DNA from: Pseudomonadota bacterium
GTDB taxonomy: Bacteria > Pseudomonadota > Alphaproteobacteria > Rhizobiales > Aestuariivirgaceae
Reading direction: 5' to 3'
Length of the DNA: 64,000 bases
Assembly: GCA_020161855.1 (NCBI GenBank)
Contig: JAIUNJ010000001.1
Location: 124,001 to 188,000 of the forward strand
Shown: piece by piece, positions 1 to 64,000 of the stretch
Layout of the letters: each line of letters opens with the position of its first letter
Position numbering within the stretch: the stretch's first letter is position 1
The notes under the pieces: generated by a model
Databases searched by the model: none
What the model was told of the DNA's origin: nothing
The model's input: the letters and a program-made list of their open reading frames with translations, nothing else
Position numbers and translations under genes: made by a program

Positions 1-900
1 CAGGCGTGACAGGCCACCGTTGCGCAGAAGCTGCAGGCGGGCCGGCCAGGTGGCGGCGCGAAGCCCAGCGGCGATCTGTGCCTCACCGATCCGTTCATCG
101 GCAAGGGCCCGCATGATGGCGATGGCGTTGCCGGCATTGTCGATCTGGTGCTGGCCGCGCAGCGCCGGCAGCGGCAGGTCGAGCAGGCCATCCTGATCCT
201 GGAAGACGAGGCGGCCATGCTGCGCATAGCAATCCCAGTCCTGCCCCGAAATCTGCAAGGGCGCCTTCACATCGCCTGCCACATCCTCGATGGCATTGCG
301 CGCCTCTTCCGGCATGCGCCCGACAATGCTCGTGACACCCCGCTTGAGAATGCCCGCCTTCTCGCGGGCAATGAGGGCGATGGTCTCGCCGAGATACTGC
401 TGATGATCGAGGCCGATCGACGTGATGCAGGTGACGGCGGGCCGCGCCACCATGTTGGTGGCATCGAGCCTGCCGCCCAGCCCGACCTCGAGGAGAAGAT
501 AATCGGCCTTGCTGCGGGCGAAGGCGAGAAACGCCGCCGCCGTGGTGATCTCGAAGAAGGTGATGGGCTCGCCGCCATTGGCCGCCTCGCATTCTTCCAG
601 CAGGTGCGACAGTGCCTCCTCGCCGATCAGCTCGCCCGCCACGCGGATGCGTTCATGGAAGCGCACGAGATGGGGCGAAGTATAGACATGCGCCGTGAGG
701 CCCGCTGCCTCGATCATGGCGCGGCAGAAGGCGACCGTTGAGCCCTTGCCGTTGGTGCCTGCCACATGGATCACCGGCGGCAGGTGGCGCTCGGGATGGC
801 CGAGGCGCGCCAGGATGCGCTCTATGCGGTCGAGCGAAAGATCGATGATCTTGGGATGCAGCGAGAGAAGCCGCGTCAGGATGGCATCGCTGACGGCCAT
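1..900 (-). CDS. folC: Bifunctional folylpolyglutamate synthase/dihydrofolate synthase, 3' end beyond window
   Basis: The enzyme adds glutamate to dihydropteroate and to reduced folates in the cytoplasm, using ATP. The 300 visible codons start with MAVSDAILTRLL at 900 and run off the left edge without a stop. The Mur-ligase-type P-loop HVAGTNGKGST lies near residue 45, followed by SPHLVRFHER and the LLLEVGLGGRLDATN segment, all typical of FolC. The family is usually about 430 residues, so roughly the last third is missing. It lies 10 bases downstream of accD and is the last visible gene of the trpFBA-accD-folC string. The identification is secure; only the C-terminus is unseen. Confidence 0.95.
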   Translation of the reverse strand, partial: MAVSDAILTRLLSLHPKIIDLSLDRIERILARLGHPERHLPPVIHVAGTNGKGSTVAFCRAMIEAAGLTAHVYTSPHLVRFHERIRVAGELIGEEALSHLLEECEAANGGEPITFFEITTAAAFLAFARSKADYLLLEVGLGGRLDATNMVARPAVTCITSIGLDHQQYLGETIALIAREKAGILKRGVTSIVGRMPEEARNAIEDVAGDVKAPLQISGQDWDCYAQHGRLVFQDQDGLLDLPLPALRGQHQIDNAGNAIAIMRALADERIGEAQIAAGLRAATWPARLQLLRNGGLSRL

Positions 901-910
901 GATGAGCGGC

Positions 911-1798
911 TCAGGCCGGAACCAGGGCCGTCTGGGTCAGCGCCGGCGGCTCCTTCAGGAGGATGCGGGCAATGTTGCCGATGGTCGCCTTCATCTGGTG
1001 GCGGTGCACCACCATGTCGACCATGCCATGCTGCCTGAGATATTCGGCGCGCTGGAAACCTTCCGGCAGCTTCTCGCGGATGGTCTGCTCGATGACGCGC
1101 TGCCCGGCGAAGCCGATGAGTGCGTTGGGTTCGGCCAGATGCACATCACCCAGCATGGCGTAGGAGGCGGTGACGCCGCCGGTCGTCGGGTTCGTGAGCA
1201 CCACGATATAGGGCAGGCGCGCGGCGCGCAGATCCTGCACGGCGATGGTCGTGCGCGGCAGCTGCATGAGCGAGAGGATGCCCTCCTGCATGCGGGCGCC
1301 GCCGGAAGCGACGAAGATCACGCAGGGGCATTTCCTGGCAAGCGCCTGGCGCATCGCCGCGATGATGGCATCGCCAGCGGCCATGCCGAGCGAGCCGCCA
1401 ATGAAGGCCATGTCCTGCACCATGACCACCATGTCGAGGCCATCGACCTTGCCGAAGCCGGCGCGGATCGAATCCTCCGCCTCGGTCTTGGTCTTGGCTT
1501 CCTTGAGACGGTCGACGTAGCGGCGCTCGTCGCGGAACTTGAGCGGGTCGGTGGAGACGGACGGAAAGGCAATGGCTTCCCATGTGCCGCCGTCGAAGGT
1601 TGCTTCCATGCGCGCCTGGGCGGGCATGCGGTGATGATGGTTGGAACCGGGGAAGACGAACTGGTTGGATTCAAGATCGCGGTAGAAAACCATCTGGCCG
1701 GACTCGGGATCCTTGATCCACATGTTCTCCGGCGTCTCGCGCTTCTGGCCGAGAAGCGACTTGATCTTGGGGCGGATGAAATTCTTGATCCAGTTCAT
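911..1798 (-). CDS. accD: Acetyl-CoA carboxylase carboxyltransferase subunit beta
   Basis: This subunit works with AccA to transfer the carboxyl group from biotin to acetyl-CoA, making malonyl-CoA for fatty acid synthesis. The 295-residue protein has the MNWI...RPKI N-terminus and the crotonase-like core with SGGARMQEG and TNPTTGGV loops, as in the family. The four cysteines that bind zinc in the E. coli subunit are absent: the N-terminal segment reads [12 protein letters not shown] and later NHHHRM. Loss of the ribbon is, as far as I recall, common in rhizobial AccD, where one cysteine often remains; here even that is aspartate. It is co-directional with trpA, 6 bases downstream of it, and is followed by folC. 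Confidence 0.96.
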
Positions 1799-1804
1799 GT
1801 TGCG

Positions 1805-2623
1805 TCAGGCCCTGACACCCTTGGCGATTTTCCTCACCAGCTTATGCACCGCTTCAGCCGTCTTCGGTGTCGCCTTTCCGCTCTTGCTTAGCGAATCCGC
1901 GACAGCCGCAACCAGCGCGGAGCCCACCACCACGCCATCGGCGTCGGCAGCAATGGTCTTGGCCTGTTCCGCCGTCTTGACGCCGAAGCCCACGCAGATC
2001 GGAAGCCTGGTGTGCTTCCTGAGGCGCTTCACATTGCTCTTCACGCTCTTGAGGTCGGGCGCCTTGGTGCCGGTGATGCCGAGCACGGAGACATAATAGA
2101 CGAAACCGGACGTGTTCCTGAACACGGCGGGGGCACGCGCATCGTCGGTCGTCGGCGTGGCCAGGCGGATGAAGTTCAGCCCCGCCTTCATCGCCGGAAT
2201 GCAGAGTTCCTCGTCCTCTTCCGGCGGCAGGTCGACGATGATGAGACCATCGGCACCGGATGACTTGGCATCCTTCAAAAACTTGTCGACGCCATAGACA
2301 TAGATCGGATTGTAATAGCCCATGAGCACCACGGGGGTTTCATCGTCGCCCTTGCGGAATTCCTTGACGAGCTGCAGCGTCTTCCTGAGCGTCTGCCCGG
2401 CCTTGAGGGCGCGCAGGCCGCCCGCCTGGATCGCCGGGCCATCGGCCATGGGATCGGTGAAGGGCATGCCGAATTCGATCACGTCGGCACCCGCCTTCGG
2501 CAGGCCCTGGATGATCTTGAGCGAGGTCTTGTAGTCGGGATCGCCCGCCGTCACGAAGGTGACGAGGGCGGCGCGGCCCTCCTCGCGGAGCGCGGCAAAG
2601 CGGGCATCGATGCGGCTGGTCAC
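1805..2623 (-). CDS. trpA: Tryptophan synthase alpha chain
   Basis: TrpA cleaves indole-3-glycerol phosphate to indole and glyceraldehyde 3-phosphate, and indole is channelled to TrpB. The 272-residue TIM barrel has the catalytic glutamate in VIEFGMPF and the conserved TDPMADGP segment with the catalytic aspartate. The C-terminal half has the phosphate-binding CVGFGVKT and GVVVGSALV turns. The start codon overlaps the trpB stop by four bases (ATGA at 2620-2623), which fixes the start and indicates translational coupling. Length is normal for the family. Confidence 0.97.
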
Positions 2624-3843
2624 AACTTCACTCCGAGAATGTCGGCCACCGTGAAGATGTCCTTGTCGCCACGGCCCGACATGCAGACGACCATCAGATG
2701 GTCCTTCGGCAGCTTGGGTGCAAGCTTCATGGCATGGGCAATCGCATGCGATGGTTCCAGCGCCGGAATGATGCCTTCAAGCTCCGAGCAGAGCTGGAAG
2801 GCCTTGAGCGCCTCGGCATCGGTGGCGCTGACATAATGGGCGCGGTCGATGTCGTTGAGCCAGGCATGTTCGGGGCCGATGCCCGGATAGTCGAGCCCTG
2901 CCGAGATGGAATGGCCTTCGATGATCTGGCCGTCGTCATCCATGAGCAGATAGGTGCGGTTGCCATGCAGGATGCCGGGCCTGCCGCCGGAGATCGAAGC
3001 CGCATGCTTGGTCTTTGTCTTGAGGCCGAGGCCTGCTGCCTCGACGCCATAGATTTCCACGCTCTTGTCGTCGAGGAAGGGGTGGAACAGGCCCATGGCA
3101 TTGGAGCCGCCGCCGATCGCCGCCACGACCGAATCCGGCAGGCGACCTTCGCGGGCCAGCATCTGGCGCTTGGTCTCGTTGCCGATGACGCACTGGAAAT
3201 CGCGCACCATCTCCGGATAGGGATGCGGGCCCGCCACCGTGCCGATGCAATAGAATGTGTCTTCGACATTGGCGACCCAGTCGCGCAGTGCCTCGTTGAG
3301 CGCGTCCTTGAGGGTGCGCGAGCCCGACTTGGCGGGAACGACTTCGGCGCCCAGCAGCTTCATGCGGAAGACATTGGGCTTCTGGCGCTCGATATCGACC
3401 TCGCCCATGTAGACGACACAGGGCAGGCCGAAGCGGGCGCAGGCCGTGGCAGTGGCCACGCCATGCTGGCCGGCACCGGTCTCGGCGATGATGCGGGTCT
3501 TGCCCATGCGGCGGGCCAGCATGATCTGGCCCAGCACATTGTTGATCTTGTGGGCCCCGGTGTGGTTCAGGTCTTCGCGCTTGAAGTAAATCTTGGCGCC
3601 GCCCAGGTGCTCGGTCAGGCGCTCGGCGAAATAGAGCGGGCTCTCGCGGCCCACATAGTGCTCGAGATAGCCGTCGAGCTCCTTCTGGAAGGAGGGATCG
3701 GCCTTGGCATCCTTGTAGGCCTGCTCCAGCTCAAGGATGAGCGGCATCAGCGTTTCGGCGACGAAGCGGCCGCCATAAATGCCGAAAAGGCCCCTTTCAT
3801 CGGGTCCGGTGCGGAAGGAATTGGGTGGAGGGCTCGCGGTCAT
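2620..3843 (-). CDS. trpB: Tryptophan synthase beta chain
   Basis: This PLP enzyme condenses indole with serine to give tryptophan. The 407-residue protein carries the PLP lysine K99 in the segment HTGAHKINN, the glycine-rich phosphate loop GGGSNAMG and the catalytic-glutamate region AETGAGQHG. The N-terminal extension (about 18 residues before [11 protein letters not shown]) is of a kind seen in other alphaproteobacteria. It follows trpF by 9 bases and overlaps trpA by four. No trpE, trpD or trpC lies in the window, consistent with the split trp genes usual in this class. Confidence 0.97.
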
Positions 3844-3852
3844 GCCCCTGCT

Positions 3853-4500
3853 CTAGCCCGCCGCTTTGGCCGCCTCAATGAATTTCCGAATGAGGGCCTT
3901 GTCCTTGATTCCGGGGGCAGATTCGACGCCGGAAGAGACATCGACGATGGGTGCTCCGGTCATGCGGATGGCCTCGGCCACATTCTCTGGCGTCAACCCG
4001 CCGGAGAGCATGAAGCGCAAGCCCCCCTGCCCGTCCGCCAGCAGCGACCAGTCGAAGCTGATGCCATTGCCGCCCGGCAGCGCCTCCTTCAGCGAGGCCG
4101 GCGCCTTGGCGTCGAAGAGCATGAGATCGGCAATGCCAACATAATCTGCGGCGGCAGCGACATCGGCAGGGCCCGCCACCTTGATCGCCTTGATCACGGG
4201 AAGCCCGGTGAGACGCTTGATCTCGCCGATGCGGGCCGGCGTCTCGCTGCCATGGGCCTGCAGGTAATTGGGCCTCACCTCGTCCAAAATCCGCAGCAGT
4301 TCGTCATCGCGGGCATCGACGGTGAGCGCCACGGTGCGGGCCCGGCCCGCCACCTGGCGCGACAGGCTGGCCGCCTGCGACAGCAGCAGATGGCGCGGGC
4401 TCTTGGGAAAGAAGACAAAGCCGACAAGATCGGCACCGGCGAGGATGGCCGTCTCCAGACTCTCCGGCTCCGACAGCCCGCAGATCTTGACGAGGGTCAC
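3853..4500 (-). CDS. trpF: Phosphoribosylanthranilate isomerase
   Basis: TrpF performs the Amadori rearrangement of phosphoribosylanthranilate in tryptophan synthesis. I place the start at the GTG at 4500, giving 215 residues beginning MTLVKICGL. The open frame extends upstream to 4728, but that part only overlaps pyrF. The GTG overlaps the pyrF stop by four bases (GTGA), a coupling arrangement like its neighbours. The catalytic cysteine is in VKICGL and the catalytic aspartate in LMLFDAKAP. The phosphate-binding loop is FMLSGGLTPENV with VDVSSGVES. Confidence 0.94.
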   Translation of the reverse strand: MTLVKICGLSEPESLETAILAGADLVGFVFFPKSPRHLLLSQAASLSRQVAGRARTVALTVDARDDELLRILDEVRPNYLQAHGSETPARIGEIKRLTGLPVIKAIKVAGPADVAAAADYVGIADLMLFDAKAPASLKEALPGGNGISFDWSLLADGQGGLRFMLSGGLTPENVAEAIRMTGAPIVDVSSGVESAPGIKDKALIRKFIEAAKAAG

Positions 4501-5198
4501 GGCGCAAGCTCCGCCAGAATTTTCTGGGCAGCACCTGCAGGATCGCTGCTGCCGGTGATGGCGCGGCCGATCACGAGGATATCGGCCCCGGCATCGACGG
4601 CGGCTTTCGGCGTGGCGATGCGCTTCTGGTCGTGGCTTGCCGCATCGGCAGGGCGAATGCCTGGCACCACCGTGAGGAAGTCGCGCGGCAACGCCTTGCG
4701 GATGGCGGCAAGATCGAGCGGGCTGCACACGACGCCGTCGAGGCCCGCGGCATGGGCCAGGCCGGCGATGGCGACGGCATGGGCGGCCGTTTCCTTGTCG
4801 CGGCTGAAGCCCGTGGCCCAGATCTCATCATTGGACAGGCTGGTCAGCAGGGTGACACCGATGAGCTTCGTGCTGGCAGGCACGGCCTTGCGCGCCGCCG
4901 CCATCATGACGGGGCCGCCGGTGGCATGGATGTTGATGATGGCGGGGGCGGGCGTCAGCCGCATCAGCGAGCGCAGGCCCTGCTCCACCGTGTTGGGAAT
5001 GTCGTGCAGTTTGAGATCGAGAAAGACCGGGATGCCCTCTTCGGCCACGGCGCGGTAGCCATCGGCCCCGTGGGCGTAGAAGAATTCCATGCCCACCTTG
5101 AGATAGCCGACATGGCTTTTCAGGCTGCGCACCAGTTCGCGCGCGCGCGGAAGATCGGGCGTATCAAGCGCCACTGCAATGGGATTGGTTTTCGGCAT
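4497..5198 (-). CDS. pyrF: Orotidine 5'-phosphate decarboxylase
   Basis: PyrF makes UMP from OMP, the last step of de novo pyrimidine synthesis. The 233-residue TIM barrel begins VALDTPDLPRA, carries the D-K-D catalytic signature in FLDLKLHDIPNTV and ends with the phosphate-binding VVPGIRP and DILVIGRAIT segments. The start ATG at 5198 is followed by a normal N-terminus. It sits between the ornithine-cyclodeaminase-family gene (57 bases upstream) and trpF (four-base overlap), so pyrimidine and tryptophan genes are probably co-transcribed here. Confidence 0.95.
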   Translation of the reverse strand: MPKTNPIAVALDTPDLPRARELVRSLKSHVGYLKVGMEFFYAHGADGYRAVAEEGIPVFLDLKLHDIPNTVEQGLRSLMRLTPAPAIINIHATGGPVMMAAARKAVPASTKLIGVTLLTSLSNDEIWATGFSRDKETAAHAVAIAGLAHAAGLDGVVCSPLDLAAIRKALPRDFLTVVPGIRPADAASHDQKRIATPKAAVDAGADILVIGRAITGSSDPAGAAQKILAELAP

Positions 5199-5255
5199 GG
5201 CGCCGCTCTAGCGCATCTGCGGCGCCAGTAAAACCCTCAATGCAGGCAAGGCAGG

Positions 5256-6173
5256 CTAGCGCCGCGAATGGATCATCACCGCGGCGGCGAGGTCTTCCAG
5301 GGCCGTGCCGCAGGACTTGAAGAGCGTGATCGCCGTGTCGCTGCTGCGGCCAAGGGTGACACCGGCACAAAGCTCGGCCAGATCGCCCTTCACCCGGTCG
5401 AAGTCGAACTTGCCCTCGGCCACGGCCTGCAGCAGGTCGCCAGCCTCGGCGCGGGCTCCCTCATAGGTATCGACATAGACCTCGGCGCGGGCCACCACTT
5501 CGCCATCGGTCTCGCGCATCACGGGCTTGAAGGCCCCGGCGAGGTCCACATGGGTGCCGGGCTTGAGCCAGGCGCCCTTGACCAGCGGCACGGTCGACGA
5601 GGTGACGCAGCAGACAATATCGGCAGCGCGCACGGCGGCCTCGGGCTCCGTCACATGGGCGCTGAAGCCCAGGGCGTGCAGCTCGGTCACCAGCGTCCTG
5701 GCCTTCTCGGCGCTGCGGTTCACCACATGCACGGTCTTGATGGGACGGACCGCGGCATGGGCCAGCACGAAATGCTGGGCCAGCGCACCGGCGCCGAAGA
5801 TCGCCAGCGTGTGTGAATCCTTGCGCGAAAGATAGTCGCTGGCGAGGGCACCTGCGGCGGCAGTGCGGCGGCGTGTCAGCTCGGTGCCGTCCATCAGTGC
5901 CACCGGCGCGCCGCTGTGATTGTCGATGAGCAGATAGGAGGCCTGCACCGTCGGCAGGCCGAGATCAGGATTGTCGGTCTTGACCGTCACGGTCTTGATG
6001 CCGGTCCAGTCCAGCGACCAGGCCGGCATGAGCAGCAGCGTGGTGGCCTTGCCAGTTTCGTGGTGGTGGCGCACCGGCGTAGTGATCGCCGTGCGAAAGC
6101 CCTCGCGCAGGGCCTCCACCAGATCAGCATAGGGCGCTGCCGAGGCGACCTCGAAAGCCGAAAGCCACTTCAC
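5256..6173 (-). CDS. Ornithine cyclodeaminase / mu-crystallin family enzyme
   Basis: The family (Pfam OCD_Mu_crystall) contains ornithine cyclodeaminase, alanine dehydrogenase and delta1-pyrroline-2-carboxylate reductase. All use NAD(P) on amino or imino acids. The 305-residue protein has the PALTVQASYLL-like substrate half (LPTVQASYLLID, PVALMDGTELTRRRTAA) and a Rossmann fold with AIFGAGALAQH and HVVNRSAEKA. The catalytic aspartate is in YVDTYEGARAEAGD. It overlaps the LapA-type gene by four bases (6170-6173). The substrate cannot be told from sequence; a proline, hydroxyproline or alanine role is possible. Confidence 0.85.
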   Translation of the reverse strand: MKWLSAFEVASAAPYADLVEALREGFRTAITTPVRHHHETGKATTLLLMPAWSLDWTGIKTVTVKTDNPDLGLPTVQASYLLIDNHSGAPVALMDGTELTRRRTAAAGALASDYLSRKDSHTLAIFGAGALAQHFVLAHAAVRPIKTVHVVNRSAEKARTLVTELHALGFSAHVTEPEAAVRAADIVCCVTSSTVPLVKGAWLKPGTHVDLAGAFKPVMRETDGEVVARAEVYVDTYEGARAEAGDLLQAVAEGKFDFDRVKGDLAELCAGVTLGRSSDTAITLFKSCGTALEDLAAAVMIHSRR

Positions 6174-6520
6174 ATGAAGCCTCCCTGATAGGGCGTGATA
6201 TCCTGTTGCGGGGATGGCGCGGGGCCGTTGCGGCGCAGGTCCGCCAGCTCACCCTGCAGCGCTGTCACCTGGGTTCTGGACTCGCGGGCAGCACGGCGCC
6301 ACTTGCCCTGTGCGAGCCAGCTCGCAAACCAGCCGACCAAAAGCCCCACGAAAATGCCGAGAAAGAAAAGCAGCCAGAGCGGCAGGTCGATATAGGCGAA
6401 GGGCGCATCCTGCGAGAAGGGATCGAGCGACAGCGTCACCCAGCGGCGGTTGGCAATGGCAAAGGCAACCACGAAGACGGTGACGGGAACGCCAATGAGC
6501 CAGCGAAGAAAACGGCGCAA
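6170..6520 (-). CDS. LapA/DUF1049-domain inner membrane protein
   Basis: This is a small membrane protein of 116 residues with two hydrophobic segments (about 8-25 and 47-69). A basic, coiled-coil-prone cytoplasmic tail carries a SRTQVTALQGELADLR stretch. This is the layout of the LapA (DUF1049) family, which in E. coli works near LapB in lipopolysaccharide assembly control. A TTG start is assigned at 6520, three bases after the ihfB stop. An AAGGA-type ribosome site lies about nine bases upstream, and no better start exists before the first membrane segment. The position next to ihfB is conserved in Rhizobiales. Confidence 0.82.
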   Translation of the reverse strand: MRRFLRWLIGVPVTVFVVAFAIANRRWVTLSLDPFSQDAPFAYIDLPLWLLFFLGIFVGLLVGWFASWLAQGKWRRAARESRTQVTALQGELADLRRNGPAPSPQQDITPYQGGFM

Positions 6521-6523
6521 GAC

Positions 6524-6808
6524 TCAGTCCTTCGGGTTCATGCGCTGGCGCAGTTCCTTGCCGGTCTTGAAGAAGGGCACCTTCTTGGGCGTCACCGCCA
6601 CGGCCTCGCCGGTGCGCGGGTTGCGGCCCAGCCGGCCCTCGCGCGATTTCACCGAGAAGGCGCCGAAACCGCGCAGCTCGACGCGTGAGCCCTGGCGCAT
6701 GGCGCTGATGATTTCATCGAGGATGCGGTTCACGATCCGCTCCACGTCACGGTGATAGAGATGCGGATTCTTGTCGGCAATCTTCTGGACCAGCTCGGAC
6801 TTGATCAT
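6524..6808 (-). CDS. ihfB: Integration host factor subunit beta
   Basis: IhfB pairs with IhfA to bend DNA in recombination, replication and transcription. The 94-residue protein starts [11 protein letters not shown] and has the HU/IHF fold. The DNA-binding arm contains [10 protein letters not shown], the family signature, with the intercalating proline. [13 protein letters not shown] precedes it. The neighbours sppA upstream and lapA-like downstream support beta rather than alpha. The 141 bases upstream (6809-6949) presumably hold its promoter, but I could not pick a convincing -35/-10 pair. Confidence 0.95.
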
Positions 6809-6949
6809 GGACCCGTAACTCCCGCCAAAACCTGTTCGCTCTCAATCTAGCGCAACAATCCTGCAAGTGAAAGTACACATGCGTGAAAAGATGCGCCAGT
6901 TCAATACGCTACAACCGGTTTCCGGCCACCCTTGGCCTCGGGGCGGAGA

Positions 6950-7897
6950 TCAGTTGGCGCTTGCCGAAGGCTGCCAAAGCACGAGCAGACCGTCAAGCTT
7001 CGCCCGTGCCGCAAGAGCCTCGAGATCGCCAAGCCCGAGAAGGCTCGCGACTGAAGCGCCCAGCATGCGTTCGGCAAAGGGCTTGGGCGGCTGCCATTCC
7101 TCTACCTTGAGGCTGGCGGCGATGCCCTTCTCGGCCTTGAGCCAGGCCAGCGCCTCGTCCTCTCCGCCAAGCTCGTCGATCAGGCCTTCGGCTTTGGCCT
7201 GGCGGCCCGTGAAGACGCGGCCATCGGCAAGCACATCGACCTTTGCCGCGTCCAGCTTGCGGCGCTCGGCCACGAGGCCCTTGAACCAGCGGAAGCCGTC
7301 CTCGACCATCACCAGGGCATAGGCCCGGGCCTTGTCGGACACCGGCTTGTAGGGTGACGGTTCGGCCTTGAGGTCGCCCGACTTGATCTCCTCGATCTTC
7401 ACGCCCACCGTCTCGAGAAGCCGCGAGACTTCCGGGAACGTGAAAATCACGCCGATCGAGCCGGTGATGGTGTTGCCGCGCGCATAGATGCGGTCGGTCG
7501 CGAGGGCGGCGATATAGCCGCCGGAGGCCGCCACCGTATCCATCACTGTGACGACGGGCTTCTTCTCTGCCACATCGCGGATCGCCTCATAGAGCGCTTC
7601 CGAGCCCGCCGTAGTGCCGCCGGGGCTGTCGATCCGCAGGATCACCGCCTTGGCGGCATCATCCTCGGCCACGTCGCGCAGCAGGTCGAGCCCGGCCTGG
7701 CTTCCGGTGATGAGCCCGTCGATGCGGAGCCGTGCAACATGGTCGCCGCGCGGGCCCGGCCCCGCCGCGGCGGCAATCAGGGCGATGATGCCGATGATCG
7801 CGAGGATCACGGCGAGCCAGCGCCAGCGGTTGCGGCTCTTGCGCAGGCTCAGGTGGTTGATGATGTGGTCGATGTCTGATGCTGTCATGGGAAGCAT
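6950..7897 (-). CDS. sppA: Signal peptide peptidase SppA, short form
   Basis: SppA is a membrane-bound serine protease that digests cleaved signal peptides. The 315-residue protein is the single-domain form. An N-terminal membrane anchor (residues about 25-43) is followed by the peptidase domain. The serine nucleophile is in AASGGYIAAL and the general-base lysine in EIKSGDLKAEPSP. The start may be at 7897 or at the second ATG at 7888. The first ATG lies only a few bases past the rpsA terminator run, so sppA is expressed by readthrough or from a promoter I did not find. Confidence 0.92.
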   Translation of the reverse strand: MLPMTASDIDHIINHLSLRKSRNRWRWLAVILAIIGIIALIAAAAGPGPRGDHVARLRIDGLITGSQAGLDLLRDVAEDDAAKAVILRIDSPGGTTAGSEALYEAIRDVAEKKPVVTVMDTVAASGGYIAALATDRIYARGNTITGSIGVIFTFPEVSRLLETVGVKIEEIKSGDLKAEPSPYKPVSDKARAYALVMVEDGFRWFKGLVAERRKLDAAKVDVLADGRVFTGRQAKAEGLIDELGGEDEALAWLKAEKGIAASLKVEEWQPPKPFAERMLGASVASLLGLGDLEALAARAKLDGLLVLWQPSASAN

Positions 7898-7901
7898 TCT
7901 C

Positions 7902-7935
7902 GCAAAAGAAAACGGCCGGAATATGTTCCCGGCCG
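7902..7935 (-). terminator. Intrinsic terminator of rpsA
   Basis: Read on the minus strand, a perfect 7-bp GC stem (CGGCCGG/CCGGCCG at 7929-7935 and 7913-7919) with a 9-base loop is followed at once by TTTTCTTTT. It lies 28 bases after the rpsA stop, a textbook factor-independent terminator. Confidence 0.93.
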
Positions 7936-7963
7936 CAGAATTTTGTTACAAAGGCAAGAAGGC

Positions 7964-9673
7964 TTATTCCTTCTCTTCTTCCCGCTTCTTCATTGCGGCC
8001 TGCAGGATGTCGCCGAGCGAGGCGCCCGAGTCGGACGAACCATACTGGGCCACCGCTTCGCGTTCGTCGGAGATTTCCAGAGCCTTGATCGAAACGTTGA
8101 TCTTGCGGGCCTTGGCGTCGAACACCGTGACGATGGCGTCGAACTTCTCACCCACCGCGAAGCGCTCGGGGCGCTGTTCGCCGCGGTCGCGGGCGAGATC
8201 GCCGCGCTTGGCATAGGCCGTGAGATCGGTGCCGGCGATGCGGACTTCAATGCCGCCATCCTCAACCTTGAGGACCTCACAGGTGACCTTGTCGCCCTTC
8301 TTGAGGGGACCGGCCGACTTGATCGGATCGCCACCGAGCTGCTTGATGCCCAGCGAGATGCGCTCCTTCTCCTTGTCCACGTCGAGAACCACAGCCTGGA
8401 CCTTGTCGCCCTTCTTGTAGTCCTTGATCGCTTCTTCGCCCGGACGCTTCCAGTCGAGGTCGGAGAGGTGAACCATGCCGTCCACATCGCCATCGAGGCC
8501 GACGAACAGGCCGAACTCGGTCATGTTCTTCACTTCGCCTTCGACGGTCGAGCCCTTCGGATGGCGGGAGGCGAAAGCTTCCCACGGATTCGTCTGGGCC
8601 TGCTTGAGGCCGAGCGAGATGCGGCGCTTGGCCGGATCGATCTCGAGGATCTGCACTTCGACTTCTTCCGAGGTCGAGAGGATCTTGCCCGGATGGACGT
8701 TCTTCTTGGTCCAGCTCATTTCCGAGACGTGGATCAGGCCTTCGATGCCATCTTCCAGCTCGATGAATGCACCGTAATCGGTGATGTTGGTGACCTTGCC
8801 CTTGACGCGGCTGCCCACCGTGTAGCGCTCGATCACGATATCCCACGGATCCTTGTCGAGCTGCTTCATGCCGAGCGAGATGCGCTGCGTGTCCGGGTTG
8901 ATGCGGATGATCTGCACCTTGACGCTCTGGCCGACGCTCAACACATCCGACGGATGGTTGACGCGCTTCCAGGCGATGTCGGTGACATGGAGCAGGCCGT
9001 CGATGCCGCCCAGATCCACGAATGCGCCGTAGTCGGTGATGTTCTTGACGACACCATCGACCACCTGGCCCTCGGCCAGATTCTGCACCAGTTCCGAACG
9101 CTGTTCGGCGCGGGTCTCTTCCATGATGGCGCGGCGCGAGACAACGATGTTGCCACGGCGGCGGTCCATCTTGAGGATCTGGAAGGGCTGCGAGACATGC
9201 ATCAGCGGACCCACGTCGCGGATCGGGCGCACATCAACCTGCGAGCCGGGCAGGAAGGCCACGGCACCGCCGAGGTCGACGGTGAAGCCGCCCTTGACGC
9301 GGCCGAAGATCACGCCGTCGACGCGCTCGTTCTTGTTGGACATCTCTTCGAGACGGGTCCAGGCCTCCTCGCGGCGGGCCTTGTCACGCGACAGGACAGC
9401 TTCGCCGAGGGCATTCTCGATGCGCTCGAGATAAACTTCAACAGTGTCACCCGACTTGATGGCAACGTCCTTGCCGGGCTGGGAGAATTCCTTGAGGGGC
9501 ACGCGGCCCTCGGTCTTCAGGCCCACGTCGATGATCACGAGATCCTTTTCGACGGCGAGCACCTTGCCCTTGACGACGGCGCCCTCGGAAACGGGGCGGT
9601 CGGCGTAGCTCTCCTCAAGGAGAGACATGAAGTCGTCACGGGTGGGATTCATGGAAACGGCGGATTTCGCCAT
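7964..9673 (-). CDS. rpsA: 30S ribosomal protein S1
   Basis: S1 helps the 30S subunit bind and unfold mRNA leaders. The 569-residue protein has six OB-fold S1 repeats in order (about residues 30-95, 115-180, 200-268, 285-355, 372-442, 460-525). Recognisable repeats include [43 protein letters not shown] and [13 protein letters not shown]. Length is typical of alphaproteobacterial S1. An AAGGAC ribosome site precedes the ATG at 9673. The 260 bases between cmk and this gene contain one GC hairpin and presumably the S1 promoter and leader. Confidence 0.97.
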
Positions 9674-9866
9674 GTGTTCTTGTCCTTCACACGAAGCAGA
9701 CTGACCAGATTTTCAGGAGAGAAAGCTTCTGAACCGGCGGGGGCGACTGTGTCAGCCCGGAAATCGCGGGTTCGGGGTTAAAGGCCTTCCGCAAGCAGGT
9801 GATGCAATCGAGGCTTTGCAGCGCGGCTTTCGGAACTGTGATGGAGGCTAAGCCCCCGGTTCATGC

Positions 9867-9883
9867 CCGGGGACAAACCCCGG
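9867..9883. other. GC hairpin in the cmk-rpsA spacer
   Basis: CCGGGG and CCCCGG pair across a five-base loop within the 260-base spacer between cmk and rpsA. No T-run follows on either strand, so this is at most a weak terminator or leader structure. Nothing else was recognised in 9674-9933. Confidence 0.45.
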
Positions 9884-9933
9884 CCTCGAGACGGGCGGGC
9901 CTATAGCGCAAGCTTGGGGTCCCGGCAAGCGTT

Positions 9934-12530
<2,597 letters not shown>

Positions 12531-12616
12531 CTATTCGCTTGATCGGGCCTTCAAGCCCGACTAGAGGTACCCGCGACATGAACGGACGGGCTTCCAACGC
12601 CGTCCACACGGATCAT

Positions 12617-12692
<76 letters not shown>

Positions 12693-12724
12693 TCCAAACA
12701 GTTGAAATTATTAGACAATCGAGA

Positions 12725-12745
12725 GGCGGCATGTGCCGCCTTTTC
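12725..12745 (+). terminator. Terminator downstream of tRNA-Ala
   Basis: GGCGGC and GCCGCC pair around a four-base loop (12725-12740), followed by TTTTC. It lies 32 bases after the tRNA CCA, in the right orientation to end tRNA transcription. Confidence 0.8.
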
Positions 12746-13002
12746 TAGTTTCAAGCTCTGGTGACCACCTGATGACCAACTTCGGCACAGCAAGAACCTG
12801 CCGAAGATTGCTGGGATCAAACCGCTTCAAACTTCCGTGCGACGGGTGCGCCTTTGAACAGCAGCTATCGTTATTCTGTCCCTTTGAGAACCGCCTGCTG
12901 ATACGTGCTCGCGCCTGAGAAGTTATGAAGAGAAACTCAGCCAAAGGCATCACCTGAACGCTGGCGTCTCAGCACTGATCATGACCCGCATGCAGGCCAG
13001 CA
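12746..13002. other. Non-coding spacer after tRNA-Ala
   Basis: Together with the terminator this forms a gene-free stretch of 310 bases between tRNA-Ala and the next gene. Short open frames occur on both strands, but none has a ribosome site or recognisable product. I saw no copy of the tRNA 3' end that would mark an attachment site. The stretch looks less GC-rich than the housekeeping block. Confidence 0.5.
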
Positions 13003-13596
13003 TCAAAAATAGTTCTTCTTAAAAACCAGAGCCTCATTGGCAGAAACGCGAAGAGCGTGGTTCGCGATGATCATTTGAAAGTCGTCGAACTGCCAGGACG
13101 ACTCGCCAAACACGTTCAGCACGTCGCACTGTTCCGGCACGCAGAAGATATCCACTTCAAAAAGCATATTTTCATGATAGGAACACCAGTGCCCGGTCGA
13201 ACCCACGTAACACTGTATCTCGGCACTCATCCATGGCCAGATCTTGTTCTGCTCATTCTCTGCCTGCCCCATTCCAAAGGTAGCATTCCGCCACGCCTCA
13301 TCGAAGTTTGACGTTATCCGAATAGAATAAGACAACATATTTCCGGGATATCCGAAGGATTCGTCATAAAGGGGAGCCAAAACGAGGTTGCTAAGACTAA
13401 TGTCGCCATACTCTTTGGCCAGACGCTCAAAAATCTCCTTCCGGTGAAAATATCCCGATTCACTAATTACAAACTTGGAAGCAGCTCGATTCAAGAAAAC
13501 TTGCTCTGGCAGCCGCGCATTCAAATTTATGATTTGGCGAAATCGCGCCATCCGGCTCTCAACGTCCTCAGAGATCAGCAGCGACGATTCAACCAC
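13003..13596 (-). CDS. Hypothetical protein, unrecognised
   Basis: A 197-codon frame starting with GTG at 13596 (or the ATG at 13551, giving MARFRQIIN) encodes a soluble protein. It has no signal peptide or membrane segment and many aromatic and acidic residues, for example WPWMSAEIQCYVG and SSWQFDDFQMIIANHALRV. I do not recognise the family. The gene is visibly richer in A+T than the flanking genes, with codons such as AAT, ATA and TTT, which suggests a transferred gene. It has no close co-directional partner: the phosphonate-hydrolase-like gene ends 149 bases upstream. Length and uninterrupted frame make it likely real. Confidence 0.6.
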   Translation of the reverse strand: MVESSLLISEDVESRMARFRQIINLNARLPEQVFLNRAASKFVISESGYFHRKEIFERLAKEYGDISLSNLVLAPLYDESFGYPGNMLSYSIRITSNFDEAWRNATFGMGQAENEQNKIWPWMSAEIQCYVGSTGHWCSYHENMLFEVDIFCVPEQCDVLNVFGESSWQFDDFQMIIANHALRVSANEALVFKKNYF

Positions 13597-13745
13597 CTGG
13601 AAAATCCTAGATATTTACAATGGCTGCGCAACTGTGTGCCGGAATTGCAATGCTTCTCGATACTATATAAAGAAATGACTATCCGTCACAATAATCTCGT
13701 TCCCGAGAAGATTTGGTTCATGTGGTTCGCAATCAGGCGTAGATT

Positions 13746-15311
13746 TTACTGCCGCCTGTGTTCGTACACACCGCCTTCGCCAACATGCATGTTGGTCAGG
13801 GTCCGCTCCTGATTCAGCAGGCGCCAGCTCAGAAGTTTCTGCGCATAGGCAAGCTCGGTCGCAAGGTAGGACGGCAGGCCGGCAAGATTTTTCATCTCCT
13901 GCGGATCCGAGACGATGTCGAACAGGAGCGGCGGCAGGGCGGCAAAGTGCACATACTTGAATTTTGCGTCCCTGATCACGGCATAGGAGCATTCGTCGGA
14001 ATTCAGGTTGAGTGCACGCTCGACCTTCTGGCTGCGCACATTCCGGAAATCGTGCTCGAAGTAGACTTCTTCGCGCCACGCGTGCGGCACCTGTCCGCGA
14101 AGAAATGGCAGAAACGACCTTCCGTCGACGGTGCGAGGACTGGCAGCACCAAGCCAGTCCAGAATGGTCGGCATGACGTCGATGGCTTCCGTAAACGAGT
14201 TAATTCTTGAACCACGCGTACTATCGGCCTCCGTCCGGGGATCACGAACGACAAGCGGCAAATGGAAAGATCCGTCGAAATAGATCTCCTTGCCCCATAC
14301 ATAATGGTCACCGAGCATTTCAGCATGATCGCTGGTGACAATAATCAAAGTGCGGTCAAACTGCCCGGTGGCCTTCAGATGCGAAATGATGCGACCGAGA
14401 TGATGATCCATCTCCTCGATCAAGCCATAATAAGTCGCCCTCATCTGCCGGATTTCGAGATCGTTTGTATGCACGAGATCAATGGGGTTGTGCTCGTCGT
14501 AGGCATCGGGGCGCGCGACGTTGGTCAGCTCATGGGCCAGAAGCGGGTGCTGCCCGCCTTCCTCTTCAGGGCTGGCCTTCCGGACAGGGAAATCCACGTC
14601 CTTTGGATGAACCGCCGCGTTGTAAGGTTCGGGTGCAATGATCGGCGGATGGGGACGGAAGAATACAAAATGGGCAAACCAAGGCTTCGACTCCCTGACG
14701 AGAAGCCACTTGATAAACTCATCGGTGAGGAAGGCCGTTTCACTGAGTTGGGCCGGAAAGATGGTCGGAATGAAGCGGAAACCGCGATCATCCGGCTTCA
14801 CGAATCCGGGCTTAGGGCGAAATACGTCGTCACGGCCGTTCGGAAAATCATAGCCGAGCGACTTCAGATGCGCGACCCATTTTCCCATGTCTTCGGGAAG
14901 ATGCAGCGGCGTTGCAAAGCCCGGCATCACGCCCTCGTCATAGGCCGTCAGGGCCGGATCGTTGGGATGCATCTTGCGCGGATCAGGCGTCGTGTCGGTA
15001 TAGCCGAAGAGCGCCGGCTCATAGCCGAGCTTGCGGGCCTCCAGCGCAAGATTTGTGTGACGGGCATCCAGCGGCGTGCCGTTGCGGCCGGAGCGATGGT
15101 TCATGAGATACATGCCCGTCAGCAAGCTGGTGCGCGACGGGCCGCAGGGCGTGCATTGCCCGAAGTGCTGCGTGAAGGTGACAGACTCGGCCATGAGCGC
15201 ATCAAGGTTCGGTGTCCTGACATTGCGGTGGCCCAGGGCACTGATGCAATCAGCCCGCCACTGGTCTGCACAGATCAGCAGGACATTCGGCTTCGTTCCG
15301 TGACTGCTCAT
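13746..15311 (-). CDS. Phosphonate monoester hydrolase / phosphodiesterase of the sulfatase superfamily
   Basis: The 521-residue protein is an alkaline-phosphatase-superfamily hydrolase. C56 in CTPCGPSRTSLLTG is the residue converted to formylglycine in sulfatases and in phosphonate monoester hydrolases. Metal ligands are visible at D16 (ICADQWRAD) and in the later TSDHAEMLGDH. By memory it follows the Rhizobium/Burkholderia phosphonate monoester hydrolases along most of its length: YLMNHRSGRN, TDTTPDPR, EIRQMRATYYGLI, YVHFAALPPLLFD and a C-terminal LSWRLLNQERTLTN. Those enzymes cleave phosphonate monoesters, phosphodiesters and some sulfate esters. It has no signal peptide, so it acts in the cytoplasm on imported substrate. 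It overlaps the ABC ATPase stop by four bases and is the last gene of that operon. Confidence 0.85.
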   Translation of the reverse strand: MSSHGTKPNVLLICADQWRADCISALGHRNVRTPNLDALMAESVTFTQHFGQCTPCGPSRTSLLTGMYLMNHRSGRNGTPLDARHTNLALEARKLGYEPALFGYTDTTPDPRKMHPNDPALTAYDEGVMPGFATPLHLPEDMGKWVAHLKSLGYDFPNGRDDVFRPKPGFVKPDDRGFRFIPTIFPAQLSETAFLTDEFIKWLLVRESKPWFAHFVFFRPHPPIIAPEPYNAAVHPKDVDFPVRKASPEEEGGQHPLLAHELTNVARPDAYDEHNPIDLVHTNDLEIRQMRATYYGLIEEMDHHLGRIISHLKATGQFDRTLIIVTSDHAEMLGDHYVWGKEIYFDGSFHLPLVVRDPRTEADSTRGSRINSFTEAIDVMPTILDWLGAASPRTVDGRSFLPFLRGQVPHAWREEVYFEHDFRNVRSQKVERALNLNSDECSYAVIRDAKFKYVHFAALPPLLFDIVSDPQEMKNLAGLPSYLATELAYAQKLLSWRLLNQERTLTNMHVGEGGVYEHRRQ

Positions 15312-16330
15312 TGTCTCATTTCACTGATCGCGTGCTTCGGGATGCGCAGCGAAACCTTGTCGCCCACCACAAACTTCTCGGCACCCGGCGTGTTCAACAC
15401 GTCGACCTTCACCAGAAGGTCTCCACAGCGCACATAGTGCCGCAATATCGCGACGAGCACCTGCACAGACGAAACGGTGCCTTTCAGCACCGGTCCCTCA
15501 TCCTTCTGCGCGTGGCCCTTGCCCGGCTTCGAAATGTCAATGGACTCAGGCCTCACGGCCCATGTCGCATCGGTGCTGGCATTGAAGAGCGCCTTGACCT
15601 GCGCCGGTTCAAAGAGATTGAAGTCGCCGATGAAGGAGGCCACTGCGAGCCCAGCCGGGCGATTGTAGATGTCGGCCGGCGCACCCACCTGGACAAAGCG
15701 CCCCGACTGCATGATGGCCACCACATCACCCAGCATCAGTGCCTCTTCCTGATCGTGCGTGACGAATATAGCCGTGAAGCCGATCTGATGCTGGAGGCGC
15801 TTCAGTTCCTCGCGCAGGCGCTTGCGGATCTGGGCGTCAAGGGCAGACAGGGGTTCATCGAGCAGAAGCAATTTGGGCTCGAGGATCAAGGCCCGGGCCA
15901 AGGCCACGCGCTGGCGCTGCCCGCCTGAAAGTGCGGCGGGGCGTGCTTTCGCGCGCGCTTCCAGGCCCATCAGTTGAACCATGGCGGCCACTTTCTCTGC
16001 GATGACAGGCGCAGAAAGCTTCTTCTGCTGCAGGCCGAAGGCGAGGTTCTGTTCGACGGTCATGTTGGGGAAAAGCGCATAGTGCTGGAAAACCATGCCG
16101 ACGCCCCTGTTCTTGGCTTCGGTGTGGGTCACATCACGCCCGTCGATATGGATTGTGCCGCCATCCGGTTGCGCCAATCCTGCAACGGCCCGCAACAGCG
16201 TGGTCTTGCCACAACCGGAAGGGCCCACCAAAACGCAGATCTGTCCCTGTGCCACATCCAGATCGATGTTCTGGAAGACGGATGTTCCGTCATAGCTCTT
16301 GGACAGAGAGCGGACTTCAACATAGCTCAC
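15308..16330 (-). CDS. ABC importer ATP-binding subunit (PotA/FbpC/PhnT-like)
   Basis: This is the ATPase of the module A importer. The 340-residue protein has Walker A GPSGCGKT at residues 36-43, signature LSGGQRQRVALARAL, Walker B LLLLDEPLSALD and a C-terminal TOBE-like regulatory domain from about residue 240. The fold and order match spermidine, iron and 2-aminoethylphosphonate importers. Its stop overlaps the hydrolase start, and its start overlaps the permease stop by four bases, so the transporter and hydrolase are one operon. Confidence 0.9.
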   Translation of the reverse strand: MSYVEVRSLSKSYDGTSVFQNIDLDVAQGQICVLVGPSGCGKTTLLRAVAGLAQPDGGTIHIDGRDVTHTEAKNRGVGMVFQHYALFPNMTVEQNLAFGLQQKKLSAPVIAEKVAAMVQLMGLEARAKARPAALSGGQRQRVALARALILEPKLLLLDEPLSALDAQIRKRLREELKRLQHQIGFTAIFVTHDQEEALMLGDVVAIMQSGRFVQVGAPADIYNRPAGLAVASFIGDFNLFEPAQVKALFNASTDATWAVRPESIDISKPGKGHAQKDEGPVLKGTVSSVQVLVAILRHYVRCGDLLVKVDVLNTPGAEKFVVGDKVSLRIPKHAISEMRQ

Positions 16331-17118
16331 TTGTCATCCCTCCGTGAGGCAGCCCACACGACAATTGCCGTCGATGCGAAAATCACAACAAAATAAGTGG
16401 TGATGAGAACGCTCAGCTTGCGGCCGCTGCCGCCATTCAACACACCCATGAAGATCTGCAGCGTCGGAAAGTGGCCGCCCACGAGCAGATTGGCATAAAC
16501 GAAGTCACTCACCGCCAGGGTGAAGTTCATCACCAGGCCGATGATCAATCCCTGCTTGATGCAAGGCACCACGATCTTCGTGAAGATGGCGAAGTCGGAG
16601 GCCCCCAGCAGCCGACCGGCCTCGAAAAGCTCGGTCAGCCGCAATGTCCGCAGGTTGTTCTTGATCGGAACATAGTAGAGCGGCGCGGCAACAGGCATGT
16701 AGCCGAAGATCAGAACCCAAGGCGTGCCGGTGAGAACAATCCCGTAGTTCCCGGAATAGATGCGCAACAGCCCCAGGGCGAGCACGATCCCGGGCACGGC
16801 AAAGGGAAGAATGACGAGAATTGCCATCCAGCGGTCGAGGATCGGGAAATAACAATGGGCAATCAGCACCGCCGGAACCACTATCAGTGGCGTCAGAATC
16901 AGGGAGCCGACACTGACAAGTAGCGAATTGTAGATCGACTGCAGAAAGCGCGGATCTGAGGTGATCGACCTGACGTGGTCCAGTGTATAGCCTTCGGGCA
17001 GCACCGTGCCGGCCCAGTCCGTTGCGAACGCATTGAGGGCCACCGCCAGAATCGGCAGCAGCTGAAATGCCGCTACCAGGCAGATGAAGGCCCAGTCCAA
17101 CCGATTGCGCTCACGCAT
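16327..17118 (-). CDS. ABC importer permease (PotC-like)
   Basis: The 263-residue inner-membrane permease has about six hydrophobic segments. The cytoplasmic EAA-type loop lies around LRLTELFEAGRLLGASDFAIFTKIVVPCI, where the family docks on the ATPase. The N-terminus is MRERNRLDWAF. It overlaps the second permease by 8 bases and the ATPase by 4. It pairs with the product of 17111-17956 to form the channel of the module A importer. Confidence 0.88.
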   Translation of the reverse strand: MRERNRLDWAFICLVAAFQLLPILAVALNAFATDWAGTVLPEGYTLDHVRSITSDPRFLQSIYNSLLVSVGSLILTPLIVVPAVLIAHCYFPILDRWMAILVILPFAVPGIVLALGLLRIYSGNYGIVLTGTPWVLIFGYMPVAAPLYYVPIKNNLRTLRLTELFEAGRLLGASDFAIFTKIVVPCIKQGLIIGLVMNFTLAVSDFVYANLLVGGHFPTLQIFMGVLNGGSGRKLSVLITTYFVVIFASTAIVVWAASRRDDK

Positions 17119-17956
17119 CCGTGTTCTGCCTTGGTTTTATCAGGAACTGGTCGGCGAGAATGGGTACGATGAGGCTGACAACAAGCAGGATAGCCAGCGC
17201 ATCCGCCAGATTGGGATCCGAGAAGACATCTCCAGCCGTCAACTCGCCGATACGAATGGTGACGACGTTGGCACTGCCACCGACCAGGGCCCATGCCGTC
17301 GCGTAAGTGCCCATCGCATTCGCGAAGAGGAGCAGATAGGCGCTGATCAGGCTGGGGGCGAGGATTGGCAGTCCGATCCGCCGCCAGAAGGACCAGCGGC
17401 TCGCGCCCATGAGGAAGGCGGCCTCCTCGATATCCGGGGTGATCGCCCCCAAGCCGGGCAGGAGAAGCAGGATTGCGAAGAGAATCTGAAAGTACGAGTA
17501 GACGATGACGAGTCCAGTGGTGCCGTAGATGTTGAAGCCGTCGAGAATGCCGAGCCTTGCAAAGAGCAACGTAAACGAGCCACTGATGCCAAGCAGGATC
17601 ACGAATGCAAATGCCAGCGGGAAGCCCGTGAAGTTTGCGCCAATGTTTGCACAGATGGTGATGAGCTGTTGAATACGGCCTGGCATACGCCTGAGGACAA
17701 CGCAGATGGGCAAAGCCGCCACCAGTCCGACCAGCGCTGTTGCGGCCGAGATCAGATAGCTGACCTTGAATGAACCGAGATAGAAAGCACTGGTCAGGAT
17801 CTCGGAATAATTCGCAAGAGACAGGAGGTCGGCCGAGAACAGACTGTTCGTGGCCACGGCCAGGAGCGGTATGACTTCAAAGAAAAGCACCACCAGCAGA
17901 AATGGTGCTGTGAAGAGCCATGCAAGGAGCCTGGTGCCTTTAGCGACGGGAATCAT
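17111..17956 (-). CDS. ABC importer permease (PotB-like)
   Basis: The 281-residue permease starts MIPVAKGTRLLAWLF at 17956, with six predicted membrane helices. The EAA loop includes IEEAAFLMGASRWSFWRRIGLPIL. It is separated by 64 bases and a hairpin from the binding-protein gene, which fits the common pattern of high binding-protein and lower permease expression. The substrate is unknown, but context points to a phosphodiester, phosphonate or polyol. Confidence 0.88.
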   Translation of the reverse strand: MIPVAKGTRLLAWLFTAPFLLVVLFFEVIPLLAVATNSLFSADLLSLANYSEILTSAFYLGSFKVSYLISAATALVGLVAALPICVVLRRMPGRIQQLITICANIGANFTGFPLAFAFVILLGISGSFTLLFARLGILDGFNIYGTTGLVIVYSYFQILFAILLLLPGLGAITPDIEEAAFLMGASRWSFWRRIGLPILAPSLISAYLLLFANAMGTYATAWALVGGSANVVTIRIGELTAGDVFSDPNLADALAILLVVSLIVPILADQFLIKPRQNTDA

Positions 17957-17977
17957 GCTTCACTGTCCAAGAAAATC

Positions 17978-18003
17978 GGGCCGCCCCAAAATCGGGACGG
18001 CCC
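17978..18003 (-). other. Intra-operon hairpin between binding-protein and permease genes
   Basis: GGGCCGCCCC and GGGACGGCCC pair (one mismatch) around a six-base loop, 17 bases after the binding-protein stop. There is no T-run. Such hairpins often protect the upstream mRNA and lower permease expression in ABC operons. Confidence 0.55.
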
Positions 18004-18020
18004 CCACGTTCGCACATCGC

Positions 18021-19076
18021 TTACATCTTGGAGAGCACCTGCTCCTGCCATTGCTTGCCAAGGACCTTGGCTGACTCCATCCACAACTCGGCATTCACCG
18101 GCCGTGCCTTCGCATACTGTTCGTTGGGCAAGACGTTATCCGTCAGTTCGGCCGGAACAGTGATGTGGTCGATGAGAATCGGACGAGCGAACCCGCGGGC
18201 AAAGTTGAGCTGACCCGCTTCCGTGAAGATGTATTCGCGCACGACCTTGGCAATGTTTGGCCGTGTCGAGTAGGCGTTGAGAATGGTCGTGTAGCCAGAG
18301 GTGACCGAACCATCCGACGGGATCCACACGTCGAACTTCTCCTTGCCGACCTGGTTGCGATAGTTCAGCGCGTTGAAGTCCCAGATGATGCCGACTTCGA
18401 TCTCGCCTTTTTCCATGTTGCCTGGATTGGCGCCGATCGTGAGCAGGCGCTTCTGTTCGGCAAGCTTGGCGAAAATGTCGAGTGCGGGCTGCAGGTCATG
18501 CTCACCACCGCCGCCGGCAATGGCAGCGGCAAGGACCAGCGCGTTCGATTGGGCGGCCTTTCCGACGTCACCAACGGCGACCTTGTAGGTGCCGTTCACG
18601 AGATCGGAAAAGGCCTTGGGAGGATTCTCGACCTTCTTACTGACGATGAAGGCAATGGTTCCCGTATAACCAAGCATCCAGTGGCCATCGTCGTCCCGCG
18701 CCCAGGTCGGGATCTTGTCCCAGTTAGTCGGCTTGTAGGGCGCACTGATGGCCCGGCGCTTGGCGATGGGGCCAAACTCGAGGCCAATCTCGCCGATGTC
18801 AGCGCTGGCGTTGGCCTTCTCGGCTTCAAACTTTGCCAGTTCCTCGGCACTGCTCATGTCGGTATCGGTGTGGGTCACACCATACTTGGCCATGATGTCC
18901 TTCCACTGACCACCCCAGTTTGCCCAGTCGTCCGGGAGGCCGAGGCTTACGACTGTCCCTTCCTTGCGTGCGGCGGCTTCGATTTCCTCGAGGGTCTCAG
19001 CAAATGCCATGGGGGCGGACAGCATGAGTGCTGAAAGCGCCACACCTTTGGTGAATGCTCTGCGGGTGATGTTCAT
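18021..19076 (-). CDS. Periplasmic substrate-binding protein of module A importer
   Basis: The start at 19076 gives 351 residues and has a strong AGGAG-type site 8 bases upstream. An upstream in-frame extension to 19232 lacks any signal. The N-terminus MNITRRAFTKGVALSALM then PMAFA is a signal peptide, cleaved after about residue 26, with paired arginines. The mature protein is of the iron/putrescine/aminoethylphosphonate-binding type (Pfam SBP_bac family): EEIEAAARKEGTVVSLG near the start and a late GFARPILIDHITVP. It captures the substrate for the permease pair downstream. The ligand cannot be named. Confidence 0.88.
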   Translation of the reverse strand: MNITRRAFTKGVALSALMLSAPMAFAETLEEIEAAARKEGTVVSLGLPDDWANWGGQWKDIMAKYGVTHTDTDMSSAEELAKFEAEKANASADIGEIGLEFGPIAKRRAISAPYKPTNWDKIPTWARDDDGHWMLGYTGTIAFIVSKKVENPPKAFSDLVNGTYKVAVGDVGKAAQSNALVLAAAIAGGGGEHDLQPALDIFAKLAEQKRLLTIGANPGNMEKGEIEVGIIWDFNALNYRNQVGKEKFDVWIPSDGSVTSGYTTILNAYSTRPNIAKVVREYIFTEAGQLNFARGFARPILIDHITVPAELTDNVLPNEQYAKARPVNAELWMESAKVLGKQWQEQVLSKM

Positions 19077-19287
19077 CTTAGCTCCTGGGATTACCTGATG
19101 GACAAAACGTGATTTCAACGACGGGTGAAACACCAGCCTCATCCAGAAATGACGGACGGAAACGGCACGGTTGACCCGTGGTTGGCCGGAGGACGCATGA
19201 CCCCACCGCGTCCGACACGTCATCCTGGACATTGCTCACCAACACTGCCGCACGGCCTCATTGGCGCCCTTCACCAAGGACAACAGA

Positions 19288-19339
19288 ATAAGATGGCTAA
19301 TCAGTCAATCTGTCAATGCCAAAAATGACCGTTCAGTCT
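19288..19339 (-). promoter_or_regulatory. Promoter and operator of the module A importer operon
   Basis: On the minus strand a perfect -35 TTGACA (19311-19316) and a -10 TCTTAT (19288-19293) are separated by 17 bases. Just upstream, at 19326-19339, lies TGACCGTTCAGTCT, one base off the TGAC-N6-GTCA palindrome found twice in the deoR/dehydrogenase gap. A further TGACTG half-site falls in the promoter spacer (19302-19307). A regulator bound here would cover the promoter. Confidence 0.65.
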
Positions 19340-19373
19340 TTTTCTGGAAACTGTAATGACCATGTCATGATTA

Positions 19374-20156
19374 TCAGGGCCGGGATTCGGCAACGACAAT
19401 CTCCACGCCGGCCAAGCGCAAGGCGCTTTCCAACGCGGCATCCGGCGCCCTGTCGGTCACCAGTCTGTCGATCTTCTCGGGTCCGCAAACGTGAAACAAG
19501 GCATTTCGCTGCAGCTTGGAAGAATCTGCGACCACGGTAACTTCGCGCGCCGATTCAATCATCGCCCGCGAGACGTATGCCTCGTCGGCGTTGAAGTCCA
19601 TCATCGCGCCGGTACTGCCGATGCCACTGACGCCAATCACGGCGTGATCTGAGGAAACTTCCTTGATTTGCTCAACAACTTGCGGGCCGAGCAGCTCATA
19701 GGCCTCACCAAAATAGCTACCGCCCAGGAGATGGATGGGGCCGCGCTGCGCAGATCCCCACATCTCGTGTGCGACAAGCGTTGAGTTCGTGATGATCGTG
19801 AATGGACCGCGCCTGGCCAGTTCTTCGGCAAAGAAAATCGTGGTGGTGCCGCAATTGATCAGGATGCTGTCCCCAGGGGTGAACAGCGCCGCGGCCGCCA
19901 CCGCAATGCGCATTTTCTCGTCACGGGCGTTGGCCCGCCGCTCGCCCAGCGGGCTTTCCCTCACCGAGGCCGGATTCTGGGCCGCCGTTGCCCCGCCATG
20001 AATCTTTCGCAGGAGGCCCTGCTCGGACAGAAAACCTAGATCGCGGCGAACAGTTTCCCTTGAAGTATCAAGGAGTTCTGCCAAGCCATCAACGGTCACC
20101 CGCTCCTGTTCCGAGACAAGTTCTATGATACGGCGGTGTCTATCAGCGGGTCGCAT
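19374..20156 (-). CDS. DeoR-family transcriptional regulator (module A)
   Basis: The 260-residue protein has a DeoR-type winged helix at residues 6-58 (TSRETVRRDLGFLSEQGLLRKIHGG). A sugar-phosphate-sensing domain follows, with NCGTTTIFFAEEL and the VVADSSKLQRNALF lysine motif. Regulators of this type usually repress sugar or polyol operons and are released by a phosphorylated intermediate. The start has a GAGGAA ribosome site. It lies between the importer operon (same strand) and the divergent dehydrogenase operon, whose promoters share palindromes, so it very likely controls both and itself. Confidence 0.9.
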   Translation of the reverse strand: MRPADRHRRIIELVSEQERVTVDGLAELLDTSRETVRRDLGFLSEQGLLRKIHGGATAAQNPASVRESPLGERRANARDEKMRIAVAAAALFTPGDSILINCGTTTIFFAEELARRGPFTIITNSTLVAHEMWGSAQRGPIHLLGGSYFGEAYELLGPQVVEQIKEVSSDHAVIGVSGIGSTGAMMDFNADEAYVSRAMIESAREVTVVADSSKLQRNALFHVCGPEKIDRLVTDRAPDAALESALRLAGVEIVVAESRP

Positions 20157-20169
20157 AGATATTCCTCAT

Positions 20170-20213
20170 TGACCATTCGGTCATTCAATGGCACGAGAAT
20201 GACTGTACGGTCA
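20170..20213. promoter_or_regulatory. Two palindromic operators in the deoR / glycerol-1-phosphate dehydrogenase gap
   Basis: TGACCATTCGGTCA (20170-20183) is a perfect TGACC-N4-GGTCA palindrome. TGACTGTACGGTCA (20200-20213) is the same motif with one half-site change. Their centres are exactly 30 bases apart, about three helical turns, on one face of the DNA between divergent genes. They match the site near the importer promoter and are the probable binding sites of the adjacent DeoR regulator. Confidence 0.7.
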
Positions 20214-20315
20214 TATTTTTGGTTCCATCATGCCCCTAGGCTTCCCAAAACTCGCCAAACTCGTCAATGCCAAGCATTGCAGCTCCCTTGCGGCCATCGC
20301 ACCAAGGGGAACGGC

Positions 20316-21617
20316 ATGAGCGCAGATTCCCTCATCGATGCGCTTCTGGCGGGCAACTACACAGATCCGGACAGCGGCTACAAAGTCGGCGTCAAAACAA
20401 AAAGCCTTGTGATCGAACGGTCGCTTGCGGGCGCGGAAGGCGACCTGATCAAGCCGTTTTCCTTTGGGCGAAAACTGGCGGTGGTCAGTGATCCGGCAAC
20501 CCACGCTGTGCTGGGAAAACGGGTCGAGGAGAGTCTCTCCGGGTCGCACCAGGTTACCAGCATCGTTCTCCCGGGCCATCCGCATCCGGACGACAAGACC
20601 GTCGAAAGCGTGCGGCAGAGCACGAAAGCTTGCGATGCACTGATCGCGGTCGGCTCGGGCACAATCAATGATCTTTGCAAATATGCGGCGGCTCAGGACG
20701 GGAAGCCCTACGCTGTCTTTGCGACAGCCCCGTCCATGAATGGCTATACGTCCTACAATGCAGCCATCACCATGCACGGCCACAAGATGTCACTGCCGGC
20801 GCAAGTGCCAACCGGGGCATTCTTTGATCTCGAAGTGCTGGCAGCGGCCCCTCCCCGACTCATCCGGGCGGGACTTGGCGACAGTCTCTGCCGCTGCACG
20901 GCGCAAGCAGACTGGCTGCAGTCACACCTTCTCTTCGGCACAGAATACCGGCAGCTGCCCTTCTCGTTACTCGCAGAGGACGAAGCCCCTCTTTTCGCGA
21001 ATGCCTCAGCGTTGCTGGCAGGTGACCTGGAGACCATGAGGCGGCTGGTGCGCACACTGGTTCTGGCTGGCTTCGGAACGGCCATCATCGGCCACAGCCA
21101 ACCAGCAAGCCAAAGTGAACACCTGGTGAGCCATTTCCTCGACATGTTTGAATCACCTGCACGGCCGCTTGTGTTTCACGGCGAACAGGTGGGGGTCACA
21201 ACGCTTTCAATGGCGCGCCTGCAACAGAGAATGCTCGATGCCTCGCCGGTCATGACTCCCGACACGACCACCGAAGCTGATTTCATCAACCGCTATGGTG
21301 AAGAGCTCGGCAAGTCCTGCTGGCGGGAATTCTCAGCGAAGCAAATCACGGCGAAGCGAGCAGAAGAATTGAACGATCTCTTCAAACAGAAATGGCCGTC
21401 GATCAGCGAACAGCTTTCCAGGGTAATGCTGCCGGCAGAACACCTCGAAGCCGTGCTCAAAGCTGCAGGCGCTCCAACAACGCCTGAGTCAATTCACCTC
21501 TCGCGGGAAGAATACGAGAAGGCCCTGTGCCAAGCGCGGGACATCCGCAACCGGTTCACCGTCCTTGACCTTGCCGCGCGTGCAAATCGCCTCACCCCGT
21601 CTCTTTCGACTTTGTAG
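20316..21617 (+). CDS. sn-Glycerol-1-phosphate dehydrogenase (AraM/EgsA family)
   Basis: The family interconverts dihydroxyacetone phosphate and sn-glycerol 1-phosphate with NAD(P)H. It is essential for archaeal lipids and occurs in some bacteria (AraM). The start at 20316 has an AGGGGA site and gives 433 residues. Seen here: GSGTINDLCKYAA (113-125), APSMNGYTSYNAA, metal-ligand regions GLGDSLCR (D189), QSEHLVSHF (H269) and VFHGEQVGVTTL (H288). It heads a three-gene operon with a TIM-barrel protein and an FGGY kinase, opposite a DeoR gene. In this context it probably runs in the catabolic direction, to dihydroxyacetone phosphate. Confidence 0.9.
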   Translation: MSADSLIDALLAGNYTDPDSGYKVGVKTKSLVIERSLAGAEGDLIKPFSFGRKLAVVSDPATHAVLGKRVEESLSGSHQVTSIVLPGHPHPDDKTVESVRQSTKACDALIAVGSGTINDLCKYAAAQDGKPYAVFATAPSMNGYTSYNAAITMHGHKMSLPAQVPTGAFFDLEVLAAAPPRLIRAGLGDSLCRCTAQADWLQSHLLFGTEYRQLPFSLLAEDEAPLFANASALLAGDLETMRRLVRTLVLAGFGTAIIGHSQPASQSEHLVSHFLDMFESPARPLVFHGEQVGVTTLSMARLQQRMLDASPVMTPDTTTEADFINRYGEELGKSCWREFSAKQITAKRAEELNDLFKQKWPSISEQLSRVMLPAEHLEAVLKAAGAPTTPESIHLSREEYEKALCQARDIRNRFTVLDLAARANRLTPSLSTL

Positions 21618-21715
21618 CCAATCAGGGAACAACACCGCGCTGCATCCCTGCGTTTCGGGCCTTGCAACTGAAGAGGCCCGCTCGAACCAGACAATTCCAT
21701 GCTAAGGAGAACATT

Positions 21716-22402
21716 ATGGATTTCATCTTCATGCTCACCCGCCAGGACCGCACAATCGGGGACTGCCTGAGACTCTATGATGAAATCCGGCCCGTGGGTC
21801 TGAAGCATATCGGCTTCAAGGACGTAGGCGTGGACAAGAGCACGCTCGCGAAGCTGACGGATGCCATCAGGCGGGACGGTGCAACGACCTATATGGAAGT
21901 TGTCTCGACCTCTCCCGAGGATGCGCTCAAATCGGCCCAGAATGCCGTCGAGCTTGGAATAGACCGCCTGCTGGGTGGCACAGATGTCGACGGCATCATG
22001 CAGATCACGAAGGGCTCAAAGACGGACTACTATCCGTTCCCCGGCTTTCCCAAAGGCCATCCCACCAAGCTTGGCGGCAAGCCGGACGACATCATCAAGC
22101 ATTGCCAGAGCTTTATGGCCAAGGGCTGTGCCGGCTGCGACATTCTCGCGTACCGGGCCACCGAAGCCGATCCCATCGCACTGGTGAAGGCGGCGCGCAC
22201 CGGGCTTGGCAAAGGCTACCTGGTCGTTGCAGGTTCAGTAAACTCGATAGACCGCATTTCTGAGGTTGCGAAGGCCGGCGCTGACGCATTCACCATCGGC
22301 TCTGCCGTCTTTGATGGTTCATATGCGCCGCACAAGGGTTCTATCCTGTCACAGCTTGAAGCGGTGGTTGCAGACTGCGAAAGAGTGGACAAAGCCACGT
22401 AA
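21716..22402 (+). CDS. Phosphate-binding TIM-barrel protein, function unknown
   Basis: The start at 21716 follows an AAGGAG site and gives 228 residues (MDFIFMLTRQDRT). The C-terminal half has a HisA/HisF-like phosphate-binding pair, LVVAGSVNS and GADAFTIGSAVFDG, with the GAD strand. The centre has LGIDRLLGGTDVDG. That makes it a barrel acting on a phosphorylated small molecule, but I cannot place it in a named enzyme family. It lacks the N-terminal LLDPDK-like motif I associate with geranylgeranylglyceryl-phosphate synthases. It sits 98 bases after the dehydrogenase and 45 bases before the kinase, so it should act in the same pathway, perhaps as an epimerase, isomerase or aldolase. Confidence 0.75.
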   Translation: MDFIFMLTRQDRTIGDCLRLYDEIRPVGLKHIGFKDVGVDKSTLAKLTDAIRRDGATTYMEVVSTSPEDALKSAQNAVELGIDRLLGGTDVDGIMQITKGSKTDYYPFPGFPKGHPTKLGGKPDDIIKHCQSFMAKGCAGCDILAYRATEADPIALVKAARTGLGKGYLVVAGSVNSIDRISEVAKAGADAFTIGSAVFDGSYAPHKGSILSQLEAVVADCERVDKAT

Positions 22403-22447
22403 TTTGTGCGCAGATACGCTCAAGCCGGGTGAAGGAGTCGCGACGGG

Positions 22448-23911
22448 ATGCTTCTCGGGCTGGACATTGGAACCCAATCGGTCAAAGCGCTGCTTGTCGA
22501 CGAGAGACTTGAGACCCGGGGCATTGGCAATGCTCCGCTTACCTTCACGGCGGGAGCAGATGGCAAGGTTGAGCAACGGCCGCAGGATTGGCTCGATGCA
22601 CTGAAGCCGGCGATCGCGGAGGCCCTCAGATCTGCCGGGCTGCGGAAAGACAATATCCTGTCTCTCGGCATCGGAGGCCAGCTTGACGGCTGCGTCCCCG
22701 TCGATGGCAACGGTGTGCCACTTCATTCCTGTCTCACCTGGATGGACCGGCGTGCCACGAAGGAAGCCGAACGCGTCTCCAAGATAATGATCCGTGAACG
22801 CTGCGGCATCGTCCGGGATGCTTCTCACATGGCGGCCAAGATTGCCTGGCTGCAAGGCCATCTGCCCGATCTGACATGGCGGACAGCAGTCTATCACCAA
22901 CCGGTCAGCTTCGTTGTGCAGCATCTCACAGGCGCCATCGTCATGGATCGCGCCCTTGCATCCACGACCATGCTTTATGATCTCGGCACACAGGGTTGGT
23001 CAGAGCCGTTGCTGGCGGGATTCGGGATAGAAGCCGCCAAGATGCCCGCGATTGCCGGGATGGCGGATGTCGCAGGCCCGCTCACCGACAAGGGCGCTGC
23101 CCTTACAGGTCTTTCACCGGGTCTTGCCGTGGCCGTCGGAACGGGTGACGACTTCACAAACGCCATTGGTGCGGGCCTGCTTTCCCCGGGGGCCATGCTT
23201 TGCCAGGTGGGCACGGGAGAAGTGGTTGGTGCCCTGCACCCCACCTGCAGCATCGACGACAAGGCCCTGCTCGAAACCCATGAGTTTGCTGACGGCCACT
23301 ACTTTATCGAGAACCCGGGCTGGCTGAGCGGTGGCGCGATTGCCTGGCTGGTGAAGCTTCTGCGATTGTCCGGAACCGATGAACTGAACCAAATGGCTGC
23401 CCGGATTCCACCCGGATCCGACGGCGTGCTGTTCTTCCCCGCACTGACCGGCGCCATGGCGCCTGAATGGAACGCCAACATCCATGCCTGCTTTCACAAT
23501 CTGAGTGCCAATCACGGCGCAGGCCATCTGATCCGTGCGGTCCTTGAAGGCACGGCCCTTGCGATGCGCGATGTTCAAATTCGGCTGGCGGGCATGGGAG
23601 TCACGGTCGATCGCATCGTGCTCGCAGGCGGTGGCGCTGCAAGCGAGCTCTGGGCGCAGATCCGCGCGGACGTCGCCCAGCTGCCCGTGGATGTCTGCGG
23701 CGCAAAAGATGCATCACCGCTTGGAGCGGCCGTGCTGGCGGCCGTCGCGGCCGGCAAGCTGAAGACGATCTCTGAGGCAGCACCGCTTCTCAACACCGCT
23801 AACCGACGCGTTTCACCAGATCTGCGCCTCAAGCCCGTCTATGATGAGGCGCACGCCCGTTATCGTAACCTCTTCTCTCATCTGAAGGCCATGGCCCCAT
23901 CTGCAGACTAA
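22448..23911 (+). CDS. FGGY-family carbohydrate kinase (xylulokinase-like)
   Basis: The 487-residue kinase begins LLGLDIGTQSVKALLVDE, the N-terminal phosphate loop of the FGGY fold. A catalytic aspartate region is at GGQLDGCVPVD. The C-terminal ATP site is IVLAGGGAASELW with ASPLGAAVLAAVA. Spacing of motifs is most like xylulokinase, but FGGY substrates (xylulose, glycerol, erythritol and others) cannot be told by eye. It ends the dehydrogenase operon and probably activates the imported polyol or sugar. A GAAGGAG site precedes the ATG. Confidence 0.88.
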   Translation: MLLGLDIGTQSVKALLVDERLETRGIGNAPLTFTAGADGKVEQRPQDWLDALKPAIAEALRSAGLRKDNILSLGIGGQLDGCVPVDGNGVPLHSCLTWMDRRATKEAERVSKIMIRERCGIVRDASHMAAKIAWLQGHLPDLTWRTAVYHQPVSFVVQHLTGAIVMDRALASTTMLYDLGTQGWSEPLLAGFGIEAAKMPAIAGMADVAGPLTDKGAALTGLSPGLAVAVGTGDDFTNAIGAGLLSPGAMLCQVGTGEVVGALHPTCSIDDKALLETHEFADGHYFIENPGWLSGGAIAWLVKLLRLSGTDELNQMAARIPPGSDGVLFFPALTGAMAPEWNANIHACFHNLSANHGAGHLIRAVLEGTALAMRDVQIRLAGMGVTVDRIVLAGGGAASELWAQIRADVAQLPVDVCGAKDASPLGAAVLAAVAAGKLKTISEAAPLLNTANRRVSPDLRLKPVYDEAHARYRNLFSHLKAMAPSAD

Positions 23912-23952
23912 CTATGCTGGGGTATCATCTGAGATAGAGCGAGCGTGGCCGT

Positions 23953-24777
23953 TCACGTCCCGCGATAGCCGAACTTCACAATGCCGGTGCGCATCAGGAC
24001 GTACATGAGAGCGAAAATCGTGAAGACCAGGGCATTGGTCATCGCCGCAATGGCAAAGAGCTCGGGTCCCAGCCCAAATCTCAGCGAACCCCAGGCCACG
24101 GAAGGCAGCGTCGGAATGGCGCCAAGATTGTAGAACGAGATTTCCAGATTGTTGAAGGCAAGGATGAAGCTGATCAGAAATGCGCCGAACACACTGGGCC
24201 AGATCGTCGGCAGCGTGACCTCCCAGAAACAGCGCAGCGGCTTTGCCCCAAACACCATGGCGGCGTCGTCCATCTGCCAGTCGTAGCGCACCAGCTGTGA
24301 AAGGATGATCAGGAAGGAGAATGCCACGCCTTCCACGGCATTGGCGGCAATTGCAGAGAAGATATTTCCCGAAAGACCCAGGATCCGCGCATTGAATGCC
24401 AGGGAGGATATGCCGATGAGGAGCTCGGCAACAAACAATGGTGACAGAAAGACGATGAAAAGCGCAGTGCGGTAACGCGAGGGATAGCGCAGCAGGCCGA
24501 TCACGGCGGCCGTTGCTATCAGCGTCGAGAGAACGCCGCTGCCAACGCCAATCTTCAGGCTGTTGATCAAGGCATCACCATAGAGAGAGTCATTGAAGAC
24601 ATTCGCGTAAGCCTGAAGTGTCAGGCTCGGTGGAAACGGCCAGACGATGTCCTCCGAGAACGAGGCGTAGATGACATAGGCAATCGGCGCGTAGAGAAAA
24701 ATGTAGAGCAGGCCAAGTGCGACGGCCATCAGCCACTTGCGATACTCAACACCAGATACCGCTCCATAAGTTGTCAT
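23953..24777 (-). CDS. ABC importer permease (PotC-like), module B
   Basis: I start it at 24777, giving 274 residues from MTTYGAVSGVEYRKW. The longer open frame to 25041 only overlaps the next permease. The chosen ATG overlaps that gene's stop by four bases (ATGA), which supports it. Six hydrophobic segments and the EAA-type loop DDAAMVFGAKPLRCFWEVTLPTI are visible. It lies convergent with the kinase gene and is the last gene of the module B importer operon. Confidence 0.88.
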   Translation of the reverse strand: MTTYGAVSGVEYRKWLMAVALGLLYIFLYAPIAYVIYASFSEDIVWPFPPSLTLQAYANVFNDSLYGDALINSLKIGVGSGVLSTLIATAAVIGLLRYPSRYRTALFIVFLSPLFVAELLIGISSLAFNARILGLSGNIFSAIAANAVEGVAFSFLIILSQLVRYDWQMDDAAMVFGAKPLRCFWEVTLPTIWPSVFGAFLISFILAFNNLEISFYNLGAIPTLPSVAWGSLRFGLGPELFAIAAMTNALVFTIFALMYVLMRTGIVKFGYRGT

Positions 24778-25676
24778 CGACGGCCTCCGGTGAAGCCGCT
24801 GCGGCGCGGATTGATGGTGAAGCCCATCAGGAGAACGATGGCACATGAGACAACAAACAGAACAACGCTCATCGCTGATCCAAGCGCCCAGGTCCCTGTC
24901 TCGCCAAACTGCTGACTGAGGCTCATTCCGAATGACGTGGATTTCGGCCCCCCGAGAAATCGAGGCGTGACCGCTGATGCGAGACAGGGAATGAAAACCA
25001 GAATGAGGCCGATTGCAGTTCCGATCCAGTTGAGGGGCCACGTGACTTCAACAAAGGCGCGAAGCGGACCGGCGCCATTGATCTTAGCTGTTTCCAGAAG
25101 CGCGAAATCAAAGTTGACCAATGATAGGTAGATCGCGGTGACCATGAAGGGCATGAAGAGATAGACATGGCCGAGCGTGGCGGCGACCGGCGTATACATA
25201 AGAGCTTCGATCGGCTGGAGGCCGACCATGCCAAGCGCCATGTTGATGAGACCGCCAGGCCCCAGGATGCCCTGCAGGGCGGCAATGCGCAGAATGACAC
25301 CGGTAAAGAATGGCGCGGCGAGCAGCAGAACCAACAGCAGGCGATATCTGCCGCCATGCCTGGCAATGAAATAGGCGACGGGCCAGGCATATACGAGGCA
25401 GATGAAGGATGTTGCCAGGGCACCCAGAGCAGAGCGCACCAGGAAGACGCGATAGGCGGGCTCCCGGAACAGAACCCAGTAGTTCTCCAGATTCCAGTCC
25501 ATGAAAAGCTCGTAGCTTTCGGTTTTCCAGAAGCTGAAAACAACAACCGCCAACAACGGCAGCAGCAGGGTCACGATAATGAAGATGATGCCCGGACCGA
25601 TCAGAAGCAGTTGTGGCGGAATCTTCCACCGTGCAGGCACACCTGCCTCTGGAGCCTGTATTTCAAGGCTTGTCAC
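24774..25676 (-). CDS. ABC importer permease (PotB-like), module B
   Basis: The 300-residue permease has a cytoplasmic N-terminus, six membrane segments and the docking loop LLETAKINGAGPLRAFVEVTWPL. Its start overlaps the ATPase stop by 14 bases. The architecture follows the spermidine/putrescine permease PotB, but solute class cannot be set by sequence alone. It partners the 23953-24777 product. Confidence 0.88.
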   Translation of the reverse strand: MTSLEIQAPEAGVPARWKIPPQLLLIGPGIIFIIVTLLLPLLAVVVFSFWKTESYELFMDWNLENYWVLFREPAYRVFLVRSALGALATSFICLVYAWPVAYFIARHGGRYRLLLVLLLAAPFFTGVILRIAALQGILGPGGLINMALGMVGLQPIEALMYTPVAATLGHVYLFMPFMVTAIYLSLVNFDFALLETAKINGAGPLRAFVEVTWPLNWIGTAIGLILVFIPCLASAVTPRFLGGPKSTSFGMSLSQQFGETGTWALGSAMSVVLFVVSCAIVLLMGFTINPRRSGFTGGRR

Positions 25677-26796
25677 GGAAGCAAACTCCGGCTGTCTGGG
25701 GCCATTCTACAAGAACGCTGTCACCGGCTCGTACATCCGTGTCGCGGAGAGAGCCGCTGGCAATCAGTTCACAGCCATTGTCGATTTCTAGAATGAAGTT
25801 TGCCGTCTGTCCCTTGAAGATAATGTCCCGTAGCTTTCCTTTCAGCCTGTTGAACGCAGCCTGGTCCCTACTTGCCCTGCCCATGGCACGCAGCTGGACA
25901 TCTTCGTGCTTGATCATGAAACGCACGGCCTCGCCCGCACCCAAAGTCTCATTGCACGGCACCGTAAGCTCCCGTCCCTTCCAGTCGATCACAAGCTGGC
26001 CGGCCGCGCACTGCATGACCTTGCCCAGCAGATGATTGGACTGTCCGACAAATGAAGCGACAAAGGCCGTGGCTGGCTTCTGATAGACTTCCACCCGTGG
26101 CGCTATCTGCTCGAACACCCCATTCCGCATCACGGCGATGCGATCACTCATCGTCAGGGCCTCTTCCTGATTGTGCGTGACATAGATGAAGGGAATTCTG
26201 AGTTCCTTCTGGTAGCGGCGGATTTCGACTTCCATCTCGGCGCGAAGCTCGCGGTCAAGATTGGCGAGTGGTTCGTCGAGCAACAGAAGTGTTGGCCTTG
26301 AGATCAGGCCGCGCGCCAAAGACACGCGTTGTTGCTGGCCGCCTGACAGCTGGTTCGGATATCGCGCCTCAAGACCCTTGAGCTTGAGAAGATTGAGTGC
26401 CCACCCCAATCGCTCGACACATTCCTCCCGCGAGGCGCGCTGCATGCGCAACGGAAAGATGATGTTCTCGGCAACGGTCTTGTGTGGAAAAAGCAGGAAG
26501 TTCTGAAAGACCATGCCGATCTTTCGCCGGTAGGGAGGCTGCCGCGTGACATCCTGCCCGCCAACGACAACGGTGCCGCGATCCGGCAGTTCAAGGCCCG
26601 CAATTATTCTGAGCAACGTCGTCTTGCCGGAGCCACTCGGCCCCAACAGCGAAAGAAACTCGTCCTGCCCAACCGACAGGTCAATGCCATCAACGGCCTT
26701 GACCTGGCCGAAGCGTTTGCTGATGCCGCGAAGCGACAGCGAGACGGGCCCTTCGCCCATGCTCACAGCCGCCTCGCCTTGTTCTTCTCCACGCAT
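25663..26796 (-). CDS. ABC importer ATP-binding subunit (PotA-like), module B
   Basis: The 377-residue ATPase has Walker A LGPSGSGKTTLL near residue 51, signature QLSGGQQQRVSLARGL, Walker B LLLLDEPLANLD and a C-terminal TOBE domain (about 290-370). The start at 26796 has an AGGTAGGGA site. A second ATG 12 codons in is possible. It lies 22 bases after the binding-protein gene and drives the module B importer. Confidence 0.9.
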   Translation of the reverse strand: MRGEEQGEAAVSMGEGPVSLSLRGISKRFGQVKAVDGIDLSVGQDEFLSLLGPSGSGKTTLLRIIAGLELPDRGTVVVGGQDVTRQPPYRRKIGMVFQNFLLFPHKTVAENIIFPLRMQRASREECVERLGWALNLLKLKGLEARYPNQLSGGQQQRVSLARGLISRPTLLLLDEPLANLDRELRAEMEVEIRRYQKELRIPFIYVTHNQEEALTMSDRIAVMRNGVFEQIAPRVEVYQKPATAFVASFVGQSNHLLGKVMQCAAGQLVIDWKGRELTVPCNETLGAGEAVRFMIKHEDVQLRAMGRASRDQAAFNRLKGKLRDIIFKGQTANFILEIDNGCELIASGSLRDTDVRAGDSVLVEWPQTAGVCFRDKP

Positions 26797-26818
26797 GCGT
26801 CCCTACCTGATGAACTGA

Positions 26819-28006
26819 TCAGGACGCTTCCACATCTGACCAGATCCGTTCCCATTTCTCGGGCGAAGAGGGTTGGTCAAACATGTGCAGCTGGCTGGCC
26901 TCCGCACTGCGATTCTGGAAATAGAGTTCGCTCTCGTCCGCCGTCAGGATGGAGCGCACGTCGACCACGCCACCATAGCCTGTGGAACGCACAACCTTCG
27001 CATAGTTGTCCTTCTGAAGGAACAGGTCGATCCATTTGTGAGCGAGTTCGGTCCGCTCAGAGTCGGCCTCCGAACTGATCATCCAGGTGTCAACCCATCC
27101 CAGTCCACCCTCCTTGGGCTTCAGGACATGCTCGACATCGAAGTTCAGCTTTCCGTCCTTCTTCAGCACGGTGAGATGACGATAGGTTTCGGCAAACTCG
27201 GGTGCAGCCCAGACGGAATTCGCCCGCATCAGACGATCGAGGGCGTCGTAGTCCTGGTAGCGCGTGAGCAGCAGCTTCTTCTGCTCGATCAGGAGCCGCT
27301 TGGTCTCTTCAAGTTCGGCATCCGTGAGCTGATAGGGATTAAACGGCTTGCCGTCGGGACGGGGGCCATCCTTCGTTCCCAGCCTGGTCGCCGCCAGAAT
27401 GCCCATTAGCGCAATGTTCTCTTCAAAGCGCGAATTGGTGGCCAGGTGGCCAGCATATTTGCTGTTAAGAAGAAGCTCGATGGAACCAATGTCTTCCTTG
27501 GCGACATTGGTGGTGTTCACCGTGATTCCGTAGCCACCCCAGCAGTTGGGCGCTGCAACGTTGTTCTTGCCCTCCTCATCGGCAAGCAGCTTGAAGCTCT
27601 GCGGCAGGAAATCGGGGAAGACGCCGCTCATGTTCGGAATCTTGCTGTAGTCCACAGCCTTGGTGAGGCCCTGACGAAAATAGAGGCGCGGCCAGAAACC
27701 ATCGGCCATGACCATATCGAAGTCCTTGGTGCCGCCGACCTTGAGCTTGTTGAAGGCTTCCGAATTGCCGTCAAAGAAGGTCGGAGCAAATTTGGCGCCG
27801 GTCGTAGATTCAAATTCCGACACAATCTCCTTGATGGAATAGGGCTGCCACATGAGCAGCCGCAATGTCGGCGTCGCAGCTTCGCTGTTGCTGATAAAGG
27901 GACCCGGCCGGCCGAACACGAGGGCGCCAGCCGCGACTGCCGTCCCGCTCTTCAAGAGCTGCCGGCGCGAGAGTGATTTAGCATTTCCTTTCAGTGCCTT
28001 AGACAT
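26819..28006 (-). CDS. Periplasmic substrate-binding protein (PotD-like), module B
   Basis: Starting at 28006, after an AAGGAG site, the protein has 395 residues. The N-terminus carries SLSRRQLLKSG followed by a hydrophobic stretch, a twin-arginine-type signal, so it may be exported folded. The mature part resembles the PotD/SBP_bac family: VSEFESTTGAKFAPTFFDGNSEAFNKL and NCWGGYGITVNT. It is the first gene of the module B importer operon, divergent from the second DeoR gene. Confidence 0.88.
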   Translation of the reverse strand: MSKALKGNAKSLSRRQLLKSGTAVAAGALVFGRPGPFISNSEAATPTLRLLMWQPYSIKEIVSEFESTTGAKFAPTFFDGNSEAFNKLKVGGTKDFDMVMADGFWPRLYFRQGLTKAVDYSKIPNMSGVFPDFLPQSFKLLADEEGKNNVAAPNCWGGYGITVNTTNVAKEDIGSIELLLNSKYAGHLATNSRFEENIALMGILAATRLGTKDGPRPDGKPFNPYQLTDAELEETKRLLIEQKKLLLTRYQDYDALDRLMRANSVWAAPEFAETYRHLTVLKKDGKLNFDVEHVLKPKEGGLGWVDTWMISSEADSERTELAHKWIDLFLQKDNYAKVVRSTGYGGVVDVRSILTADESELYFQNRSAEASQLHMFDQPSSPEKWERIWSDVEAS

Positions 28007-28065
28007 AGTGGGCTCCTTCCCTTGGTGGTTCTTGTATTTTTGTGGTTGGCAACTCATACAACAAT

Positions 28066-28115
28066 ATTGCTATCAATTGCAAGAAAATGCTATAAACTGC
28101 ACATAAATGCAAAAA
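28066..28115. repeat. Five tandem 10-bp repeats between module B importer and deoR
   Basis: Five contiguous units of exactly 10 bases share the pattern A(A/T/C)TGC(A/T)...A: ATTGCTATCA, ATTGCAAGAA, AATGCTATAA, ACTGCACATA and AATGCAAAAA. The TGC core recurs at 28068, 28078, 28088, 28098 and 28108. The period is about one helical turn, so all copies face one side. The array sits in the 153-base gap between divergent genes and also contains phased A-tracts. It is the likely binding platform of the adjacent DeoR regulator. Confidence 0.75.
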
Positions 28116-28159
28116 ACACCAGCTGGCTCAAGCCGGTGGACTGAGATGGGAGACCAATC

Positions 28160-28918
28160 GTGCTTGCCGAAGAGCGCCAAAAACAAATCCTCTCTCTCGT
28201 GAAATCCCACCGCTCGATGTCGATCACCGACATCCAGCGGAATCTGAACGTCTCCCGGGAAACCATCAGGCGGGACCTCCTGGCGCTGGCCGAGCAGCGC
28301 AAACTGCGGAAGACGCATGGGGGCGCCATTTCACTGGAGAGCCAGGAACCGGAGATGGCGGTGCGCCAGACAACCAATGTCGGCGGCAAGCGCGCCATCG
28401 GTCTGCTCGCGGCCAGCATGATCCCGGATGGCGCTTCCGTTATACTTGCCGGTGGCACGACCATCCAAAGTGCTGCAGATGCGCTGCAGACCAGACATTC
28501 GCTGACTGTCTTCACAAACTGCATCTCCAGCGCACAGAAACTCACGGGCCGGAACAACAACCGCATCCATCTTCTCGGCGGTGAGATCCAGACCCAGAAC
28601 CAGGTCTGCCTTGGACGAGATGCAACACACATGCTCTCCAACTATTTCGCCGACTTTGCCCTTGTCGGTGCCGGTGCAATCGCGCCGAATGGATATCTGA
28701 TGGACTTCAGCAGGGAAGAGGCGGAGCTGCACAGCCTGATGGTCCGCTCAGCACAGACAGTCATTGTTCTAGCCGATCACCAGAAATTTGGAAGGTACGC
28801 ACCAGTGCGCGTCGAAGCCCTCGACAAGGCCCACTATCTCGTGACCGACAGGGAGCCGAGCAGCGACATGGCGGAGGTCCTGTCGCCCCTCGCCATCGAT
28901 GTTCTCATCGCAAGCTAG
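28160..28918 (+). CDS. DeoR-family transcriptional regulator (module B)
   Basis: The 252-residue regulator starts at a GTG (28160; MLAEERQKQILSLV). The helix-turn-helix spans about residues 3-57 (NVSRETIRRDLLALAEQRKLRKTHGG). The effector domain includes ILAGGTTIQ and VLADHQKFGRYAPV. It is divergent from the importer binding-protein gene and followed 46 bases later by the class II aldolase. It probably represses importer and aldolase until a sugar phosphate is present. Confidence 0.9.
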   Translation: MLAEERQKQILSLVKSHRSMSITDIQRNLNVSRETIRRDLLALAEQRKLRKTHGGAISLESQEPEMAVRQTTNVGGKRAIGLLAASMIPDGASVILAGGTTIQSAADALQTRHSLTVFTNCISSAQKLTGRNNNRIHLLGGEIQTQNQVCLGRDATHMLSNYFADFALVGAGAIAPNGYLMDFSREEAELHSLMVRSAQTVIVLADHQKFGRYAPVRVEALDKAHYLVTDREPSSDMAEVLSPLAIDVLIAS

Positions 28919-28964
28919 AAGCCAAAAATTTAATCACAAGACACACAGGAATCCGGAGATCAAG

Positions 28965-29630
28965 ATGAAAGACAATGAAGACATCCGTCGGGAGATCATT
29001 ACCACGTGCAACTTCATGAACGATCGCAACATCAATCAGGGCACGTCAGGCAATATCAGTGTTCGTGTTGACGGTGGCTTCCTGATCACGCCATCTGGCG
29101 TGCCCTATGCCGAAATGCAGCCGGATGATATTGTCTTCATGAAGATCGACGCTTCGCATTCGGGACCACGCAAGCCTTCGACCGAATGGCGCTTTCACCG
29201 CGACATCATGGAAAAGAAGCCCGAGGTCGGCTGTACGATCCATCTGCACTCGATGTTCTGCACATCGCTGTCCATCCTGCGGCGGGAAATCCCTGCTGTT
29301 CACTACATGATCGCCGCAGTCGGCGGTCCCACCGTTCCTTGCGTACCTTACGTGACCTGGGGCACGCAGCAACTGGCCGACTATATTGTGGATGCCCTCA
29401 AGGACCGCCTCGCCTGCCTTCTCTCAAATCATGGCATGGTCTGCGTCGGCCCCAACCTCAAGCGGGCGGCCTGGCTTGCAGTTGAAGTGGAAGCGCTTGC
29501 CGCTCAATACTGGCGGGCCCTTCAGGTTGGCGTTCCGCACGTTCTTCCCGATGCCGAGATCGCGAATGTCATGGAGCGCTTCAAGAATTACGGCCAGGGC
29601 GACGACCGGAGAAATCCGAGCTGCTGCTAA
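28965..29630 (+). CDS. Class II aldolase, L-fuculose-phosphate-aldolase type
   Basis: The start ATG is at 28965 (221 residues). Key features match zinc-dependent FucA: NQGTSGNIS, TPSGVPY, catalytic glutamate in STEWRFHRD, metal histidines in TIHLHS and LSNHGMV. FucA splits fuculose 1-phosphate into dihydroxyacetone phosphate and lactaldehyde; relatives take other ketose phosphates. Placed next to a DeoR regulator and importer, and close to an FGGY kinase, it may cleave the product of that kinase. Its stop lies 41 bases from the convergent aminotransferase gene. Confidence 0.88.
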   Translation: MKDNEDIRREIITTCNFMNDRNINQGTSGNISVRVDGGFLITPSGVPYAEMQPDDIVFMKIDASHSGPRKPSTEWRFHRDIMEKKPEVGCTIHLHSMFCTSLSILRREIPAVHYMIAAVGGPTVPCVPYVTWGTQQLADYIVDALKDRLACLLSNHGMVCVGPNLKRAAWLAVEVEALAAQYWRALQVGVPHVLPDAEIANVMERFKNYGQGDDRRNPSCC

Positions 29631-29671
29631 GCGCAAGCTTGCCAAGCAGCTGGACATAGGTCCTTTCCAGC

Positions 29672-30985
29672 CTACCAGCCGGCGAAATTTTTGACGGCGT
29701 CATCACTGACACGTCCCTGCTCGACGTCGCCGAGTGCCCGACCGAGGATCGCAACAGCCGTTTCGGCCTCGGCGGGCGTCAGAACGAGAGGTGGCGTCAT
29801 CTCGAGCACATTGGAATTTAGGCCGACATAGTAGAGCACCAGGCCGAGCTCATAGGCACGGAACACGGTCTTGGCCGCAATCATCTTTGATGGTGTCTTG
29901 CTCTTGCGATCCGATACAAGCTCCACGCCGATGGCGAGTCCCCTGCCCCTGACATCGCCGATGGATACATGGCGCTGCTGAAGTGCCTTCAGGCCATCCA
30001 ATAACACACGTCCGGTCGATGCGGCATTCTGTGCAAGCTCTTCCACCGCGATGGTGCGCAACACTGCATTCGCTGCAGCCACCGAAACCGGATTTCCATG
30101 CAGCGTCTGCATGGAAAATGCTGTTGCGTGGTCCATAATGGTGCGCGGCCCCACCAGAGCCGAGATGGGCAATCCACCACCCAGGCCCTTTCCGAGACAG
30201 ATGAGATCCGGCACGAAGCCCTCATGCTGGAAGCAATGCAGCAGCCCGGAGCGCCCCAAGCCCACTTTCACCTCGTCGGAGACAATCAGGATGCCGTGGC
30301 TGCGGCAGAGCTCGACCAACCGTTTCATAAAACCCGGCGGCGGCACGATGAGCCCGCCATCAGACTGGACCGGCTCTATAAAAAGGGCACCAACCTCCTG
30401 TGCTGGCAGCGTTGTTTCGAATTGCTGCTCAAGGCCCGCAATCACATCCGAGCCATCCTCGCCGCGATAAGGGTTCGGAAACGGAATCAATGTGAGACCT
30501 TCGGCGCGGGTGGCATGGGTCTGAATAGTATGCCCGGAGATGGCCATCGAACCTGCCGTGCCACCATGATAAGCGCCGCGGAAGGCAATCATGCGGTGCC
30601 GGCCCGTCGCGGCAGCGATGGCGCGAAAAGCCGTTTCATTTGCATCAGAACCGGAGTGGCCGAACCAGACCTTGTGGTCTGTCATCTCCGACAACGTGGC
30701 GAGGATCGCTTCGGCCAGATCGACAGCGCCGCGATGCGTGGCGGAGAGAATGCTGGCGCCAGCAGGATTGCGAACCGCAGCCGAGACCGCCTCCACGATG
30801 GCGGGATGACCGTAGCCCAGGCTTGCAGCGCCCCAGGCGGCAGACAGGTCAAGAAGCTTCTTGCCAGCCTCATCGATCACATAGGCGCCGTCACCCCCGG
30901 TCAGCGCAAGCGGAAAGAAGCGCAGTTTCTGAAGGCTTGAAATCGCCGCTGTGTCACGCGCGTAGATCGAATTCCCCCCAGCCAT
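29672..30985 (-). CDS. Class III pyridoxal-phosphate aminotransferase
   Basis: The 437-residue enzyme belongs to the ornithine/4-aminobutyrate aminotransferase class. GHSGSDANETAFR binds the cofactor phosphate, IVSDEVKVGLGRSG holds the ring-binding aspartate and CLGKGLGGGLPISA holds the Schiff-base lysine. It transfers an amino group from an omega-amino acid or amine to a keto acid. It overlaps the LivH-like gene by one base (TGATG at 30983-30987), so it is the last gene of the importer operon and probably acts on the imported compound. Confidence 0.9.
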   Translation of the reverse strand: MAGGNSIYARDTAAISSLQKLRFFPLALTGGDGAYVIDEAGKKLLDLSAAWGAASLGYGHPAIVEAVSAAVRNPAGASILSATHRGAVDLAEAILATLSEMTDHKVWFGHSGSDANETAFRAIAAATGRHRMIAFRGAYHGGTAGSMAISGHTIQTHATRAEGLTLIPFPNPYRGEDGSDVIAGLEQQFETTLPAQEVGALFIEPVQSDGGLIVPPPGFMKRLVELCRSHGILIVSDEVKVGLGRSGLLHCFQHEGFVPDLICLGKGLGGGLPISALVGPRTIMDHATAFSMQTLHGNPVSVAAANAVLRTIAVEELAQNAASTGRVLLDGLKALQQRHVSIGDVRGRGLAIGVELVSDRKSKTPSKMIAAKTVFRAYELGLVLYYVGLNSNVLEMTPPLVLTPAEAETAVAILGRALGDVEQGRVSDDAVKNFAGW

Positions 30986-31872
30986 CAGCTGCGCCTCGAA
31001 ACGGGTGCGGGGATCAGGCCATCAGGACGCCAGATCAGGATCAGAATGACGAAGCCGAGCACGAAGGCATCGCGGAAAGGCAGCGCTGCTTCGGGCAGGA
31101 AGGCCTGGAACAATACTTCCAATATGCCAAGAGCAAAGCCCCCGGCGACAGCACCACTCAAGGACCCAAGGCCGCCGATGACCGCAGCCACAAAAGCCTT
31201 GAGCACCGGCACGAAGCCCATCAGCGGATCAACGGAACCTCGCTGCGCGATCCACAGCACGGCGGCAACACCGGCGAGCACACCCGAAACGGCGAAGGCG
31301 ACGGCAATGACGCGATTTGCCTTGATCCCCATGAGACGGAGCACCTGAAAATCCTCGGCGGCGGCCCGCATCGCCTTGCCAAGCGTCGTTCGCCGCAGGA
31401 ACAGGGTGAGCGCCCAGAGCGAAAGCGCGGTCGTCACGATCGAGAGTAGCGGCACGATGCCGATGTGGAAAAATCCAAGGTCGATGGCCCCCGAGAGCTC
31501 GGCGGGCAGCGGCACTGCCTTGGATCGCGCAGAGATGCCGTTCTGGAAAAGAACGCGCAGGATGGCTGAGACGGCAAAGCTGGTGAGCAGCAATCCCGTC
31601 ATGTCGGCCTTGCGCATGGGCCGGAAGGCGAAGCGCTCAGTGAGCAGGGCAGCGGCACAGGCAAAGATGACCGCGGCTGCAAGCGCAAAGGGGAAAGGCA
31701 GCGATACAGCAATGGCGAAGAACATGCCGTAGCCGGCAACGGTCATCAGTTCGCCATGGGCAAAATTGATGAGCGAGACGATGGAGAAGACGACAGCAAG
31801 TCCGAGCGCAAGAAGCGCGTAGATGCCACCCAGGCTGATGGCGTTGATGATTTGCTGCAGAAAGATGTCCAT
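30985..31872 (-). CDS. Branched-chain-amino-acid-type ABC permease (LivH-like)
   Basis: The 295-residue permease begins MDIFLQQIINAISLGGIYALLALGLA, the usual LivH start, and has about eight hydrophobic segments. The conserved AVIGGLGSLSGAVAGG stretch is present at about 235-250. It lies five bases after the LivF-like gene. It forms the channel with the permease half of the fused protein at 33797-35590. Confidence 0.9.
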   Translation of the reverse strand: MDIFLQQIINAISLGGIYALLALGLAVVFSIVSLINFAHGELMTVAGYGMFFAIAVSLPFPFALAAAVIFACAAALLTERFAFRPMRKADMTGLLLTSFAVSAILRVLFQNGISARSKAVPLPAELSGAIDLGFFHIGIVPLLSIVTTALSLWALTLFLRRTTLGKAMRAAAEDFQVLRLMGIKANRVIAVAFAVSGVLAGVAAVLWIAQRGSVDPLMGFVPVLKAFVAAVIGGLGSLSGAVAGGFALGILEVLFQAFLPEAALPFRDAFVLGFVILILIWRPDGLIPAPVSRRS

Positions 31873-31876
31873 CGCC

Positions 31877-32578
31877 CTACTCCGACAGATAGGCCTGTTT
31901 CACAAGATCACTTCGCACCAGTTCTGGCCCTGTGCCCTGCAGGACCACCTGTCCGCTCTGCAACACAAAGCCATGGTCCGAGACTTCAAGCGCCCGTTCG
32001 GCGTTCTGCTCAACGAGCAGAATGGTGAGACCCTTGCTTCTGAGATCGGTGATGAGATCGAAGACCTTGTCGACAATGAGTGGTGCAAGGCCAAGCGATG
32101 GTTCATCGAGCAACAGCAACCGGGGGGCCGCCATGAGAGAGCGGGCGATGGCCAGCATCTGCTGTTCACCGCCCGACAGCAGACCGGCCTTCTGGTGATA
32201 GCGTTCACGCAGGATGGGAAAGCGCTCCAGTTCGGCCTCAATGCGGCCCTTCAACACCTCACCCGCGGCATGGGCCGCCCCACCGAGATGCAAGTTCTCA
32301 GCGACCGTCAGCGACGGGAAGACGCGGCGTCCCTCCGGCGTCAGGGAAATGCCGCGCCTCACGATGTCTTCCGCAGGTTGCCCGGAAAGCAGCTCACCCT
32401 CAAACGTCACCTTGCCCGTCGCAGGAACCAGACCGGCAATGGCATTCAAGGTCGAGCTTTTGCCTGCGCCATTGGCGCCAAGCAGCACAACGATGGACCC
32501 CCTGGGCACGGAGAGGCTGATGCCCTTGACGGCTTCAACCTCTCCATATTTCACTTTCAGTCCTGAGACCTCAAGCAT
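31877..32578 (-). CDS. Branched-chain-amino-acid-type ABC ATPase (LivF-like)
   Basis: The 233-residue ATPase has Walker A GANGAGKSSTLNAIAGL, signature LLSGGEQQMLAIARSLM and Walker B LLLLDEPSLGLAPL. The short length and the GEQQML signature are typical of LivF. It works with the LivG-like half of the fusion protein as a heterodimer. It follows the binding-protein gene by 35 bases. Confidence 0.9.
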   Translation of the reverse strand: MLEVSGLKVKYGEVEAVKGISLSVPRGSIVVLLGANGAGKSSTLNAIAGLVPATGKVTFEGELLSGQPAEDIVRRGISLTPEGRRVFPSLTVAENLHLGGAAHAAGEVLKGRIEAELERFPILRERYHQKAGLLSGGEQQMLAIARSLMAAPRLLLLDEPSLGLAPLIVDKVFDLITDLRSKGLTILLVEQNAERALEVSDHGFVLQSGQVVLQGTGPELVRSDLVKQAYLSE

Positions 32579-32613
32579 CCCGCGTCCTTCGTCTGCCCTG
32601 ACGGCTCTGTCGA

Positions 32614-33771
32614 TCAGGGCTTCGGCACGTCGGCTGGCGCAGGCGTTGCGGTCAGCAGCAGCTTGCGTGCACCACCCTCGATCTCGACCAAGGTGATGTC
32701 GCGGCTCGGCATGCGGTTGGTGCCTGCATAAGTCACCTTGCCGGTCAGGACCTCGACATCCTTGAGATTGGCAAGGGCATCACGCAGGGCGGGGCCGTCA
32801 ACCGATCCGGCAGCCTTGACAGCAGCGTCGAGAATGTATGGGATCTCGTAGCCCGTCGCGACATAGACAGTCTCAGGTGCGGCACCGGTCGCCGCCTTGA
32901 ACTTCTCATAGAAGGCCGCAAGCTTCGAGCCTTCAACCGGGAAGCCTGCAGTGGTGTGAACAATGCCATCGGCAATGGCGCCAAGGCCTGTCGTTGTCGG
33001 GCTATCGATGCCGTCGGAACCAAGCACTGGCGCCGTGATGCCTGCACCGCGCAGCTGCTTCAGGAAGGCCGGGAAATCCGGCTCATAGGCAGCCGTCATG
33101 ATCACGTCAGGCTGTGGGCTCAGGGCCTTGATCTTGGTCACCTCTGCCGCAAAGTCCTGCTGGCCCATCGTGTAGGTGCCCTCGCCTTGAACGGTGCCGC
33201 CCTTCTTGGTGAAGACCTCGCTAAAGTACTCAGGCAAACGCAGTGTATAGGCACTGTCGGGAGACTTCAGGATATAGGCGTTCTTGTAGCCCTTGCCGAT
33301 TGCATATTCGGCAAGAAGTGTCGCCTGTCCGTTGTCGGCCGGATAGGTGCCGAACATGTAGTCACCCACGGCATCCGGAATGGTCGGCGTGGTGCCACAG
33401 AAGGTCAGCGTCGGGATTTGGGCCGGCTGGCTGATCTGACCCGCGGCAATGGAAGGATCCGCATCGCATGGCGTGATCATGATCTTCACACCCGCCGCGA
33501 CAAGCTCCTGCGCGGCCTGCACGGTTGCTGCTGTATCGGTGCGCGTATCCTTGACGTCGAGCGTGACCTTGTACTTGCCTCCGAGACCGCCATTGGCGTT
33601 GATCTCGTCAATGGCCATCTTGAAGCCGGCAAGCGAGGGCTGATCGGCAAAGGCCAGGCCGCCGGTCTGGGCGGTGGCAAGGCCGATGGTGATATCTTCA
33701 GCCATGGCGCTCGACGAAAAGGCCGTGAATGCCATCACACCGGCCAAAGCTGCGATACGGAAAGACTTCAT
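32614..33771 (-). CDS. Periplasmic amino-acid/amide-binding protein (LivK-like)
   Basis: With the start at 33771, after a strong GGAGGT site, it has 385 residues. A signal peptide ends at about SSSAMA. The mature protein is a type I periplasmic-binding fold: ITIGLATAQTGGLAFADQP, MAIDEINANGGLGGKYKV and later DVIMTAAYEPDFPAFLKQLR. Family members bind branched amino acids, amides, urea or aromatic acids. The ligand here is unknown, but linked enzymes suggest an amine or amino acid. Confidence 0.88.
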   Translation of the reverse strand: MKSFRIAALAGVMAFTAFSSSAMAEDITIGLATAQTGGLAFADQPSLAGFKMAIDEINANGGLGGKYKVTLDVKDTRTDTAATVQAAQELVAAGVKIMITPCDADPSIAAGQISQPAQIPTLTFCGTTPTIPDAVGDYMFGTYPADNGQATLLAEYAIGKGYKNAYILKSPDSAYTLRLPEYFSEVFTKKGGTVQGEGTYTMGQQDFAAEVTKIKALSPQPDVIMTAAYEPDFPAFLKQLRGAGITAPVLGSDGIDSPTTTGLGAIADGIVHTTAGFPVEGSKLAAFYEKFKAATGAAPETVYVATGYEIPYILDAAVKAAGSVDGPALRDALANLKDVEVLTGKVTYAGTNRMPSRDITLVEIEGGARKLLLTATPAPADVPKP

Positions 33772-33796
33772 TTTCGTTACCTCCATGTTTGTGATT

Positions 33797-35590
33797 TCAA
33801 TGTTGTGTCCGCTTGCTACCGATGTAGGCCTCGATCACCTTGGGATTGTCGCGGATTTCCCGCGGCGTTCCTTCGGCAATCTTCTGGCCTTTGTTCAGCA
33901 CCACCATGCGATCGGACAGACGCATGATGAGCCGCATGTCATGCTCCACGACGAGGAGCCCAATTTCGTGTTCGTTGCGCAACTTCTCGAGCGTGCGGAT
34001 CAGTTCATCTGTTTCGGCGGGGTTCATGCCCGCCGCCGGCTCATCGAGAAGCAGAAAGCGCGGCTCAAGCGCCAGGGCGCGGGCAATTTCCAGCCGGCGC
34101 CGGTCACCATAGGCAAATGACCCGGCAAAATCACCGGCGCGCGCGGCAAGGCCGAGCTGCTCGAGCCAGATCATGCCGAGGCTTCGCGCCACGGCTGCTG
34201 AATGCCCCTTGGCAAGTGCTGCCACGGCGACATTCTCCAATGCCGTCATGCGATCAAAGAGCCTGATGTTCTGGAAGGTGCGACCGAGACCCGCGACAGC
34301 CACCTGATCGGGCCTCTCGCCTGTCATGTCGCGACCATCGATCAGGATGGCACCGGCGCTCGGCTTTGCCTGGCCGCAGATGATGTTGATGAGGGTCGTC
34401 TTGCCTGCGCCATTGGGGCCGATCAGGCCGGTCACCTGTCCGGCGGGAACGGAGAAGCTGATGTCATCGAGCGCAACCAGGCCACCGAAGCGCATGGTCA
34501 CCGATTTGACCTCGAGCGCCGCCGCGGAAGATGAAGGAGCAGTCGCGGCAGGCACGGCAGCCAGACTCTGCTGCGGCCAGCCGGGACCTATCTCAATCAG
34601 ACCGACAAGCCCGAGGGGCCGCCGCCAGATGGTGAGCAGCAACGCCAGTCCCATGCCAAGCTGCGGCAAGCCAAAAATGCCGGGGACCGTGAAGGCGCCA
34701 AGATCAATCCCGGTCTCAGCCTGCCTCAGAATCTGGACGATGCCCGCCAGCAATATGGTGCCCGCAACAGCACCGGTGACCGTCAGCATGCCACCGACAA
34801 TGAGCATCGACACCAGTGTGAAGGTCAGGTCGAAATAGAAGTCCTTGGGCGAGAAGGCACCAAGGAATCCGCCGTAGAGAGCGCCAACGATCACGGCCAG
34901 CATGATACTGACTGCCCACCCGGCATGGCGCGCCTCGCGCACGTTGACCCCTGTTGCCGCTGCAGCGACTTCGTTTTCACGTGCTGCCCGCAACCGGAGC
35001 CCAAGCGGCGTCTCGCGCAGAATTCTTGCCACCAGAATGAAGACAGCGGCGGCGGCAAAGGCGACATAAACCGTCGTCAGCCGGGGTACGCCATAGAATG
35101 TCTGGCTGCCGCGGGTGAAATCACGGGCACCGATGAGTACGACATGAATAATGATGAGGAAGGCCAGCGTGCCAATGGCAGCCGAGCCTGTCGACAGGCG
35201 TGAGAGCGGAATGCCGGTCAGATAGCCGACCGCAAGCCCCACGATGGCGACAACGACAAGCACAAATGGCAGCGACAGCTCGTGACCCTGAAGCCACTGC
35301 GGAAGATGCGGCAATGCCGTGGCCTGAACTCCCTTCGACATGGTGAGCACACCGGCAACATAGGCGCCGATGCCGAGGAAGGCGGAATGACCGAAGGAGA
35401 CAATGCCGGAATTGCCGCTGAAGGTCGCCAGTGAAAGAACGGCAGCTATCTGCAGCAGTGCCAAGGTTGCGATATTGATCCCGGTGTTGCCGAAAGCCAG
35501 GGAGATGATGAGCGCGAGTGCTCCCACCGCTGCAATCAGCAGTGCCGCGCTGGTCCATGCACGTGCAGGAACTACAGTCCAAAGGGACAT
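33797..35590 (-). CDS. Fused LivM-like permease and LivG-like ATPase
   Basis: One frame of 597 residues (start ATG 35590; a TTG at 35611 is possible) joins two importer parts. Residues 1 to about 345 are a LivM-type permease with about ten hydrophobic segments, including SFGHSAFLGIGAYVAG. After a short Ala/Ser-rich linker, residues about 360-597 form a LivG ATPase with Walker A LIGPNGAGKTTLINII, signature FAYGDRRRLEIARAL and Walker B FLLLDEPAAGMNP. The fusion fixes permease:ATPase stoichiometry. It is the first gene of the importer operon and faces the RpiR gene. Confidence 0.9.
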   Translation of the reverse strand: MSLWTVVPARAWTSAALLIAAVGALALIISLAFGNTGINIATLALLQIAAVLSLATFSGNSGIVSFGHSAFLGIGAYVAGVLTMSKGVQATALPHLPQWLQGHELSLPFVLVVVAIVGLAVGYLTGIPLSRLSTGSAAIGTLAFLIIIHVVLIGARDFTRGSQTFYGVPRLTTVYVAFAAAAVFILVARILRETPLGLRLRAARENEVAAAATGVNVREARHAGWAVSIMLAVIVGALYGGFLGAFSPKDFYFDLTFTLVSMLIVGGMLTVTGAVAGTILLAGIVQILRQAETGIDLGAFTVPGIFGLPQLGMGLALLLTIWRRPLGLVGLIEIGPGWPQQSLAAVPAATAPSSSAAALEVKSVTMRFGGLVALDDISFSVPAGQVTGLIGPNGAGKTTLINIICGQAKPSAGAILIDGRDMTGERPDQVAVAGLGRTFQNIRLFDRMTALENVAVAALAKGHSAAVARSLGMIWLEQLGLAARAGDFAGSFAYGDRRRLEIARALALEPRFLLLDEPAAGMNPAETDELIRTLEKLRNEHEIGLLVVEHDMRLIMRLSDRMVVLNKGQKIAEGTPREIRDNPKVIEAYIGSKRTQH

Positions 35591-35647
35591 CGCATTTACC
35601 CGGGCTGTCAAGCTTTCAGCCTAACATGGAGATTGGAGGACCTGTCA

Positions 35648-35685
35648 AACATTTGTTTCAGTTTGCGCGATGAGAAACAAATGTT
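35648..35685. promoter_or_regulatory. Perfect 12-bp inverted repeat between liv operon and rpiR
   Basis: AACATTTGTTTC (35648-35659) and its exact complement GAAACAAATGTT (35674-35685) are separated by 14 bases, with centres 26 bases apart. The element lies in the short divergent gap and probably binds the RpiR regulator as a tetramer or dimer pair. It ends three bases before the first possible rpiR start, which argues for the later start at 35725. Confidence 0.7.
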
Positions 35686-35724
35686 GTAATGAAATCGATA
35701 TCACCATCCGAGCCCGGTCACGCG

Positions 35725-36672
35725 ATGCCACGCAAGAAGGCAAGTTCCAAGATCAGCGCGCAGGCAAAACGGCCCGCACCAAGCGTGCGCGACCGGCTGA
35801 TGGAGCCGGGGCGCAAGTTTTCCAATTCGGAACTGATGGTAGTTCGTGTGCTGCTGGCGAATTATCCGGCAGCGGGGCTTACGACAGTCTCAAAATTGGC
35901 CAAGCAGGCGCAGGTCAGCGATCCAACTGCCTTGCGGGTTGCACAAAGATTGGGCTTTGACGGTTTCGCCGGAATGCAGGAAGCCCTTCTCGGCGAAGTC
36001 GAGACGCACATGCGCTCACCGCTGACGCTCTCCGACGCCAAACCCTCCCGCCAGCCCAATGTCTATCAGGCCTTTTTTGCGGCGACACTCGCACAATGCG
36101 AGGCCGTAGCCCGCGAGACGGCGACTGCTGACTATGAGCGCGCGGTGGCTCTGCTGACTGATCCCCGCATGCAGATTCTCTGTCTTGGCGGGCGCTTCAG
36201 CCGCTTTGTCGCAGGCATCCTGCAGCGCTGCCTTTTTCACATGCGGGAGGGTGTTGCATTACTCGACGCCAATGCCGCGGACCAGGTTGACGAGCTTGCA
36301 GGCATCGGCAAACGCCATGTGCTCGCGGTCTTTGACTATCGCCGCTATCAGGCGGACGTCATCCGCTTCGCCGAACAGGCCAAGGGGCGTGGCGCACGGA
36401 TCGTGCTGTTCACCGACAGCTGGAAGTCGCCGGTTTCCGTCTTCGCAGACACCACCATCACGGCGCCGGTCGCCACGGCCTCTCCCTTTGATACGCTGGT
36501 GCCGCCGCTTCTCCAGGTGGAAGCTGTTGCGGCCGCCGTAGCCAAGAGACTGGGTGCAGACTGGCGCAGCCGCGCGGCCCTTCTTGAAGAGGTGCGCGTC
36601 GAAAACCACGTGACCCTCGACAATTTCACAACCTCACCCAGAAACGGAAAACACCGGCGGAAGCCGGCTTGA
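35725..36672 (+). CDS. RpiR/MurR-family transcriptional regulator
   Basis: The regulator has an N-terminal helix-turn-helix (TTVSKLAKQAQVSDPTALRVAQRLGFDGFAGMQ, about residues 45-80). The SIS sugar-phosphate-binding domain covers about 125-250 (LGGRFSRFVAGILQRC, FDYRRYQADVI). I use the ATG at 35725 (315 residues, MPRKKASSK). An ATG at 35689 adds 12 residues but abuts the inverted repeat, and neither has a clear ribosome site. SIS-type RpiR proteins usually sense phosphosugars, but here the targets are amine-type genes. It probably controls both divergent operons. Confidence 0.85.
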   Translation: MPRKKASSKISAQAKRPAPSVRDRLMEPGRKFSNSELMVVRVLLANYPAAGLTTVSKLAKQAQVSDPTALRVAQRLGFDGFAGMQEALLGEVETHMRSPLTLSDAKPSRQPNVYQAFFAATLAQCEAVARETATADYERAVALLTDPRMQILCLGGRFSRFVAGILQRCLFHMREGVALLDANAADQVDELAGIGKRHVLAVFDYRRYQADVIRFAEQAKGRGARIVLFTDSWKSPVSVFADTTITAPVATASPFDTLVPPLLQVEAVAAAVAKRLGADWRSRAALLEEVRVENHVTLDNFTTSPRNGKHRRKPA

Positions 36673-36685
36673 AGGACAGCAGCAG

Positions 36686-37333
36686 ATGAGCACGACAGAC
36701 AGACGCGAAGCACATTACACACCCGGCGAAACCGCCGTGCTCTTTGTCGACATGCAGAAAATGTTCTGCCTTCCCGGCCTCGATCCGGCGCATCCGGAGA
36801 TGAACGCCGAACACTACTATTTCAGGAGGCTCAGGGACACTGTCATCCCCAACCAGGTCCGTATTCTGGAAGCAGCGCGAGCCAAGGGTGTTCAGGTGAT
36901 GCACACAATCATCGAAGCCCTGACCGAAGATTGCCGCGATGCCTCGCTTGACCACAAGCTCTCTGACCTGCTCGTTCCCAAAGGGCACCCTCTCGCGCCA
37001 CCGATCGATGAGCTTGCTCCTATCCGCAACGAGATCGTTCTCCCCAAGACATCGTCGGGTGTCTTCAACTCGACCAACATCGACTATGTGCTGCGCAATC
37101 TCGGCATCCGCTATCTGATCGTCGCCGGCGTCGTCACCGACCAATGTGTGGACATGGCCGTGCGCGACGCCGCGGATCGTGGCTATCTCGTCACGGTGCC
37201 AAATGATGCCTCGGCGACCTATACACAGGAGCGCCACGACAATGCCTTGCGGGCCTACAAGGGCTATTGCTGGATTACAGACACCGACACGGTGGTCGCG
37301 CGCATCAATGCAATGGCGAAGGCGGCAGCATGA
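36686..37333 (+). CDS. Isochorismatase-family cysteine hydrolase
   Basis: The 215-residue protein has the D-K-C triad of amidohydrolases in this family: D22 in LFVDMQKMF, K121 in VLPKTSSGVF and C154 in GVVTDQCVDMAVRDA with the cis-peptide. Such enzymes cleave nicotinamide, N-carbamoyl compounds, biuret, ureidoacrylate or similar amides. It starts after an AAGGA site 14 bases behind rpiR and overlaps the glutamine-synthetase-like gene by four bases. A role in cleaving an amide or carbamoyl group of the imported compound is likely. Confidence 0.87.
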   Translation: MSTTDRREAHYTPGETAVLFVDMQKMFCLPGLDPAHPEMNAEHYYFRRLRDTVIPNQVRILEAARAKGVQVMHTIIEALTEDCRDASLDHKLSDLLVPKGHPLAPPIDELAPIRNEIVLPKTSSGVFNSTNIDYVLRNLGIRYLIVAGVVTDQCVDMAVRDAADRGYLVTVPNDASATYTQERHDNALRAYKGYCWITDTDTVVARINAMAKAAA

Positions 37334-38661
37334 CCGGAAAGACTCCCAAGCACGAGGCGCTCGTCACCTTTCTCACGACGGACTACGCCGGAATCACGCG
37401 CGGACGATCGATTGCGGCGGCGGCCTACAAGCCGAACCAGAAGAAGTCTCTGGGCTGGGTTCCGGCCAACATGTCGCTGACGCCTTTCGACCTGATCGCC
37501 GATCCCAATCCCTGGGGATCGGCCGGTGATCTTCGGCTTTTGCCGGACGACAAGGCCCGGTTCAGATTTGCAATCGATGGCTCGCCAAGTGCGATGGATG
37601 TGGTCATGAGCGATATCGTCGAGCTTGATGGCGCGCCGTGGATCTGCTGCCCGCGAAGTTTTTTGAAACAGGCGCTCGGCGATCTTGAGCGTGAGGCCGG
37701 TGTCAGCCTCATCAGTGCCTTCGAGCATGAGTTCCAGATCCTTGATGCGGGCTGGCCCGCCGCTCCGGCTTTTTCGCTTCAGGCCTTGCGGCGCGCCGAT
37801 CCCTTTGGCCCGGCGCTCATGGCCGCCCTTCGTGCAGCTGGTGTCGAGCCTCAAGTATTCATTGCCGAATATGGCAAGGATCAGTTCGAGATCACCATGG
37901 CACCCTGCGATGCCCTGGCGGCGGCCGACCGTGCCGTGCTGCTGCGCGAGACAGTGCGGGAGCTTTCGCGCAATCGCGGCTGGCACAGCAGTTTTGCACC
38001 AAAGACTGCCGTCGATGGCGTCGGCAATGGCGTTCATGTTCATTTTTCCTTCAACGACGCGAAGGGGAAGCCCGTTACCTATGATGCCTCGAAGCCGGGC
38101 GGCGTGTCGCAACTCGCAGGCAGTTTCGTAGCCGGCATTCTGCGTCATCTTCCGGCGCTGGTTGCTTTCACGGCACCGAGCCCGATCTCCTATCTGCGGC
38201 TCCAGCCACATCATTGGAGTTCAAGCTATACTTGGTTTGGTGACCAGGACCGGGAATCCAGCCTGCGCATCTGCCCGGTCAACAGGATCGGCAAGAGCGA
38301 TCCGGCAAAGGCTTTCAACATCGAGTATCGCCCTGCCGACGCGACTGCCTGCCCGCACCTGGCGCTGGCGGTTGTCGTCAGGGCCGGACTTGAAGGCATC
38401 CGGCAAAAGCTCGCCGCACCACCATTGTTCTCCGGCGATCCCACCTCGCTTGTCGATGCAGAACGCCAGGCGCTTGGCCTGCACCGGCTGCCACAGTCTC
38501 TGTCACAGGCGCTCGACACATTGCTGGCAGACAAAACGGTGTGTGACTGGTTCGCCCCCAGGGCGCTGGAAACCTATGTCGGCATGAAACGCATGGAACT
38601 GAAGCTTGCCGGAGAGGCGCTCGATGACGCCCAATGCCGCCGCTATGCGGAGATTTACTGA
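37330..38661 (+). CDS. Glutamine-synthetase-family ligase (gamma-glutamylamide synthetase-like)
   Basis: The protein starts at 37330 (443 residues), overlapping the hydrolase stop. Catalytic and metal residues of the GS fold are present: E132 and E134 in FEHEF, E180 and E187 in IAEYGKDQFEI, and H236/H238 in GVHVHFS. The usual ANPYL segment reads ACPHL, and the N-terminal beta-grasp part is short. It is too divergent to be the housekeeping GlnA and fits enzymes that join glutamate to an amine (PuuA, GlnT, isopropylamide types). The neighbours suggest amine catabolism. Confidence 0.85.
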   Translation: MTGKTPKHEALVTFLTTDYAGITRGRSIAAAAYKPNQKKSLGWVPANMSLTPFDLIADPNPWGSAGDLRLLPDDKARFRFAIDGSPSAMDVVMSDIVELDGAPWICCPRSFLKQALGDLEREAGVSLISAFEHEFQILDAGWPAAPAFSLQALRRADPFGPALMAALRAAGVEPQVFIAEYGKDQFEITMAPCDALAAADRAVLLRETVRELSRNRGWHSSFAPKTAVDGVGNGVHVHFSFNDAKGKPVTYDASKPGGVSQLAGSFVAGILRHLPALVAFTAPSPISYLRLQPHHWSSSYTWFGDQDRESSLRICPVNRIGKSDPAKAFNIEYRPADATACPHLALAVVVRAGLEGIRQKLAAPPLFSGDPTSLVDAERQALGLHRLPQSLSQALDTLLADKTVCDWFAPRALETYVGMKRMELKLAGEALDDAQCRRYAEIY

Positions 38662-39434
38662 TGGACATCGGTGAACGGCTGCCAGCACCGGTCCGGGTCA
38701 TCAATGAGACCGGCGCTTCGCCCTACGTACTTCTCTGTGAACATGCCTCGCGCTTCATTCCGGCCTCTTACAACGGGCTTGGACTCGATGCGGCTGATCT
38801 TTCTCGCCATATCGCCTGGGATATCGGAGCGGCCGATGTGGCAACCAGCCTGTCGAAGCTCATCGATGCGCCACTCATCATGGCGGGCTATTCGCGGCTG
38901 CTCATCGACCTCAACCGCCCTGTCGACTGCGTGACCTCGATTCCAGAGGTAAGCGAAACAACATCGATACCCGGCAACCATAAACTTACGTCTGCGGAGC
39001 GTGCCAAACGCATCGCCACCTACTTCGAGCCCTTTCAATCAAGGGTCGGAGAGGTCATTGATGCAAGGCTCCGGCAGCAGAAGCGAACGGTCATTGTTGG
39101 CATCCATAGCTTCACTCCCGTGTTCAAGGGATTCACACGGCCTTGGCGGGCTGGCATTCTCTATCGAAAGTCCGAGGCCTTTGGGCATGCGCTGGCTGAA
39201 GCGCTCGGCGGCGCGGCAGAGGCGGTTGCCGAAAATGAGCCGTACCAGATCGATGATGAGAGTGACTACACCGTACCCGTTCACGGCGAGGCCCGCGGCC
39301 TTGATGCCGTTCTCGTGGAAATCCGACAGGACCTGATCGCAGAGGCTCAGGGCGCCTCGCACTGGGCCAGGCAGCTTTCGACCGCGCTGATGTCTTCCCT
39401 CCGCACCTCCAGCCAGGTTCAGGATCGGGTTTAA
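38661..39434 (+). CDS. N-formylglutamate amidohydrolase family (HutG-like)
   Basis: The gene begins at 38661, sharing one base with the previous stop (TGATG), and encodes 257 residues. LLCEHASRFIP holds likely metal ligands. IAWDIGAADVATSLSKLIDAPLI and GYSRLLIDLNRP are diagnostic of the family, and VGIHSFTPVFKG adds another conserved histidine. The family hydrolyses N-formylglutamate and related N-acyl amino acids. No other hut genes are present, so the substrate is probably a product of the linked ligase pathway rather than a histidine intermediate. Confidence 0.86.
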   Translation: MDIGERLPAPVRVINETGASPYVLLCEHASRFIPASYNGLGLDAADLSRHIAWDIGAADVATSLSKLIDAPLIMAGYSRLLIDLNRPVDCVTSIPEVSETTSIPGNHKLTSAERAKRIATYFEPFQSRVGEVIDARLRQQKRTVIVGIHSFTPVFKGFTRPWRAGILYRKSEAFGHALAEALGGAAEAVAENEPYQIDDESDYTVPVHGEARGLDAVLVEIRQDLIAEAQGASHWARQLSTALMSSLRTSSQVQDRV

Positions 39435-39503
39435 TATATTGATTTAAAATAATTTTTTTGCGTCGCCTCGGAACCTAATGACATGGACCTTGACTGGTTA
39501 GAT

Positions 39504-39524
39504 TCTGGTCTTAATCTGGTCTTA
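39504..39524 (+). promoter_or_regulatory. Direct repeat TCTGGTCTTA x2 upstream of gntR
   Basis: Two identical 10-base copies (39504-39513, 39515-39524) with an 11-base period end one base before the gntR ATG. A related GACTGGTTAGA precedes them (39492-39502). The whole 39435-39525 gap is A+T-rich, as expected of a promoter. The repeat is the likely autoregulatory site of the GntR protein. Because it occupies the ribosome-site position, the gene may be translated from a very short leader. Confidence 0.6.
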
Positions 39525-39525
39525 T

Positions 39526-40272
39526 ATGCTGAAAGAACTCGCCAAGAACCGGATCTTCCAGAAATCCCACCGCTATGCCGAGGTGGCGCGGCGGCTTGAG
39601 CAGCAAATTCGTGATGGCGGCATGGTCGCTGGCAGCCGCATTCTGGGAGAACGCGAACTTGCCAAGGTTCTGGGCGTCAGCCGTGTCACGCTGCGGCGTG
39701 CCCTGTGCGAACTGCGTGATCGCGGCATCCTGGTGTCAGATGAGGCCAAGGGCTGGTTCGTCGCGCCTCCCAATGTCAGCGAACAGAATGTCCTGCGAAG
39801 CTTCTCGGAGATGGCTGCAGCCCGCGGCCTCAGCAGCGGGTCGCTGGTCATCCGCAGTGTTGTGCGGATTGCAAGTTTTGAAGAAGCAGAGATGCTCAGC
39901 CTTCCGGCGGGCGCCAAGGTCTTTGATCTTGAGCGTGTGCGCACACTGGTTGGCGAACCGGTCGGCATTGAGAACAGCCTGATCCCGCTGCAGCGCGCGC
40001 CGGCGCTGCCTGCCACAGATTTTGCCAGGCAATCGCTCTACACCGCCTTGCGCGATGCAGGTGCCGCACCGGCCGTCGCCAATTATGTGCTCAGCGCCAC
40101 TGCCGCCAGCACCGAGCATGCCCATCTCCTCAATGTTCCGGAAGGGACAGCGCTGCTGGCGGCCAATGCGATCGCCCGCGATAGCAACGGCGTTCCGGTG
40201 GAGTTGAGCAAGACGGTTTTTCGCGGTGACCGCTATCGCTTCCTCACCACATTGCGAGCCGAGCAAAGATGA
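39526..40272 (+). CDS. GntR-family regulator with UTRA domain (HutC subfamily)
   Basis: The 248-residue protein has a GntR winged helix at about 16-80 (RRLEQQIRDGGMVAGSRILGERELAKVLGVSRVTLRRALCELRDRGIL). A UTRA ligand domain follows (about 95-240), with VFDLERVRTLVGEPVGIENSLIP and AANAIARDSNGVPVELSKTVFRGDRYRF. UTRA regulators sense small molecules related to the pathway they control. No ribosome site is visible before the ATG. It heads and presumably controls the operon that follows, overlapping the kinase by four bases. Confidence 0.9.
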   Translation: MLKELAKNRIFQKSHRYAEVARRLEQQIRDGGMVAGSRILGERELAKVLGVSRVTLRRALCELRDRGILVSDEAKGWFVAPPNVSEQNVLRSFSEMAAARGLSSGSLVIRSVVRIASFEEAEMLSLPAGAKVFDLERVRTLVGEPVGIENSLIPLQRAPALPATDFARQSLYTALRDAGAAPAVANYVLSATAASTEHAHLLNVPEGTALLAANAIARDSNGVPVELSKTVFRGDRYRFLTTLRAEQR

Positions 40273-41594
40273 AAACCGGCTTCCTCGGAATCGACGTGGG
40301 TCTCTCTGGGACGAGAGCGGCGGTGATTTCGGCGAAGGGACAGGTTCTCACTCACGCGCGGCTGGCCGCCGATACCAGCAGGCTTTCCCTCACCCGCCTG
40401 TCAGCCCTTGTAGACCGCACGGTGCGTATGGCCCTGGCTGACAGACCTAATGTCTCCATAGCAGGTGTGTGCATTTGCGCCTTCGGGCCAGCCCCTATTC
40501 TTCTCGATGACCGTGGCAGGGTTGTCGCTCAGCTTGCCCTGTTTGACACAGCCGACAGCGCTCAAGGGGATGACGGCGGCGATGACCTGCGCCAGCGCTT
40601 TTCTGTGTTCAGGCACAAAGCACCGAAGCTCTTTGCACGGGTGCGCATGGTCTGCGACGTCACGGGTTACCTCGTCTATCGACTCACCGGCCGGCTGACC
40701 ATGGACCATGTGACCGCGGCCGACTACCTGCAGATTCGACTGCCGAAGCGTGTGGCCTTGCCTGATCGCCAGAATGCAGATGCGCATGCGGGTCTGCTCG
40801 GTGTTGCGGCCGCAAGGCGGCTTGGTTTGCCCGCCGGCACTCCTGTTGCAGTGGGCGCCTATGACAGCACGGCAGATCTCGTGGCGGCGGGTTTTGGACA
40901 AAGCTGCAAATCTGTGGTCGTGCTGGGCACCACCATGGTGCTCGGTGTGCACACGGAAAGGCCGGTTGCCGATCCACGGCTGCGCTCCACACCGCATGTG
41001 GGCAAGGGCTGGTTCTCGGGCGGCTGGACCAATTGTGCCGGGGCAACGCTGACGGTGGCAGACCAACTGCTCGCCCAGGGGCCTGCAACACGAGAATTTG
41101 AGGTTCCGATGGTCTGGCCCTATCTCGCAGGGGAACGCGCGCCCGTGTGGTCGCCGCAAGCGACCGGCCTTGTTGCGGGGCTCACAACCCGCACGACCGC
41201 AACTGGTCTTCGCCACGGCTTCATACGTAGTATCGCGCTCTCGGCTGCCGATATCGCAGAACGCCTCAGCTCTGAATTTGGCGCCCCCCGGCAATGGACT
41301 GTCACCGGCGGCGGCAGCCGCAACACCGTCCTCATGTCGGAACTGGCCGATGCTCTGGGCGCAACGCTGCGCGTCGTCCGGGGTGCAGATGCCAATCTGG
41401 GGCCTGCCGTGCTCGCAGCCCGAAGCTGCGGCGTGAAGCTCAGCTTGCCCGCGGCACGGAGCTATCGCGCCAACCGCGGTGGCCATCGCGCCTATGGCGA
41501 GCGGCTTCGCGTCTATCGCCAGGTTTTTGAGGCCCTGCGGCCGCTGATGCCAGACATCGCCCGCGTTACCCAACAGGAGAAGGTCACAGTATGA
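40269..41594 (+). CDS. FGGY-family carbohydrate kinase
   Basis: The 441-residue kinase begins GFLGIDVGLSGTRAAVIS (phosphate loop). It contains GAYDSTADLVAAGFG and ends with the ATP-site region WTVTGGGSRNTVLMSELADALGATLRVV and ANLGPAVLAARSCG. It is shorter than typical xylulokinase and glycerol kinase and may use a less common polyol or keto sugar. Four-base overlaps with both neighbours show coupled translation. It should supply the phosphate for the aldolase three genes downstream. Confidence 0.87.
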   Translation: MKTGFLGIDVGLSGTRAAVISAKGQVLTHARLAADTSRLSLTRLSALVDRTVRMALADRPNVSIAGVCICAFGPAPILLDDRGRVVAQLALFDTADSAQGDDGGDDLRQRFSVFRHKAPKLFARVRMVCDVTGYLVYRLTGRLTMDHVTAADYLQIRLPKRVALPDRQNADAHAGLLGVAAARRLGLPAGTPVAVGAYDSTADLVAAGFGQSCKSVVVLGTTMVLGVHTERPVADPRLRSTPHVGKGWFSGGWTNCAGATLTVADQLLAQGPATREFEVPMVWPYLAGERAPVWSPQATGLVAGLTTRTTATGLRHGFIRSIALSAADIAERLSSEFGAPRQWTVTGGGSRNTVLMSELADALGATLRVVRGADANLGPAVLAARSCGVKLSLPAARSYRANRGGHRAYGERLRVYRQVFEALRPLMPDIARVTQQEKVTV

Positions 41595-42580
41595 GTGCAA
41601 CGATGCGATCGGCGCGTCTCACAGGCATCCGCCAGATGCAGATCGATCGGCTGCCCGTTCCAACGCCGCAGGCAGGCGAGATTCAGGTCCGAATTGAGGC
41701 CTGTGGTGTCTGCGCCACGGACTCGCGCAAATACGAGATCGGGGTGAATGATGGTCACTACCCTTTCAACCCCGGGCATGAATGGCTGGGAGAAGTGACG
41801 GCCTTGGGGCCCGATGTCAAAGGCTTCAAAACCGGCGACCGCGTCTATGGGGATACCTATGGCGGCTATGCCGACTATGCTGTCATTCCCGTCAATCCGA
41901 TCCCGTGGTCGCGCGGGCCGCTGCCCTTGCCGAAGTCGCTCGACAAGCGCCGGGCCATTTTCATCGAGCCGCTGGCCGATTGCATTCACGCGGTGCGCGG
42001 CCAGGCCAGGCTGCAAGCCGGACAGCGGCTGATTGTCATCGCGACGGGCGTGATGGGCCTGAAGATCATCGCCGATGCCGCCCGTCTGGGCTGCAAGGTC
42101 ATGGCCGTGGAGCCGCTTCCGGCGCGGCAGGCCATGGCCCGTCAGTTTGGCGCCGAAATGGTGACAACCCCTGAACACTGGGCGGAAGAAGCTGCATCAT
42201 GGACATCGGGCGAAGGAGCCGATGCCGTAATCCTGACCATCGGCAATCCCGATCTCGTCATGCCCTGCATCCGGGCGGCAAAGCCCGGAGGCCGCGTCGT
42301 GTTGTTCGCCGGTTTCGGCAATCGCAAGGAGGCGGTCCTCGATCTCAACGACATCCATTATCGCGAGATCGTGCTGGTCGGCAGCGAATGGATCGGCACG
42401 CCACCAAACCAGGCGCGCCACCGCTACGACGAAGCACTGGAATTTCTCCTCGACGGGAAGGTCCCCTTCGACAGCCTGGTCACTGGCACCTGCGGCTTCG
42501 ACACGCTCGAACAAGCGCTTGTCACGCGCCAGGGCTTCACCGGCTTTAAGACCATGTTCACTCCGGAGACAACGACATGA
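41591..42580 (+). CDS. Zinc-type alcohol/polyol dehydrogenase (MDR family)
   Basis: The 329-residue enzyme has catalytic zinc ligands in GVCATDSRKYEIG and FNPGHEWLGEV and a Rossmann NAD site around VIATGVMGLKIIADAARLGCKVMAVE. The four-cysteine structural zinc lobe is missing: the segment after GDRVYGD goes straight to TYGGYADYAV. That shortening occurs in some polyol dehydrogenases. It probably oxidises a polyol or sugar alcohol to a keto sugar. It overlaps the kinase and aldolase genes by four bases each. Confidence 0.88.
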   Translation: MSATMRSARLTGIRQMQIDRLPVPTPQAGEIQVRIEACGVCATDSRKYEIGVNDGHYPFNPGHEWLGEVTALGPDVKGFKTGDRVYGDTYGGYADYAVIPVNPIPWSRGPLPLPKSLDKRRAIFIEPLADCIHAVRGQARLQAGQRLIVIATGVMGLKIIADAARLGCKVMAVEPLPARQAMARQFGAEMVTTPEHWAEEAASWTSGEGADAVILTIGNPDLVMPCIRAAKPGGRVVLFAGFGNRKEAVLDLNDIHYREIVLVGSEWIGTPPNQARHRYDEALEFLLDGKVPFDSLVTGTCGFDTLEQALVTRQGFTGFKTMFTPETTT

Positions 42581-43347
42581 AGACGCCAGCCTGTATCGGG
42601 CCGGACGGCCGCACCGTCATCATCGCAATTGATCACTCACTTTACTCATGGCCGTGCCGGGGTCTTGAAGACCGCGCCGCGATCATTTCCGCGGCCGATG
42701 CAGCGGGGGTCGATGCCATGATCGCGAGCTATGGCACGATCCGCGATTTCCGGAAGCTCTTCGGGCAGGTGAAGCCGATCCTGAAACTCGACATCACGTC
42801 GCTGTCGCTGGGCGGGCACTACCCTCTCACCGAATATGTCATGACCTACACGCTCGACGATGCCGAGCGGCTCGGCGTCAGCACCGTGCTGAACTATATC
42901 CAGCTCGGTGCCCCTTTCGAGCTCGAAGCCTTGCGCCAATCGGGCAAGCTTGCCGCTGAATGCGACCGGCGTGGTTTCACCTATCTCTGCGAGATCATGC
43001 CGATCGAAAGCACCATGTTTCCCGATCCGGAAGCGCCCGAGGCCATGGTTGCCGCCTGCCGCACCGGCCAGGAACTGGGAGCCCATGTGATCAAGACCAC
43101 GATGCCTGTTCCCTCAAGCGCCATCGCCGAAGCCGTATCGGCCTGCGACATTCCGGTGGTGCTGGCGGGTGGTGCGCCAGCCAAGGATCCCAAGGCCTAT
43201 GACACGGCGATTGCCGCAGCCCTTGCCGGCGGCGTTGCCGGTGTCGCCATCGGCCGCAACGCCTGGGGCGCATCCGATCCGGCACGCGCCATGAAGCGCT
43301 TCTGCCGGCTGGTCCATGAAGCGCCGCAGGAGGCTCTGACGGCCTGA
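42577..43347 (+). CDS. Class I aldolase of the DeoC/LacD/LsrF group
   Basis: The 256-residue TIM barrel starts KTPACIGPDGRTVIIAIDHSLY, the typical IDH start of DhnA/LacD-type aldolases. A candidate Schiff-base lysine lies in HVIKTTMPVPSS, and VVLAGGAPAKDP with GVAIGRNAWG forms the phosphate site. LsrF and LacD relatives cleave or thiolyse phosphorylated ketoses, often yielding dihydroxyacetone phosphate. The linked kinase and dehydrogenase fit a route of oxidation, phosphorylation and cleavage. Confidence 0.85.
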   Translation: MKTPACIGPDGRTVIIAIDHSLYSWPCRGLEDRAAIISAADAAGVDAMIASYGTIRDFRKLFGQVKPILKLDITSLSLGGHYPLTEYVMTYTLDDAERLGVSTVLNYIQLGAPFELEALRQSGKLAAECDRRGFTYLCEIMPIESTMFPDPEAPEAMVAACRTGQELGAHVIKTTMPVPSSAIAEAVSACDIPVVLAGGAPAKDPKAYDTAIAAALAGGVAGVAIGRNAWGASDPARAMKRFCRLVHEAPQEALTA

Positions 43348-44132
43348 TGGCAAGCCTCGCACCACCGCGGGATCTCGAGGGCCGCGTTGCCATCGTCACC
43401 GGTGCCAGCAGCGGCATCGGCAGGGCTGTTGCCATCCTTCTGGCGCGTCGCGGTGCTAAGGTGATCGCCACGGGGCGCAGCCGCGCCCGGCTCAGCCAGT
43501 TGACGGACTGGCAGGCAGGTATCGTTCCCTGTGTCGCAGAACTGTCCGATCCGACTGCAAGCGACAAGGTCTTTGCCAAAGCGGCCCGGCATGGTGCCCC
43601 GACCATCCTCATATGTTCCGCGGGAATCCCGGGCTATATCGACAAGCCGATCGCAACCCAGTCCTTCGGTGCCTGGCGCGCCAGCATGGCCGTCAATCTC
43701 GATTCACCCTTCCTCATGTCGAAAGCCATTGCCCCGGTGATCGCGGCAGAGAAATGGGGCCGCATCGTCTATGTCAGTTCGACAGCTGGAGAAGCCGGCG
43801 CACCATCCATGTCGGCCTATTGCGCCTCAAAGCATGGGTTGATCGGCCTCATGCGGTCAGTTGCCTGTGACATTGGTGCTCACAACGCTACAGCAAATGC
43901 TGTCTGCCCCGGCTGGGTGCGGACCGAGATGGCAAACAATGATGCCCGCCAGGAAGCAGAAGCACGCGGCATGACCGTGGACGAAATCTGGCACGAGCGG
44001 GAGCAGGGCTATCCCGGAAAGCGCGTCTTGGCGCCGGAGGAAGTAGCCGAGACCATCTCCTTCCTGGCAAGCAATGCTGCTTCGGGGATCAACGGCGAGG
44101 CCATCACGGTGGCACTCGGGGGAAGATGGTGA
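43347..44132 (+). CDS. Short-chain dehydrogenase/reductase
   Basis: The 261-residue SDR has the cofactor motif TGASSGIGRAVAI, the serine in VYVSSTAGEAG and the YCASK (Tyr-x3-Lys) catalytic pair, and ends with the common INGEAITVALGGRW. It begins on the aldolase stop (TGATG). The operon has three further oxidoreductases (MDR, Gfo/Idh and GMC), so the substrate likely undergoes several oxidations or epimerisation through a keto form. Confidence 0.9.
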   Translation: MASLAPPRDLEGRVAIVTGASSGIGRAVAILLARRGAKVIATGRSRARLSQLTDWQAGIVPCVAELSDPTASDKVFAKAARHGAPTILICSAGIPGYIDKPIATQSFGAWRASMAVNLDSPFLMSKAIAPVIAAEKWGRIVYVSSTAGEAGAPSMSAYCASKHGLIGLMRSVACDIGAHNATANAVCPGWVRTEMANNDARQEAEARGMTVDEIWHEREQGYPGKRVLAPEEVAETISFLASNAASGINGEAITVALGGRW

Positions 44133-45184
44133 TGACAAATCCCGTCATCCAGTGCCGCGATGTCTGGAAAGTGTTCGGCGCACTGGATGCGGCTGTCTTC
44201 GCACAAATCCGCGCCGGAACGGCAAGCAAGGATGAGATTCAGGACAAGTACAGCTGCGTTGTCGCGGTCGCTGATGCGAATTTCAGCATAGCCGCAGGCG
44301 AAATCTTCTGCATCATGGGTCTTTCAGGCAGCGGCAAATCGACCCTGCTGCGGCACATCAATGGACTTGTCGCACCGAGCGCCGGCGACATTCTCATCGG
44401 CGGCGAGAATATCGCCCGGCTGTCGCGCGCCGGATTGCGCGACTTGCGGGCCCGCAAGATCGGCATGGTATTTCAGAATTTTGCATTGCTGCCGCATCGC
44501 AATGTCATCGACAATGTTGCCTTCGGCCTGGAGCTGCGCGACGTGCCGCGGCCTGAACGTCTGGCGCGAGCCCGCGAAATGCTCAAAGCCGTTCAGCTCG
44601 AGGCATGGGAGGATGCGCGCATCACCGAGCTGTCAGGTGGCATGCAACAGCGTGTCGGCCTCGCCCGCGCGCTGGCCGGGGATCCTGACATTCTGTTGAT
44701 GGATGAGCCCTTTGGCGCACTCGATCCGCTGATCCGGCGGCAATTGCAGGACCAGTTCACCCGCCTTTGCCGGGACATGAACAAGACAGCCGTCTTCATC
44801 ACCCACGATCTTGACGAGGCCATGCGGATCGGCAGCCGGATCGCCATCATGCGCGACGGCCGCATTCTGCAGACCGGGGCTCCGCATGAAATCATTCTTT
44901 CTCCGGCCGATACCCATGTAGCGGCTTTCGTCCGCGACGTATCATCCAAGGATACGCTGAGCGCCCAGCATGTCATGAGCCGTGTTGCTCCCGGGGAAAT
45001 GGAACAATTGGCAAGGTTGCCCGGTATCTTGCCGGACACCATCCTCTCCGAGGCGGCAAGGCTTGCTGCCCGCGAAAACCAGGACCTGCCGGTGCGAGAC
45101 GGCAGCGGCGCCATTGTCGGCGTGCTCCGTGTGTCCGAAATCCTGACGGCCCTGGCCGGACGAGGGCAATATGCGCAAAACTGA
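44126..45184 (+). CDS. Glycine-betaine/proline-type ABC ATPase (ProV-like)
   Basis: The 352-residue ATPase has the ProV extension before the Walker A (LSGSGKSTLLRHINGL), signature LSGGMQQRVGLARAL, Walker B ILLMDEPFGALDP and a C-terminal region resembling a single degenerate CBS domain (LPVRDGSGAIVGVLRVSEIL). That is shorter than E. coli ProV, which has a CBS pair used for osmotic gating. The start is 44126 or 44132, overlapping the SDR stop. It belongs with the ProW- and ProX-like genes that follow. Confidence 0.9.
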   Translation: MVMTNPVIQCRDVWKVFGALDAAVFAQIRAGTASKDEIQDKYSCVVAVADANFSIAAGEIFCIMGLSGSGKSTLLRHINGLVAPSAGDILIGGENIARLSRAGLRDLRARKIGMVFQNFALLPHRNVIDNVAFGLELRDVPRPERLARAREMLKAVQLEAWEDARITELSGGMQQRVGLARALAGDPDILLMDEPFGALDPLIRRQLQDQFTRLCRDMNKTAVFITHDLDEAMRIGSRIAIMRDGRILQTGAPHEIILSPADTHVAAFVRDVSSKDTLSAQHVMSRVAPGEMEQLARLPGILPDTILSEAARLAARENQDLPVRDGSGAIVGVLRVSEILTALAGRGQYAQN

Positions 45185-46124
45185 ACAGAGCCGCACGCCT
45201 GCCTATCTCTCATGGGGTATGATCGCACTCGTCGTCGCCGGGGCTCTGTGGTGGCTCTTTGCTCCGCCCTTGCCCGAATGGCTGACGCAGTTTCCGGCCC
45301 CCAAGGGTCTCGACAATGCGGTGGCCCAGCAGATCGACGCCGCCGTCAACTGGATGAAGCAGCAATGGGCGAGCTTCTTCGATGTCTTCACCTGGATTTT
45401 GCGCAAGATCCTCGGTGTTATCGAATCCGCAATGGTGACAACACCATGGCCGATCGTCGTGGCACTTGTTCTCCTGCTCGCCTGGCGGCTTTCGGGTCTT
45501 CGGGCCGCCATCTTCACCGCAGCCTGCCTTGCCTATCTCGGTCTCTTCGGCTTCTGGGAAAAGAGCATGACGACACTGGCGCTGGTCGCAGCCTCGGTTC
45601 TCATCTGCGTGGTGATCGGCCTTCCGGTCGGTATTCTCTGTGCCAAGAGCCCACGGGCAAAGCGCCTGCTGGAACCTGTCCTTGACGTGATGCAGACGCT
45701 GCCCACCTTCGTCTATCTCATTCCGGCCGTCGCCTTCTTCTCGATCGGCAAGCCACCGGGCGTGATCGCGACGGTGATCTTCGCGTTACCATCCATAGTA
45801 CGGCTCACGGCCCTCGGCATCGAACAGGTGCCCGCCGTGGTGCGCGAAGCGGCCGATGCCTTTGGTGCCCGGCCAATGCAAAAGCTTCTCAAGGTCGAAC
45901 TTCCGCTAGCACTTCCATCGATCCGGCTGGGCATCAACCAGACCATCATGATGTCCCTTTCGATGGTCGTGGTCGCCGCCATGATCGGCGCGGGCGGGCT
46001 CGGCCTCGATGTGATCCGTTCGCTGCAACATCTCAAGACTGGCCAGGGCTTTCTGGCCGGGCTTGCCATTGTTTTGTGTGCCATGGCGCTTGACCGCATG
46101 GTGCGCGGAAGGCCGCCGGGATGA
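45171..46124 (+). CDS. Glycine-betaine/proline-type ABC permease (ProW-like)
   Basis: The 317-residue permease has an N-terminal membrane segment, an extended periplasmic stretch (PEWLTQFPAPKGLDNAVAQQI) and about six further helices. The docking loop is REAADAFGARPMQKLLKVELPLALPSI, followed by MIGAGGLGLDVI, as in ProW/OpuAB. It overlaps the ATPase by 14 bases. Unlike most ProW genes it lies inside a sugar-catabolic operon. Confidence 0.9.
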   Translation: MRKTEQSRTPAYLSWGMIALVVAGALWWLFAPPLPEWLTQFPAPKGLDNAVAQQIDAAVNWMKQQWASFFDVFTWILRKILGVIESAMVTTPWPIVVALVLLLAWRLSGLRAAIFTAACLAYLGLFGFWEKSMTTLALVAASVLICVVIGLPVGILCAKSPRAKRLLEPVLDVMQTLPTFVYLIPAVAFFSIGKPPGVIATVIFALPSIVRLTALGIEQVPAVVREAADAFGARPMQKLLKVELPLALPSIRLGINQTIMMSLSMVVVAAMIGAGGLGLDVIRSLQHLKTGQGFLAGLAIVLCAMALDRMVRGRPPG

Positions 46125-46168
46125 ACAACCGGCGGGGTGACAACGACAACAACTTCTAGGAGGAAGAC

Positions 46169-47197
46169 ATGTTGAAGTATCTAAAGACGACCGGCCTTGT
46201 GGCCGTTTCGCTGGTGGCGCTCTCGGCCTTCGCGGAGGCCAAGACCACTGTCACCATCGGAGAACTGGATTGGCCGGGGGCGCGCGCCATCGAGCAGGTC
46301 CTGAAGCAGGTGATGACGACCTATCTCGATGCCGATGTCGGCACCATCGCCGCAGCACAGGAAGCGCTCTATGAGGCCCTCGACAAGGGCGACAATTCCG
46401 TCGATGTCGTAGCCGACATGTGGACAGATCATCTGCCGCAGCAGATGAAGAACTATGTGCTGCCCGGCAGCCGCCAGACCATCATCCTCAACGACAAATC
46501 CTATCTCGGCACCGAAGGCATTTTCGTGCCGAGCTATGTCGCCGACGAGCTTGGCGTGAAGAAGCTTGCCGATCTCGCCAAGCCGGAAGTGGCCAAGCTC
46601 TTCGACAGCGATGGCAACGGCAAGGGCGAGATGTGGGCCGGTGCCGTGGGTTGGGAATCAACCAACCATACGGAAGTGCGCGGCAAGACCTACGGCTTCG
46701 ACAAGACCATGGAGTATACGACCGTGGAGCAAGCCGTGCTGCTCGCCCAGCTCAAGGATGCCTATGAAAGCAAGAAGCCGATTGCCTTCTATTACTGGAC
46801 CCCGGAATGGATCCATGCTGCCTATAAGCTGACCCAGCTCGAAGAGCCGCCCTTCAATGGTTATACCATGGACAGCGCCAAGGGTACCGAGCGCTATAAT
46901 GCGAATGGCTGCTATACGTTCTACCAGCCGGCCGAGCGCAATGACTGGCTCGAGGCATCCTCGATTTCCTGCGGGCAGCCGCCCACACGCGTGAACATCG
47001 CCCACTCCAAGGCGCTGGCCGAACGTGCGCCCCAGATCTCGCAGTTCCTGAAGCAGGTGGCACTCGACGCCGATGTCGTGAACCAGTGGATCCTCGCCAT
47101 GGAGGTCGACAAGAAGCCCGTCGAGCAAGTGGCCAGCGACTGGATCGCCGCGAACAAGGACACTGTCGAAGGTGTCTGGCTGAAGGGCGTGAAGTAA
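46169..47197 (+). CDS. Glycine-betaine-type periplasmic binding protein (ProX-like)
   Basis: The gene follows a perfect AGGAGG site and encodes 342 residues with a signal peptide ending near FAEA. The fold is the OpuAC/ProX type (VTIGELDWPGARAIEQVLKQV). Tryptophans that could build an aromatic box for a cationic ligand are visible in DVVADMWTDHL, GAVGWESTNH and YYWTPEWIHAAY. That favours a quaternary ammonium or sulfonium ligand, but the operon enzymes are of sugar type. The ligand is therefore an open question. Confidence 0.9.
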   Translation: MLKYLKTTGLVAVSLVALSAFAEAKTTVTIGELDWPGARAIEQVLKQVMTTYLDADVGTIAAAQEALYEALDKGDNSVDVVADMWTDHLPQQMKNYVLPGSRQTIILNDKSYLGTEGIFVPSYVADELGVKKLADLAKPEVAKLFDSDGNGKGEMWAGAVGWESTNHTEVRGKTYGFDKTMEYTTVEQAVLLAQLKDAYESKKPIAFYYWTPEWIHAAYKLTQLEEPPFNGYTMDSAKGTERYNANGCYTFYQPAERNDWLEASSISCGQPPTRVNIAHSKALAERAPQISQFLKQVALDADVVNQWILAMEVDKKPVEQVASDWIAANKDTVEGVWLKGVK

Positions 47198-47208
47198 GCA
47201 ACCTGTGG

Positions 47209-47235
47209 ACCGCGGGGGCACGTTGCTCCTGCGGT
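47209..47235 (+). other. Hairpin after the ProX-like gene
   Basis: An 11-bp stem (two G-U pairs) with a five-base loop lies 12 bases after the stop and is not followed by a T-run. It probably stabilises the transporter mRNA or trims transcription into the genes downstream rather than ending the operon. Confidence 0.5.
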
Positions 47236-47254
47236 TCGCATTGAAATCTGCGAC

Positions 47255-48322
47255 ATGCCCTTGCTGAAACTTGCCATCCTTGGTGCGGGAAACGTAGCCG
47301 AGAGCTATATCCGCCAGATCCGGCGGCTGCGCGAAAGCGGCATCGAGGTCGAGCTAGCGGCGCTCTGCGGCCGGACTGCCAGACCGGCCAAGACACTTGC
47401 TGACCGTTTTGACATCCCCTGGCATGGCACGGACATGCAGGCAGTGCTTGGCCATGGCGAAATCGATGCGGTCATCATCCTCACGCCGATGCAGCTTCAT
47501 GCCGCGCATGCGCGCGCAGCCTTGCTGGCAGGCAAGCATGTGTTTTCCGAAAAGACATTGGCGGGCACTGCCAGCGAGGGGCATGAACTCGCGGCTCTCG
47601 CCAGGTCACGCAACCTGTGTATTGCCGCGGCCCCGTTCACCACCTTGAGTCCGACCTTCCAAGATGCACATCGCCGGATCAACGGCGGTGAAATCGGAAC
47701 GCCGCATGCATGCCGCGCCTTCTATGGATGGCATGGACCGGACTGGTCCTCATGGTTTCACGAACAAGGTGCGGGGACCTTGCGTGATCTCGGCGTCTAT
47801 GCCCTGACGACACTCACCGGTTTGCTGGGGCCCGTCCGCACCGTCTTTGCACTCGGTAGCATGTCCGGCGAAGCCACGGACATCACACATATTTCACTGG
47901 GCTTTGCCAACGGCTGCACAGGGACGTTGACAGCCGGCTACGGGATTCAGAAGTATCGCGCCAGCGGCATCGAAATCTATGGCAGCACCGGTACGCTGCA
48001 GTTCATGGGGCAGGACTGGGACCCCAAGGGCATTGAGCTCTGGACAAATGACGAGGGCTGCTGGCGGCAGTTTGAGGCCGATGGCTCCTGGCCCTGGACC
48101 GATGGCCTCCGCGACTTTGCAATCTCGATCATCGCGCAGCGTCCGCCGGAGATGCAACTGTCGCTATCCCTGCATGTGCTGGAGATCATCGACAAGGCGC
48201 TGGCCTCACGGGCAAGCGGACGAGCCGTCTTCGTTGAAAGCAGCTTCGATCCACTCACTGTCTCCGCCCAGGCAGACCGCTCCGAATTGCATTTGAAGCA
48301 CAATCCCCTGACCTTCACCTGA
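47255..48322 (+). CDS. Gfo/Idh/MocA-family oxidoreductase
   Basis: The 355-residue NAD(P)-dependent enzyme begins LLKLAILGAGNVAESYIRQIRRL (Rossmann motif). It contains the catalytic lysine motif as EKTLAGT rather than the usual EKPxA, and a C-terminal sheet domain with ASGIEIYGSTGTLQFMG. Family members oxidise inositol, glucose-fructose or other cyclic sugars. Together with the downstream bicupin and GMC protein it points to a cyclitol- or glycoside-like substrate. No ribosome site stronger than a weak purine run is seen. Confidence 0.88.
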   Translation: MPLLKLAILGAGNVAESYIRQIRRLRESGIEVELAALCGRTARPAKTLADRFDIPWHGTDMQAVLGHGEIDAVIILTPMQLHAAHARAALLAGKHVFSEKTLAGTASEGHELAALARSRNLCIAAAPFTTLSPTFQDAHRRINGGEIGTPHACRAFYGWHGPDWSSWFHEQGAGTLRDLGVYALTTLTGLLGPVRTVFALGSMSGEATDITHISLGFANGCTGTLTAGYGIQKYRASGIEIYGSTGTLQFMGQDWDPKGIELWTNDEGCWRQFEADGSWPWTDGLRDFAISIIAQRPPEMQLSLSLHVLEIIDKALASRASGRAVFVESSFDPLTVSAQADRSELHLKHNPLTFT

Positions 48323-48340
48323 ACGAGGAAAGCTCTCATC

Positions 48341-49207
48341 ATGGCCTACAAGTCATCGCCACGACCCACCTTCAGCGAGCCGACGCTCATCCCCTATGAC
48401 AAGGTAACGCGCTATCTCTGGGGCGACAGTGAGGCCGGCCTCGTCAATGACTGGATCTATCTTTCGAGCAGCAAAATCCACCAGCTGATCTTCGGGTTTC
48501 CGGCGGGCGAGGGTTTTCGTCATTCCGAATCCTTCCGTACAATCTTCGGCGCCGATGAGGTGCTCTATGTCCTGCAGGGCGGCATGGTGATCGCAAACCC
48601 GGAGACAGGCGAGGTTCAGGTCGTGCGCAAGGGTGAGGCCCTGTTCTTCCGCAAGGACACCTGGCACAACGCCTGGGCATTGCCCGGCGAAGAGCTGCGC
48701 GTGCTGGAATATTTCGCGCCACCGCCTTCCACGGGAACATCCGGCAAATATGCGCAAACCAAGCCCTATGTCAGCGCGCCCAAATTCGAACGGCGGGAAC
48801 TCATCGGCAACTGGCCGATGGGGCGCGAGGCAGCGGCCAAGCGTGGGCATTTCACCGTCATTCGCGAGCAGGACTGCCTGTGGTCCCTGAGTGGCGGCGA
48901 TCCCCGCGTGCTCATCGGCCTCTATGCCTCGACGGAGCAGCTGACGGCGGGCAAGGCCGTGATCGCACCGGGGGGAAAGAGCGACGTCCTGGAGCATGGC
49001 GGCGATACCGGACTCTATGTGGAAACCGGCCGCCTCAATGTCCTGCTGGTCGACAGTGAATTGGCCCAGACCTGGTATGAGCTTGCACCGGGTGATGGCT
49101 TCTACCTGCCGGAAGGGGCGCGCTACCGCCTCTTCAACATGGGAACCGAAAGCTGCGATGTCCTCTTTGGTGTTGCGCCGGCCTATCTCCCGGCCCGTCC
49201 AGCCTGA
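48341..49207 (+). CDS. Bicupin-domain protein
   Basis: The 288-residue protein has two cupin barrels. The first (about 55-125) carries DEVLYVLQGGMVIANP and GEALFFRKDTWHNAW. The second (about 185-280) carries GGDTGLYVETGRLNVLL and APGDGFYLPEGARYRLFN. Metal-binding histidines are sparse: the first barrel keeps H in TWHNAW. Cupins in such operons are isomerases, epimerases or dioxygenases. The gene starts after a GAGGAAAG site, 18 bases past the Gfo/Idh gene. Confidence 0.8.
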   Translation: MAYKSSPRPTFSEPTLIPYDKVTRYLWGDSEAGLVNDWIYLSSSKIHQLIFGFPAGEGFRHSESFRTIFGADEVLYVLQGGMVIANPETGEVQVVRKGEALFFRKDTWHNAWALPGEELRVLEYFAPPPSTGTSGKYAQTKPYVSAPKFERRELIGNWPMGREAAAKRGHFTVIREQDCLWSLSGGDPRVLIGLYASTEQLTAGKAVIAPGGKSDVLEHGGDTGLYVETGRLNVLLVDSELAQTWYELAPGDGFYLPEGARYRLFNMGTESCDVLFGVAPAYLPARPA

Positions 49208-49216
49208 TCAACCGCA

Positions 49217-50101
49217 ATGACGGCTCGCTTTGCCATAGGTATCGATGTTGGTGGCACGAAGATCGCGGCGGCTCTTGTGAACACAACGACCGGCGCCCTG
49301 CGTGACAGGCAACAACTTGCGACAGTGCCTGAGCGCGGCGGAGCCGCGGTTCTGGCCAGTGTTCGCGCATGCATGGCAACACTCACACAGGCTGCGCGCG
49401 CTCAAGGCATCACCGTCACGGCAACGGGCATCGGCATCTGCGAGATCGTCGACAATGGAGGCAGGCTGCGGAGCGCAGCACTCATCGATTGGCGAGACCT
49501 CGACGCCTCCGTAGCCACCGACCAGACACCTCCCGCCCATCTCGTGGCCGATGTCAGGGCCGCGGCACTTGCGGAGGCCCGCTTCGGGCAAGCGAAAGGC
49601 GTCAGCCATGCGCTCTTCGTCTCGGTCGGCACGGGCATTGCCTCGGTGCCGCTGATCGCAGGTAATCCTTATGCAGGCGCCCATGGTGCGGCACTTGTGA
49701 TGGCCTCAGCGGCAAAGCTCGGCGGCGACGGTCTGCAGACGCTTGAGGAATTTTCCTCAGGCCCGGGTCTGGCGCGGCTCTATGGTGAAGATCCCGATGC
49801 GCGCAGTGTGATTGCAGCGGCCGCTACAGGTGAAAGCCGTGCTGTCATTCTGGTGGCAGAAGCTGCATCTCGCTTGGGGGAAGCAATCGGCCAACTGGCC
49901 AATTGTCTCGACCCGGAAATGATCATCATAGGTGGTGGCCTGGGCAGTGCGCCCGGCCCCTATTTTGACCATCTGAAGAAACACATCACAGACTCGCTCT
50001 GGAATGGCGTGGAACGCCGCGTAATCGTGGTGCAGGCAGCACTTGGCGCTGATGCCGGTGTCATTGGTGCAGCGCTCGCTGCTGTCGAGGGCATTCACTG
50101 A
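49217..50101 (+). CDS. ROK-family sugar kinase-like protein, no zinc cysteines
   Basis: The 294-residue protein begins IGIDVGGTKIAAALVN, the ROK phosphate loop, and has SVGTGIASVPLIAG and a late MIIIGGGLGSAPG ATP site. The usual CxCGxxGC zinc motif is absent: the region after GAHGAALVM reads SAAKLGGDGLQTLEEF. It lacks a helix-turn-helix, so it is a kinase or kinase-like sensor rather than a repressor. It lies 9 bases after the cupin gene. Glucose, a deoxy or an amino sugar are possible substrates. Confidence 0.85.
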   Translation: MTARFAIGIDVGGTKIAAALVNTTTGALRDRQQLATVPERGGAAVLASVRACMATLTQAARAQGITVTATGIGICEIVDNGGRLRSAALIDWRDLDASVATDQTPPAHLVADVRAAALAEARFGQAKGVSHALFVSVGTGIASVPLIAGNPYAGAHGAALVMASAAKLGGDGLQTLEEFSSGPGLARLYGEDPDARSVIAAAATGESRAVILVAEAASRLGEAIGQLANCLDPEMIIIGGGLGSAPGPYFDHLKKHITDSLWNGVERRVIVVQAALGADAGVIGAALAAVEGIH

Positions 50102-50149
50102 AGCTTGCCGCCCGGTGTGCAGGCGGATAGGGTCCGGCCAGAGGATCTG

Positions 50150-51766
50150 ATGAACACGCGGCAAGCCTTCGATGGCGAATATGATTACATCATCGTCGGC
50201 GCAGGCACTGCAGGCTGTGTGCTGGCCAATCGCCTGACGGAAGATCCGAAAACCCGAGTCCTGCTTCTCGAAGCGGGCGGCTCGGACCGCTACCACTGGG
50301 TCCACATTCCAATCGGTTATCTCTACTGCATCGGTAATCCGCGCACCGACTGGATGATGAAGACCGAGGCCGAGGCGGGGCTCAACGGCCGCAGCCTGCT
50401 CTATCCGCGCGGCAAGCTGCTCGGCGGCTGCACCTCGATCAACGGCATGATCTACATGCGCGGCCAGGCCGGAGATTATGACCATTGGCGGCAACTCGGC
50501 AATGTCGGTTGGTCGTGGTCGGATGTGCTGCCACATTTCATGAAGTCAGAAGATCACTATGCCGGGCCCACACCCCTGCACGGCGCAGGCGGCGAATGGA
50601 AGGTCTCCCGGCAGCGCGTTTCATGGGACATTCTGCGCGCTGTTGCAGAGGGCGCGAAGGAATTCGGCATCCATCCCCGGGAAGATTTCAACGACGGAAA
50701 CAACGAAGGATCGGGCTTCTTCGAGGTGAACCAGCAGCACGGTGCGCGCTGGAATGCGGCGAAGGGCTTTCTCCGTCCTGCGCTCAAGCGCACCAATCTG
50801 AGGCTTGTCACAGGGGCCGAGACAGAACGGCTCATCGTCGTGGGCAACACCATCACAGGCGTTTCTTTCCTGTGGCGGGGAGAACGCTTCGAGGTCAAGG
50901 CCAGGCGGGAGGTCATTCTCTGCGCCGGCGCCATCAATTCACCGCGCATCCTCGAACAGTCAGGGATCGGCAATCCTGCGGCGCTCGGCAAGGCAGGCAT
51001 CGAAGTCAGGCACGCCAGCCCCGGTGTCGGCGAAAATCTTCAGGACCATTTGCAGATCCGCACCGTGTTCAAGATCAGTGGTGCACGCACGCTCAACACA
51101 CTCGTCCACAACCCGCTTGGAAAGGTCTGGATCGGCCTGCAATATCTTCTGAACCGGTCTGGCCCACTCTCGATGGCGCCCAGCCAGTTCGGCATGTTCA
51201 CGAAATCTGACCCCCGGCTGGAAACGCCTGATCTCGAATATCATGTGCAGCCGCTTTCGACCGACCGGCTGGGCGATCCGTTGCATCGCTTTCCGGCAAT
51301 CACCGTTTCTGTCTGCAACCTCAGGCCGGAGAGTATCGGCTCCTGCCACGTGACGAGCGCAGATGCCTTGAAGCAGCCTGCCATCAGCCTCAACTATCTT
51401 TCCGCCGAAGCTGACAAGCGAACCGCCGTGGCTTCCGTGAAGCAAGCCCGCCAGATCATGACGGCGAAGGCGCTTGCCCGTTACGCACCGCAGGAGATGC
51501 TGCCCGGCCCCGAAGTCGAAACCGACGCACAGATTCTGGCGCGCGCCGGCGACATCGCCACGACCATCTTTCACCCGGTCGGCACCTGCCGCATGGGCGT
51601 CGATGACGGCGCCGTTGTTGATCCGCAACTCCGCTTCCGCGGGCTTTCCGGGCTGCGCATCGTCGATGCCTCCATCATGCCAAAGATAACCTCCGGCAAC
51701 ACGGCCTCCCCGGTCGTGATGATTGCCGAAAAGGCAGCGGACATGATGCGCCGCCAGTCCCTCTAG
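50150..51766 (+). CDS. GMC-family FAD oxidoreductase (choline/alcohol dehydrogenase type)
   Basis: I start it at the ATG at 50150, which has an AGAGGA site (538 residues). A TTG at 50105 would add 15 unlikely residues. FAD-binding [19 protein letters not shown], the GMC signature [19 protein letters not shown], the second signature [15 protein letters not shown] and the catalytic histidine in [10 protein letters not shown] are all clear. The group contains choline, polyethylene-glycol and sugar dehydrogenases. As the last gene of the operon, its substrate is likely the imported compound or its alcohol. It overlaps the convergent M24 gene by four bases. Confidence 0.9.
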
Positions 51767-52965
51767 GAAACGGCTACACGCTGCAAACTGCGCGGCAGGG
51801 GCGACATCACTTCGTGGCCCGTCTCCGTGATCAAAAGCTGGTCCTCAATGATGAAGCCGCCAAGCCCGTCGATGTACCACGGCGTCTCGAAGGCCATCAC
51901 CATATTGGGCTCCAGCACGGCATCGGAATCGGCACCGATGAAAGGCCACTCCTCGCTCCAGATTGAAGCCCCGACGCCATGACCGAAATGCCCGCGGCCA
52001 TAGGTTTCAAAGCCCTTGTTCCACATGGTGGAGGCCACTTTCTCGTGGATCTCCCGCAATGCCGTACCAGGGCGGAAATGCGGCAGACCGGCTTCAAAGG
52101 CGCCATGCAGGGCGTCATAGATGTGCTGCGCTTCCGCTGACGGCTTGCCGAGCGCAACGGTCCGCGCGCCGTCAGAGCTATATCCACCGAGAACGCAGCC
52201 GACATCGATCTTGACCAGATCACCCGCTCTCGCCGGGCCGCCGGGTGCAAAGCCATCCCCACCGACCGCGATGAAGGACCAGGACGAGAGGGGTAGATTT
52301 TCAGCGCTTGCAGTCGCCGCCGCAGCGACTTCCTCTCTCCAGATGTCCGCCATCTGCGCAGCGGTCTGGCCGGTGCCAAGGCGCGCAATCAACCCTGAGA
52401 AGCCCGCAGCCGCATAGGACGCCGCCCGCCGCAGCCGGGCAACTTCTTCGGGTGACTTCACCGATCGCAGACCTTCCACGATGCGCGTTCCATCCTGCCA
52501 ATCAAAAGGCATCGCCTGAAACAGCGCAAAGTCTGCGACCGGCACAAAGCCAAGTTCGAGGCCAATGCGCGTTCCGGCTAATCCAAGTTCACGCAGAGCG
52601 TCGCCCAGCAGATTGAGGCTGGCAGAGAGATCATACTGTGTGGGGCGTAGCAGGCGCTTCAGCTTGGAATCATCAAGCGGAAATCTGTCTGTCTCCACCC
52701 AGAGCCTGTGGCTACGCACATCCTTGATGGCAGATTGCTGCGCGAAGGTTCTGGCCTGCAGGTCGCCGACAATCGCAACCGGCTGAGCATTCGCATCTGC
52801 CGGAATGACCACGAATGCCGCTCCGGCCCTGCGCCAGAACGTGGCCACACCCGGGAATGCGCCGGTTGCGTAGGTAATGGACTCCGGTTGGCACAGCACG
52901 AGCGCGGAAAGACCTGCTTGCCGCAGCAGCCGAGATGTCCTGCTCCGGTCCAGAAAGCCATTCAT
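51763..52965 (-). CDS. M24-family metallopeptidase (Xaa-Pro peptidase/creatinase type)
   Basis: The 400-residue protein has the N-terminal creatinase-like domain and a pita-bread peptidase domain from about residue 165. All five metal ligands are present: the two aspartates in [19 protein letters not shown] in [11 protein letters not shown] in MAFETPW and E in FIIEDQLLI. That indicates a metal hydrolase (X-Pro peptidase, ectoine-hydrolase or similar) rather than metal-free creatinase. It overlaps the TetR gene by four bases and is the last gene of the minus-strand operon. Confidence 0.88.
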
Positions 52966-53615
52966 GCGGTGACCGCCACGGAACGGCTTGCGGGACGCCG
53001 CAAGGGTCCCAGTGCCGTTTCAAGCACGCTATAACAGACGTCCTTGGCGCGGGTGGCCGAAAGGACACTCGAGTCGATGCATTGCTCCAGCCACAAGCCG
53101 TCGACCAGCGAGATGAAGATGGTCGCAAGTTCGTAGCTGTCGACGGTACGGCCACGGTCCCTCGCCGTGGCCGAGATCAGCCGGGCGATGCCTTCGCGAT
53201 AGAGCGCATAATGCTTGCGGTGTTCAGTCCTGAGGGCCGGGTTGCTGGCAATCTCACTCCACAGGGCGAGCCAGATATTGAGGCTTTCGCCATTGAGCAG
53301 CGAGGGGGAGAAACTGTTCTCCACCAGCGCCACAATGTCAGTTGAAGCGGCGTCCGGAGGCACCAGATGCGCAAGCATACGGTCATAGACAGCCGCATAG
53401 ACCTCGGCCAGCAGCGCATCCTTCGAGCCAAAATGATGGGCAACGAGCCCGCGGGAAATCTTCGCCTCACGGCAGATGTTATCCATGGTGAAAGCCCGGA
53501 TACCACCCTTTGCCAGGCAGGCGAGGCCTGCATCGATAAGCCTGGAGCGCCGCTCCTGTGGCGAGATCCGCCTGAACTTCGGTGTCTTGATCGTTGGGCC
53601 GGATTTTTTCTTCAT
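52962..53615 (-). CDS. TetR-family regulator (BetI-like)
   Basis: The 217-residue regulator has a helix-turn-helix at about 25-70 (TMDNICREAKISRGLVAHHFGSKDALLAEVYAAVYDRML). A C-terminal ligand domain (SLNIWLALWSEIASNPALRTEHRKHYALYREGIARLI) resembles BetI, the choline-responsive repressor. No betA-betB pair is adjacent, so the ligand may be another methylated amine. A 24-bp palindrome lies nine bases before its start. It lies between the importer and the peptidase in one probable operon. Confidence 0.87.
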   Translation of the reverse strand: MKKKSGPTIKTPKFRRISPQERRSRLIDAGLACLAKGGIRAFTMDNICREAKISRGLVAHHFGSKDALLAEVYAAVYDRMLAHLVPPDAASTDIVALVENSFSPSLLNGESLNIWLALWSEIASNPALRTEHRKHYALYREGIARLISATARDRGRTVDSYELATIFISLVDGLWLEQCIDSSVLSATRAKDVCYSVLETALGPLRRPASRSVAVTA

Positions 53616-53624
53616 ACAGATGCT

Positions 53625-53648
53625 GAGGCGTGGCCGAGGCCACGCCTC
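53625..53648. promoter_or_regulatory. 24-bp palindrome between importer binding-protein gene and tetR
   Basis: GAGGCGTGGCC and GGCCACGCCTC are exact 11-base complements around a two-base centre. On the minus strand no T-run follows, so it is a poor intrinsic terminator. It may be a TetR operator nine bases ahead of the gene, or an mRNA-protecting hairpin at the end of the importer transcript. Confidence 0.55.
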
Positions 53649-53656
53649 CTTGTTAT

Positions 53657-55213
53657 CTAGACTTTCGTGAACATGGCCGGGTTGGGGTGCCCATCGGCCA
53701 GGATGACGGGCTTGATATTGTCATCGTGCACGACAAGCAACGGCTCGAAGCAGATGAAGATGAAGCCGCCCGAATCCTCCATCAGGTCCTCCATCTTGTT
53801 GAAGATGGCCTTGCGTTTGTCATCGTCCTGCTCGGTCAGGGCCTGCTGGTAGAGATCTTCGAACTCCTTGCTGTCGAAGAATGACCAGTTATAGACGCCG
53901 ATCTGATCGGGACGGAACCATACGAGGTTCTCGGTAGGATCAATGCCACCCGCGAAGTTCATAAGCACAAGTTCGATGGACTTGTAGCTGTCACCTGCAG
54001 TCTTGTCGCCCAGAGCCCAATAGGCTGCATCTTCAGTCGGCTGGATATCAACGGTGATTCCAGCTTCAGCCAGGCTCGCCTGAATGATCTGCGCGGTTGA
54101 TTGCGACGTTGAATCCGTCAGGCAGAAAAGATTGAGCGTGAGGTTACTTACGCCAGCCTCGGCAAGCAGCGCCTTGGCCTTTTCCACGTCTCGCGTGGCG
54201 ATGTGATTTTTCTCGCGCGCAAACTTGGTGCCGGGCTGCACCACGCCGGCAGAGCGCCCAACGAGGCCGTCATAGGAACCCTGCACGACGGCTTCTCCAT
54301 CATAGGCATACTGGATCGCCTGCCGTACGCGCAGATCCTTGAGCCGTTCGGCATTCATGTTGATGGTAAGCCAGACATAACGCGTCGATTGCGCCTCGAT
54401 CAGTGCAGCACCCTTTGGCAGACTGGTCTTGAGCTGCTTGGCCGAGCTCATGGCAGCGCGGGTATAGTCGAAGGAGTCAGCCTCGTAGGCCAGCAGGGCC
54501 GCCTGATCGTCTGTGACAATGAAATATTCGATCTTGCTGAAAGCCGGCTTCGGCCCGTTCCAGTCCGGGTTGGCGACGAGCGTCACCTTCTGGTTCTGCT
54601 CCCATTTGTCGAGCAGGAAGGGTCCGCACTGCGCAGGTATCTCGGTCGTATAGCTGCCACCCGCCTTCTCGACAGCCGCCTTGCAGACGATGTGACCGCC
54701 GTAATAAGGCAAGGCAATGTACCAGAAGGGCTTGAAGGGCTGCTTCAGGTGAATGATGCCAGAACGCGCATCTGTCACCTCCACATGGTCAAGCTTCTCG
54801 AACTGATAGGCCCAGGCCGAATCGCTGCCGGCAATGCGCTCGAATGAGTATTTCACGTCTTCTGCCGTGACCGGGCCGAAGCCGTTGTTCCATTTCAGCC
54901 CCTCACGCAGCGTGAACGCGATCTTCTGCGGATCAACCCAATCGATCTTCTCGGCCCCCCAGTTGAAAGAGGGATTGTCGTCGCGCATGTCGCCCAGCCG
55001 CACCAGCGTCACCTGTGTGCAGCGGGGGATGATATCATCGAGCTCACCGATGATCCCTTTGGGATCGAGGACCTGAAAATCGGCGACGGCGCGCAGCCGC
55101 AACGTATCGCCGTCGGCAGCCCAGGCAATGCGCGAGGCAGGAGCCAGTCCCGCAAGCATGGCGCCACCTGCCTTCAGCAGGCTGCGGCGGTCGGTTCTCC
55201 AGTTCAGTGGCAT
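53657..55213 (-). CDS. Dipeptide/oligopeptide-type periplasmic binding protein (SBP_bac_5)
   Basis: The start at 55213 follows a perfect GAGGAGG site and gives 518 residues; an extension to 55351 is spurious. The N-terminus has TDRRSLLKAGG plus a hydrophobic run ending IAWA, a twin-arginine-like signal. The mature protein is a DppA/NikA-type receptor: VDPQKIAFTLREGLKWNNGFGPVTAEDVKYSFER and TRYVWLTINMNAERLKDLRVRQAIQYA. It delivers a peptide-like or other bulky solute to the DppBC-type permeases upstream in the operon. Confidence 0.9.
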   Translation of the reverse strand: MPLNWRTDRRSLLKAGGAMLAGLAPASRIAWAADGDTLRLRAVADFQVLDPKGIIGELDDIIPRCTQVTLVRLGDMRDDNPSFNWGAEKIDWVDPQKIAFTLREGLKWNNGFGPVTAEDVKYSFERIAGSDSAWAYQFEKLDHVEVTDARSGIIHLKQPFKPFWYIALPYYGGHIVCKAAVEKAGGSYTTEIPAQCGPFLLDKWEQNQKVTLVANPDWNGPKPAFSKIEYFIVTDDQAALLAYEADSFDYTRAAMSSAKQLKTSLPKGAALIEAQSTRYVWLTINMNAERLKDLRVRQAIQYAYDGEAVVQGSYDGLVGRSAGVVQPGTKFAREKNHIATRDVEKAKALLAEAGVSNLTLNLFCLTDSTSQSTAQIIQASLAEAGITVDIQPTEDAAYWALGDKTAGDSYKSIELVLMNFAGGIDPTENLVWFRPDQIGVYNWSFFDSKEFEDLYQQALTEQDDDKRKAIFNKMEDLMEDSGGFIFICFEPLLVVHDDNIKPVILADGHPNPAMFTKV

Positions 55214-55223
55214 GATTTCCTCC

Positions 55224-56210
55224 TCATGTTGTTGATGGTTGTTGTTCTGGAAAATGGCAACGCACTGTCCGCCCACCCGGAAGTGATTGCGGCAGGGGAC
55301 TCTCTTCCTTGCAGCGTTGTTGAGCCAGCGTGCAGCGCGTGTGAAAGGCACAGCCCGGAGGCCTCGCGAGCACGCTCGGTATTTCGCCCTTGATGGCGAG
55401 ATCGACCCGCCGCTTGCGTGGATCGGGCTGCGGCTCCGAGGCGATGAGGCTTCGGGTATAGGGATGGGCTGGCCGGGCGAAGACCTCCCGCGTCGGTCCG
55501 GTCTCCATGAGACGCCCGAGATAGAGAATGGCGATCCGGTCGCTCACATGCCGCACCATGGCAAGGTTGTGGGTGATGATCATGAAGGCAAGGCCAAGCG
55601 TCTTCTTGAGGCCCGTCATCAGGTTGAGAATTTCGCCCTGCACCGAAACATCAAGGCCCGCTGTCGGCTCGTCCGCGATCACGAGGCGCGGATTGAGTGC
55701 CAGCGCACGCGCCACGCAGACGCGGCGGGCCTGTCCACCCGACAGTTCATGCGGGAACCGGCCCGCGATTGATGCTGGAAGACCGACGCGCTCCAGAAGC
55801 TCCTTGGCCTTCTCTGCGGCATTGGCCATGGGCCGGCGCTGGATGACCAGTGGCTCCACCACCAGTGCACCCACTTTCATGCGTGGACTCAACGATGCCA
55901 CCGGGTCCTGAAACATGAAGGCGCTGTTGCGGCGCAAATTGGAAAAGTCGGTGCGGCTCGCCACTTCACGGCCGTCGAAGCACATGGTCCCGCCAGACAC
56001 TGGCTGAAGGCCCAGCATGCTGCGGGCCAGTGTGGTCTTGCCAGAACCGGATTCACCGACAACGCCCAGAATCTCACCGGCAGCGATGCTGATGTCGATG
56101 TCCTGGAGAATGTTGATTGTGAGATGGCGCTGGATCAGTTGTGCGCACAGGCCATTGCCACTTGCGAGGAGATCAACAGAGAGCTTGCTCACCTCGTAGA
56201 GCGCGGTCAT
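55224..56210 (-). CDS. Oligopeptide-type ABC ATPase (DppF/OppF-like)
   Basis: The 328-residue ATPase has Walker A VVGESGSGKTTLARSMLGL, signature LSGGQARRVCVARAL, Walker B LVIADEPTAGLDVSVQ and the C-terminal peptide-transporter extension with cysteines (GCAFHTRCTLAQQRC), which in some relatives binds an iron-sulfur cluster. Its start overlaps the DppD-like gene by four bases, and 11 bases separate it from the binding-protein gene. Confidence 0.9.
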   Translation of the reverse strand: MTALYEVSKLSVDLLASGNGLCAQLIQRHLTINILQDIDISIAAGEILGVVGESGSGKTTLARSMLGLQPVSGGTMCFDGREVASRTDFSNLRRNSAFMFQDPVASLSPRMKVGALVVEPLVIQRRPMANAAEKAKELLERVGLPASIAGRFPHELSGGQARRVCVARALALNPRLVIADEPTAGLDVSVQGEILNLMTGLKKTLGLAFMIITHNLAMVRHVSDRIAILYLGRLMETGPTREVFARPAHPYTRSLIASEPQPDPRKRRVDLAIKGEIPSVLARPPGCAFHTRCTLAQQRCKEESPLPQSLPGGRTVRCHFPEQQPSTT

Positions 56211-57178
56211 CGCAGCGCCTCATGGCAACGCGCCCGATGCTGCGGGCCTGTTTCAATCATCCGGGGTGACGTCGTGCGGCAGCGCTCTTGCACGATTGGA
56301 CAACGATCGGCAAAGCTGCACCCCGAAGGCAGGGCCACAAGATCCGGAAGGCGGCCAGGAATAGTGGGGAGAAAAGCCACGGGCTCATCGAGATGAGCCG
56401 GATCGCAATCGATCAGTGCCTTTGTGTAGGGGTGCCGCGGGTTATGGTAGATATCCTCGGTGCGGCCCTCTTCAACCACCTCGCCTGCATACATCACATA
56501 GACACGGTCGCAGAGCTCACCAATCAGACCCAGATGATGGGTGATGACGATGATCGCGCCGTCATGATCGCTGCGCAACTCGCGCAGCAGATGAATGATC
56601 TGCGCCTCCATGGTGACATCGAGCGCCGTCGTCGGCTCGTCAGCGACGAGAATCTCGGGTGTCATAAGAAGAGCTGCCGCGATGGCCACACGCTGGCGCA
56701 TGCCGCCGGAAAGCTCGTGCACAAAGCGCCCAAGATTATAGGCCGGATCAGGAATGCCGACGCGCTCCAGCATGGCCGTGGCACGGGCGCGCTTTTCGGA
56801 ACGTGGCACATCGTGCCGATGCTCCTGGAAATCGATCAGCTGCTCGCCAAGTGGCAGCACCGGATTGAAGGCCATCATCGGATCCTGAAAGATCATGGCG
56901 ATGTGCCGGCCGCGAATCTGGCGCTTCTGGCTTTCGAGAAGCTTCAGGATATCCTTGCCCTGGAAGCGGATGGCGCCGGAAGTGACCTTGGCATTTGGCG
57001 CAACGAGATTGATGAAGGCCGAAGCGAGAGTCGACTTGCCGCAACCGCTCTCGCCGACAATGCCGATCACTTCGCCCTTGCGCGCTTCCAGATTGGCATG
57101 CCGTAGGGCCTGAACATCGCCTGCTTCACTCGCATAGCTGATCGATAGGTCTTCCACGCTGACAAGGGCCTCGCTCAT
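56207..57178 (-). CDS. Oligopeptide-type ABC ATPase (DppD/OppD-like)
   Basis: The 323-residue ATPase has Walker [20 protein letters not shown], signature [17 protein letters not shown], Walker [17 protein letters not shown] and the C-terminal [15 protein letters not shown] extension. It forms a heterodimer with the OppF-like subunit. Four-base overlaps on both sides show coupled translation with the permease and second ATPase. Confidence 0.9.
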
Positions 57179-58041
57179 TTCAGGACCTTAAGCTGCAGGC
57201 GCGGATCGAAGGCATCGCGCAGCGCTTCTCCGAGAAAGGTGAAGCCCAATGTCGCGAGCACCAGCGGCATGCCGGCTGCCACCACCATGAAGGGCGACTG
57301 GCGGAGCGAGACATAGCCGTCATAGAGGATGTTGCCCCAGGACGGGGTCGGCGGGCGGACACCGAAGCCAAGATAACTCAGGCCCGCCTCAAGCATGATC
57401 ACGACGGGAATGTCCATCGACAGGATGATGAGAAGCTGGCCGATCACATTGGGCAGCAGGTGGCGCAGGATGATGCGCAAGTGAGAAGCATCCATCACCC
57501 GCTCCGCCATGATGAAATCGCTGCGGGCAAGGCTGAGTGTCTGCGCCCTGATGAAGCGGGCATAGCCCGGAATGGAGATCAGCACGATCACCAGAACGAG
57601 CGTCGTCACGCTTGGTCCCAGCACCGTGATCACGGCAAGGGCAAACATGATCATGGGCAGGGATGAAACGGAGTCGAAGCAGAGCACCAGGATGGCGTCG
57701 AGCCAGCGTGGCCCGTAGCCGGCGATCAGGCCCAGCAGCAGGCCGATGGCGCCCGCCAGGCCTGTTGCCAGAAGCGAGATGCCAAGGGCCGTCCGGGCGC
57801 CATAGATAATGCGGGAGAGAAGATCGCGGCCAAGCTGGTCCGTGCCGGCGAGATGTTTCAGGCTTGCGCCTGCAAACTTGTTCGCAACATCAATCTTCAA
57901 GGGATCATAGGGCGCCAGGAGAGGCGCAAACAACGCCATCAAAACAAAGAGGCCAACCAGCGTTGCACCCATGAGGCCGAGCGGATCGGCGGCCAGGGTG
58001 CGCCAGACGCTGCGGGAATGGAGGCTAGCCACGGAAGACAT
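57175..58041 (-). CDS. Dipeptide-type ABC permease (DppC-like)
   Basis: The 288-residue permease begins with a cytoplasmic tail and a hydrophobic helix, then GTDQLGRDLLSRIIYGARTALGI, the usual DppC/OppC segment. Six helices and a docking loop (MAERVMDASHLRIILRHLLPNV) follow. It overlaps DppB by 17 bases. It forms the channel with DppB. Confidence 0.9.
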   Translation of the reverse strand: MSSVASLHSRSVWRTLAADPLGLMGATLVGLFVLMALFAPLLAPYDPLKIDVANKFAGASLKHLAGTDQLGRDLLSRIIYGARTALGISLLATGLAGAIGLLLGLIAGYGPRWLDAILVLCFDSVSSLPMIMFALAVITVLGPSVTTLVLVIVLISIPGYARFIRAQTLSLARSDFIMAERVMDASHLRIILRHLLPNVIGQLLIILSMDIPVVIMLEAGLSYLGFGVRPPTPSWGNILYDGYVSLRQSPFMVVAAGMPLVLATLGFTFLGEALRDAFDPRLQLKVLK

Positions 58042-58975
58042 CGCGCACCCGTGGATCGAGCCGCGCCATCAGCAAGTCGGCCGATGTCACGACAAGCAAA
58101 TAAAAGGCCGTCATGAACAAGACTGTTCCCATGACGACCGGGAAATTGCGCTTCTGTACGGCGGCCGTGATCAACGTACCAATGCCAGGCCGCGAAAATA
58201 CGGTCTCCACAAAGACAGCGCTGGAAAGGATCGAGCCGAAGCCCACGGCCAGAATGGAAATGGTTGGAATGATGGCGAGCCGCAAGGCATAGCGCGTGAT
58301 GACCTTGTGTTCAGGCAGCCCGAAGGCACGGGCGGTCCGGATATGGTTTGCACTCATGACCTCCAGCATGGCAGCGCGGACAAGGCGGGCGATATAGCCG
58401 ACCCAGGTGATACCGATGGCGAAGGCGGGAAGGATCACGGCCCGCAGCTGGCTCCAGGGATCTCCGGCCTCACCTGCCCCAATGGCTGGAAGCCAGCCCA
58501 GCCAGACGGCAAAAATCAGCAACAGGTAAATGGCGATCACGAACGAAGGTATTGAGATCATGCTGACCGACAGAATGGCCAGCAGACGGTCAATCCAGGT
58601 GTTGCGCCAGACCACGGCGAGGCAGCCAAGCGCCACACCGAAAACAAGCGCGCCGCCGATGGCTACAACGCCGAGGAACAGCGTCTTTGGAAAGACCTCG
58701 AGGATCATCTCGGCCACGGGCCGCTTCGACCACACATCGTAGCCGAGATCGCCTGTCACGGCGTTCCTGAAGAAGTTCCAGATCTGCACATAGACTGGCT
58801 GGTCGAGCCCCATGCGGATCTGCAGTTCCTGCTTGAGTGCCGGCGTGGCCCGGGGGCCCAGTGCAAGCGTCGCCGGATCGCCCGGCAGGAGAAACACCAT
58901 CGCGTACATTGCCAGCATGACCACGATGATGATCAACAGGGCCAGTGCAATGCGCTTGATGGCGTAGTTCAACAT
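58025..58975 (-). CDS. Dipeptide-type ABC permease (DppB-like)
   Basis: The 316-residue permease starts MLNYAIKRIALALLIIIVVMLAMYAMVFLLPGDPA, with the characteristic DppB LPGDPA motif. Six membrane helices follow, and the docking loop is HIRTARAFGLPEHKVITRYALRLA. It lies 36 bases downstream of the CocE-type hydrolase gene, with no terminator between, so the hydrolase and importer are probably one transcript. Confidence 0.9.
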   Translation of the reverse strand: MLNYAIKRIALALLIIIVVMLAMYAMVFLLPGDPATLALGPRATPALKQELQIRMGLDQPVYVQIWNFFRNAVTGDLGYDVWSKRPVAEMILEVFPKTLFLGVVAIGGALVFGVALGCLAVVWRNTWIDRLLAILSVSMISIPSFVIAIYLLLIFAVWLGWLPAIGAGEAGDPWSQLRAVILPAFAIGITWVGYIARLVRAAMLEVMSANHIRTARAFGLPEHKVITRYALRLAIIPTISILAVGFGSILSSAVFVETVFSRPGIGTLITAAVQKRNFPVVMGTVLFMTAFYLLVVTSADLLMARLDPRVRDVFRG

Positions 58976-59011
58976 GACGGGAACGCGCCTCGCTGCCTTC
59001 CGTATGGTCGA

Positions 59012-61036
59012 CTAAACCATGTCACGGGCAATCCTCTCGTACCATTCACGCCGAAAGAGCGTCTGGCCGTTTTCGCCGACGGCGAGCGTCATGTCGATGA
59101 TGAAATGCGTGGCATCGCAGGTCATCTTGCCGGTGCTGTGGTGGCTGATGACCGTGTCGGGCCGTTTCATCTCCACATGATATTCGGTCAGCAAGGTGGC
59201 TGACAGGGGATCACCATCGATGATCTCATAGCGGGCATAGGCCGATGATGCCTGCTCCTGCGCGATATCCGGCATCACCTTCCGGTAGGTCCAGCGCGGA
59301 AAATCCACAGTCATCTTGCCGGAGAGCAGATCGCGCTGCACGCGGCGCGGATGGGTCTTTTCCACATCGAAACTGGTCGAGGGCGTTTGCGGCGCAGATT
59401 CAACGGGATCGAAGGCCCGCAAGGCCTCGTCTTCCTTGCGCGGCGGCCGGACCGGCAGTTCAAGCCAGCTTTCGCCGCAGGAGACCGTCAATGTCGCAAG
59501 CTCGGGCGAAGGCCAGGCAATGGGCCAGTAGGCCGTCGAGAGCGAGACGGCAATGCGATGCCCCGGCGCAAAGGCGTGGGCGATGTCATCAAGATCAATG
59601 ATGGCGCTGGCAGGCGCGCCCGGCACCAAAGCCTCCGGATGTTCATGGCTCTTGCGATGCGTGAGATTGAGCAGGCCAACCGTGACCCGTGTTGAGGCCC
59701 CATCCGGCGCCACGTCGTTGAGGCGCACGGCCACAAGTGCCTGCGGCTTGTCGGATGAGAAGGACAGGTGCAGTTGCGGCGCACCGAGAATTTCAAGGCG
59801 CTCGTTCAGGGGTTCCGACACAAAGACCAGCGAGCCGCCATCATCTTCGCGCTGATCCGTGGCCCAATCAGCTTCCTCGCCATAGCGTCCGATCTCGCCA
59901 GCGCCGAGCCCGACCCAGAGTGGCGAGCAGATGGAAGCCTGACGCACTGTTCCCGCCTGCCTATCCAGAACACCGCCATGATTGAGATGAAGTTTCTGCG
60001 CAGTGATGCGCGGCGAAGGCCATTGCTCCTCGCCCACCCAGCGGCCCGGCCGCTCCAGATAGCAGGTCCGTGGTGGAACACCTTCCTGCATCCATGCCCG
60101 CAGCAGGGGTTCCTGCATGATCCCCGTATCCCTGCCCTTCATCCAGTGATCGCACCAGCGCAGCACTTCCTGAAGCCAACCGATGGCCGGCTCGACGGTC
60201 ACGTCGTGCGGATACGAATGCGCCCAGGGCCCAATGAGTCCGCGGCACGGCGCCTTGAGATTCGCGAGCAGACGCGGAATGCTCTCCGAGTAGTTATCGG
60301 CCCAGCCAGAAACCGCATAGACCGGAATCCGGATTGCGCTGAAATCTTCGCAAACCGAGCCCTGCTTCCAGTAGCCGTCGCGCCGCTGGTGCTGCAGCCA
60401 GGTCAGGATCCACGGACTGTTGTGTTCCATGCGGGCCTGCCACATCGCCCGCCATTTTTCACCGACGATGGCCGGATCAGGCGGCAGGTCGTTGTGGGCA
60501 AACATGGTCGCCGACCAGTCGAAATTGTCCTTCGACAGGCACCCGCCCACCCAATGAATGTCCGTCGCGTAGCGATCGTCTGTCGATCCCACCGTGATGA
60601 TGGTCTTCAGCGCCGGTGGTGCAAGTGCTGCGATCTGCAGGCCGTTGAAGCCACCCCAGGAAATGCCGATCATGGCAACATTGCCGTCACACCACGGCTG
60701 CGCGGCGAGCCAAGCGATGGCATCACAGCCGTCGTGTTGCTCCTGCACGGTGTATTCGTCTTCGATGAGGCCTTCACTGTCGCCGGTGCCACGGATGTCG
60801 AGGCGGACTGACGCATAGCCGTGGCCGGCGAGATACATGTGCAGCCCCTGGTCGCGCGTCCGCGTACCATCGCGCTTGCGGTAGGGGATGTATTCCAGAA
60901 TGACAGGCACCGGACCAAGTTGCGGATCGTCCGGCAGCCAGGCCTTGGCGGCAAGCCGCGTGCCGTCAGGCAGCGGGACCGTCATGTTCTCGACGATCTT
61001 CACCGGATGCGGGAAATCTGTACGTATCTGAGCCAT
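59012..61036 (-). CDS. CocE/NonD hydrolase, X-Pro dipeptidyl-peptidase (S15) family
   Basis: The 674-residue protein has an alpha/beta-hydrolase core and a C-terminal jelly-roll domain, as in cocaine esterase and X-Pro dipeptidyl peptidases. The nucleophile S126 is in MIGISWGGFNG, the acid is in VSGWADNYSES and the histidine is in GPWAHSYPHDV. There is no signal peptide. It heads the minus-strand operon with the dipeptide importer, TetR and an M24 peptidase. It should act in the cytoplasm on an ester or amide of the imported compound. Confidence 0.88.
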   Translation of the reverse strand: MAQIRTDFPHPVKIVENMTVPLPDGTRLAAKAWLPDDPQLGPVPVILEYIPYRKRDGTRTRDQGLHMYLAGHGYASVRLDIRGTGDSEGLIEDEYTVQEQHDGCDAIAWLAAQPWCDGNVAMIGISWGGFNGLQIAALAPPALKTIITVGSTDDRYATDIHWVGGCLSKDNFDWSATMFAHNDLPPDPAIVGEKWRAMWQARMEHNSPWILTWLQHQRRDGYWKQGSVCEDFSAIRIPVYAVSGWADNYSESIPRLLANLKAPCRGLIGPWAHSYPHDVTVEPAIGWLQEVLRWCDHWMKGRDTGIMQEPLLRAWMQEGVPPRTCYLERPGRWVGEEQWPSPRITAQKLHLNHGGVLDRQAGTVRQASICSPLWVGLGAGEIGRYGEEADWATDQREDDGGSLVFVSEPLNERLEILGAPQLHLSFSSDKPQALVAVRLNDVAPDGASTRVTVGLLNLTHRKSHEHPEALVPGAPASAIIDLDDIAHAFAPGHRIAVSLSTAYWPIAWPSPELATLTVSCGESWLELPVRPPRKEDEALRAFDPVESAPQTPSTSFDVEKTHPRRVQRDLLSGKMTVDFPRWTYRKVMPDIAQEQASSAYARYEIIDGDPLSATLLTEYHVEMKRPDTVISHHSTGKMTCDATHFIIDMTLAVGENGQTLFRREWYERIARDMV

Positions 61037-61047
61037 GCCTTTGTCTT

Positions 61048-61153
61048 CTTGTTGAACGAGTTTGCAACAAGAGTTGAATGGCCGTCAACCGCGCTTTTAA
61101 TGCCAGATTGACGAAATCGACCCTCATATGTAATTATACAGTTGTTCAACAAG
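61048..61153. promoter_or_regulatory. Divergent promoter region with mirrored CTTGTTGAAC / GTTCAACAAG elements
   Basis: CTTGTTGAAC (61048-61057) and its exact complement GTTCAACAAG (61144-61153) stand at the two edges of the 125-base divergent gap. In each gene's own direction the element reads GTTCAACAAG(A)(A/G)G and merges into the ribosome binding site. The left copy is half of an inverted repeat (CTTGTTG...CAACAAG, 61048-61071). The right copy includes the palindrome TTGTTCAACAA (61142-61152). An A+T-rich centre (61127-61140) fits promoter elements. Confidence 0.6.
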
Positions 61154-61161
61154 AGGCTCCG

Positions 61162-63249
61162 ATGTCCCGTAACCCGCGTTATGATGTGCTGTTCGAGCCT
61201 GTGAAAATCGGCCCCAAGCTGGCGAAGAACCGCTTCTTCCAGGTGCCCCATGCTTCAGGCATGACCAATGCCGCCCCGCATGTGCGGGCCGCTTTCCGCG
61301 AGACCAAGGCAGAAGGCGGCTGGGCTGTTGTGTGCACAGGAGCCTGCTCCATTCATCCGAGCTCCGACGACAGCCCCTTTCCCTGCGCCACGATCTGGGA
61401 TGACGCCGACATCCGCTCACACGCGGTGATGACGGAGGCCGTGCACAGGCATGGCGCCCTGGCCGGAATCGAGCTGTGGCATGGCGGGGCCGCCGCGGTG
61501 AACCGCACCTCGCGCTACACGCCGCTGTCGCCCTCCGGTGTGCCATGGATGGCCACCCATGTGGGCTTCATGTCGTCGTCCCGGCCGAAGATCATGGACA
61601 AGAGCGATATCAAGGACCTGATCACCTGGCATCGCGATGCTGCGGTTCGCGCCGAACGTGCGGGCTTTGATATCCTCTATGTTTATTCCGGCATGGGTTA
61701 CCTGCCCTACCAGTTCCTTCTTTCGGACTATAACCAGCGCACCGATGAATATGGCGGCTCTGTCCGCAACCGGGTGCGGCTCACCGAAGAACTGATCGAC
61801 GCCGTACGCGAGGCGACCGGGGGACGCTGTGCCGTGGCCTTGCGCATCTCGATGCAGGAGCTGCGGGCACGGCCCTCGGAGAATGCGCCGTCCGAGGCCC
61901 ATGAGGTGATCGGCTACCTGAAGGACGCACCCGATCTCTTCGACGTCAAGATGGACTACAGCGCCACCGACTGTGCCGCCTCCCGCTACACGCCGGAAGG
62001 AAGCCATGAACCGGTCATCGATTTCATCAAGAAGATCACCAGCAAGCCTGTCGTCGGTGTTGGCCGCTTTACCTCGCCCGACACAATGGTGGGGCAGATC
62101 CGCCGTGGCATTCTCGACTTCATCGGCGGGGCCAGGCCCTCGATTGCCGACCCCTTTCTGCCCAACAAGATCAACGAGGGCCGCGAGGCTGACATCCGCG
62201 AGTGCATCGGCTGCAACATCTGCATTTCTTCCTGGCATGATGGTGTCTGGGTACGCTGTACACAGAACCCGACCGCAGGTGAAGAATGGCGGCGGGGCTG
62301 GCATCCCGAAAAAGTACGCAAGGACAGCGAGGAGTCCGTGCTTGTCGTTGGTGGCGGGCCCGCCGGGCTGGAGGCCGCACTCACGTTGGCCCGCCGCGGC
62401 TTCACCGTCTCCGTTGCCGAAAAACAACGGAGTTTCGGAGGTCGTTTGCTGTGGGAGACAGCATTGCCGGGGCTCAAGGCGTGGTATCGCGTGGCGGAAT
62501 ATCGCCTGGGGCAGTTGCGCCAGATGCCCAATGTCTCGCTGTTTCCGGAGAGCGATCTTTCAGCGGAAGATGTGCTCGCCTTTGGCGCCGGGCATGTCGT
62601 GGTGGCGACCGGTGCAAAGTGGCTGAAGGTCTTGTGCGGCGCCAATGAATTGCCGGGCGGGACCGTCACGGGCCCGCGCGTCTACACACCGGATGATCTC
62701 AAGGCGAGCGTGTTGCCGGAAGGGCCGGTTGCCGTCTTCGACTATGACAACTACTATCTTGGCACGGCCATCGCCGAAGACCTTGCGGCCAAGGGTTGCG
62801 CCGTCACCTACATCACAACGGCGGGTGCTGCATCGGCCTGGACTTTCATGACCAATGAACAGCCACTCATCCATCAGGCTCTTGCCCGGCGCGGCATCGG
62901 CTACAGGACGCTGGAGACTGTCACCGGCTTTGATGGCGAGCGCCTGAAGCTCGCCCAGATCTTCTCGGGCGAAGCACATGAGATTGCGGTCCGCTCGCTC
63001 GTCATCGTCGGCCAGCGCCTGGGTGGCAGCCCGCTCTACGACGCACTGCAGGCGTCCGACTGGCAGGCAGCGGGTATCAAGTCGATCGGTCTCGCCGGCG
63101 ATGCGCATGCGCCGGGGGCCATCGCCCATGCCGTCTATCATGGCCACAAGACAGCCCGAGAGCTGGGACTCGCCGCGGAAGCCATCCATATCGGGCGTGA
63201 TGCGCCTTTTGCGCCACGCGACTTCCTGCCTTTGCAGGCAGCCCAATGA
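61162..63249 (+). CDS. Trimethylamine-dehydrogenase-like iron-sulfur flavoprotein
   Basis: I start it at ATG 61162 (AAGAGG site), giving 695 residues. The layout follows trimethylamine dehydrogenase: an FMN TIM barrel (1 to about 340), 4Fe-4S cysteines C348, C351, C354 and C366, the TQNPTAGEEWRRGWHPEK linker, then an FAD/ADP-type domain beginning SVLVVGGGPAGLEAAL. Against remembered TMADH, the cysteine that binds FMN covalently is alanine (A31 in VPHASG), the substrate-bowl tyrosine is A61 and the active-site histidine is M178. It is therefore probably a demethylase for another N-methyl compound, with non-covalent FMN. It overlaps the methyltransferase gene by four bases. Confidence 0.88.
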   Translation: MSRNPRYDVLFEPVKIGPKLAKNRFFQVPHASGMTNAAPHVRAAFRETKAEGGWAVVCTGACSIHPSSDDSPFPCATIWDDADIRSHAVMTEAVHRHGALAGIELWHGGAAAVNRTSRYTPLSPSGVPWMATHVGFMSSSRPKIMDKSDIKDLITWHRDAAVRAERAGFDILYVYSGMGYLPYQFLLSDYNQRTDEYGGSVRNRVRLTEELIDAVREATGGRCAVALRISMQELRARPSENAPSEAHEVIGYLKDAPDLFDVKMDYSATDCAASRYTPEGSHEPVIDFIKKITSKPVVGVGRFTSPDTMVGQIRRGILDFIGGARPSIADPFLPNKINEGREADIRECIGCNICISSWHDGVWVRCTQNPTAGEEWRRGWHPEKVRKDSEESVLVVGGGPAGLEAALTLARRGFTVSVAEKQRSFGGRLLWETALPGLKAWYRVAEYRLGQLRQMPNVSLFPESDLSAEDVLAFGAGHVVVATGAKWLKVLCGANELPGGTVTGPRVYTPDDLKASVLPEGPVAVFDYDNYYLGTAIAEDLAAKGCAVTYITTAGAASAWTFMTNEQPLIHQALARRGIGYRTLETVTGFDGERLKLAQIFSGEAHEIAVRSLVIVGQRLGGSPLYDALQASDWQAAGIKSIGLAGDAHAPGAIAHAVYHGHKTARELGLAAEAIHIGRDAPFAPRDFLPLQAAQ

Positions 63250-64000
63250 CGGCAGGTGGCCGGCGCAGAAGCGGCAAGCCCCAGCGCAGCAGTGGCGGCG
63301 TACCACAGCGGCCATTTGGCCGGGTGCGCCGCCCCTATGCGCCCATTGAGGTTCTGAGTGCCGATCACGTCAGCACACTGCACCACAAGGCCCTGCAGGT
63401 TCTCGCCGAGATCGGCATGCGTGTGCTCGATGAACGGGCGCGCAGCCTGTTCAGGTCTGTCGGCGCGATGGTGGAAGGCGAAACTGTCCGTCTCGATCCG
63501 GGTCTGGTGGAGGAGCACCTGCGCAGCGTGCCACGGACTTTCACGCTTGCGGCCCGCAACCGCGAACGGGACCTTCACTTCGGTGCCAATGACTGCGTCT
63601 TCGCGTCGGTCGGCGGGCCTGCCTACGTCATGGACAATGATGGCGGGCGCCGCGACGGCACCTTTGCGGAGATGTGCGATTATCTCCGCCTCGTGCAGTC
63701 ACTGAACATCCTGCATCAGGAAGGTGGCTGCCCCTTCGAGCCCATGGATCTTCCAGCGAACACGCGGCATCTCGACATCTACAAGGCGCAGATCACGCTG
63801 CTCGACAAGAACTGGCAGACGCAGACGCTCGGCAAGGCCCGGACACTCGACGGACTTGAGCTTGCAGCCCTGGCGCTCGGAACCACACGCGAAGGCCTCA
63901 CCAACACACCTGCACTTCTTGGCATCATCAACACCAACTCGCCCCTTCAGCTCGACATTCCGATGGCCGAAGGGCTGATCACCATGGCGGAACATGGCCA
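63246..64000 (+). CDS. MttB-family (trimethylamine/betaine) methyltransferase, 5' part only
   Basis: The frame opens with ATG 63246 overlapping the flavoprotein stop and runs off the right edge (251 full codons seen). After a basic 28-residue N-terminus, the TIM-barrel start YAPIEVLSADHVSTLHHKALQVLAEIGMRVLDERA is typical of the MttB superfamily, whose non-pyrrolysine members demethylate glycine betaine, proline betaine or carnitine. LHQEGGCPFEPMDLPANTRHLDIYKAQITLLDK continues the match. The position where archaeal MttB has pyrrolysine is beyond the window. Most alphaproteobacterial members lack it. Confidence 0.85.
   Translation, partial: MTAGGRRRSGKPQRSSGGVPQRPFGRVRRPYAPIEVLSADHVSTLHHKALQVLAEIGMRVLDERARSLFRSVGAMVEGETVRLDPGLVEEHLRSVPRTFTLAARNRERDLHFGANDCVFASVGGPAYVMDNDGGRRDGTFAEMCDYLRLVQSLNILHQEGGCPFEPMDLPANTRHLDIYKAQITLLDKNWQTQTLGKARTLDGLELAALALGTTREGLTNTPALLGIINTNSPLQLDIPMAEGLITMAEHG

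Follow-up and report, generated by a model that had tools for sequence, protein, structure and literature searches.

In Bacillus subtilis, AraM is a Ni-dependent sn-glycerol-1-phosphate (G1P) dehydrogenase, AraB belongs to the FGGY kinase superfamily and AraD has the class II aldolase fold. The operon araABDLMNPQ-abfA (PMC3207120), which includes araL-araM, thus brings together an FGGY kinase, a class II aldolase-fold enzyme, AraM and an ABC importer. The PehA/phosphonate monoester hydrolase (PMH) family is represented by solved structures (PDB 2vqr, 2w8s, 4upk; also 4uph, a sulfatase). Another related system, found in other genomes of the phylum, is an operon for a PhnR-like regulator, a solute-binding protein, a type I phosphodiesterase (269 aa in the P. 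aeruginosa copy), two permeases, an ATPase and a HAD phosphatase. Finally, tetronate-type loci with PdxA, some of them also with a DUF1537 kinase, contain a paralogue (about 36-43% identity) of the TIM barrel described below.

The window, that is, the whole stretch of 64,000 nucleotides analysed, carries a locus in which protein kinds of these systems are combined (Table 1). The nine genes named in the first-pass annotation are all open frames, in the places and broad families given there. Nevertheless, the locus had been cut short, since the second importer, the second DeoR regulator and the class II aldolase (23953-29630) were overlooked, and the barrel and the kinase had been given no role. 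In some other genomes, genes closely related to these overlooked ones adjoin the barrel, AraM and the FGGY kinase. Searches of the AraM, G1P and PMH literature, made by titles and with most subscription papers outside reach, revealed no published description of the locus, nor any paper joining at least three of G1P dehydrogenase, class II aldolase, FGGY kinase, carbohydrate kinase and PMH.

Table 1. Features of the locus, in window coordinates.
Feature	Position	Strand	Remarks
PMH/PehA-like phosphodiester / phosphonate-monoester hydrolase (alkaline phosphatase superfamily)	13746..15311	-	Sulfatase family match
Importer A, ABC ATPase	15308..16330	-	best NCBIfam model PhnT2, under cut-off
Importer A, permease (BPD)	16327..17118	-	family match
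Importer A, permease (BPD)	17111..17956	-	family match
Importer A, solute-binding protein (SBP_bac_6)	18021..19076	-	signal-like N-terminus at probable start 19076; longer ORF to 19232
Operator-like site, upstream of importer A	19326..19339	.	pattern match
DeoR/GlpR-type regulator A	19374..20156	-	family match
Operator-like site, between regulator A and AraM	20170..20183	.	pattern match
Operator-like site, between regulator A and AraM	20200..20213	.	pattern match
AraM/EgsA-type (Fe-ADH_2) dehydrogenase	20316..21617	+	probable start 20316; ORF from 20136
Phosphate-binding-type TIM barrel	21716..22402	+	without Pfam family; probable start 21716; ORF from 21662
FGGY kinase, XylB-like	22448..23911	+	family match; motif GQLDGC
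Importer B, permease	23953..25041	-	counterparts are permeases of L066, L072, L077; first ORF codons probably not the start
Importer B, permease	24774..25676	-	counterparts in other TIM loci
Importer B, ABC ATPase	25663..26796	-	family match and counterparts
Importer B, solute-binding protein (SBP_bac_8)	26819..28057	-	75-81% identical to L066, L072, L077
DeoR-type regulator B	28160..28918	+	family match and counterparts
Class II aldolase (Aldolase_II)	28899..29630	+	53-79% identity to the aldolases in seven TIM loci

That these genes form one regulated locus, as had been suggested, is backed by three operator-like sites, copies of TGACYRTWCRGTC, which lie before importer A and before AraM in two intergenic regions (19326, 20170, 20200). 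Since the pattern was derived from these three sites themselves, it is its rarity elsewhere that constitutes the evidence, with zero further exact matches across the 3.36 Mb assembly (~92% complete). The sharing of predicted operators by the importer A and AraM sides is thus supported. Upstream of importer B no comparable palindrome was found, and both of its permeases lack a Pfam match at 1e-5. In locus L088, where an importer, the barrel, AraM, a DeoR regulator and PMH lie together without the FGGY kinase, a looser pattern allowing one mismatch gave three matches, none of them between importer and barrel; by chance a mean of 0.85 is obtained and 7 of 100 shuffles reached three, so that the presence of the same predicted operator there has no support.

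The dehydrogenase (residues numbered from the Met encoded at 20316) has B. subtilis AraM as its best match in sequence and in fold (PDB 9h4x, rank 1, E 1.5e-23), with glycerol dehydrogenases and FucO ranking lower. Its residues D189, H269 and H288, which we take to be metal ligands, align with the conserved Asp, His and His of the presumed metal site, as in a G1P dehydrogenase. Unlike the B. subtilis enzyme, to which it is 25% identical over 435 alignment columns, it carries Asn (N142) in place of the Asp of the S-x-D-G motif. This Asp, which may define the activity, is present in 9h4x, 3ce9, 4rgq, 4rfl and 5fb3, its holders being B. subtilis AraM, two archaeal G1P dehydrogenases and a clostridial glycerol dehydrogenase. 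In the alignment, all 46 close rows have Asn here, as do 13 of 17 other AraMs, the remaining four having Asp. The NCBIfam G1P dehydrogenase model gives 174 bits against a cut-off of 413. Thus, the assignment as an AraM/EgsA-type G1P dehydrogenase stands at the level of family (Fe-ADH_2) and nearest fold, but not at that of the curated equivalog or the motif. Relatives with a similar gene set show either Asn or Asp at this position.

The genomic partners here (PMH, importer A, class II aldolase and TIM barrel) also differ from those of B. subtilis AraM. AraM is often accompanied by FGGY kinases and class II aldolases. For more distant AraMs, the class sample provided ten loci, four of which have both an FGGY kinase and an aldolase as neighbours; so do the four plasmid loci opened out of 46 records, among which an AraM-HAD-GlpD arrangement was also seen. 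Two loci with a close AraM (L247, and L249 at a contig end) showed no kinase, aldolase or PMH, and rhizobial AraM loci also contain an SDR that could carry out an oxidation. In view of these partners and of the motif Asn, sn-glycerol 1-phosphate or a glycerophospho-glycerol, as had been suggested, can be regarded only as a candidate substrate; an aldolase would not be required in a simple route from G1P.

The barrel has no Pfam match at 0.001, PF00121 included, and hence does not fall into the triosephosphate isomerase family. AraM at ≥50% identity occurs in 9 of 289 genomes of the class, all nine of which also carry a barrel at ≥50%, itself present in 17 of 289 (hypergeometric P ~7e-13; 8/8 versus 16/288 and P ~1e-11 without the source genome). 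PMH is found in 7 of the 9 close-AraM genomes versus 45 of 289 overall (P ~4e-5; 6/8 versus 44/288 and P ~2e-4 without the source genome), all these P values being indicative only, because the genomes are related. The link between AraM and the barrel is not due to chance. Seen from the hydrolase side, 38 of the 45 genomes with PMH have no close AraM.

Neighbours of the barrel were counted by tblastn in 80 loci. Counterparts of importer B appear in 3, of DeoR regulator B in 4, of the aldolase in 7 and of PMH in 2, and a HAD gene lies ≤6 kb away in 20, of which 16 have AraM. GlpD is near the barrel in 9 loci, five of them with AraM, which points to glycerol phosphate itself; the GlpD proteins scanned (L071, L092, L086, L149) pass their curated cut-off. 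AraM, GlpD, GlpK and a close FGGY kinase are all absent in 34 loci, several of them on short contigs. The barrel thus recurs beside four kinds of enzyme capable of yielding dihydroxyacetone phosphate (DHAP), namely AraM, GlpD, class II aldolase and PdxA2, and DHAP is likely to be the end point, as previously suggested. Unlike the locus described here, the tetronate-type loci show no AraM match, and their barrel frame continues into a cupin in seven cases out of ten.

Replacement of triosephosphate isomerase by the barrel is not supported, since PF00121 was detected in 20 of 22 barrel genomes (of 27 with a match, the source genome being tested apart and four weak partial matches omitted) and twice in the source genome; the two without it (G071, G224) are assemblies of ~660 and ~450 contigs. 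An auxiliary role is compatible with these data. A PcrB-like enzyme acting on G1P was also considered. The Foldseek comparison places a PcrB structure with G1P at rank 46 (TMq 0.60), but this likeness is unspecific, better ranks being taken by OMP decarboxylase, KDPG aldolase, ThiE and TrpA.

The binding protein of importer A, whose closest solved relative is 5t1p, is 51-57% identical over the matched stretch to that of the phylum phosphodiesterase operon, and the ABC subunits are of the same type. A type I phosphodiesterase adjoins close relatives of this protein in all 16 other genomes opened, these being the ones that matched at 1e-60 among 299 searched, and likewise in the three plasmids opened out of 318. 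Importer A is therefore well supported as a predicted importer for phosphate esters, in agreement with the solute class first proposed. Its scores against the 2-aminoethylphosphonate models lie under every cut-off (PhnS, 30 versus 395; PhnT2, 342 versus 458; PhnV, 61 versus 359; PhnU, 27 versus 283), so it would not be a PhnSTUV system by curated standards. Where the phylum operon has the type I phosphodiesterase and HAD, the locus here has PMH with AraM, TIM barrel and FGGY kinase, none of which had a match in any of the 16 operon stretches of 16 kb. A search of the literature under Campylobacter and Pseudomonas locus tags provided no ligand.

The hydrolase gives a strong, near full-length match to the PehA/PMH structures. 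It contains a CGPSR motif (CxPSR type, for formylglycine) at residue 56, and the genome has one match to the formylglycine-generating enzyme family FGE (PF03781), as would be expected of a PehA/PMH-type protein. Its earlier description as a phosphodiesterase or phosphonate-ester hydrolase is thus sustained by family and motif, but not by the NCBIfam PehA model, which it matches with 615 against a cut-off of 900. We know of no natural substrate for this family. Apart from our own there are 53 PMH loci, and the 16 that were opened showed AraM once, the barrel once and the aldolase twice; PMH, aldolase, FGGY kinase and AraM are closely spaced, back to back, in L248, and PMH and aldolase lie together in L259. 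The two closest PMHs, from one genus (L250, L251), adjoin binding proteins of the importer A type. A tie of the hydrolase to phosphate-ester importers and, in a few genomes, to AraM or the barrel is supported. The FGGY kinase lies under the curated cut-offs for both XylB (310 versus 380) and GlpK (182 versus 590), and one aldolase of a related locus (L098) is FucA-like, yet under the FucA cut-offs.

Taking these results together, we tentatively regard the locus as a catabolic island under DeoR control that serves a phosphate-linked polyol, a plausible reading in which our favoured order is phosphoester import, polyol-1-phosphate, ketose-1-phosphate and DHAP, G1P being the simplest case. Importer A would take up a phosphodiester or other phosphate ester, which PMH would cleave in the cytoplasm to a polyol phosphate and/or polyol. 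Free polyol, from PMH or through importer B, could be phosphorylated by the FGGY kinase. The polyol-1-phosphate would then be oxidised at C2 by the AraM-type enzyme, with the same chemistry as in the conversion of G1P to DHAP, and the class II aldolase might split the resulting ketose-1-phosphate into DHAP plus an aldehyde. The barrel would presumably act on either DHAP or the ketose phosphate. With glycerol as the polyol, AraM would yield DHAP directly, and the earlier scheme becomes a special case.

In that special case, deacylated phosphatidylglycerol, lipoteichoic acid or an archaeal-lipid fragment would be imported as the glycerophosphodiester, PMH would free G1P, AraM would convert it to DHAP, and the glycerol set free would be phosphorylated by the FGGY kinase. 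This scheme seems doubtful. The fold of AraM, the pairing of an organophosphate-type importer with a hydrolase, the GlpD genes near the barrel and the AraM-HAD-GlpD plasmid loci are consistent with it, as is the nature of lipoteichoic acid, a polymer of G1P (PMC7086022). Nevertheless, it leaves the aldolase superfluous, it is weakened by the uniform Asn of the close AraMs and by the low GlpK score of the kinase, and the families scanned revealed no GlpD or HAD neighbour of the AraM in the window, nor any GlpQ-type Pfam match among the genes scanned.

The gene set could instead resemble the ara operon, a rather improbable proposal. AraM would then serve redox balance or overflow as a DHAP reductase (DHAP to G1P), accompanied by a sugar kinase, an aldolase and, as in araL-araM, a HAD phosphatase, and importer B would bring in an ordinary sugar or polyol. 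The kinds of protein encoded by araBDLMNPQ (operon in PMC3207120) recur here and in related loci, namely an FGGY kinase, an enzyme of class II aldolase fold, HAD, AraM and an ABC importer, and the frequency of HAD genes around the barrel agrees with this. However, PMH and importer A under shared operator-like sites are left unexplained, and a HAD of this type was not found in the window. The locus also differs from the ara operon in its DeoR regulators, phosphoester arm and barrel, and the genes scanned at 13746-29630 gave no arabinose isomerase or arabinofuranosidase family match. A mirror-image glycerol route, where the FGGY kinase turns glycerol into G1P for oxidation by AraM and the DHAP is processed by the barrel, would fit the TIM barrel adjoining GlpK-GlpD in Acidocella and the QLDGC motif, found in 22 of 25 neighbouring FGGY kinases read, whose acidic residue presumably sits where GlpK has Glu84 and XylB His78. 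It is very improbable, taking into account that canonical triosephosphate isomerase is present and that we know of no G1P-forming glycerol kinase.

The phosphate-linked polyol island proposed here offers concrete partners for bacterial AraM outside Bacillus and for the promiscuous PMH/PehA hydrolases. It also brings to light a conserved family of barrels that lacks a Pfam model and adjoins AraM, GlpD, class II aldolase and PdxA2. It is unlikely that the locus represents a dedicated bacterial route for the dissimilation of G1P compounds, with headgroups of phosphatidylglycerol, lipoteichoic acid or debris of archaeal lipids being taken up, hydrolysed by PMH and oxidised by AraM, and the DHAP being handled by a barrel family that also serves tetronate and glycerol catabolism. 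If the substrate were indeed a G1P ester, one natural fate of the 'wrong' glycerol phosphate would be revealed.

All nine genes claimed by the first-pass annotation were found in the window through open frames and family searches. The minus-strand arm comprises a DeoR regulator, the binding protein, two permeases and ATPase of an ABC importer (importer A, with binding protein A), and a PehA/PMH-like hydrolase (PMH), while the plus-strand arm carries an AraM-type dehydrogenase, a TIM barrel and an FGGY kinase. The permease, permease, ATPase and hydrolase frames overlap successively by 8, 4 and 4 bases, and the hydrolase N-terminus, judged by eye, lacks a signal peptide. Three operator-like sites, TGACYRTWCRGTC, are placed ahead of both arms and are specific to the locus: elsewhere in the assembly (G000; 3.36 Mb, about 92% complete) there is no exact match and one match to the reversed pattern, the pattern having been derived from the three sites themselves after inspection. 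DeoR would be the protein that binds them. The single regulated locus proposed earlier is real, but it was drawn too short, as more genes lie past the kinase. Farther along, an N-formylglutamate amidohydrolase (38634-39434) is followed by plus-strand open frames to about 51.7 kb. A literature search, judged by titles, returned no account of this locus.

Operator-like sites and genes past the kinase (window positions)
Feature	Position	Strand	Placement
Operator-like site TGACYRTWCRGTC	19326		between DeoR and binding protein A
Operator-like sites TGACYRTWCRGTC	20170 and 20200		between DeoR and AraM
Second ABC importer (importer B)	23953-28057	minus	immediately past the FGGY kinase
DeoR B and class II aldolase	28160-29630	plus	past importer B

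The barrel has at least 557 confirmed relatives in a search of genome contigs, and the neighbours in the best 80 loci were counted, the counts being lower bounds with several contigs short. AraM lies within 6 kb of the barrel in 37 of them (24 on the same strand and less than 200 bases away); the counts over all 80 for the other genes within this distance are DeoR in 28, FGGY kinases of at least 40% identity in 24, HAD-IIB phosphatases in 20, GlpD in 9, class II aldolase in 7, other FGGY kinases in 6, GlpK in 4 and PMH in 2; AraM, GlpD, GlpK and close FGGY kinases are all absent within 6 kb in 34. In Acidocella (L086, L095), a GlpK-GlpD pair is divergent from the barrel, the L095 kinase being GlpK-like and under the GlpK cut-off. 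The extension genes were compared in these 80 loci, chosen by barrel match alone, with counterparts of importer B in three (L066, L072, L077; 61-81% identity), of DeoR B in four (L066, L076, L077, L098; 58-76%) and of the aldolase in seven (L066, L076, L077, L078, L082, L094, L098; 53-79%). In Rhodospirillaceae bacterium R-7 (L066) a single stretch unites importer B and DeoR B with the aldolase, FGGY, AraM and the barrel, and its 20.7 kb give no match to PMH or binding protein A.

The first-pass annotation had suggested looking for co-occurrence of hydrolase, dehydrogenase and barrel. AraM of at least 50% identity (close AraM) occurs in 9 of 289 class genomes, all nine of which also carry a barrel of at least 50%, found in 17 of the 289; three of these genomes (G178, G200 and, for one AraM copy, G087) have the two genes far apart or on separate contigs. 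The link of PMH to the rest of the pathway is real but occasional. PMH is present in 7/9 close-AraM genomes versus 45/289 overall (P about 4e-5), or 6/8 versus 44/288 with the window genome left out (P about 2e-4). Locus L088 unites importer, barrel, AraM, DeoR and PMH, with no match to FGGY. Sixteen of the 53 PMH loci besides the window's were opened, picked non-randomly by identity or genome: PMH adjoins an importer-A-type binding protein in two (L250, L251; one genus, with the closest PMHs, 58%), the aldolase in two (L248, L259), AraM in one (L248, where PMH, aldolase, FGGY and AraM form a closely spaced minus-strand run) and HAD in one (L255); a barrel lies 2.6 kb away in one (L045, in the genome of L111), and several have other ABC genes. 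Around L253 and L261-L263 no pathway gene was found nearby, L261 having one ATPase.

For binding protein A, no relative above 34% identity was found among the matches in 385 class genomes, but a phylum sample of 299 genomes contains relatives at 51-57% in 16 genomes besides the window's. All sixteen loci (L216-L231) share one gene order, namely a divergent PhnR-like regulator, binding protein, type I phosphodiesterase, two permeases, ATPase and HAD phosphatase (families assigned from the P. aeruginosa copies), and none of the 16-kb stretches around them matches AraM, barrel, FGGY or PMH. The phosphodiesterase also adjoins the importer in the three plasmid records opened of 318 matching (P. aeruginosa, E. 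faecium, Meiothermus), the E. faecium and Meiothermus operons (among L182-L184) lacking regulator and HAD. Matches to binding protein A are carried by 179 Enterococcus plasmid records. Its nearest solved structure is 5t1p, a protein of Campylobacter jejuni, which also has a similar operon. In the accessible text of one study, the operons listed as having no assigned function include cj0727-cj0732 (PMC7176700). Phosphoester uptake is well supported, and importer A is predicted to carry phosphate esters.

The AraM model (pLDDT 94) first matches B. subtilis AraM (9h4x; E 1.5e-23, 25% identity), followed by clostridial glycerol dehydrogenase and archaeal glycerol-1-phosphate dehydrogenases, and then by GldA and FucO. 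The Asp of the S-x-D-G motif in five solved chains is Asn in the window AraM (N142) and in 46/46 rows of close relatives, some representing one contig twice; among 17 other AraM loci it is Asn in 13 and Asp in four (L239, L242, L245, L246). Since the gene sets of L239 and L242 (Asp) resemble that of L149 (Asn), this change alone does not prove a different substrate.

The earlier scheme, in which an imported phosphodiester is hydrolysed to sn-glycerol 1-phosphate (G1P) and AraM produces DHAP, has G1P as a plausible though rather unlikely substrate. According to the accessible text of PMC7086022, lipoteichoic acid is a G1P polymer from which GlpQ releases no G1P. Genuine substrates would therefore exist for a pathway that consumes G1P. 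Alternatively, AraM may act on a longer polyol-1-phosphate, giving the kind of putative substrate that a FucA-type aldolase cleaves. This route, from polyol-1-phosphate through ketose-1-phosphate to DHAP, is preferred to G1P alone because kinase, AraM and aldolase recur together. A second AraM in G000 (L237, C7:521500-541000; 42% identity) shares its gene run with a class II aldolase, an ABC importer for carbohydrates, an FGGY kinase and a SorC-type regulator, with barrel and PMH absent. Among ten class-sample AraM loci below 45% identity, L237 included, FGGY and aldolase accompany AraM in four (L237, L239, L240, L242), FGGY without aldolase in L246, and neither in five, one on a 6.4-kb contig. 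FGGY, AraM, HAD and aldolase occur in all four plasmid loci opened of 46 matching records, GlpD being annotated in three and present as two pieces in the fourth; in L148-L151, from alphaproteobacterial plasmids, AraM-HAD-GlpD adjoins a SorC-type regulator, FGGY kinase, ABC importer and aldolase. Two close AraMs (L247 and L249, the latter at a contig end) have no such partners nearby. The B. subtilis araABDLMNPQ-abfA operon combines AraM, a HAD phosphatase and importer genes, as far as the accessible text of PMC3207120 describes it. Confidence in the polyol-1-phosphate route was lowered slightly because importer B and the aldolase occur in few of the 80 loci, and with putative substrates throughout it is held tentatively, at a little short of an even chance.

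Sequence searches with the barrel against Pfam and the PDB gave no match at 0.001; its model (pLDDT 95.9) resembles OMP decarboxylase, KDPG aldolase, ThiE, TrpA and PcrB (TMq 0.60-0.68), and residues invariant in 37 sequences include Lys35, Glu61, His115 and Arg147. In ten loci of paralogues at about 36-43% identity (L037-L040, L060-L065), PdxA adjoins in eight and a DUF1537 kinase in four, and in seven the frame continues into a cupin domain. Several paralogues on plasmid records are annotated as '4-hydroxythreonine-4-phosphate dehydrogenase', a label probably taken from the neighbouring gene. DHAP can be the product of PdxA2, GlpD, AraM and FucA-type aldolases alike, and the barrel is therefore placed at or next to DHAP. 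In sum, the locus is a variant of known sugar-phosphate catabolic loci, plus one barrel family without a Pfam model.
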